This document shows, piece by piece, positions 1 to 33,549 of a stretch of 33,549 nucleotides of DNA (the first letter of the stretch is position 1; every line of letters begins with the position of its first letter). Origin of the DNA: Planctomycetota bacterium (GTDB taxonomy: Bacteria > Planctomycetota > Phycisphaerae > Tepidisphaerales > Tepidisphaeraceae); contig JBCDCH010000046.1 in assembly GCA_039182125.1 (NCBI GenBank), positions 1 to 33,549 of the forward strand, given 5' to 3'. The position numbers and the translations under genes are program-made. A model generated the notes under the pieces. It had not been told where the DNA came from, made no database searches, and worked only from the letters and a program-made list of their open reading frames with translations.

Positions 1-662
1 AGTCATCGGTCGATTTCCCTAGTTGTTTATTTTAAATTTTACAAAGGGGACCGTTTGGAGAGCCGCAAGAGTCTCATTTGATTCACAGCGCATTACAATA
101 GATAAGCTACTGGAGCTCCTTGAATCAAAAAAATAAAAATCTAGTCGAATTGACGCGTCGTTTTATCATGGCGAGGCATATGTGGATCGAAATAATATTT
201 ACCGATGTTGGTGCGGATATCATAAAAAGATCGACAGGTCGATATAATTGGCCTCAGGCTTATAATCATCGATATCAATGTGCCGAGCGGACTTCAAGCC
301 GCTGAAAGGAATTCATGATCGAGAAAAAGTGCAGGCTATCTGAAATCTCGGGATCATCACGTCGCTATTCATATAAAATGGTATCGATACTCTGCTTTCC
401 CTAACTAATCTGTTACGCGAACATAGCGCGGCATTCACACTCAAAGCGGATGGCGAGACCCTTCCTTATCGCCTGCTATTTGCCGTGGCGCCTTGCCTCA
501 TGGCAAACACATCTATGTCGAAAACGCGATTTTTGACAAGGCCGTTGTTCGCGCGATTTTGGCTTGCCTTAATACTCGGCAGGGGAGCGACCTGTGTGAT
601 GTCTTCCAATTGGTCTACACTAGATTTGGGGTGAAAGATCGTGAAGATGGCTTGTTTATAGA
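1..662. other. AT-rich stretch without a recognisable gene
   Basis: The first ~430 bases are clearly AT-rich, unlike the GC-rich DNA from about 666 onward. Short open frames exist (for example 120-305 on plus and 466-666 on minus), but none has a recognisable family motif or a convincing ribosome binding site. The composition step coincides with the point where the yifB reading frame is broken, so this may be foreign DNA, a rearrangement, or an assembly join at a contig edge. I see no tRNA, insertion-sequence terminal repeat or CRISPR here. Confidence 0.5.
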
Positions 663-1337
663 TCACATCATGAGGGCGTTGTGCGCGCCCGCGGCGGCGA
701 TGGTCAGCGCCCGCTTAGCGCCCTCCTGTCCGCGGATGTCCGCGAAGTCCGGCAGCGTCTCATCCGGCGCCACCGCCGACGGGTCGAACGTCGCCGGCGG
801 CACCGGCTCGATCGGGTGGTCGCCGCTGAGGTGGCCCACCACCGCCGCCAGCGAGTCCACCGGGAACACGTCGATCCCCGGCACCGCCGAGGCCTCCGCG
901 GCGTTCGGGATCGGCACCACCACGCCCGTCGAGCCTTCCCGCTGGGCCAGCAGCGCGAGGTTGATCACCCCCGACACCGGACGCACCCGGCCGTCCAACG
1001 CCAGCTCGCCCGCGAAACGAAGCGTGCGGTGCGTGTCGGTCTGGATCGTACGTTGGGCCAGCAGCAGCGCTACGGCGATGGGCAGGTCGTAACGCGGGCC
1101 CGACTTGGGCTGGTCCGCCGGGGCCAGGTTGATGGTGATCCGACCCGCGGGCATCGTGAACCCCGAGTTCACGACCGCCGACTGCACGCGTTCGATGGAT
1201 TCCTTGACCGCGGCGTCGGGCAAACCGACAACGACCGGCCTGGACGGGAACTCGCCCGCGTCGGCGAGGTCCAACTCGACCTCGCAGTCCCCGGGCTCGA
1301 TGCCGTGCAACACGAAGCTGTGCACCTGGGCGAGCAT
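663..1337 (-). pseudogene. yifB: Truncated YifB/ComM-family Mg-chelatase-like ATPase (N-terminal part)
   Basis: The 224-residue product matches the N-terminal part of YifB/ComM proteins, AAA+ ATPases of about 500 residues; ComM is a helicase promoting branch migration during natural transformation. Family features visible are the start MLAQVHSFVLHGIEP, the region GLPDAAVKESIERV, ITINLAPADQPKSG and LRFAGELALDG in the ChlI-like domain (about 1-175), then FADIRGQEGAKRALTIAAAG, which opens the ATPase domain. The frame ends at ...GAHNALMM and stop, exactly where the family continues into the Walker A loop (GPPGxGKT). The ATP-binding core and C-terminal domain are therefore missing and the product should not be a working ATPase. 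The DNA beyond the stop is AT-rich and shows no continuation in another frame. It is divergent from the giant gene starting at 1623. Confidence 0.85.
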
Positions 1338-1622
1338 CAGCCGACTCTAACCGGTCGGACGGCGACGGTCGCGAGCCGGAGCAAGGCGCTGATCGAAACG
1401 GCGCTCATCAGCGGAGCGCGGCTCGAGACAAGCCGGGACGGTTTGGTTGAGCTTGATCAGAAGCCGAACGCTCCGCGCGCGGTTCAAAAAGTACGAATCT
1501 TCCACGAGAAGTCGCCGATCCGCTTGTGCCATTTGCGGGCCGCAGTAGACTCAACACGGCTGTGTCTTCTGAACATTGATTTCGTTCGGGTTCATATTAA
1601 TTCCTCCGCACGGGGAACCGCA
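1338..1622. other. Intergenic region between truncated yifB and giant surface-protein gene
   Basis: These 285 bases separate two divergent genes and presumably hold both promoters. Open frames across it (one on plus is continuous with the giant gene, one on minus at 1347-1532) lack family motifs and are not credible genes. A run of G just before 1623 (GGGG at about 1613) may be a weak ribosome binding site. I could not place -35/-10 boxes with confidence. Confidence 0.4.
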
Positions 1623-4600
1623 ATGCCTCAGTGGTGTATTTGGCTTTGTCGTTGGGCGTCGTTGCACGCGCGTAAAGAAGCGATTCGTGATCATCGGCGG
1701 TACGCCTACCCCGGCTTGGCGGTTTCGCGGCGACAGGCTTCGGTCGAGCCGCTCGAGCCCAGGCACCTGCTTAGTGCCAGCCCCCACCATTCCTTGAAAG
1801 GCCTCGACGATCGACGTTCATCGGACGACCTGCTCGCGCTCGAAGCCTCGGCGGCGCCGGATACGGAGGCCGTCGGCTTGGACGACGCCTACGCCGCGCA
1901 GCCCCGATTCGAGGTTTCGCCCCCGCCGGCGCCTCTCGCCAATACGGCCGAAGATCGAACCCTCTCCGTTTCCGAGATCAGCGTCCTGCGCAACGGCTTG
2001 GGACAACTGACCGATGCGATCGCAACCAGCGTGAGTCAACTTCAAGACTTAGATCAAGTGGTCGAGTTCTTGGAGAGCCAAGGCGTCGATGATTCAGAGA
2101 TCAGCCCGGCTACGGTCAGCGGCTTCTTAGGCGAACTACACGATCAGATCGATACGCAACTCATCACGCCGTTGCAGCAGTACCTCGACGCGAACGCCGG
2201 GTCGGGCACGCTGACGGTTCAGGGCGTGGTCAACTATCTCAACGCCACGATCGCGGCCTGGGTCGAGGGCGAGATCGAGCAACTCAACGCCGAACTCGAA
2301 GAAACGGGCGTCCGGCTGCGAGCTCCGGCGGACGCGTTTATCACGGACGGTCGGATCGAGTTTGGTCTGGATTTCCAGTTCCAACGCGCGTCCCGTTGGG
2401 ATATTCAAAGCGATTTGCTCGCCGACAACCTCGAAAACGTCGGCTTGGACCTCGACCTAAACGCGACCGTGGACGCCTTCGCCGCCGTCGACTTCAAGCT
2501 CAGCTTTGGGGTGGAAACAGACCCAACTTTCGGCTTCCCCAGATTCTTTGGACAGATCGATGAGCCCATCGACTTGGCAATCGGCGCCGGGATCAACGAT
2601 GGGGATTTTGTCGCGCGGGTCGGGATTTTTGACGTCGGCCTCAGCGACGCTTCGGCCGACTTCGCGCTGCGGGCGCAGATCATCCCGGACAGCGACTCGG
2701 CGGACAGCGTCGTCGATGCTTCGCTCGAGATCCTCGAAGAACGGCTCGCCTTCCGCCTCCCGCTATTCCTCCAGATCGGCACCTGGACCCTGCCCGATCC
2801 GCCGGCGCTGACCCTGACGGTCGAGAACCTGCTGACTAATCCGCAGCCGTCCATCGAATACGAAGGGAATCTGGAAGGCCTGCAGCAGTTCAGGACCGTG
2901 TCGGCCGACGGAGTGATCGATCTGTTCCAGAGCGTCGGCTCGTGGCTGGTGCGTTCGGCGGGCGAGTCGTTGGGGGTTGACTTGGCGATCGCCGACGTGA
3001 ACCTCAGCGATTACGCCGTGGTCGGCGCGATCATCAATCACGTGATCCTGCCCAACCTGCGGGACGACGCGGGCAACCCCCGGTTTGAAACCGTTGACGA
3101 CCTGCTGAACCTCATCGACGACTTCGACGCGTCTAGCGATTTCTTGGGTTCGGTCACGCTTGATCTGGAGTACGACGAAGCGGAAAACCAGATCAACCTC
3201 GCATTTACCGCCGGCGACGCCCAATCTGACACGACCCCGCTTCGTGCGGACCTGGACCTGGGCGAGTTGCTCCTGCTCGAAGTCGGCACCGATCTGGAGA
3301 CCAGCGCGGCCTACGACGTGGCGTTCGATCTGTCGATCGACCTGCGCGGCGGTGAATCCAGCATTGTCGCCAACGGCGGCCAGCTGCCCGGCGACGCCAT
3401 CGACATCTTGCCGACCGATGGCCGCCTGTCCGCCGACGCGGTGTTCCGCATCGGGGTCGCCGGTCTGACCACCGAGGAACATCAATTCTTCGATATCACG
3501 GTTTCTCCGGATGCATCGAATACCTCGGCGGACCATTTGATTGCAGACATCAACGCGGCGATCGCCAGCGCCGGGGCCGACGCGTACGTCCGCGCGGAAC
3601 TCACCGACGACGGCCAGCTCCGGCTGGCCGATACCACCGGACGTTGGGCCGCCGGGCTGTTGGTGCTGGTGCCGGAGATCGGCCGGACGCTCGTGGGCGG
3701 CTCGGCGTTGCCCGCGGATGGTGTAACCACCGAAGAAGCGTCGTTCCTGCTGAGCACGGACGGTCAGATTTATCGAGAAATCATCGTGCCTCCGGCGGCG
3801 GATAGCCCGGCCCCGATCACGAGTCGCGCAGATTTGGTCGCCTCGATCCAGAGCGCGATTGACGCCGCCGGATTCGTCGGCCAGGTGTTCGCTTCGGTGA
3901 ACCACGAGGGCCGGCTGGTCCTGTCGTCGGCAGCCGATCAGCCGTTCGTCGTTCTCAGCGCCGGCACCGAGCCCGCAACGTACAACGACACCGGCCAGCA
4001 GATCGGTGGCATCGAAGGGATCAACCCGGCCCCGATCGGCCTGGTCGGGCACCAAGAGATCGCCGGGACCACGCCCAACGCCGCGCGGACCGAGCTGCGG
4101 TTGGCCGCGGTCAACACGCCGCGGCAGAGCTTCACCGACCGCGTCACGGTCAACGACCTTTCGGCCAGCGGCTCGGTTGTTTTATCTGCCGATCCGATCA
4201 CCGCGGACGCACGTTTGGGCTTTACCGACCTCACGGTGGTGGATGGGCTGGCCAACGCCCATGCCAGCTTCACCTTCAACCACCTCAACCCCGCCACCGG
4301 GGAACAGGAAGCCGTGCGGCTCAGCGAGCTGCTCGATGCGGTGGGCTCCGAGGGCACCGCCGCGTTCGATCTCACGTTCGATTCCGGGGCCGTGCTCGAC
4401 CTGTCCAACATCCAGTTCGCCAACTCGGAACTCGACCAGGTTCCGGGCATCCCGGGCTACCGAGTCGAGTGGGCCGATCTGACCGATCTCTCAACCCTGG
4501 TCATCACTCAGACGCAAGATTTCGACGCTTTGCGAGCCTTCGCGGGGATCACGCTCAACGAATTCATCCTGGTCCTCGACGGGGCGATCGAGTGGTTCCA

Positions 4601-7600
4601 GGAGCTCGAAAAAACCGAACTCCTCTCCGACGAACTGCCGGTCATCAACAAGAGCGTCAACGACCACATCAAGCTGTCCGAAGAGCTCTCGGAGCTCCGC
4701 GCCCACCTGATCGCGGACCCGCCCGAATCGTTCGAGAGCCTCGTCGACGAGGTCACGCGGTACGTGAAGGATCGACTGGGGATCGACGCCGAGGTCGAAA
4801 TCAAGGTGTCCACGGACGAATCGACGGGCGATCCCGCGGATCCCGACGAACCAAAGAAACACGAGTTCCGCCTGGATTGGGACGACACGTTCGAGGAGGA
4901 AGGCGAACTCGGCATCTTCCTGGATGCGGCTGTCGCCGACGGCTTGGGCCTGACCCGAGACAGCGCGATCACCGCCGAATCCGACGCCGAGCGCATCCAG
5001 ATCAAGGCCACCGCCGACGTGGACGCGACCTTTGGGGTGATCCTCCCCGAAGGCGGTCTGCCCGAGTTTTACGTCAAGGACGACGCAACCTTCAACGCTT
5101 CGGTCCTGGTCGACGCCGAGGGGCTGGACCTGGGCTTGGACTTGGGCTCTCTCCCGACGCTGTATACCAAGGACGCGATCGTCCGCATCAACGATGGTGT
5201 CGTCGAGGATGATTCGGAAGAGGGAGGCGCAGAGAACGAAAGCACGGAAGACCAAGAGGTTGAATACAAACCCCTCACGTTCAACGTCACGCTCAAGCCC
5301 GACGACGACACCACCGATGGCGGCAACGACGACGGCCGGTACGGCCTGTTCGAAGCCCTCGGACAACTCAACTTAGCGGCGAGCGGCAACGTGTACGCCG
5401 AGTTGCCGCTGTTCTTCCCGACCCCCAACGCCTCGTTGGGCGACCCGTTGGTGTTGGCCATCGACGACATCAGCAACCCCCTCGAAACCACGACGATCAC
5501 CGGGCCCAACCTCGAAGGCCTGATCGCGGCGCTCAACCTCGAAGAGGACCTCACCGAGCTCCCCGAGAGCTGGGACGAGCTGGCCCGCTACGTCGAGAAT
5601 ATCCTGGACGGCGAGGTCTTCGGGATCGACCTGCCGTTCATCGGCGACGACCTGCGTGAAGCCGCCAACTTCATGACCAACCTGCGCATCCTGACCAGCG
5701 CCGCGTTCCTGGGCGCCGACCTTTACGACGGCCAACTGCACGACGACGCGAACCTGCGCGACGAGGTCCACGACGCGCTGTGGGACGCCCTGGGCCACGA
5801 CGAGGGCGGCGCGGGCCTGATCCTCGCGCCCTTCGACACCGACGATCCGAACCCGGTGCAGCGCGAGGCCGGGACCAAGGACGACATCCTGGTCGAGCTC
5901 AGCGAAGACGAGTTGATGATCACCACGCGGATCGGGCAGACCGCCGACCTGCTGGACCTGGACGTCGATCTGGACCTCGGGCTGCCCGGCCTGGGCCTGG
6001 ACATCAACGGCGACGTCAAGGTCGAATACGGCTGGGACTTTGACCTTCAGTTCGGCGTCATCCCCGGCCTGGGCGTCTTCCTGGTCACCGACGAAAGCGA
6101 CAGCGAGCTGTCGGCCGACATCCGCGCGTACCTCCCCGGCGGCAGCGGGGACGACCCGTTCGAGGCCACCGCGACCATGGGCTTCCTCCGGGCCAAAGCG
6201 ATGGACGACCCCGACGACCCGTCGGAGTTCACCGCGGCGATCGACATAGACCTCCACGACCTGGACGGCGACGGCAGGCTCACGCTCGCCGAGGCCACCT
6301 ACACCGGGTCGCGGGCCCCCAACCGGATCGTCGACTTCACGATCAACGCCGAGTTGGACGCCAACCTCAAGATCGTCGCCGACACCACCGTGGCCGGCCT
6401 GCCCGCGATCGAGTTCGACGTCCTCGTCGATTGGGTGTTCGCGCCCGACGCCGACGCCAGTGAGGCGGAACGCGAAGCGGCCAGCCGCATCGGCAACGTC
6501 CCCGAGGTGCGGCTCGAGAACATCGTGATCGACCTGAGCGCGACCCTCGGCACCTACGTCGGCCCGATCCTCGCAAAAATCGACCGCGTCATCGACCCGG
6601 TCCGGCCCGCGCTCGACGCGCTCCAGGACCCGATCCCCGTCCTCTCCGACCTGCTCGACCGGGATATCAACTTCATCGACCTGGCCCGCATCTTCGGCTA
6701 CGAGGAGACCGCCGACTTCATCGACGTCGCTTCCCAGATCGCGAGCCTCGTCAGCGACGCCGCCTTGGTCTCCAACGGCGGGCACGAGTTCAAGGTTCCG
6801 ATCGGCACCTTCAGCACGCTGTTCGGCGGCGGCATCAACCTCGACCTGCGCAGCCCCGAGAACGACCTCTCCGATCTGAGCCCCGAAGACATCCTCCAGT
6901 TCTTCGTGCCCAGCGGAGAACCCGTCTCCTTCGACGACCCGTCCCCGGTCAGCGCCTACTTCAACCGTATCGACAACGTCGGGCTCGCGCTGCCGCTGAT
7001 CGACAACCCCGCCCTGGCCTTCAACCTCCTGCTCGGCCAGGACATCCCCCTGCTGACTTGGGACTGGCCCGCGTTCGAGCTCCGCTACGACCTCGACCCG
7101 TATCCCGTCTACCCGATCATCCCGCCGTTCCTCTTCGGCGGCCTCCAGAGCGGCATCGCCGCCGGCATCGACCTGGGCTTCGGCTACGACACCCGCGGCT
7201 ACCGGCAGTTCCAGGAGACCGGCCGCGAAGACCAACTGCTCAACGGCTTCTACATCTCCGACACCGCCAACGCCGATGGCACCGGGCCCGACGTCAGCGA
7301 GGCCTACCTCTCCGCCTACGTGGCCGCCGTCGCCGAGTTCAACCTCTTCTCCGTCTTCCGCGCCGGCATCCGCGGCGGCTTGTTCGCCAACTTCGGCCTG
7401 AACCTCAACGACACCGACAACAACGGCGTCGTCTACATCGACGAATTCATCGACCTGATCGACAATGGCGGCCTCTTCCACACCTTCGGCTACGAGGGCG
7501 AGCTCGGCGGCTTCGTCGACGCTTACGTCACCATCGACCTGGGCATCTTCAAGAAGACCTGGCGCTTCGACATCGCCGAGGTCGTGTTCCTGGAGTTCGA

Positions 7601-10600
7601 AGAGGTCGCCGGCGTCGACGACCGCCCGACGATTACCGACCGCTTCACCGGCAACGGCACCCGCGAAACCGCCGAAAACCTCGGCCTCGCCCCGGGCCTG
7701 CACCTCACCGGCACCGCCATCCGCAGCGCCGCCGAGCAGGACTGGTACCGCTTCGAACTCGCCGACGCCGAGCACCTCAGCGTCTTCGTCACCGCCCGCG
7801 GGGGCCCCGCCCCCGACCTGTCGCTCTACGACGCCAACGGCGACCTGATCTCGCGTCAGCCCGGCGAATTCGCCGACGGCTTCCTCGAGGCCACCCTCCC
7901 CGCCGGCGAATACTTCCTCCACCTCGCGTCCCACGGCCCGGTGGCCTACGACCTCGAGATCGTCCCCCACCACCGCAGCGAAACCAACGTCTATTACGTC
8001 GCCGCCCCCGACGACAACGACCTCACCGACAACCTCCGCACCACCGCCGCGGGCCGCCTCGACCACGACGGCCGCACCGCCGATACGCCCCTGCCTTCCA
8101 TCCAGGCCGTCCTCGATCGGTACAACCTCAACGACGACGACATGATCGTCGTTGAAGTCGGCGAATACTTTGGTGGCACCACGATTGGGTCCGACGACAG
8201 CGGCGTCACGATCGCAGGATCGCGGCAAGAAACCGTGGTAGGAGGGCGAGCCACGCCAGTTAACAGCAGCCAATGGCTAATTGAGGGCGTGCCGCACGCA
8301 TTTATCGTTGACGATGCGGCCGATGTGACTCTCACGGATTTTAATATTGTTTATGCTTCTGTTGGCGTTGACGCAGAATCTGAGTCTCGCGGCTTGACGG
8401 TCAGTAACATTGTGTTTGGATCGCCAGATAGGGTCGGCAATGGATACGACAGTAGTGTTCCGCATATCAGCATCAAAACGTCGGCTGAAGATGGCAGGTT
8501 CACGGGTAATGTGAAAATTGATGGTGGATTCCATCCGGCCTTTATTACCGGCTTCGGGATTCACGGGTCGGTTATCGACAATAATCAGATTTATGGCGCC
8601 TGGGCTCACGCCGTTCAGATTCCGAATTCGCACAATGTGTCGATTGTGAACAACCATATAGAAAATGCCGGCGGGAGCGGCAACGGCGTAATCAACACAG
8701 GCTTCTTGGGCGGCGGTTTGACCACGTCTAAAAATACGGTCATCGCGAACAACTACTTTAAATATGCCTATGTTCCAATCTCAGGGACTCATAAAAACGT
8801 CCATATATACGGAAACGTTTTTGAAAGCTATAGCGTTAGTTTAAGTAGTGATTCTTCTGGTTGGGTCGGTGTCCGTGACGCAGCGTCTGGCGAGACACCC
8901 AATGTCTTTATGGATTCCATATCTTCTTCTACGCGATTGAGTGTTGTCGGGGATATTGTTGTAGCGGGCAATCTCTTCCCGGCTTCTGATTCTTCAAGTA
9001 TTGATGTGCCCCTGATCAGTCTTTCCGATGGTGCGACACTACGCGATACGCAGATCATCGGCGCGGGCTTTGCGGTCGAAGCGCAGGATGCCCATCTGGA
9101 AAACAACTACATCCGGGGTACCGGCGTTGGTACCGGTGTCTCCGTGTCTGGTGATTCGTCAGTGGTTGGCAACCGCATCGAGCAACTCGACGTAGGCATC
9201 CACGCTACGGGCGGGACCATCGTGTCGAACAACATTGTGTTTGGCAACCAGACGGGCCTAGACCTTGTTGCTTACAGCAATTCTGGTTCGGATGAGCTGA
9301 TCGCATCGAACAATATTGTTTACGGAAACTCGACCGTTGGCATTCAACTCTATGCCGACAATCGACGCACCCCGGAGAGGAAAGCGGTCGTTGCCCACAA
9401 CACGGTTTCCGGCTCGGACGCCCCGGCCATCCGCATCGAGAGCGACGATGTCGGCGACCTCGTCAACATCGAAGTCCTGAACAACATTTTTGTGTCTCAA
9501 AATTCGGAGGCATTGATTCTGGCCGACACGATCCCACTGCCGACCGGCAATGCAGAGCCTTTTGTCAGTGACCGCAACGTTTTCTATGTCGACGGCGCCG
9601 CGGGCGTGATCCGATATCAAGATCAATCGGGCATGTCTCTTGCGGACTGGCATACGGCTACCGGACTCGATGGCGGCAGTGTCACGGGTGATCCGCAGTT
9701 CGTGGATGTGCTTGGCCCGGACGGCGTGCCCGGATTTAATTTAGACGGTGAATCCGACGACGACTTCCGGCTCCTGCCCGGTTCGCCGGCGATCAACATC
9801 GGCGGCGGCTCATCGGCGGTGCCGACGGACATCGACGGCAAACCGCGCGACGCGACGCCGGACGCGGGGGCTTACGAGGGCGACGATACGCCCGCGGCGG
9901 TGGCCACGGCGACCGGGCCGGAGGTCACGTCTGAACAGCGGTATTACGGCTTCTACTACCTGACGCTGACGCTGGAGAACGGAGATCTCGAGAAATGGGA
10001 GATCGACTGGGGCGACGGCACGGGCTTGCAGGAGTTCGTCACGGCGAATCCCAATGCGTTCGTCGGCCACCAATACACGGACGGCGACGGAAGCGCGGTC
10101 ACCATCCAAGCCACCGCGGTGCTGACCAACGGACTGCGAGTAGAGGCTGACCCGCACGTCCTGACCGTGAACAATATCGCGCCGTATCTGCACATCAGTC
10201 TTTCTGGCGTCGAAACCAGCGGCGGCATCTCGACGGCCACGACCGCGGACGAGGTCGGGTTCCGGGGTACGGTGGGCTTCGACCCGGGCGAGGACACCGT
10301 GACCAATTGGACGGTGAACTGGGGCGACGGCGAACAAACGAGCGTCGACGGCGCTTCGGCCAATCTGTCTCACACGTACAGCGCCCCGGGCACCTACACG
10401 ATCAGTGGTACGGCCACGGACGAAGACGGCACGTACGCGTTTTCTTCCCAGACGGTCGTGATCGAGCAAGCCATTATTGCCACGGCCACCGGGCCCGCCA
10501 CGCACAACGAGAACCGCTACGGCTTTGCCCCGTACCGTTTGAACCTGTCGCTCGAACACGCCGAACTCGCCGGTTGGCGGATCGACTGGGGTGACGGCAC

Positions 10601-11732
10601 GATCGACGAGGTAGGCGCGGTGACGCAAGCGTCACATAACTACGTCGACGGCGACGCCGCCTTCGATATCGTTGCCACCGCGCTCATCGCCGGCGGCGAA
10701 GAGGTGCAGGCCGACCCGTGGACGGTGCAGGTCCAGAACGTAGCCCCGACGATCGTGATCTTCTTTGGAGGGGGGCCGGGCGGCAATCATTCCGCCGTCG
10801 CGGGAGAAGCCGTTTCCTACTCGACCCTGATTGCGTTTGAACCTGGTTTGGACACCATCACGCAGTGGACCATCGACTGGGGCGACGGGCAAAGCCAAGT
10901 GATCAACGGCGGTTCGGTCAACGTCACGCATGTATACGACACGCCGGGCACCTACACGGCCACGGGCACCGTGACCGACGAAGACGGCACGTACGACCTG
11001 GCGGCCGTGCCAATCACGATCACGGCGCCGCCTCCGGTTGCCTTGGCGACCGGCCCTGAAACTCATCTCGAGTCAACCAATCCTTACGTTGACCTGTATC
11101 AGCTCGAACTTAGCGTTGCCAACGGTGAAGCAGAGAGTTGGGTGATCGATTGGGGCGATGGGTCCGCACCTCAGGCCTTTGGTGCCGTGCCTAATGCCCA
11201 ACACGTTTATGCCGATGGCGATCAACTGGTGACTATCCAGGCGACGGCGACCCTGACGACTGGGGAGCAGATCGACGCGGCGCCGTTCGACGTGATGATT
11301 CAAAACGTGCCCCCGCTAATCGGTGCGGAGGTCCTGCACGAGACCGGATACTTCACGATCGATTCTGCGGAAGTGGGGCAGACCGTACTTTTCCAAGGAT
11401 TCGTTAATTTCGATCCCGGTATCGATCGCGTGTCGGAATGGTTGATCGACTGGGGCGATGGTAATTCAGAGGTCGTTGCCGGCGAAAATCTGTATTGGAT
11501 CAACACCCCGCATATTTACACCATGCCCGGCACCTACACGATCACTGGCACGGCGACCGATGAAGACGGGACCTATGACTTTCCGCCCGTCACCCTCAAC
11601 GTGAACCCAGCGGCACCGGCCTTGTTGACGAGCGGTGGCTCGGGTGTCGCGGAAGACTCGTTCGAGAGTATCCGTGAACCCGTGGGTGTTGATGAGTTCT
11701 TTGATGATGTTGAGGTGCTAATGAGTTTGTGA
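1623..11732 (+). CDS. Giant LEPR-XLL surface protein with PPC, beta-helix and PKD repeats
   Basis: The product has 3369 residues from the ATG at 1623. I chose this start because it puts the planctomycetal LEPR-XLL motif (LEPRHLLSA, residues 44-52) near the N-terminus after a basic stretch; the frame is open upstream to 681 but there overlaps yifB. Domains in order: acidic repetitive beta-rich body (~60-2000) with two flagellin-hook-IN-like repeats (~612-783); EF-hand-like loops DLDGDGRLTLAE (~1546) and DTDNNGVVYIDE (~1930); PPC domain (~2014-2120); right-handed beta-helix with N/V/I ladders (~2123-2737) closing with AINIGGG...DAGAYEG; six PKD-like domains (WGDG cores) as three tandem ~190-residue units (~2757-3331). 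The C-terminus ends without a PEP-CTERM or other known anchor. It is likely an exported calcium-binding adhesin or matrix protein that may bind polysaccharide; the function is inferred. The beta-helix segment has AT-richer codon use than its flanks. Confidence 0.85.
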   Translation: MPQWCIWLCRWASLHARKEAIRDHRRYAYPGLAVSRRQASVEPLEPRHLLSASPHHSLKGLDDRRSSDDLLALEASAAPDTEAVGLDDAYAAQPRFEVSPPPAPLANTAEDRTLSVSEISVLRNGLGQLTDAIATSVSQLQDLDQVVEFLESQGVDDSEISPATVSGFLGELHDQIDTQLITPLQQYLDANAGSGTLTVQGVVNYLNATIAAWVEGEIEQLNAELEETGVRLRAPADAFITDGRIEFGLDFQFQRASRWDIQSDLLADNLENVGLDLDLNATVDAFAAVDFKLSFGVETDPTFGFPRFFGQIDEPIDLAIGAGINDGDFVARVGIFDVGLSDASADFALRAQIIPDSDSADSVVDASLEILEERLAFRLPLFLQIGTWTLPDPPALTLTVENLLTNPQPSIEYEGNLEGLQQFRTVSADGVIDLFQSVGSWLVRSAGESLGVDLAIADVNLSDYAVVGAIINHVILPNLRDDAGNPRFETVDDLLNLIDDFDASSDFLGSVTLDLEYDEAENQINLAFTAGDAQSDTTPLRADLDLGELLLLEVGTDLETSAAYDVAFDLSIDLRGGESSIVANGGQLPGDAIDILPTDGRLSADAVFRIGVAGLTTEEHQFFDITVSPDASNTSADHLIADINAAIASAGADAYVRAELTDDGQLRLADTTGRWAAGLLVLVPEIGRTLVGGSALPADGVTTEEASFLLSTDGQIYREIIVPPAADSPAPITSRADLVASIQSAIDAAGFVGQVFASVNHEGRLVLSSAADQPFVVLSAGTEPATYNDTGQQIGGIEGINPAPIGLVGHQEIAGTTPNAARTELRLAAVNTPRQSFTDRVTVNDLSASGSVVLSADPITADARLGFTDLTVVDGLANAHASFTFNHLNPATGEQEAVRLSELLDAVGSEGTAAFDLTFDSGAVLDLSNIQFANSELDQVPGIPGYRVEWADLTDLSTLVITQTQDFDALRAFAGITLNEFILVLDGAIEWFQELEKTELLSDELPVINKSVNDHIKLSEELSELRAHLIADPPESFESLVDEVTRYVKDRLGIDAEVEIKVSTDESTGDPADPDEPKKHEFRLDWDDTFEEEGELGIFLDAAVADGLGLTRDSAITAESDAERIQIKATADVDATFGVILPEGGLPEFYVKDDATFNASVLVDAEGLDLGLDLGSLPTLYTKDAIVRINDGVVEDDSEEGGAENESTEDQEVEYKPLTFNVTLKPDDDTTDGGNDDGRYGLFEALGQLNLAASGNVYAELPLFFPTPNASLGDPLVLAIDDISNPLETTTITGPNLEGLIAALNLEEDLTELPESWDELARYVENILDGEVFGIDLPFIGDDLREAANFMTNLRILTSAAFLGADLYDGQLHDDANLRDEVHDALWDALGHDEGGAGLILAPFDTDDPNPVQREAGTKDDILVELSEDELMITTRIGQTADLLDLDVDLDLGLPGLGLDINGDVKVEYGWDFDLQFGVIPGLGVFLVTDESDSELSADIRAYLPGGSGDDPFEATATMGFLRAKAMDDPDDPSEFTAAIDIDLHDLDGDGRLTLAEATYTGSRAPNRIVDFTINAELDANLKIVADTTVAGLPAIEFDVLVDWVFAPDADASEAEREAASRIGNVPEVRLENIVIDLSATLGTYVGPILAKIDRVIDPVRPALDALQDPIPVLSDLLDRDINFIDLARIFGYEETADFIDVASQIASLVSDAALVSNGGHEFKVPIGTFSTLFGGGINLDLRSPENDLSDLSPEDILQFFVPSGEPVSFDDPSPVSAYFNRIDNVGLALPLIDNPALAFNLLLGQDIPLLTWDWPAFELRYDLDPYPVYPIIPPFLFGGLQSGIAAGIDLGFGYDTRGYRQFQETGREDQLLNGFYISDTANADGTGPDVSEAYLSAYVAAVAEFNLFSVFRAGIRGGLFANFGLNLNDTDNNGVVYIDEFIDLIDNGGLFHTFGYEGELGGFVDAYVTIDLGIFKKTWRFDIAEVVFLEFEEVAGVDDRPTITDRFTGNGTRETAENLGLAPGLHLTGTAIRSAAEQDWYRFELADAEHLSVFVTARGGPAPDLSLYDANGDLISRQPGEFADGFLEATLPAGEYFLHLASHGPVAYDLEIVPHHRSETNVYYVAAPDDNDLTDNLRTTAAGRLDHDGRTADTPLPSIQAVLDRYNLNDDDMIVVEVGEYFGGTTIGSDDSGVTIAGSRQETVVGGRATPVNSSQWLIEGVPHAFIVDDAADVTLTDFNIVYASVGVDAESESRGLTVSNIVFGSPDRVGNGYDSSVPHISIKTSAEDGRFTGNVKIDGGFHPAFITGFGIHGSVIDNNQIYGAWAHAVQIPNSHNVSIVNNHIENAGGSGNGVINTGFLGGGLTTSKNTVIANNYFKYAYVPISGTHKNVHIYGNVFESYSVSLSSDSSGWVGVRDAASGETPNVFMDSISSSTRLSVVGDIVVAGNLFPASDSSSIDVPLISLSDGATLRDTQIIGAGFAVEAQDAHLENNYIRGTGVGTGVSVSGDSSVVGNRIEQLDVGIHATGGTIVSNNIVFGNQTGLDLVAYSNSGSDELIASNNIVYGNSTVGIQLYADNRRTPERKAVVAHNTVSGSDAPAIRIESDDVGDLVNIEVLNNIFVSQNSEALILADTIPLPTGNAEPFVSDRNVFYVDGAAGVIRYQDQSGMSLADWHTATGLDGGSVTGDPQFVDVLGPDGVPGFNLDGESDDDFRLLPGSPAINIGGGSSAVPTDIDGKPRDATPDAGAYEGDDTPAAVATATGPEVTSEQRYYGFYYLTLTLENGDLEKWEIDWGDGTGLQEFVTANPNAFVGHQYTDGDGSAVTIQATAVLTNGLRVEADPHVLTVNNIAPYLHISLSGVETSGGISTATTADEVGFRGTVGFDPGEDTVTNWTVNWGDGEQTSVDGASANLSHTYSAPGTYTISGTATDEDGTYAFSSQTVVIEQAIIATATGPATHNENRYGFAPYRLNLSLEHAELAGWRIDWGDGTIDEVGAVTQASHNYVDGDAAFDIVATALIAGGEEVQADPWTVQVQNVAPTIVIFFGGGPGGNHSAVAGEAVSYSTLIAFEPGLDTITQWTIDWGDGQSQVINGGSVNVTHVYDTPGTYTATGTVTDEDGTYDLAAVPITITAPPPVALATGPETHLESTNPYVDLYQLELSVANGEAESWVIDWGDGSAPQAFGAVPNAQHVYADGDQLVTIQATATLTTGEQIDAAPFDVMIQNVPPLIGAEVLHETGYFTIDSAEVGQTVLFQGFVNFDPGIDRVSEWLIDWGDGNSEVVAGENLYWINTPHIYTMPGTYTITGTATDEDGTYDFPPVTLNVNPAAPALLTSGGSGVAEDSFESIREPVGVDEFFDDVEVLMSL
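8160..9700 (+). other. AT-richer beta-helix segment inside the giant gene
   Basis: Within the giant surface-protein gene, codon use shifts from almost exclusively G/C-ending codons (before about 8150) to many A/T-ending ones (ATT, TTT, GAT, AAT, TCT), returning gradually to GC-rich coding by about 9700. The segment encodes most of the parallel beta-helix. The long antisense open frames typical of the GC-rich flanks also shorten here. This is compatible with a domain acquired by recombination. Confidence 0.6.
9891..11612 (+). repeat. Three tandem ~570-bp double-PKD repeats
   Basis: Three consecutive units start near 9891, 10465 and 11029. Each begins with A-x-A-T-G-P-E/A and contains two PKD-like domains with IDWGDG or VNWGDG cores. 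Each ends with the pattern PGTYT-x-(S/T)GT-x-TDEDGTY, at about 10386-10440, 10952-11005 and 11527-11580. The DNA is still recognisably similar over those ends, so these are internal duplications of a two-domain block rather than six independent domains. Confidence 0.85.
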
Positions 11733-11837
11733 CGAAACGTATCCACGTGCCCCCTTCAAATAGATCCGCCTAATCCCAACGGCGCTCCCATTTGGGAACT
11801 CGTGCAGGTGCGGGCATGTAGCCGTTCCCTGCCGGTC

Positions 11838-12012
11838 ATCTGTGGTCGAGCTGGTTTCCAGCTGGCAATGTCTCAAGCCAAATCGCGTTTTAGTTGGAAA
11901 GCCTCTCGAGGTCCGACGTCCGGCCAAACGTGGCCTCGTAAGCCACTGGAAGAAAAGGCTTGCGGTAAAACGCGGGCGTACCTCGATTGGTAGGGCGTCA
12001 GCCTTCCAGCGA
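11838..12012 (+). repeat. Degenerate copy of the tRNA-Gly locus (upstream flank + 5' half)
   Basis: From GGTCATCTGTGGTCG this region aligns, with mismatches and indels, to the sequence that begins GGTCATCCGTGGTCG at about 32187. Shared blocks include AAATCGCGTTTTAGTTGGAA (AAATCGCGTTCTAGTTGGAA in the other copy) and GTAAAACGCGGGCGTA (GCAAAACGCGGGCGTA). Similarity stops in the anticodon arm. The two copies are in the same orientation, about 20.4 kb apart. Confidence 0.75.
11972..12012 (+). pseudogene. tRNA-Gly pseudogene (5' half)
   Basis: GCGGGCG, TA, a D-arm (CCTC...GGGC) and TCAGCCTTCCA follow the intact tRNA-Gly(TCC) at 32339 nearly base for base. The two D-stem differences partly compensate (G to C on one side, A to G on the other). 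One A of the anticodon loop is missing, and after about 12012 there is no anticodon 3' strand, T-arm or acceptor complement (CGCCCGC). It cannot fold as a tRNA. Confidence 0.8.
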
Positions 12013-12318
12013 GGTTTCGGATTTTCAGCAAACACGGTTGGGCGCAGGGATTTTGGACGCATGCCCAAGCCTGCCAAGTGCTTGTGACTCCTTGTGTGGT
12101 CACTCAGAGGTTAACTATAGTTCGGGCTTCGGGTACTTGTAGGAGTCCGTTTGGTTGCAACCCGCGTTGGAGTTCTCGCATGCCGCTAAGACTTGGCCGG
12201 TACCTGCGGTACTTACGCTCAAAGAAACCAACGGCGTTGCAACCCCTGGCATCCCAAACGTGAACACCAGTAAAATTTGGATGTACCAATGAGATAAATC
12301 CGCATCGGAAGCAACGCT

Positions 12319-13131
12319 TTAGAGCGTCATTGTTGGCGATACGGGCAGTTGTACGGAGATCAATACGGACCCGACGTCATTGGGCTGGAGGGTGTGGTGG
12401 AGGCATCCGATGACGTCACCGTGCGCGATGGTGCCGGTGACACCAGGTATGTTGACGCCGAAGCTAAGCGATGGGCACCAGCGTCGTGGGGGTGTCGCGC
12501 TGGGTAGGGCTGCGTCGTTGTGGAGGTGCCCTGTACAAAGCAGTTGAACTTTTTTTGAAGCCAAGCGTTCGGTCAGGGCCGCGCGGGGTTGTGGGTCGAC
12601 GGGCCAATACGCGAGCGCGTCGCGACGCTCGTTCGCGGCGTCCACGCAAGCGGGAACGTCCAGCGGCATGTGCATAAAAACGATGGCCCGTTCGCAGTCG
12701 GCGAGTTGATCGTCCAGCCAACGCAACTGGGCTTCTTCTTCTTCCCACCCGCTGCCGGCGATTTGGCTATTCAACCCGAGCACCGCGTAGGTGTCCAGGT
12801 CTTCCCGGAACCACCCATCTCCGAAGGCCTGACGCCACGCATCGAAGCGCTTTCGGGTGAGCGCGTCGTGCTCGATACCGGGCTTATTACCCACGTCGTG
12901 GTTTCCGGGAACAACGCGGGTGGGCGCGACGGCTTCGAGTGTTTCGACGAAAGCCTGGCCGATGGCGATCTGTTCCGGTTGGCACGGGGCGTCGTCGCAA
13001 AGGTCTCCGGAGACCACGATCAGGTCGGGCGCGTAGCTAACAGCCGTCTTCACAACGATCGCGCAGCGTTCCGCGTCGTGTTCGGGCATCCGCCCCAAGT
13101 GCAGGTCCGAGAGTTGGAGGACGCCGCTCAT
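12319..13131 (-). CDS. Calcineurin-like metallophosphoesterase
   Basis: The 270-residue protein carries the full metal-binding set of calcineurin-like phosphoesterases: D9-x-H11 (SDLHLG), G42-D43 (VVSGDLCDD), G76-N-H-D79 (PGNHDVG), H154 (FMHMPL) and G201-H-L-H204 (CTGHLH). These two-metal enzymes cut phosphomonoesters or diesters, commonly cyclic nucleotides or nucleic acids; the substrate cannot be told from sequence. No signal peptide is evident, so it is probably cytoplasmic. Its ATG overlaps the stop of the upstream dehydrogenase gene by four bases (ATGA, 13128-13131), so the two are likely co-transcribed and translationally coupled. Length is normal for the icc/CpdA-like group. Confidence 0.88.
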   Translation of the reverse strand: MSGVLQLSDLHLGRMPEHDAERCAIVVKTAVSYAPDLIVVSGDLCDDAPCQPEQIAIGQAFVETLEAVAPTRVVPGNHDVGNKPGIEHDALTRKRFDAWRQAFGDGWFREDLDTYAVLGLNSQIAGSGWEEEEAQLRWLDDQLADCERAIVFMHMPLDVPACVDAANERRDALAYWPVDPQPRAALTERLASKKVQLLCTGHLHNDAALPSATPPRRWCPSLSFGVNIPGVTGTIAHGDVIGCLHHTLQPNDVGSVLISVQLPVSPTMTL

Positions 13132-14672
13132 GAGTTGTCCCCACTCTTCCAGACCGGGTCGTGATGGGCTTCACGGGCCGAGGCGAACCAGCGGGTCAGC
13201 GTCATCTTCTGCTTGGTATAGAAGTGGACGCCTTCGGTGCCCTGGATGTGGAGGTCGCCGAAGAACGATTGGTTCCAGCCGGTGAACGGCAGCCAGGCCA
13301 TGGGCGCGGGTACGCCGACGTTGACGCCGATCATGCCGGCGTTGAAGCGGCGCTTGAACTCCCGTGCCGCGTATCCGTTATTGGTAAAGATCGAAGCGCC
13401 GTTGCCGTAGGGGCAGCCATCGCCTACGGCGATGGCGTCGTCGAGGGTGGCGACACGGACGACCGAGAGCAGCGGTCCGAAGATTTCGTCGGTCCAGAGT
13501 TTCATGTCGGTCGTGACATGGTCGACAACGGACGGCCCGAGCAGGAAGCCGTCGGCGTCGTTTGCGGTGGGTAAGGATCGGCCGTCCAGCGCGACGGCGG
13601 CGCCTTCCGTTTTGGCGATATCGAGGTATGCGGCCACCCGATTTCGGTGGTCGGCGTGGATCACCGGGCCCATTTCGGCGGCGTCGTTGCCGTCGGTAGG
13701 GCCGGCGTCGATCTGGCGACCGTGCGCCACGAGCCGCTCGACCAACGCGTCGCCGATATCTCCGACGGCCAACGCGACGCTGCCCGCCATGCAACGCTGC
13801 CCGGCGCAACCGAACGCGGACGCGGCGAGTGCCTTGACGGCTTGATCCAGATCGGCGTCGGGCATGATGACCAGATGGTTCTTCGCGCCGCCGGCGGCCT
13901 GGACGCGCTTGCCGTGGGCCGTGCCGGTGGCGTAGACGTACTTCGCGATCGCCGTGGAACCGACGAAAGAGACGGCGTCCACGTCGTCGTGCGTGAGCAG
14001 CGCGTCGACCATGGGCTTACCGCCGTGTACCAGGTTGAAAACGCCATCGGGCAGACCCGACTCGATCAACAACTCCGTCAGACGCACCGCCGAGAGCGGC
14101 ACCTTCTCGCTGGGCTTGAGCACGAACGTGTTCCCGCAGGCCAAAGCGATCGGGAACATCCAGAGCGGCACCATGTGCGGGAAGTTGTACGGCGTGATGC
14201 CGACGCACACGCCAACAGGGTGGCGGTTGGTCTCGCCGTCTACGCCCTTGGCCAACTGCGGGAAGGTGTCCCCGGCAAGAAGCGCCGGCACGGACGCCGC
14301 GTACTCGACCATTTCCAGGCCGCGTTGCACCTCGGCGCGGGCTTCGGCGTGCGTCTTGCCGTGCTCCCGGGTGATCAGCCGAGCCAGTTCGTCGAATCGG
14401 CTGGCAATCTTTTCGCGGAAGGTGAACATGACCCGAGCGCGTTCGACGGCCGGCGTTTCCGCCCAGGCCGGAAGCGCCCGCTTAGCGGCTTGTACGGCTG
14501 CGTCCGCGGCGTCGGCTTCTTCCAGCGGAACCCGCGCGATCCGCCGCCCGTTCGATGGGTTGAACACGTCGCCGTGTTGTTCGGCGTTGCCCGCTGACCA
14601 GCCCCCACCGATGAAGCGGGGCACGGGCGTGGGGTCGGCGATATCGGCGGCGGACGGTTTGGCGACAGTCAT
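13128..14672 (-). CDS. mmsA: CoA-acylating (methyl)malonate-semialdehyde dehydrogenase
   Basis: The 514-residue product is an aldehyde dehydrogenase of the methylmalonate-semialdehyde dehydrogenase type. Visible features are GITPYNFPHMVPLWMFPIA and KPSEKVP (NAD site), SFVGSTAIAKYVY, GGAKNHLVIMPDADLD, and the catalytic cysteine C294 in GCAGQRCMAGS. The family oxidises malonate semialdehyde to acetyl-CoA, or methylmalonate semialdehyde to propionyl-CoA, using NAD+ and CoA with loss of CO2. Beside a pyrimidine operon that ends in beta-alanine transamination, it supplies the final step. The ATG at 14672 has an AGGAAA ribosome binding site upstream. It is divergent from the operon (161-base gap), and its stop overlaps the phosphoesterase start. 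Confidence 0.92.
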   Translation of the reverse strand: MTVAKPSAADIADPTPVPRFIGGGWSAGNAEQHGDVFNPSNGRRIARVPLEEADAADAAVQAAKRALPAWAETPAVERARVMFTFREKIASRFDELARLITREHGKTHAEARAEVQRGLEMVEYAASVPALLAGDTFPQLAKGVDGETNRHPVGVCVGITPYNFPHMVPLWMFPIALACGNTFVLKPSEKVPLSAVRLTELLIESGLPDGVFNLVHGGKPMVDALLTHDDVDAVSFVGSTAIAKYVYATGTAHGKRVQAAGGAKNHLVIMPDADLDQAVKALAASAFGCAGQRCMAGSVALAVGDIGDALVERLVAHGRQIDAGPTDGNDAAEMGPVIHADHRNRVAAYLDIAKTEGAAVALDGRSLPTANDADGFLLGPSVVDHVTTDMKLWTDEIFGPLLSVVRVATLDDAIAVGDGCPYGNGASIFTNNGYAAREFKRRFNAGMIGVNVGVPAPMAWLPFTGWNQSFFGDLHIQGTEGVHFYTKQKMTLTRWFASAREAHHDPVWKSGDNS

Positions 14673-14833
14673 GGCGGGTTTCCTGAAATACGCGCGGCTC
14701 GCCGCACAAAAGCTGGCGTCGCCGCTTTGTTTACGCTACGTTAAGGGATTGTGCCTGCCGCCATTCGCGCTCGTCTGCGTTTTCCCCGTTCATTTTCCGT
14801 TTTTGACTAACGCCCAGCAGGGAGTCTGTACCT
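14673..14833. promoter_or_regulatory. Divergent promoter region of the pyrimidine catabolic genes
   Basis: These 161 bases lie between mmsA (minus) and the beta-ureidopropionase gene (plus) and must contain both promoters. Ribosome binding sites are visible at each end: AGGAAA before mmsA and AGGGAG about ten bases before the ATG at 14834. A TTGACT at about 14801 is too close to that start to be a usable -35. I see no clear operator palindrome. Confidence 0.45.
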
Positions 14834-15706
14834 ATGGCCCGAATCGTCCGCGGCGCGCTGATCCAGGCGACGCTTTGTGAACCCGTGACTTCCGGCGTCC
14901 AAAAGGTCAAGCAGGCGATGATCGACAAGCACGTCGAGTTGATCGCCCAAGCGGCGAGCCAGGGGGCGCAGGTCTGCTGTCTGCAAGAGTTGTTTTACGG
15001 CCCGTACTTCTGTGCCGAACAGGACGCCAAGTGGTACGAACTCACCGAGCCCGTGCCGGATGGGCCGACCACCAAGCTCATGATGGAGCTGGCGAAGAAA
15101 CACCGGATGGTCATGGTCGTCCCGATGTACGAGGAGGACATGACCGGCGTGTACTACAACACCGCGTCGGTGATCGACGCCGACGGCACGTACCTCGGCA
15201 AGTTCCGCAAGATCCACATCCCGCACTGCGATCCCGGCTTCTGGGAGAAGTACTACTTTCGCCCGGGCAATCTCGGATACCCCGTCTTCGAGACGAAGGT
15301 CGGCAAGGTCGGCGTGTACATCTGCTATGACCGCCACTTCCCCGACGGCGCACGCTGCCTCGGGCTCAATGGCGCCGAGATTGTGTTCAACCCCAGTGCG
15401 ACCGTGGCGGGGTTGAGCGAATACCTCTGGAAGCTCGAGCAGCCCGCTCACGCCGTAGCCAATCAGTACTTCGTCGGCGCGATCAACCGCCCGGGCTGGG
15501 AAGAGCCTTGGAAGACCGGCGAGTTCTACGGCCAGTCGTACTTCTGCGACCCGCGCGGCCAGATGGTTGCCCAGAGCGATAAGCGAACCGACGATGACAT
15601 CGTGATCGCCGACATGGACCTCGACCTGATCCGTGAGGTGCGAAACACATGGCAGTTTTTCCGTGACCGTCGACCGGAAACGTACGGAGCAATTACGGCG
15701 CTGTGA
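14834..15706 (+). CDS. Beta-ureidopropionase (nitrilase superfamily)
   Basis: The 290-residue protein has the nitrilase-fold catalytic triad E52 (LQELFYG), K126 (KFRKIHIPH) and C164 (YICYDRHFPDGAR). Family hallmarks GYPVFETKVGKVGVYICYD, NGAEIVFNPSATVAGLSEY and GAINRPG fit N-carbamoyl-beta-alanine amidohydrolase, which hydrolyses N-carbamoyl-beta-alanine (or the beta-aminoisobutyrate analogue) to the beta-amino acid, CO2 and ammonia. The close alternative, N-carbamoylputrescine amidase, is less likely given the dihydropyrimidinase and dihydropyrimidine dehydrogenase in the same operon. It is cytosolic and first in the operon; its stop overlaps the GTG of the permease by four bases (GTGA), so translation is probably coupled. 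Confidence 0.88.
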   Translation: MARIVRGALIQATLCEPVTSGVQKVKQAMIDKHVELIAQAASQGAQVCCLQELFYGPYFCAEQDAKWYELTEPVPDGPTTKLMMELAKKHRMVMVVPMYEEDMTGVYYNTASVIDADGTYLGKFRKIHIPHCDPGFWEKYYFRPGNLGYPVFETKVGKVGVYICYDRHFPDGARCLGLNGAEIVFNPSATVAGLSEYLWKLEQPAHAVANQYFVGAINRPGWEEPWKTGEFYGQSYFCDPRGQMVAQSDKRTDDDIVIADMDLDLIREVRNTWQFFRDRRPETYGAITAL

Positions 15707-17196
15707 GTTCTTCCGCGAGTAACCCGACTTCGGGGCTGCTCTACGGCCTCGACGACAAGCCGCCGCCCGGCAAGGCCGCGGTACTCGGCTTACAACACGT
15801 GTTGACGATGTTCGGCTCGACCGTGGCGGTGCCGCTGCTGCTCGGGCCGCCGATGGGGCTGGACACCGCGGGCACGGCGCTGCTGATTTCGTCGGTGATG
15901 CTGTGCTCGGGCGTGGCGACGCTGCTGCAGTCCACGTTCGGTTCGCGGCTGCCGATCATCCAGGGCGTGAGCTTTTCGTTTCTTGCGGCGTTCTTCGCGA
16001 TCATCGCGGCGGTGCATCCCGAGGGCGAGCCGGTCACGCCCGGGGCGGCGATGCCGTATATCGCGGGAGCCGTAATCGTGGGCGCGGCGTTCGAGATCGT
16101 GATCGGCTTTACGGGGCTGATGGGTCTGGTACGGAAGGTGCTGTCGCCGGTGGTGGTCGGGCCGGTGATCATGCTGATCGGCCTGGCGCTCTACCAGGCG
16201 GGGGCGCCGGTAGCGGCGTCGCACTGGCCGATCGCGATCCTGACGCTGGTGCTCATCGTCGTTTTCTCGTTCATGCTCGCCCGCAAGGCCCTGGTGTTCC
16301 GCATGTTCCCGATGCTTTTGGCCATCCTGGGCAGCGTCGGGGTCTGTGGGTTGATGTCGATCATCGGCGTGTTCGGCGACGGCCACCCGGCCCGCCCGGA
16401 CCTGTCGGCGTTCGGCGAGGCCGACTGGGTCCGCGTCGACACGCTGGTGTTCCCTTGGGGCCTGCCGAGGTTCGAGTTGGCCTTCGTCGTGGCGGTGCTT
16501 GCGGGTTTTCTCGCGTCGATGATCGAGAGCTTCGGCGATTACCACGCGTGCAAGCAAATGGCCACGGGCGACGGCGCGGACGGCAACGACCCCAACCCCA
16601 CGCCGGCCGAGATCTCCCGCGGCATCGGATTCGAGGGCGTCGGTTGTGCGCTCACGGGCGCGTTCGGCGGGTTCAGTTCGACGTCGTACTCGGAAAACGT
16701 CGGACTGATCGGCCTGACCCGCGTCGGCTCGCGTTATGTCGTGCAGATCGCCGCGGTCTTCCTGATTCTGCTGGGCGTGTTCGGCAAATTCGGCGCCTTG
16801 GCGGCGGCGATCCCGACGCCGGTGGTCGGCGGGCTCTATTGCGCGATGTTCGGGCTGATCGCGGCGGTCGGCGTCCGGCAGTTTGCGCGGGCCGACCTGA
16901 CCAGCGACCGCAACCTGTTCATCGGCGGCTTTGCGCTGTTTATGGGCATCAGCGTTCCGTACTACTTCGCCAACGGCGGAGCCGACGCGGTCAGCGCGAC
17001 GCTCCCCGCCTGGGCGGCCGACCTGACCAACGCGTTGGGCAACACCGGGATGGCCGTCGCCGCGATCCTGGGGATCACGCTGGACAACGTCGTGCCGGGC
17101 ACCAAACAAGAACGCGGTCTGTTGCACACGCCAAGCGTCCTGATACCCGAGGCCGACGACGTGGACGCCGTCCCCGCGATCGGAGAGAACCGATGA
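15703..17196 (+). CDS. NCS2-family uracil/xanthine permease
   Basis: The 497-residue hydrophobic protein has about a dozen membrane segments and NCS2 (nucleobase-cation symporter 2) signatures: QHVLTMFGSTVAVPLLLGPP near the N-terminus, QGVSFSFLAAFFAI, and the family motif SENVGLIGLTRVGSR (E331-N332). Members import uracil, xanthine or uric acid with protons across the inner membrane. In this operon the likely substrate is uracil or thymine (inference). The start is GTG at 15703, overlapping the previous stop; the stop TGA at 17194-17196 overlaps the ATG of the aminotransferase (ATGA). Its position between pathway enzymes suggests uptake is made in step with catabolism. Confidence 0.9.
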   Translation: MSSSASNPTSGLLYGLDDKPPPGKAAVLGLQHVLTMFGSTVAVPLLLGPPMGLDTAGTALLISSVMLCSGVATLLQSTFGSRLPIIQGVSFSFLAAFFAIIAAVHPEGEPVTPGAAMPYIAGAVIVGAAFEIVIGFTGLMGLVRKVLSPVVVGPVIMLIGLALYQAGAPVAASHWPIAILTLVLIVVFSFMLARKALVFRMFPMLLAILGSVGVCGLMSIIGVFGDGHPARPDLSAFGEADWVRVDTLVFPWGLPRFELAFVVAVLAGFLASMIESFGDYHACKQMATGDGADGNDPNPTPAEISRGIGFEGVGCALTGAFGGFSSTSYSENVGLIGLTRVGSRYVVQIAAVFLILLGVFGKFGALAAAIPTPVVGGLYCAMFGLIAAVGVRQFARADLTSDRNLFIGGFALFMGISVPYYFANGGADAVSATLPAWAADLTNALGNTGMAVAAILGITLDNVVPGTKQERGLLHTPSVLIPEADDVDAVPAIGENR

Positions 17197-18572
17197 CTGC
17201 TTCCCGACGAACCATTTCGCTTCCCCAAAGCCATCACCGGCCCGCCCCCTACGACGGGCCGCCGCGCGACGAGGTGCTCGCGCTACGGCAACAGTACGTC
17301 AACCCCGGCGTGCTCAACTATTACCGCGATCCGCTGATGATCGTCGAGGGGCACATGCAGTACCTCTTCGACGAGACGGGGCGTAGGTATCTCGACGCTT
17401 TCGCCGGCATCGTGACCGTCAGCGTGGGGCACTGCCACCCGCACGTCGCCGAAGCGGTCAAGCAACAAGCCGGCACGCTCCAGCACGCGACGACGATCTA
17501 CCTCCACCCCACGCTGCCAAAGTTCGCCGAAAAGCTCGCGAGCAAGATGCCGACCAACGCCGACGGCGTCCCGCTGGACAAGACCTACTTCACCAACTCC
17601 GGCAGCGAAGCCAACGAACTCGCGATGCTCATGTCGCGCGAGTTCACCGGCCACGCCGACGTGATCGGCCTACGCAACGGCTACCACGGGGGCACGCCGA
17701 ACACCATGGGGCTCACCGCCCACGGCACCTGGAAGTTCCCCAGCAACACGCCCGGCGGCATCCATCACACGCATGCCGGATATTGCTATCGCTGCCCGTT
17801 CAATTTGCGTTACCCCTCCTGTGGCGTCAAGTGCGCGCAAGACCTTGAGAACGTCATCGCTTACCAGACGCCCGGGCAGGTCGCCTGTTTCATCGGCGAG
17901 CCGATCCAGGGCGTTGGCGGCGCGGTTACACCGCCCAAGGAATTCTTCCAGATCGTCTACGACACCGTTCGCAAGCACGGTGGCCTCTGCGTCGCCGACG
18001 AAGTTCAGGGCGGCTTCGGTCGAACCGGCGAGCATTACTGGGCGCACCAGAATTGGGACGTGAAGCCCGACATGATCGTGATGGCGAAAGGCATCGGCAA
18101 CGGCGCCCCGCTCGCGGCCGTCACGACCACCGCCGACGTCGCGCAGACCATGACGAAACGCGTCCACTTCAATACCTACGGCGGTAATCCGGTTTCCATG
18201 GCATCCGGTCTGGCAACCATGGAGGTCATCGACGCCGAAGGCATCCAGGCGAACGCCAAGCACGTCGGCGGGCTTCTCAAAGACGGGTTGCTTGCGCTGC
18301 AAGACAAGCACGAAATCATCGGCGACGTCCGCGGCATCGGCCTGATGCTGGGTATGGAACTGGTGCGCGACCGCCGGACCAAGGAGCCGGCCGGCACCGA
18401 GGCCGCCGATCTCATGGAAATGACCAAAGCCCGTGGCTTGATCCTCGGCAAGGGGGGGCTCTACGGCAACACGATGCGCATCAAGCCGCCGATGTGCATC
18501 ACGCCCGACGACGCGGAGTTCCTGATCGCCACGGTGGACGCCTGCCTGACCGATATCGAAGCCAAACGCTAA
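17193..18572 (+). CDS. Class III aminotransferase, AGXT2/PYD4-like beta-alanine aminotransferase
   Basis: The 459-residue protein starts at the ATG overlapping the permease stop; the frame is open far upstream but only as a shadow of the permease. It is a class III PLP-dependent aminotransferase: TNSGSEANELAMLMSREFTG (cofactor phosphate loop), DEVQGGFGRTGEHYW, the PLP lysine K299 in MAKGIGNG and NTYGGNPVSMA. Stretches such as DAFAGIVTVSVGHCHP, LQHATTIYLHP and MRIKPPMC closely recall eukaryotic alanine-glyoxylate aminotransferase 2 and plant PYD4. In context it should move the amino group of beta-alanine (or beta-aminoisobutyrate) to pyruvate or another oxo acid, giving malonate (or methylmalonate) semialdehyde for the divergent dehydrogenase. 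Confidence 0.88.
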   Translation: MTASRRTISLPQSHHRPAPYDGPPRDEVLALRQQYVNPGVLNYYRDPLMIVEGHMQYLFDETGRRYLDAFAGIVTVSVGHCHPHVAEAVKQQAGTLQHATTIYLHPTLPKFAEKLASKMPTNADGVPLDKTYFTNSGSEANELAMLMSREFTGHADVIGLRNGYHGGTPNTMGLTAHGTWKFPSNTPGGIHHTHAGYCYRCPFNLRYPSCGVKCAQDLENVIAYQTPGQVACFIGEPIQGVGGAVTPPKEFFQIVYDTVRKHGGLCVADEVQGGFGRTGEHYWAHQNWDVKPDMIVMAKGIGNGAPLAAVTTTADVAQTMTKRVHFNTYGGNPVSMASGLATMEVIDAEGIQANAKHVGGLLKDGLLALQDKHEIIGDVRGIGLMLGMELVRDRRTKEPAGTEAADLMEMTKARGLILGKGGLYGNTMRIKPPMCITPDDAEFLIATVDACLTDIEAKR

Positions 18573-18584
18573 ACGAGAACCGCT

Positions 18585-19742
18585 ATGCCTACCCTCGAAA
18601 CCACCGTCGACGGGATCCATTTCCCAAACCCCTACGTTATCGGTTCCGGCCCGCCGGGAACCAACCAGAAAGTCATCAACAAAGCCTTCAGCGAAGGTTG
18701 GGGAGGCGTCATCGCCAAGACCGTGTCGCTCGACGCGTCGAAGGTGATCAACGTCGCGCCGCGCTACGGGAAGCTCACCGGCGTGAACAAAAAGGAGGTC
18801 TTCGGCTGGGAAAACATCGAGCTGATCGCCACGACGTCTTTCGAGGATTGGCTCGACGACTTCAAGGCGGTCAAAGACGCGTATCCCGATCGCCCGCTCA
18901 TCGCTTCGATCATGGAGGAGTTTGACCGCGACGCGTGGATTGAGATCGTCGAGCGTTGCGAGGCGGTGGGGGTCGATGCCTTCGAGTTGAATTTCTCCTG
19001 CCCGCACGGCCTACCCGAACGCAAGATGGGTGCCGCGATGGGTCAGGATCCCGATGTGCTCGAAGAGGTGACCGGTTGGGTCATGGCCGCCGCGACGATC
19101 CCGGTCTGGGCCAAGATGACTCCCAACGTCACGCACATCGAAGACCCGACCCGTGCGGCGTTGCGGGCCGGTGCCCACGGGGTGAGCGCGATCAACACGA
19201 TCCGCAGTGTCATCGGGGTCGACCTCGAAACCCTCCGGCCGATGCCGACCGTCGAAGGCTACACCACGCCCGGCGGGTACTCCTCCGTGGCGGTCCGTCC
19301 GATCGCTTTGAGGATGGTGATGGAGATCGCCACGCTGATCCGGGAAGAATTTGACGGCCAGCGCTCGATTTCCGGCATCGGCGGCGTCGAGACCGGCGGC
19401 GACGCAGCCCAGTTCATCCTGCTCGGGGCCGACACCGTGCAGGTGTGCACCGGGGTGATGAAGATGGGATACAAGATGGTTAAGCCAATGATCGATGAAC
19501 TTCTGGAGTTTATGGACAAGCACGGCTTCGAGACGCTCGACGATTTCAAAGGTCACGCCTTGCCCTACTTCACGACGCACGCCGAGTTGGTTCGTATGCA
19601 GGCCGAATCCCAGGAGAAAAAGCGTGCGGCCGTGGCCGCCAAGGCCGCGGCGAAGGAAGCCGCCGCCGCGGGGATCACGAAAGACGACAAGTGGGACGGC
19701 GACGATTTCGTCAAGCAGTCCGACGAACTGGCCGGGGATTGA
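18585..19742 (+). CDS. Dihydropyrimidine dehydrogenase, plant PYD1-like, no ferredoxin domain
   Basis: The 385-residue FMN-type TIM barrel resembles the dihydropyrimidine dehydrogenase core. NPYVIGSGPPGTN and AKTVSLDASKVINVAPRYG form the N-terminal barrel; C139 in FSCPHGLPERKMGAAMGQ matches the catalytic cysteine of the family; AKMTPNVTHIEDP, SAINTIRS, GIGGVETGGDAAQFILLG and VQVCTGVMKMGY line the FMN site. It should reduce uracil or thymine to the dihydro form. Bacterial PreA carries a C-terminal two-[4Fe-4S] domain and works with PreT; here the C-terminus is instead an Ala/Lys-rich helix followed by KWDGDDFVKQSDELAGD, with no cysteine clusters and no preT nearby. This matches the layout I remember for plant PYD1. 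The electron donor is unknown. It lies 12 bases after the aminotransferase gene. Confidence 0.88.
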   Translation: MPTLETTVDGIHFPNPYVIGSGPPGTNQKVINKAFSEGWGGVIAKTVSLDASKVINVAPRYGKLTGVNKKEVFGWENIELIATTSFEDWLDDFKAVKDAYPDRPLIASIMEEFDRDAWIEIVERCEAVGVDAFELNFSCPHGLPERKMGAAMGQDPDVLEEVTGWVMAAATIPVWAKMTPNVTHIEDPTRAALRAGAHGVSAINTIRSVIGVDLETLRPMPTVEGYTTPGGYSSVAVRPIALRMVMEIATLIREEFDGQRSISGIGGVETGGDAAQFILLGADTVQVCTGVMKMGYKMVKPMIDELLEFMDKHGFETLDDFKGHALPYFTTHAELVRMQAESQEKKRAAVAAKAAAKEAAAAGITKDDKWDGDDFVKQSDELAGD

Positions 19743-19774
19743 TCCGCTTCTGTTCACCGCATCGCGAGCAAGCC

Positions 19775-21157
19775 ATGTCTCTCCTCATTCACGGTGGCAC
19801 CGTCGTCAACGCCGACAGCACGTTCCGGGCCGATATCTACTGCGAGGGCGAAACGATCACGCGGATCGCGACTCGTATCGATCCCGCCGAGGTTCAGGCC
19901 GACCGCGTGGTGGACGCGACGGGCAAGATGGTCTTCCCGGGCTTCATCGACCCCCACGTGCACATCTATTTGCCGTTCATGGGGACCTACGCCAAAGACA
20001 CCTACGCGACGGCGTCTAAGGCCGCGGTCGTCGGCGGCACCACCATGATGATCGAGATGTGCTGCCCGGCTCGCGCCGACGAGCCGGCCGAGGCGCTGGA
20101 CCTTTGGGCGGGTAAGGCCGAGGGGCAGTCGGCGTGTGACTACAGCTTCCACATGGGCGTGACGCGTTTCGACGACTCGGCCGAAGCCCAGCTCCGCAAG
20201 ATCGTTGAGCTGGGCACGCGCTCGTTCAAGGTGTTCTTGGCCTACAAGGGCGCGTTCGGCGTCACCGACGACGAGTTGTACGGTGTGCTGCGCCTGGCCC
20301 GTGAGTTGGGCGTTGTGGTCACCGCGCATTGTGAGAACGCCGATTTGGTTGCCGCGCTCCAAGCCAAGCTGCTGGCCGAAGGCAAGACGGGCCCGCAGTG
20401 GCATGAGCCGTCACGTCCGCCACGGGTCGAGGCCGAGGGCGTGCACCACTTCTGTACGTTCCTGGAACTCACCGGCGCGTCAGGCTACATCGTGCATACC
20501 TCGTGTCGGGACGCGGTCGAGGCCGCGTTACCGTTCCGGGCACGGGGGGTCGACGTTGATCTCGAAACCGTTATCCCCTACCTCACGCTCGACGACACTT
20601 ACGCACAACGCGAGGACTTCGAAGGCGCAAAATACGTCATGAGTCCCCCGATTCGTTCAGCCGAGCATCAGGCGTACTTGTGGGATGCGCTCCGGGCCGG
20701 CCACATCGCAACGGTGGCGACGGATCACGCGCCGTTTGATTTCGTAGGGCAGAAGGAGATGGGCCGGCCGCCCAACGGCGACTTCACGACGATCCCCAAC
20801 GGCATCCCGTCGGTTGAGCACCGCGTCACGCTGTTGTGGACAAGGGGCGTTGCGGCCGGCCGGCTCGACGTGCACCGGTTCGTTGACGCCGCCAGCGCTT
20901 ACGCCGCCAGGCGTTTCGGCCTCTTCCCGCGCAAGGGTGTGGTCCAACTCGGGGCGGACGCGGACCTGGTCGTTTGGGACGACGCGTATCGGGGGAAGAT
21001 CTCTGTCGACACGCACCACATGGCTACCGACTACAGCGGCTTCGAAGGCGTTGAGATCACCGGCCGTCCTTCGCTCGTTACCGTCCGCGGGACTGTCGTT
21101 GCGGAGCACGGTCGATTCATCGGTCAACTCGGCCACGGTCGACGCCTCGACCGGTGA
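19775..21157 (+). CDS. Dihydropyrimidinase (hydantoinase family)
   Basis: The 460-residue amidohydrolase starts at the ATG 32 bases after the previous gene; the longer open frame overlaps that gene and is not used. Metal-site features of cyclic-amide hydrolases are DPHVHIYLPF, the carboxylated-lysine motif FLAYKG (K158), TAHCEN, IVHTSCRDAVEAAL and ATDHAPFDF. The enzyme opens dihydrouracil or dihydrothymine to the N-carbamoyl-beta-amino acid, which the first gene of the operon then hydrolyses. Length is normal for the family. It is the last gene of the operon, with no clear hairpin terminator downstream. Hydantoinase or another cyclic-imide hydrolase is the alternative, but the neighbours favour the pyrimidine role. 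Confidence 0.9.
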   Translation: MSLLIHGGTVVNADSTFRADIYCEGETITRIATRIDPAEVQADRVVDATGKMVFPGFIDPHVHIYLPFMGTYAKDTYATASKAAVVGGTTMMIEMCCPARADEPAEALDLWAGKAEGQSACDYSFHMGVTRFDDSAEAQLRKIVELGTRSFKVFLAYKGAFGVTDDELYGVLRLARELGVVVTAHCENADLVAALQAKLLAEGKTGPQWHEPSRPPRVEAEGVHHFCTFLELTGASGYIVHTSCRDAVEAALPFRARGVDVDLETVIPYLTLDDTYAQREDFEGAKYVMSPPIRSAEHQAYLWDALRAGHIATVATDHAPFDFVGQKEMGRPPNGDFTTIPNGIPSVEHRVTLLWTRGVAAGRLDVHRFVDAASAYAARRFGLFPRKGVVQLGADADLVVWDDAYRGKISVDTHHMATDYSGFEGVEITGRPSLVTVRGTVVAEHGRFIGQLGHGRRLDR

Positions 21158-21615
21158 GGCCGCCGCCATCGACACGCAAGCGACTCTCCAATAGCTGCGA
21201 CCGCCTGATAAGACCTGTTGGCGTCTCGCCCAGGGAGAATTCATCTGCTTGCGGACTCACATACGACTTGGCTTGTCTGTCATAGCGGTGACATGCTCAA
21301 ATCGCCCGCTTGCAATGGATTGCGGAGGCGAACCCTCGGATGGACCTGAATCCTCGGGGTTTGCGATTGATTTGCATTCGAGCGACGGCAGTATTTCCTT
21401 CCTTTACCCCAGACTCTCTCACGACAACTGGACCAATGAAGGGTCATGCTTGGTTGGAAACCGTGTTGGGCGTTAAAGGTCTGTATAGCGCAGGACTGAT
21501 GCCGTAACCGAAACCTCATGTCACGCTCGAAAACTCACGGTTCCGTCATTGTCACGATCGATGAGTGAATCGATGCGCTGTTTTGCGCCGGAACCCTGGA
21601 GCAAGTATCAACTGA
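21158..21615. other. Intergenic region between pyrimidine operon and beta-glucan locus
   Basis: About 460 bases lie between two convergent genes. Short frames on both strands (for example 21249-21476 plus, 21280-21519 minus) have no family motif or start signals, and I do not call them. No strong terminator hairpin or tRNA was found by eye. Confidence 0.45.
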
Positions 21616-23574
21616 CTATTCAAGGATTGGCTCAAAAGAAAATCTCATCAGGTTGTACCCACTTCCGCATAGAACCCTCATCTTTTGAACACCCGCTTCC
21701 AAGGTGACTTCGGTCGTCAGGTCGGTCCAATCCTGCCAGTTAGCGGTTGCGGTTGTATTCAGCGGGCCCGTTAGGTCTTCTCCATCGAAAGCGATCCGGA
21801 GTTCACCGGGTCCGCCCGCGTGGCGGATCCTGAGGCGGTAACTGCCTGGCTTTTGGACTTCCACTGTGTATTCGAGCCATTCGCCTTCATTGATCCAAGC
21901 GACGGCGCAGCCGCCTTCGGAACTTGCCTGAATATCGACTCCTTCGCGGGGGCGATAGAACCCGTCGATATTGTCTGGTTGACTGTCGTGGTACGCGACG
22001 CCTTCGCCACCGTGGTCGAAATCAACCGCGTCGATGATGCCGGGGATCGCCAGCGGCTTGCCGTAGAACGGGCCGGCCGCAGGTAAAGGTTCGACGATGG
22101 CGGCGGGGGATTCGGGTGCCGCTTGAGGCATCGAGCCATTTAGGATCACGTAGTTTGTTTCGATGCTGCTCGCGTCGTCCGCATTCGCGACCAACCTGTG
22201 TTGTTCTAAATCTGCAACCTCACGAAAGATGCTTCGGACCAAGTGGCCGCCACCCCCGACCGACCGGAGCACCACGTCGCCGTTCGTACGTTCGATCCAG
22301 TGAAAAGTCTCATCCAGCCCGATCGTCGGACTGACTGGAGTGAGTGCGTCCGTATTGCACGCGGCGGAGACGTAGAAGCCGTTGCTTGCCTTGAAGGCGA
22401 CTAGATCGATGCCACCTTCGACACGCTCCAGGATGAATCGATCGTCTTGATCCCCTGTATATGCGTCGAGATTCGCGATCAGATCGCCGCCCCCCGGTGA
22501 CGACACAAACTTCTCGCGGCCGCGATCGAAGATCGCGACCGAAGACCCATGCTCCGGGATGTTCGGCGTGCCCTTGGCGGGCCAATCACATGTCGGTTCG
22601 TCGGGTGTCCACACGACCCCAGCTTTGTCCAAACGGTACGCGAGCCCGGGCAGTTCGGCGTCGTTAGCGGCTAGCCACTGGAACTGGAGCCAACCCGTGT
22701 GGAACGATTCGAACATCGCGTTGTACGACTCGTCACCGTTGATGGAAGGGTCCGGTACGGTGTCGCCCGGCCAGAATTCGGTGCATAGAGTTGCCGGATA
22801 TCGGAGGCTTGACTGGAACAATCGCAGGCAAGCCTCGATCCCTTCGCGTGTTTCGTAACCGTGCCAAGCGATGGCGGCGTTCTTCCAATCAACGCCTTTC
22901 GCGGTCATCATTTTGACGGCATCGGCGGCGGCCCCTTCGTAACGGAATCCCATATATGAGCAGAGCAGGATCATCGTGTCCGGTGCAGCAGCACGGATCG
23001 TGTTGTACATGAGGACCTGATTGTCCCAGTCTTCGGGGAGCCAGTGGGCGGCCGTATGCGGCACCGGTTCGTTTTTGGCCTCATAGAAAACGTGGGTTTC
23101 GTCTTTGTACCTCGGCCCGTAGAACTTCCAGAAATCCAATATGAAGTCCATCGAGTGGATGCTTCCGTTCTCTCCATTACAGCCGATCGTGATGATCAGG
23201 TAGAGGTTCGCCTTCGCGCAACGCTCCACCAGAGTGTCGCACCACTCGACGTTGTATCCGACCGGATCGGTGTTGCCCGAAGAGTCGCCTTCTAAGTAAA
23301 TATGCAGCGCGTTGTAGCCATAGTCTTGCGCGAGCGCGTTGAGCGATTCCTGCGAAGGCATGAACCTATCCTGACTGCCATAAGGGTCGCCGCCGTCCCA
23401 AGAGATGCTCACGCCACGCATGAGTGTTCCCTTATCGGTTAACAAACGATTGAAACCGAGGCTGCTGTCGATGACGGGGCGGTCGCGTTTGGCTTGGGCT
23501 TGGTTTGTGAACCCAAACGCCAAGGCGAATGCGACCAGCAGACTCAACGAAACCGTCCTAAAGATTTGTTTCAA
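21616..23574 (-). CDS. Secreted GH5 glycoside hydrolase with fascin-like and CBM6 modules
   Basis: The 652-residue protein starts at a TTG (23572-23574) with GAGGG upstream and has a signal peptide (about 1-28, LLVAFALAFGFTNQAQA). Modules: GH5-type TIM barrel (~35-335) with acid/base E169 in EAKNEPVPH and nucleophile E266 in LCTEFWPGD; a fascin-like beta-trefoil (~344-470, DLVAFKASNGFYVSA); a CBM6 (~506-650, LAIPGIIDAVDFDHGGEGVA and AWINEGEWLEYTVEV). GH5 enzymes retain configuration and cut beta-linked glycans; CBM6 modules bind beta-glucans, xylan or agar. With the GH16 and second GH5 nearby, a beta-1,3- or mixed-linkage glucan target is most likely, but the exact linkage cannot be read from the sequence. 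The gene is convergent with the pyrimidine operon. Confidence 0.85.
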   Translation of the reverse strand: MKQIFRTVSLSLLVAFALAFGFTNQAQAKRDRPVIDSSLGFNRLLTDKGTLMRGVSISWDGGDPYGSQDRFMPSQESLNALAQDYGYNALHIYLEGDSSGNTDPVGYNVEWCDTLVERCAKANLYLIITIGCNGENGSIHSMDFILDFWKFYGPRYKDETHVFYEAKNEPVPHTAAHWLPEDWDNQVLMYNTIRAAAPDTMILLCSYMGFRYEGAAADAVKMMTAKGVDWKNAAIAWHGYETREGIEACLRLFQSSLRYPATLCTEFWPGDTVPDPSINGDESYNAMFESFHTGWLQFQWLAANDAELPGLAYRLDKAGVVWTPDEPTCDWPAKGTPNIPEHGSSVAIFDRGREKFVSSPGGGDLIANLDAYTGDQDDRFILERVEGGIDLVAFKASNGFYVSAACNTDALTPVSPTIGLDETFHWIERTNGDVVLRSVGGGGHLVRSIFREVADLEQHRLVANADDASSIETNYVILNGSMPQAAPESPAAIVEPLPAAGPFYGKPLAIPGIIDAVDFDHGGEGVAYHDSQPDNIDGFYRPREGVDIQASSEGGCAVAWINEGEWLEYTVEVQKPGSYRLRIRHAGGPGELRIAFDGEDLTGPLNTTATANWQDWTDLTTEVTLEAGVQKMRVLCGSGYNLMRFSFEPILE

Positions 23575-23700
23575 GGTTCAGGCCCTCGAGCGAGTCAATG
23601 ACAACTTGCTACGACAGTGCTCGAACGTGGAGGCGCACGGAAAGCAAGCGTCCACGTCGATGGTTACGAGAAAACACAATGCATGCGCGCCGCAGGCCAT

Positions 23701-24546
23701 TTAAGGCGCTGCAGGGTAGATGTTCCGTTTAAGAATGGTGCCGATCGCTTGACTAGTGCCGTGCCCATCCGCCCAGACGAAGTTCGCGTTCTGCTCATTG
23801 GCGTGTCGCCAGCGAACGGTCTGAGTGCCGACGATGTTCTTGAAGTCCTGGTTGAAACGGACCGTGATGGCTTCGTTGGGATCAACGCCTGAAACATTGA
23901 TGTAGTCGGCCGCGGTCTTGGGTTGTGGAGCACCGCTGGCGGGGGGATCGATCCGATTAAGGCCGGCGAAGGTATGGCCCTGAGGGATACGCCCAGTGAA
24001 AACGCCCGGATTGGCGTATTGCGTTGAGTCGGCCAGCATGACCATCTCGGAGTTACTTTTTAGCGTTTCGGTGGTCATCCATGCCAGGTTGCTTTGAGGC
24101 ACGCCGTTAACAACATGTGGCAAAACCATCACATTGGCACCGTACGTGGCGTCGTGCTCGTCGGTATCGACGTCTGCTTCGGGGCAGCGTAGTGCGTCGG
24201 AAAACACGACGTCTTCGTTCCCGACGGAGTCAGGCTCGCCGAAGAACGTCTGCAGTTTTTCGTTCTCAATAATCGAACTGACAAGCCGGAACCAGTCGTA
24301 GCCGACACTGTCGAAATTGTCGTGCGGTGGATAATACTGGTTGTAGTCATTGTTGTAGACGCCTACCGCCAGTCCCATCTGTCGGATGTTCGATAAGCAG
24401 GCCATACTCCGTGCTGCCGAGCGGGCGCTTCCCAGGGCAGGTAGGAGCAGGCCGATGAGCAGCGCGATGATGGAGATCACCACGAGTAGCTCAATGAGCG
24501 TGAAGGCTCGACGGGACCGACGGCGGAACGTTCGCGTGTGTTTCAT
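23701..24546 (-). CDS. Type II secretion-like pseudopilin with H-x-DG C-terminal motif
   Basis: The 281-residue call starts at the ATG at 24546, giving a short basic leader ([13 protein letters not shown]) before the prepilin site and hydrophobic helix [16 protein letters not shown]; an upstream in-frame ATG at 24609 would add 21 non-typical residues. After the helix come [19 protein letters not shown] and [11 protein letters not shown], standard for the large planctomycete pseudopilin family. Near the C-terminus [17 protein letters not shown] is the H-x-DG motif, with 11 rather than the usual 9 residues between H and DG. Such proteins are processed by a prepilin peptidase and are thought to form periplasmic pseudopili or extracellular fibres. 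Many copies exist per genome, often near carbohydrate-related genes; its role here is not known. Confidence 0.9.
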
Positions 24547-24642
24547 GGGTTGATGATCCAAAGCCAAGGGTTGTTCGTGGTGATGCACGGGCGCGAGCGA
24601 AAAAGCCACCGCCTGCCAACGCGGCGAACGGTGCCTGGATGG

Positions 24643-25791
24643 TCAGTGAGTGCGGCGGCGCAGGCCGGCGACGGCAAAGCCACCCAGTAACGCAAGCGAC
24701 GCGGGTTCCGGAATGGCGGAGCCTTCAAAGCTCGGTGCGCTCGAGCTGCCCCAGTTGTTGAGCACAGCGTTGAGCTCTTCCTGGTCAACAAGCAGGGAAC
24801 CGAACACGGTGCCGGCGGGGTCGTCGAAGGTGCGGACTGTTCCCCAGTTGTTCAGCACCAAGTTGAGGTCGCCCTGCTCAACCGATCCGGATTCGTTGAA
24901 GTCGCCGAGGACGCCAGGATTGTTGATTTCGGCGATCGTGACATCGAAAAACGTTGCGCCTAAGCGAATTTCATCGACTTCGAACACGCCGTTCTGGCTG
25001 CCCAAACGCAGCTCATCGATCTGCCGGATGCGGTTGCCATCACCGTTGAGTGCTGCGGGGTCTTCGTTGAACTGATACCCAGCGATGTCAGGGGTGGTTG
25101 GCAAGGTGCCGAGGGTCGGATTGATGAACAGGTCGACAAAGTCGTCGTTGCCGCTGGCGCCGATAGTGATCTTGGCAACAAGCAGGGTGTCGGTGGTCGA
25201 ATCGCTGCCGGCTACTCCGACTGGTCCTTGCACGCCCTGATCGAGGCCCCATTCCGAGCCGCCTTCGCCACCAACTTTGCCGATGTAGAGCACTTCGTCA
25301 CCGAAGAACTTGACCAGCGAAACGCCCCCAAAGAAGGCATTCGCTTCAGACTTCGCCAGAAAGCTGAGCCAGTACTCACCAGGCCCAAGCGCGTCTTCGG
25401 GTTCACCCTTGGCGGTGACATCGCCTCCAAGTTCGAAGCTGTAAAACGAAAGGTTGAACGGATTGGCGTTCATCTCATCGTCTTCAGCCGAACTGACGCG
25501 GCGGTTCCCCGACGTCGGCAGTAGGCCCTGGGGGTCGACCAAGCTGCCTTCGACGATTGTCGAGCCCGTGCCGAAGGGCGGCGGAAACGTGAAGTTGACC
25601 GAATCGGACCACAGGTTGACCCCAAAACCGAGGTCCGAACCGCCAAGAGCTTCCAGCTCAAAGCCCGCGGGATAGCTCAGGTCGCCAAAGCTAATCTCGT
25701 GAGTAAGTTGCGCCTGCGTTGATGTACCCAGTGCCAAGAAACTCGCCGCCAAAGCAAGCGAGCGTGTGAAAAATACTTGTTTGGACGGCAT
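24643..25791 (-). CDS. PEP-CTERM protein with dockerin-like EF-hand pair
   Basis: The 382-residue call starts at the ATG at 25791, five bases after GGAGA, and begins with a signal peptide (SLALAASFLALGTSTQAQ); the open frame extends upstream but would put the signal internally. A beta-rich domain (~30-300; LYIGKVGGEGGSEWGLDQ, VDLFINPTLG) resembles its upstream neighbour. It is followed by a duplicated calcium-loop module (GDFNESGSVEQGDLNLVL and VDQEELNAVLNNWG, ~312-360) and a PEP-CTERM tail (IPEPASLALLGGFAVAGLRRR). PEP-CTERM tails are recognised by exosortase and mark export to the envelope or matrix. Function unknown; a glucan-binding or scaffold role is inferred only from the locus. A candidate operator lies about 50 bases upstream. 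Confidence 0.87.
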   Translation of the reverse strand: MPSKQVFFTRSLALAASFLALGTSTQAQLTHEISFGDLSYPAGFELEALGGSDLGFGVNLWSDSVNFTFPPPFGTGSTIVEGSLVDPQGLLPTSGNRRVSSAEDDEMNANPFNLSFYSFELGGDVTAKGEPEDALGPGEYWLSFLAKSEANAFFGGVSLVKFFGDEVLYIGKVGGEGGSEWGLDQGVQGPVGVAGSDSTTDTLLVAKITIGASGNDDFVDLFINPTLGTLPTTPDIAGYQFNEDPAALNGDGNRIRQIDELRLGSQNGVFEVDEIRLGATFFDVTIAEINNPGVLGDFNESGSVEQGDLNLVLNNWGTVRTFDDPAGTVFGSLLVDQEELNAVLNNWGSSSAPSFEGSAIPEPASLALLGGFAVAGLRRRTH

Positions 25792-25839
25792 GCGAGTCTC
25801 CGGGTTAAAGCGGGCCGGTTGGCCTGCATTTGAAATGCG

Positions 25840-25851
25840 TGTTACGAAACA
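25840..25851. promoter_or_regulatory. Candidate LacI-family operator (TGTTACGAAACA)
   Basis: This 12-base near-palindrome with a central CG (TGTTAC/GAAACA, five of six pairs symmetric) lies about 50 bases upstream of the PEP-CTERM gene starting at 25791. A central CG in an AT-flanked palindrome is typical of LacI-family sites, and a LacI-type gene lies in the same locus. The assignment is inference. Confidence 0.35.
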
Positions 25852-25916
25852 GGAATCACGAAAGGCAGAAAGTCTGCCAGGAATGAACCCGACCTTGCAG
25901 ATCGGAACAGCGCTGG

Positions 25917-26768
25917 TCAGCATCGTCTCGCGCGTCCAAGCAACGCCAGGCCGGCAAACGCCAACCCTGCCGCTGCCGGTTCCGGTAGGGCGACGTCGGC
26001 AAATTCGGTTCCTATCCGAATCTCATCAACCGCAAACGAGCCGCCGCCGCTTCCCAGCCGGATCTCGTCCATGGCTCGGTTGTCGTTGACGTCTTCGTTA
26101 AACGAGTACGTCAAGTCGGCCACCATTGGCGCGATCGAACCGAGCGAGGGGTTGATGAACATCTCCGCGGTGTCATCGTTCGCGCCGGCGCCGATCGTGA
26201 GGCGCACCACGATAAAAGTATCCAGCGTCGCGTCGCTGCCTGCGACGGTTTGGCCGCCGGCTGCGCCCTGATCAAATCCCCACTCGTTTGATCCGGCGCC
26301 GCCGACCTTGCCGATGTACAGGATTTCCGGGCCGAAGAACTTGGTGAAGGAGAGGCCGCCGAAGTCTGCGCCATCGGTCGCGCGACCGATGAAGCTCAGC
26401 CAATGCACGCCGGCCCCTAGGTTGTCTTCGCCTACGACGCCGTTGTCGCCGCCGTTGTCTTGGTCCATGGTGTAGAAGGCCAGGTCGAAGTCGCCGGCGG
26501 TGGCGGCGTGGTTCCCGGCCACGGGCAGCCCGGCCGGGGCCGTAAGGTTGCCCGAAACGATCGCGTTGCCGGGGTTGTTGTCGAACCAGGTGTTGGCTCC
26601 GAATCCAAGGTCCGAGCCGCCGGTGCCGCCGATGTTGCTGCCGACGGGATAGCCGGCATCGAACGGCACGTAGTGGGTCAGTGTTGCATTGGCCGAAAAA
26701 GTCACCGTGATTCCGCCCAACGTGGCGGCAGCTAAGCAGACGCGGTGATGTGATCTTGCTGATTTCAT
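25917..26768 (-). CDS. PEP-CTERM protein, paralogue of its downstream neighbour
   Basis: The 283-residue protein has a strong AGGAGG ribosome binding site eight bases before its ATG and an N-terminal signal peptide (CLAAATLGGITVTFSANA). The body (~30-255) parallels the protein encoded at 24643-25791: GGSDLGFGANTWFDN, LYIGKVGGAGSNEWGFDQ, MFINPSLG and VDEIRIGTEFADV have near-equal counterparts there. It ends with PEPAAAGLAFAGLALLGRARR, a PEP-CTERM sorting tail, directly after the beta domain, so it lacks the EF-hand pair of the paralogue. No enzyme motif is seen. The pair looks like a tandem duplication that later diverged in the C-terminal module. It is divergent from the GH5 gene at 27056, sharing an AT-rich control region. 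Confidence 0.87.
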   Translation of the reverse strand: MKSARSHHRVCLAAATLGGITVTFSANATLTHYVPFDAGYPVGSNIGGTGGSDLGFGANTWFDNNPGNAIVSGNLTAPAGLPVAGNHAATAGDFDLAFYTMDQDNGGDNGVVGEDNLGAGVHWLSFIGRATDGADFGGLSFTKFFGPEILYIGKVGGAGSNEWGFDQGAAGGQTVAGSDATLDTFIVVRLTIGAGANDDTAEMFINPSLGSIAPMVADLTYSFNEDVNDNRAMDEIRLGSGGGSFAVDEIRIGTEFADVALPEPAAAGLAFAGLALLGRARRC

Positions 26769-26776
26769 GTCGAATT

Positions 26777-26782
26777 CCTCCT
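26777..26782 (-). promoter_or_regulatory. Strong ribosome binding site of the 26768 gene
   Basis: CCTCCT on plus reads AGGAGG on minus, eight bases before the ATG at 26766-26768. Most genes in this window have only weak or no Shine-Dalgarno sequences, so this one stands out and suggests high translation of the PEP-CTERM protein. Confidence 0.7.
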
Positions 26783-26896
26783 AGAGCCTGGGCAGGTATT
26801 GCCCAAAGATGAATGAACGCGGGCCGACGAGAAACGGCCTCTGGACGCCACCAACATATCAAGCTGGGAAGGGGATGCAAGAAGTTTAGAAACAAA

Positions 26897-26976
26897 TTGC
26901 GTAAATTTTAATCTTGAAAATTGATGATTTTCGGTGAATTTCGCGAATAGTCTGATATGATTTTTTTGTTGCGTAA
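26897..26976. promoter_or_regulatory. Divergent AT-rich control region with extended -10 and paired TTGCGTAA sites
   Basis: The region between the divergent PEP-CTERM and GH5 genes is strikingly AT-rich. TGATATGAT (26953-26961) fits an extended -10 promoter for the GH5 gene. TTGCGTAA occurs twice (26897-26904 and 26969-26976), 72 bases apart, the second at the expected transcription start; the perfect palindrome TTCGCGAA (26940-26947) lies in the -35 region. All are CG-centred, like LacI-family operators, so repression by the nearby LacI-type protein is a reasonable inference, not shown. Confidence 0.4.
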
Positions 26977-27055
26977 TTTGTTGCAGTTCCGTCGACCCCG
27001 TGCCTATGTCCCATTCGTGCGCTCAGTAGCTGCCCGCCAGAACCAGAGACCTCTC

Positions 27056-28927
27056 ATGACTTGGATAAGCAGAGCGTGTTTCCTTGTTGCCGTCGTGGCT
27101 CTCTGGCCATCTTTCGCGGCAAGTGATTCGGGGCGGTTCGGCTGGCTTCGGACTCAGGGCCCTCAGTTCGTGGATGAATCGGGAGACCGCGTGGTCCTCC
27201 AGGGCTGCAATATCGGCAACTGGTTCTTGCTCGAGATGTGGATGCTGACCATCGATCACGGTCAGTTCGCCGACCAGTACGACTTTGAGAACAACCTCGC
27301 CCGGCGATTCGGAGAAGACGAGAAGGACCGCCTGATGGAGGTCTACCGAGAGAACTGGATGACGCCGCGCGACTTCGAGAACATCCGGTCGTTCGGCTTC
27401 AACGTCATCCGTTTGCCGTTCAACTACCGGCTACTCGAGAACGACGACGCGCCAGGCGTGGTTAAGCCCAATGGATTTGCTTGGCTGGATCGTGCGATCG
27501 ACATGGCGGAAGACGCCGGGCTGTACGTGATCCTGGACATGCACGGGGTCCCGGGCGGGCAGAGCGTCGACCACCCAACCGGCCGAGTCGAACAGAACAA
27601 GCTCTGGGACGGGCCGGTTTACGCCGATCGCACGGCCGCGTTGTGGAAGAAGATCGCGGAGCGCTACCGCGATCGCAGCAGCGTCGCGGGCTACGACGTG
27701 ATCAACGAGCCGTACGGCGACTGGGGCGCGACCGACGTTCGGCCGAAGCTGCGTACGATCTTCGAACAGATCTACCACGCCATCCGCGAAGTCGACGAGC
27801 GTCACATCGTCTTCGCGCCCGCGCCACTGTGGGGTGGTTTGGGTTTTTACGGCAACCCGCACGACAACCGTTGGACTAACGTCGCGTTCACGGAGCACCA
27901 CTACCCCGGACTCTTCGGCGATACGCCAAGCATGGCGACCCACGCCAACTTTATCTATCGCGTCTTGCCCGAGAAGCAGGCGTTTTTGGAAGAAGTGCAG
28001 ACTCCGATGTTCATCGGCGAATGGAATCCGGTCTTCGAGAACCTCGGCGGCGGCGATCTGATGCGCCGTTACTTCGACGAGTATGGCCAACGCGGCTGGG
28101 CTGCCACTATCTGGTCGTACAAGATTCTGCACCCCGAAGGCGGCGTCATCGACGACAACTGGTACATGGTCAGCAACGCCGGGCCGCTGAACAGTCCGAA
28201 CTTTGAAACTGCGTCCAAGAAAGAGATTGAGGCGTACTTCAAGAGTTTCGCCACGATGGAATATGTCGTCGATGAGCCGATGCGATTGGCGTTGACACGC
28301 GAAGACCGGGTCGATCTGGACCTGCCCGTGCCGCCGCCGCCGATGACCGAAGCGCCCCATACAGACCCGATCCCGGGCTGGACCGCGACCGACATCGGCG
28401 GCGCTATCTCCGGCGGTCAACGCCGCGACGGGCAGAGGGAGATCACCATCTATGGCGGCGGGCAAGACATCTGGAACGATGCGGACGCGTTCCGGCTGGT
28501 TTGGCGCGAGTTCGAAGGCGACTTCACCGTCACCGCGACCGTCAACAGCCTGCGGGACACGCACCGATACGCCAAGGCGGGCTTGATGGCCCGCGCCGGC
28601 CTTGAGCCTGGGGCGGCGCACGTGCTGGTCCACGCCAATCCGAACGGCCATGTTGCCGGATCGCGTCGCGCTCAGCCCGGCGCGTTGATGACGGAGGACT
28701 CCGTTGACAACCACGCCTGGCCGATCCGACTGCGCCTCACGCGGCGCGGCGACGCGTTCACCACCGAGTACGCCACCAATGACACCGAGTGGCATCCGCT
28801 CGGCGAGCCCAGCGTGGTCCCCGCGATCGGTAAGCGCTGCCTGATCGGCATGGCGGTGCTCAGCCACGTACGCGGCGAGTTGACCGAGGCACGGTTTTCC
28901 GAGATTTATGTAGGTATCTCACCGTGA
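27056..28927 (+). CDS. Secreted GH5 glucanase with C-terminal DUF1349-like beta-sandwich
   Basis: The 623-residue call starts at the ATG at 27056, which opens directly on a signal peptide (MTWISRACFLVAVVALWPSF); the open frame begins at 26957 but runs through the promoter. The GH5 barrel (~25-400) shows GCNIGNWFLLEMWM, FNVIRLPFNYRLLE, VILDMHGVPGGQ, acid/base E218 in DVINEPYGD, HHYPG and nucleophile E322 in FIGEWNP. GCNIGNW with the DMHGxPG motif recalls exo-beta-1,3-glucanase-type GH5 enzymes, fitting laminarin degradation. The C-terminal ~180 residues (EGDFTVTATVNSL, YAKAGLMARAGLEPGAAHV) form a DUF1349/LamG-like sandwich, probably sugar binding. No PEP-CTERM tail. It is divergent from the PEP-CTERM gene and followed by the LacI gene 69 bases later. 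Confidence 0.87.
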   Translation: MTWISRACFLVAVVALWPSFAASDSGRFGWLRTQGPQFVDESGDRVVLQGCNIGNWFLLEMWMLTIDHGQFADQYDFENNLARRFGEDEKDRLMEVYRENWMTPRDFENIRSFGFNVIRLPFNYRLLENDDAPGVVKPNGFAWLDRAIDMAEDAGLYVILDMHGVPGGQSVDHPTGRVEQNKLWDGPVYADRTAALWKKIAERYRDRSSVAGYDVINEPYGDWGATDVRPKLRTIFEQIYHAIREVDERHIVFAPAPLWGGLGFYGNPHDNRWTNVAFTEHHYPGLFGDTPSMATHANFIYRVLPEKQAFLEEVQTPMFIGEWNPVFENLGGGDLMRRYFDEYGQRGWAATIWSYKILHPEGGVIDDNWYMVSNAGPLNSPNFETASKKEIEAYFKSFATMEYVVDEPMRLALTREDRVDLDLPVPPPPMTEAPHTDPIPGWTATDIGGAISGGQRRDGQREITIYGGGQDIWNDADAFRLVWREFEGDFTVTATVNSLRDTHRYAKAGLMARAGLEPGAAHVLVHANPNGHVAGSRRAQPGALMTEDSVDNHAWPIRLRLTRRGDAFTTEYATNDTEWHPLGEPSVVPAIGKRCLIGMAVLSHVRGELTEARFSEIYVGISP

Positions 28928-28936
28928 GTCGCGGGT

Positions 28937-28943
28937 AACGGTT
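28937..28943. promoter_or_regulatory. Possible autoregulatory operator (AACGGTT)
   Basis: AACGGTT is symmetric around its central base and flanked by GG/CC pairs (GGGTAACGGTTGACC), about 55 bases before the LacI-type gene. Short palindromes of this form are common LacI-family sites. It is weak evidence alone and differs from the TTACG-type sites elsewhere in the locus. Confidence 0.22.
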
Positions 28944-28996
28944 GACCCAGTGCTAGTGATGCCCGTAGTCCAATCCTAGGAGTCGTTGAGAACACC

Positions 28997-30091
28997 ATGC
29001 CAACCGTCCGAGACATTGCGAGCAACATCGGCGTCTCTGCCTCCACGGTTTCCCGATCGCTTAGCGGTTCACCCCAAATCAGCGAAGACGTGCGTGAGCG
29101 GGTACTGAAGGAAGCGCGACGTATCGGCTACGGCCGTGTCAAGACTTCGTCGCAATCGGCCGCGGCGACCACGCTCGGTGTTGCATTCCTGAATCAGTTC
29201 GCTTGGCCGCATTTCACCGGTTACGACTCGCTGATCTGGGCGGGCATCATGCGCGGTGCCCAGGAAGTACAGTCCGATGTTACTTTTGTTGATTTAAATC
29301 AGCGGTCGCGCGGGGAGAGCTACCGTGCGTTTTTAGCGAGTCGCGGCGTTCACGGTTTAATCCTACGAGTCGATAGCGAGACCCGCGACGCTGCGAACGA
29401 CATTGCCGCGGACGGCGTCGAAGTGGTTGTGATCGCCGATCGCTACGAAGAGCCCGACGTGGGTTTCGCGTACTTCCGTTCGGGTGACGCCACCCGGCAG
29501 GCAGTTGAGCACCTGATTGGCATGGGGCATCGGCGGATCGGGTTCTGCCGCAATCTGGTGCTGGACCACGACCACCGCGAGCGGCTCGCGGGTTACCACG
29601 CGGCGCTGAAGAGCGCTGGAATCGAGATCGACGAGCACTTGCATGTTTCGCGGCCCGCAGATGTTTCCGGTGGCGCCGCGGCATTGAACGCCTTCTTGTC
29701 TAGCGCGAATCCGCCCACGGCGGTGTTCTACACCGACCCAATGATGACGGTTGGCGGCCTCCGCCGCGCCCTCGAAATGGGCGTGCGTGTGCCCGATGAG
29801 TTATCGATCGTGGGTGTCGATGACGGTGACGATAGTCGGCAACTGACCTACCCGACCTTTACCGCCGTTCGTCAAAATGCACCGGAACTTGGTGCTCAGG
29901 CTGCGCGTTGGCTGGTGCGACGGTGCGAGGGCGACCGGCAGGCGGACGAAGTGCTCCGCCTGGTTCTTGATGCGTATTTCGAGGTGAATCAATCGACCTC
30001 ACCGCCCCCGGAGGAACCGGTCCGGGTGATGCCCAACGGGCGTCGCTGGAGCAGTCTGGGCCAAGAATCTCAATCATCTCCAAGTCGGTAA
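28997..30091 (+). CDS. LacI-family transcriptional regulator
   Basis: The 364-residue protein opens with a LacI helix-turn-helix and hinge (TVRDIASNIGVSASTVSRSL to about residue 48). A periplasmic-binding-like effector domain follows (~60-335) with GLILRVDS, GMGHRRIGFCRN, DHDHRERLAGYHAAL, PDELSIVGVDDGDD and FTAVRQNAPELGAQAARWLV. Such proteins bind operators as dimers and let go, or bind, on contact with a sugar. Sitting between a GH5 and a GH16 gene, it probably controls this beta-glucan locus in answer to a glucan fragment. AGGAG lies about 14 bases before the ATG, and a small AACGGTT palindrome (28937-28943) upstream could serve autoregulation. The C-terminal ~25 residues are Pro/Ser-rich and probably disordered. 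Confidence 0.93.
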   Translation: MPTVRDIASNIGVSASTVSRSLSGSPQISEDVRERVLKEARRIGYGRVKTSSQSAAATTLGVAFLNQFAWPHFTGYDSLIWAGIMRGAQEVQSDVTFVDLNQRSRGESYRAFLASRGVHGLILRVDSETRDAANDIAADGVEVVVIADRYEEPDVGFAYFRSGDATRQAVEHLIGMGHRRIGFCRNLVLDHDHRERLAGYHAALKSAGIEIDEHLHVSRPADVSGGAAALNAFLSSANPPTAVFYTDPMMTVGGLRRALEMGVRVPDELSIVGVDDGDDSRQLTYPTFTAVRQNAPELGAQAARWLVRRCEGDRQADEVLRLVLDAYFEVNQSTSPPPEEPVRVMPNGRRWSSLGQESQSSPSR

Positions 30092-30188
30092 GGGCTGGGT
30101 TTCTGTCCGCTAGGTGATACGTTGAACTAAAGCCATTTCGTCTCGGGTCACCCGCCGTTCCATTCTTGGCGACCCACGTTAGACCACA

Positions 30189-31805
30189 ATGAAATACTCA
30201 TTCACGAATCGCCGCGTTCATACCACCCTTGGCCTCATCGGTTTGGTAGCCATGGTCACGGTGTCGCTTGTGGAGAGCGTGGCGATCGCGGGCCCCGTGA
30301 TCGCACCGGGTTGGGGAGCCCCGGTTTTTGAGGACCGGTTCGACGGCAACTCGATCGATCACGGCAAGTGGCAAGTCGGAAACTTTGCCAACGAACACAA
30401 CAATGAGCAGCAGTACTACCACCCGGATCAGGTGCTGGTGTACGACGGCGGCCTGCACCTCTGGGCCGAGCGTGACGACCAGTGGACTTACGGGCGCAAC
30501 TACAACTCCGGACAGGTGCGCACCTGGCAGGAGTGGCGTTATGGTCGATTCGAAGTTCGGGCGAAGATTCCACGTGGTCAAGGGTTCTGGCCGGCGATCT
30601 GGCTCTTACCTCGCAACGCCGCTTGGCCCGTTGGCGGCGAGCTGGACATCATGGAGAATGTCGGCAGCAACACGTACTTCGTAAAGGGGTCGTACCACTA
30701 CAACTGGGCCCCTGGTTGGCCTATCACGAGCAATGCGGATTACATCACCGGGCAAGACTTTGCTGCCGGTTATCACGACTATGCGGTGGAGTGGGAAGCA
30801 GATCAGATCCGGTTTTACGTCGATGGCAACCAATATCACACGGTGTACAACCCGATCCAACCGGATCCGGTTCCGATGAGCCTGATCCTCAACCTCGCCG
30901 TCGGCGGGGATTGGCCTGGTTCGCCTGACTGGACGACGCCTCTTCCCTCTAGCTTCGATATTGATTACGTACGCATTTGGGAACGACAGGAAACTCCGGC
31001 ACCACCGACTTCGTTGATCCTAGACGCGGGCTTCGAAGACAACGGCGGCGCGATGGACGCCTGGGAGGTCTTCGGCGACTCGATCGACAACGTGTTTTCG
31101 GATTGGGGCACGCCGCTTGACGGCGAGCGGTCGCTCAAGCTCTACGGACAGTTCACGGACGAAGACAACGTAGCGGGCGTCTTTCAGAACGTCGAAGTAA
31201 CCGGAGGCACGTTGCTCACGGCCCGCGCGAGCGCCTTGGTCCGTTCCGAAGACTCGATCGTCGGGACCGGCAACGAAGCGCTGATGAAGATCGAGTTCTA
31301 CCGCCAAGCCGGGGCCGATTACGGCTCCAGCGACTTCTTAGGCGAGACGATCGTGACGCTCGCCGACGGTAGCTCACCGGAGGACACCTGGTCTGACTTC
31401 GAGCTCGAGGCGGCAACGCCGAACGACGCGGTGGAGGCGAGACTGACTTTTGCTTTTATTCAGCCGGGAACCAATGATGCCGGTTCCGTGTTCATCGACA
31501 GCGCGTCGCTGACGGCGTCGCTGTCGGGCGACTACAACGGCAACGGGCAAGTGGAACAAGGTGACCTGAATCTGGTCCTGAACAACTGGGGCCGAGGTTC
31601 GATCTCTCGCGCACCGGCTGGCTGGATCAACGACCTGCCGGACGGCCTGATCGACCAGGGCGAGCTCAACGCGGTGCTGACGAATTGGGGTTCGTCCTCG
31701 GCCCCGAATTTCGCCTCGCCAATCCCTGAGCCGATCGCGGCGGCCGTCACAGCTCTCGGTGTATTTTCGATGCGACGGATGGAGCGGGTTTGCGAACGGG
31801 ATTGA
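30189..31805 (+). CDS. Secreted GH16 beta-glucanase (laminarinase-type) with EF-hand pair and PEP-CTERM-like tail
   Basis: The 538-residue protein has a signal peptide (LGLIGLVAMVTVSLVESVAIA). The GH16 domain (~38-270) shows FEDRFDGNSIDHGKW, EWRYGRFEVRAKIP, GQGFWPAIWLLP and the catalytic motif E151-L-D153-I-M-E156 (GGELDIMENVGS), then SYHYNWAPG, FAAGYHDYAVEWEADQIRFY and DYVRIWE. This is the laminarinase-like pattern: endo-hydrolysis of beta-1,3 or mixed beta-1,3/1,4-glucan with retention. A CBM4/9-like sandwich (~277-430) follows, then a dockerin-like calcium-loop pair (GDYNGNGQVEQGDLNLVL and LIDQGELNAVLTNWG, ~442-500), almost the same as in the PEP-CTERM protein at 24643-25791. The C-terminus IPEPIAAAVTALGVF followed by MRRMER is PEP-CTERM-like, so the enzyme is probably held at the cell surface or matrix. 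Confidence 0.92.
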   Translation: MKYSFTNRRVHTTLGLIGLVAMVTVSLVESVAIAGPVIAPGWGAPVFEDRFDGNSIDHGKWQVGNFANEHNNEQQYYHPDQVLVYDGGLHLWAERDDQWTYGRNYNSGQVRTWQEWRYGRFEVRAKIPRGQGFWPAIWLLPRNAAWPVGGELDIMENVGSNTYFVKGSYHYNWAPGWPITSNADYITGQDFAAGYHDYAVEWEADQIRFYVDGNQYHTVYNPIQPDPVPMSLILNLAVGGDWPGSPDWTTPLPSSFDIDYVRIWERQETPAPPTSLILDAGFEDNGGAMDAWEVFGDSIDNVFSDWGTPLDGERSLKLYGQFTDEDNVAGVFQNVEVTGGTLLTARASALVRSEDSIVGTGNEALMKIEFYRQAGADYGSSDFLGETIVTLADGSSPEDTWSDFELEAATPNDAVEARLTFAFIQPGTNDAGSVFIDSASLTASLSGDYNGNGQVEQGDLNLVLNNWGRGSISRAPAGWINDLPDGLIDQGELNAVLTNWGSSSAPNFASPIPEPIAAAVTALGVFSMRRMERVCERD

Positions 31806-32338
31806 CGTTCGTGATGAGCCCCCCAGTTCGTACCGCCCGTCGTTTCGGTAATGGTTCCGAGGGCTCCTGTGAGAGCGATCCATTGGAGCGAACATGGCCG
31901 GTGGCGGATAGCAGAAGCTGCCTGAGGGATAGTTCGGTTTGTATGCGCCCCGCCAGCGTTTGATCATGAGCTCTACCTTTCATGCGACGCCTATCCAAAT
32001 AGCACTCTGCTTAGCTCCTCGGCGGTTTCCACTTTCGCGAAGCGACCCTTGGAGTTACTCCGCTAGGTCGTTCGCTTGCCGGGCTGTGCCGAACCACGCC
32101 GCCGCACTCCGGTACGAGGTCGTAACCGTCTACGTCCATCTGGGGCCGCAAGACCTCGCCCCTGAGCCCCGTTCGCCACGCATCGGTCATCCGTGGTCGC
32201 GCGGGCTCCCAGTTGGTAACATCTGGAGCTAAATCGCGTTCTAGTTGGAAACCTACGTTGGAACGTCCCTCGGGGCACCCGACGCCCACCCGAGCGCAAA
32301 CTCGCAAGCCCCGGCAAAGATAGGGCTTGTGGCAAAAC
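31806..32338. other. Intergenic region upstream of tRNA-Gly
   Basis: About 530 bases between the GH16 gene and tRNA-Gly hold no credible gene; the minus-strand frames here (31374-31998, 32011-32425) are shadows. The final ~155 bases before the tRNA (from about 32187) are the flank whose degenerate copy lies at 11838-11971. Confidence 0.5.
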
Positions 32339-32378
32339 GCGGGCGTAGCTCAATTGGTAGAGCGTCAGCCTTCCAAGC
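32187..32378 (+). repeat. Second copy of the tRNA-Gly upstream flank and 5' half
   Basis: This is the partner of the degenerate repeat at 11838-12012, in the same orientation. It includes AAATCGCGTTCTAGTTGGAA, the stretch GGCTTGTGGCAAAACGC just before the tRNA, and the tRNA 5' half to the anticodon arm. Here the sequence continues into an intact tRNA gene. Confidence 0.75.
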
Positions 32379-32411
32379 TGAATGTTGACGGTTCGAGTCC
32401 GTTCGCCCGCT
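32339..32411 (+). tRNA. tRNA-Gly(TCC)
   Basis: This 73-base gene folds as a full cloverleaf: acceptor GCGGGCG pairs with CGCCCGC, D-stem GCTC/GAGC, anticodon stem TCAGC/GCTGA with loop CTTCCAA (anticodon TCC at 32372-32374), and T-arm GACGG-TTCGAGT-CCGTT with one G-T pair. The discriminator is T and no CCA is encoded. It reads GGA (and by wobble GGG) glycine codons. A decayed integrase gene lies about 75 bases downstream on the other strand, a classic arrangement for a tRNA used as an integration target. Confidence 0.96.
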
Positions 32412-32485
32412 TTCTTACTCAGCAACGACTTACTTGAACTTTCATGAGGTCGTTCTGTGTGGCGCAGTGAGAGACGCAGTGGGAT

Positions 32486-33190
32486 TTAGCCCATTGGCTC
32501 CATCACGCGGCGTGCTTCGAGTATGTCGCGTTCTGCGTAGACGCGCGTGGTCTTCGTCTTCGAGTGTGACGCGGGCCCGGCTCTTTGCGAGTTCGGGATG
32601 CTCGTCCGATTCGACGTACAGGCGCTGCACGCGCTCGGCGGCGTTGTGGCGTGGCTGCCCGGGCGACCACGTCGGCACGCCGACGCGCTCGCAGACGTAC
32701 CTGATGGCCGGCCATAGCTCAAAGCCTTGTACGCTTGGCCGTGCCGACGGCTGGAACGCCCGCACGACTCCGATGGGTTGAAGAGCCGAAGATCGAGGCC
32801 GCGTTGCAAGAACGGTTCGACAATCGCGCGTGCTTCCGTACCGAGCCAGACGACGCGAGGTTTTTCGCGATGCGCCGTCTTGTGATGAGCAGGGCGGTAG
32901 GCCCACGGCGTATCGGTCACGCCGATCTATCCTGTTGTCAGGTCGCAGGCCTCGCCCGGCCGGCAACCCGTGGCTAGCTGGATCCGGATCATCGCCGCGA
33001 TTACCGGAGAGCACGTCTCGAGCACGCGCTCAACGTGTTCCGGCGGCACCGCGACGACCGGGCTGTCGGAGACGTAGCAGGTATCGCCGGCGCGAAGGGT
33101 TTTCGACCTTCAACGTCGTCGGGTGCGTCCAGTTGTGCTCGACGTATCAACGCACGAAACGCCGCATCATCGCCAGGTACTTGGTCGACC
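32486..33190 (-). pseudogene. Decayed tyrosine recombinase (phage/island integrase)
   Basis: Read in several minus-strand frames, this region spells a planctomycete-type site-specific integrase. Pieces in order are VVAVPPEHVERVLETCSPVI then AAMIRIQLATGCRPGEACDL (first catalytic Arg), an in-frame TAG at about 32929, DTPWAYRPAHHKTAHREKP, FLQRGLDLRLFNPSES, a frameshift near 32765, VRAFQPSARPSVQG, VPTWSPGQPRHNAAERVQRL (the H-x-x-R box), a degraded stretch where GHSS normally lies, a second frameshift near 32565, and VYAERDILEARRVMEPMG with the catalytic Tyr. The stop codon, at least two frameshifts and the missing GHSS histidine show that it is dead. The N-terminal part is only weakly discernible. 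It sits next to tRNA-Gly. Confidence 0.82.
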
Positions 33191-33460
33191 CGTTTACGCT
33201 CAAGCCGCGCGCCTTGGACTGGCGGGGCGGTATAGGAGTCGGCATGCCCCACATCATCCAGCCATCTTTAGGTGATGGGATCCCTGGCACCGCGCCCCGG
33301 TGTAGTTCCACGCGTTCTTCACGAGACTCGATGAACTGAATCAAGTCGAGAGTTTTGTAGATGGGGACGCCACGGAGGAGGCGCCTGTGGCTAATCTTAC
33401 GATCACTCGCGAGCTGATCGACATCGATCCCGGGAATCGCTTCGGCAGTTTGCTCGGTGG
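33191..33460. other. Unassigned region near the contig end
   Basis: On minus, an open stretch reads GIDVDQLASDRKISHRRLLR and KTLDLIQFIESREERVEL, which looks protein-like but matches nothing I recognise; it may be an upstream partner or the N-terminal remnant of the dead integrase. On plus, GGAGG at about 33377 followed by a GTG at 33387 (VANLTITRELIDIDPGNRFG) could open a gene cut by the contig end. The two readings overlap and I cannot decide between them. Confidence 0.3.
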
Positions 33461-33549
33461 GCGGGCCCCGGGGGGGGTGGGGCCCAACCCGCGGGCCCCC
33501 GGGGGGGACGGGGTAGCATTGGAGGGGGCCGGGGCCGCCCCGCCCGGGG
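33461..33549. other. G/C homopolymer-rich low-complexity contig end
   Basis: The last ~90 bases are dominated by runs of five to eight G or C (for example CCCCGGGGGGGG), unlike anything else in the window. This is typical of low-quality read ends or assembly noise and should not be interpreted biologically. Confidence 0.7.

Follow-up and report, generated by a model that had tools for sequence, protein, structure and literature searches.

A probable plant-type dihydropyrimidine dehydrogenase without an iron-sulfur domain in a predicted uracil operon of a Planctomycetota bacterium, and its candidate electron donors

The window analysed here, a stretch of 33,549 nucleotides of Planctomycetota DNA, encodes what is very probably a dihydropyrimidine dehydrogenase (DPD) of the plant type, devoid of an Fe-S domain and working in uracil breakdown. 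As judged from sequence comparisons, this protein is a member of a large clade of similarly short enzymes, and not a stripped version of the Escherichia coli PreA. As to the supply of electrons, the reading that we favor, while giving it only an even chance, is that the enzyme is fed by a general soluble carrier, with ferredoxin as the first candidate; the donor, the direction of the reaction and the function of the conserved C-terminal tail are what we infer in this reading. The features in question, in the coordinates of the window, are as follows.

13128-14672, minus strand: divergent methylmalonate/malonate-semialdehyde dehydrogenase, CoA-acylating (TIGR01722, 613 bits versus a cut-off of 448.5)
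14834-15706, plus strand: carbon-nitrogen hydrolase, presumed beta-ureidopropionase (PF00795; role suggested by the operon)
15703-17196, plus strand: NCS2-type nucleobase permease (PF00860; substrate presumed)
17193-18572, plus strand: class-III aminotransferase, presumed beta-alanine aminotransferase (PF00202; role presumed)
18585-19742, plus strand: Fe-S-less (plant-type) DPD, 385 amino acids
18603-19553, plus strand: FMN/uracil-binding barrel of the DPD, residues 7-323 (phmmer alignment to residues 536-851 of pig DPD)
18999-19001, plus strand: codon for C139, the equivalent of C671 of pig DPD (alignment; invariant in 47 sequences)
19578-19655, plus strand: Ala/Lys-rich helix and linker, residues 332-357, of a length that varies across the family (AF2 helix 332-357)
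19683-19730, plus strand: conserved C-terminal tail motif D367-L382, D..W.GD.FV.Q...L (alignment)
19775-21157, plus strand: dihydropyrimidinase, the next pathway step (TIGR02033, 487.7 bits versus a cut-off of 393.25)

The best PDB match of the protein is pig DPD (205 bits, residues 7-323, the FMN domain), and the NCBIfam model for PreA, NF006183, scores 398 bits versus a cut-off of 335, over positions 3 to 331 of the 422 in the profile. Among the models for dihydroorotate dehydrogenases (DHODH), neither NF002702 (dihydroorotate oxidase, which we take to represent class 1A; 83.8 bits versus 301) nor PRK07259 (class 1B; 166.8 bits versus 269) reaches its cut-off, while the Pfam Dus match, at 20.2 bits, is slightly below its cut-off of 20.4. 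In the alignment, S21, K45, N77, E79, I81, N136, S138, C139, K177, N204, and T205 are identical to S550, K574, N609, E611, I613, N668, S670, C671, K709, N736, and T737 of pig DPD, eleven ligands of FMN or of the substrate; the initial annotation was right in describing an FMN barrel with C139. Over the 46 pig positions compared, 29 are identical and 17 are different, the latter including A551 (G22 here), T735 (I203), G767 (S234), and T793 (I265). Pig DPD chains are also the top PDB matches of the AF2 model in Foldseek, with TM-scores by query length of 0.62-0.71 and rmsd values of approximately 8-12 A; the mean pLDDT of the model is 79, and the active-site loops 140-151 and 223-231 are below 50.

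The absence of the Fe-S domain, also claimed at the outset, is borne out by several observations. The C-terminal ferredoxin part is missing, as the NF006183 match ends at position 331 of 422, and the only cysteines of the protein are C125, C139, and C288. No CxxCxxC pattern is present in any of the six frames of positions 19401-21300, so the domain is neither concealed by a frameshift nor located within the next gene, and an oversight of this kind is ruled out. The protein therefore possesses the barrel and the DPD active site of PreA as modeled by NF006183, without the two-[4Fe-4S] C-terminal domain. Profile coverage, cysteines and the downstream scan equally speak against any ferredoxin domains of its own, such as those of the clostridial PydAc, and Pfam recognizes no NAD-binding domain. 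The name "NAD-dependent PreA" that comes with the curated model is unsupported for the short clade.

The genomic context is that of a pathway. Hydrolase, permease, aminotransferase, DPD, and dihydropyrimidinase genes follow each other in this order on the same strand; the dihydropyrimidinase and the semialdehyde dehydrogenase pass curated cut-offs, and the permease matches the purine/pyrimidine permease model NF037981 (66.5 bits versus a cut-off of 40). The hydrolase passes the cut-off of none of its 11 NCBIfam matches, the best being N-carbamoylputrescine amidase (249 bits versus 410), and none of the matches listed for the aminotransferase (25 of 69) is over its NCBIfam cut-off. This set would take uracil to acetyl-CoA, pointing to uracil reduction as the probable direction of the DPD reaction. 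Similar neighborhoods are found elsewhere: in the 47 loci with flanks of at least 5 kb on each side, the window included, a dihydropyrimidinase gene is near the short DPD gene in 37 and an aldehyde dehydrogenase gene in 36. The window also contains, ahead of the operon, an open reading frame of 3683 amino acids (681-11732), as well as a GH5-type cellulase with a CBM6 domain (21616-23574, minus strand; Pfam) and, beside the latter, a DUF1559 protein bearing a prokaryotic N-methylation motif (23701-24609, minus strand; Pfam).

The short form is widespread. We scanned 84,980 species genomes using patterns based on the window protein (one of the six from its tail), a choice that favors close relatives, and obtained 161 encoding stretches. 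In all of the best 80 loci of these 161, which were retained, the DPD gene is short (366-395 amino acids, one cut by a contig end), and in none is an Fe-S motif found beyond residue 300. Among 61 searched relatives from the family of the window genome, 11 match at E <= 1e-40, seven of these being short and four with Fe-S domains, and this family thereby adds five full-length short copies and a partial one to the 80 loci. Of 294 genomes sampled evenly across the phylum, 39 match at E <= 1e-60, the short form accounting for 21 (the window genome included) and the Fe-S form for 18. In total, 106 short sequences, 105 of them distinct (L014 and L110/L143 come from one and the same contig), were collected, mostly from Verrucomicrobiota and Planctomycetota, and these included named strains of Roseibacillus, Luteolibacter, and Haloferula, according to record titles. 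In a tree built from the barrel only, from which the partial L011 is excluded and in which L137, cut by a contig end, is counted as a long form, the 106 short sequences are separated from 17 Fe-S PreA sequences with a support of 0.999 and an edge length of 0.47, the median barrel identity to these 17 being 43%. The support for this split is 1.0 when a provisional Arabidopsis PYD1 sequence, which is not a database copy, is added; it falls on the short side. Set against six Fe-S sequences, 20 selected short sequences and the provisional plant sequence share 16 invariant barrel positions at which all six differ, and seven more of this kind are located past residue 320, where the pig row lacks letters. 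As the short form, along with its tail, recurs in 105 distinct sequences, the form seen in the window is neither a chance event nor a local loss.

A few records around this clade deserve mention. The Rhizobium sp. ACO-34A plasmid (L141, 3992-5098) encodes a second DPD-like protein without an Fe-S motif (368 amino acids, 33% identical), its gene being flanked by an ABC transporter gene on one side and by genes for an AsnC-type regulator and a D-amino-acid oxidase on the other; it is placed outside the short clade. The only proteobacterial title among the best 80 loci of 161 is Magnetospirillum sp. MAG (L089), whose neighborhood resembles those of Opitutae, suggesting either an incorrect title or binning or a transfer of genes. 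A 2.1-kb record labeled as a Salmonella phage (OR851329.1), almost half of which is a preA-like match, is probably mislabeled chromosomal DNA. Apparent DPD fusions of 800-870 amino acids at L120, L121, L123, and L128 were considered as Rosetta stones for the donor and dropped, because by eye their upstream part reads as an out-of-frame neighbor gene, rich in Arg and Ala and making no sense as a domain.

The C-terminus was originally described as an Ala/Lys-rich helix and an acidic tail with no cysteine pairs. The helix, lacking cysteine pairs, is indeed there, and AF2 places it at residues 332-357; however, what was described as an acidic tail ends in a conserved motif that had been missed. 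D367, W370, G372, F375, V376, Q378, and L382 are invariant in the 47 aligned sequences, and a looser version of the pattern is present in 105 of the 106 short sequences, the remaining one being truncated where its contig ends. Replacements of the FV of the tail are seen in deeper branches of the Planctomycetota, and L125 and L127 have the GD replaced as well. The distance from the L[VH]..Q motif to the last tryptophan varies from 12 to 39 residues, with a median of 21 (104 of 106 sequences in which the motif was found). The tail may be a docking or a dimer-clasping arm carried on a linker; this is a guess, since the tail motif, along with the active-site loops, is modeled with low confidence (pLDDT below 70 for the motif in both AF2 monomer models).

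We now turn to the partner. A Pfam scan of ten genes of the window (one of which has no Pfam match) reveals neither preT, nor pyrK, nor a ferredoxin reductase gene, and three PreT sequences used as tblastn queries have no match in positions 9001-30000, in agreement with the original claim for the vicinity. A preT/preA pair elsewhere in the genome, named beforehand as a finding that would speak against the initial reading, was looked for and not found: in a genome estimated by the tool as 100% complete and 2.46% contaminated, the window DPD (P0001) matches only itself at E <= 0.001, indicative of a single DPD gene. One protein in this genome carries Fer4_20, a domain also carried by the E. coli PreT (Pfam), and it is identified as the small subunit of glutamate synthase (TIGR01317, 715 bits versus a cut-off of 447.7); this match, along with two gltB pieces at contig ends, eliminates GltD as a PreT in disguise. 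PyrK has no match in the genome, while a DHODB_Fe-S_bind match is present in 53 of the 61 genomes searched, and of the seven short-form genomes of this set (G019 counted from a partial gene) four possess and three lack PyrK, which was accordingly rejected as the partner.

The same holds across the clade. PreT-like genes are found in the flanks of none of 105 short loci versus 14 of 22 Fe-S loci (Fisher p 2e-13), and, where flanks extend at least 3 kb on both sides, of none of 77 short versus seven of 12 Fe-S loci (Fisher p 1e-7), these tests being uncorrected for relatedness, with one short region represented twice (L014, L143), with the Fe-S set sampled differently, and with gene calling crude enough to miss the DPD gene itself in six of the 105 short loci. 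Two of the loci from the class of the window genome, L095 and L096, encode Fe-S PreA without a PreT-like gene within approximately 8 kb. Clusters recurring in at least five short loci, whose representatives were scanned with Pfam, include no flavin reductase, ferredoxin or flavodoxin; they represent pathway enzymes, permeases, deaminase, SufS- and NifU-like proteins, uricase and transthyretin-like enzymes, sigma factors, ABC ATPases, and others. The two with oxidoreductase names, GFO_IDH_MocA (five loci) and Rubrerythrin/VIT (six loci), are neither flavin reductases nor ferredoxins. Open reading frames with 4Fe-4S-like patterns occur in the flanks of four of 87 short loci (L014, L059, L085, L099), and with 2Fe-2S-like patterns in six (L039, L045, L058, L062, L066, L100); no recurrence was noticed between these 10 loci, and some are probably chance matches. 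SufS-like aminotransferase genes are found no more than 8 kb away from the short DPD in L017, L020, L023, L040, L043, L057, L065, L088, L089, and L090, mostly titled Opitutaceae or Opitutae, some along with a NifU-like gene; as hints of Fe-S chemistry, the SufS/SufU-like genes (10 and five loci, respectively) were set aside, being confined to a few lineages.

What the genome does encode is a single Fpr-like ferredoxin reductase with a tryptophan at its end (101.6 bits with the FNR model versus a cut-off of 390), a single stand-alone 2Fe-2S ferredoxin of 118 amino acids, and one small 4Fe-4S ferredoxin, meaning that the parts for a supply line from NADPH via the reductase to ferredoxin are in place. 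Flavodoxin is a poor candidate, the only Flavodoxin_1 match being WrbA-like (88 bits versus 141). Among 40 other short-form genomes, taken from the best 80 loci of 161, the Fpr-like reductase is detected in only nine (E <= 1e-10), and thus it is not a universal link, while a Fer2 domain is present in all 40, these matches being unsorted, of very varied sizes, and many in long frames. In the short-form genome G020 (86% complete), NAD_binding_1 is found only in a protein overlapping the PyrK match.

The mechanism to which we give an even chance would be the following. The operon pathway would start with the reduction of uracil, and presumably of thymine, to the dihydro compound by the FMN barrel, and would proceed via beta-alanine and malonate semialdehyde to acetyl-CoA. 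The enzyme has neither Fe-S clusters nor an NAD(P)H domain, and its FMN would receive electrons from a low-potential, soluble carrier belonging to the general pool, most probably ferredoxin, which would dock straight onto the barrel at the site freed by the loss of the Fe-S domain, with the tail, on its linker, as a possible docking or clasping arm. The initial annotation had listed a nicotinamide, a soluble carrier and a partner encoded elsewhere without choosing among them, and of these the direct use of nicotinamide is disfavored by assays of the rice enzyme (PMC9930899); overall, its interpretation is partly supported.

A dedicated reductase, specific to the short DPD, common to bacteria and plastids and encoded away from the operon, is a rather doubtful alternative that nevertheless needs to be weighed. 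The plant enzymes, from rice and Arabidopsis, show no activity by themselves, and it has been proposed that a partner is missing (PMC2713857; PMC9930899); the conservation of the tail hints that it binds something, and the lack of any recurrent partner near the short genes is as this model predicts. However, the Fe-S PreA usually has its partner gene adjacent, and the lack of linkage in 105 of 105 short loci would be unusual, while the partners already described, PreT and PyrK, were not found in the genome of the window. Direct reduction of FMN by NAD(P)H, as in the tRNA dihydrouridine synthases, which are FMN barrels reducing tRNA uridine without an Fe-S relay, appears unlikely. It needs no partner, consistent with the neighborhoods of the short loci, and the near-threshold Dus match described above would fit; yet no NAD-binding domain is recognized by Pfam, and the rice enzyme could use neither NADPH nor NADH, although truncation or the tag are possible reasons (PMC9930899). 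A reverse reaction, carried out by a dihydrouracil oxidase like the fungal enzymes, is very improbable: the latter are described as class-I-DHOD-like, with no sign of four [4Fe-4S] clusters (PMC9585004), but the operon hydrolyses dihydrouracil onward, a substrate that such an oxidase would drain, and the best matches, in both fold and sequence, are to DPD, with NF002702 falling far below its cut-off. Finally, a decayed or truncated PreA, suggested by nothing but the missing C-terminal domain, is hardly credible given the retained active site, the intact operon, and the conservation, tail included, across 105 distinct short sequences.

This leaves a comparison of the preferred, carrier-fed enzyme with the known systems. 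The bacterial PreA (NF006183) shares the homologous FMN barrel and the active-site residues with the window DPD, but the Fe-S PreA possesses a two-cluster C-terminal domain and often an adjacent PreT, and the window DPD has neither. DHODH of class 1B (PyrDB with PyrK) has the same fold and FMN site, and its PyrK was not found in the genome. In the fungal dihydrouracil oxidases, which are class-I-DHOD-like, the authors saw nothing to indicate the four [4Fe-4S] clusters that the mammalian DPD possesses (PMC9585004). A precedent for a ferredoxin feed is the clostridial PydAc, which lacks the NAD(P)H/FAD part, as does the window DPD; the clostridial enzyme works with reduced ferredoxin, from which it takes its electrons (PMC7332683). 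However, this precedent is imperfect, because the clostridial enzyme, unlike the window DPD, keeps its own ferredoxin domains (PMC7332683). In the same study, 3419 PydA sequences were sorted by the presence of a Pyr_redox_2 neighbor, most of those without one being clostridial, and the portions cited make no mention of a bacterial Fe-S-less type (PMC7332683). The Brevibacillus PydA was reported, like the plant PYD1, to lack an N-terminal GltD domain and to show no activity (PMC2713857), and Brevibacillus is counted among those with an adjacent Pyr_redox_2 gene (PMC7332683).

The enzymes of plants complete this comparison. PYD1 and the rice OsDHPD possess the same barrel and a similar length, with no Fe-S and no FAD/NADPH part, and the tail of PYD1, in the provisional sequence, matches that of the short clade; the plant form is plastid-targeted (PMC2713857), whereas the gene of the bacterial form shares its operon with those for the other pathway steps. 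The Arabidopsis PYD1 is described as a plastid protein without the GltD-like N-terminal part, with a partner not known, and, by personal communication, inactive on expression (PMC2713857). The rice enzyme has no sites for FAD or NADPH and none for Fe-S, the C-terminal ones included, and neither NADPH nor NADH supported its activity, truncation and tag being named by the authors as possible reasons (PMC9930899). According to the two papers, the plant enzyme made in bacteria was inactive, how it is reduced is not known, and there may be a partner yet to be found (PMC2713857; PMC9930899). A contrary statement is found in the introduction of PMC9585004, where the mammalian and plant enzymes are jointly credited with FAD and four [4Fe-4S] clusters. 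The provisional PYD1 agrees with five of the seven residues given in PMC2713857 (N256, T257, T280, E328, E239; I299 and H349 disagree), and its ends match the primer-encoded MASMSFA and TESMVSN, the published 3' primer being independent evidence for the latter as the plant C-terminus (PMC2713857). Its barrel is 53-68% identical to the short forms and 35-47% to the Fe-S PreA, and in the midpoint-rooted tree it falls within the short clade, at nodes supported by 0.615 (nearest neighbor), 0.946, 0.997, 0.999, and 0.872.

The Fe-S-less kind of DPD is already known from plants, while the open-access papers searched, subscription papers aside, contain no account of bacterial operons with such a member; no report of a short DPD in Planctomycetota or Verrucomicrobiota was found there, the only related mentions being of a hydrogenase domain and of preT as a gene label. 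It is tempting to speculate, tentatively and with more doubt than confidence, that Verrucomicrobiota, Planctomycetota, and plastids share an Fe-S-free feed, in which a flexibly linked D..W.GD...L peptide takes the place of the Fe-S domain and recruits a soluble donor common to all of them, and that, as part of the same tentative picture and on the provisional sequence, the plant gene may descend from within the bacterial short clade. If so, the donor of the plant PYD1 should be findable in a bacterium. A bacterial clade with the architecture of the plant enzyme, operon-like neighborhoods, and named strains represents a tractable system for finding this donor.
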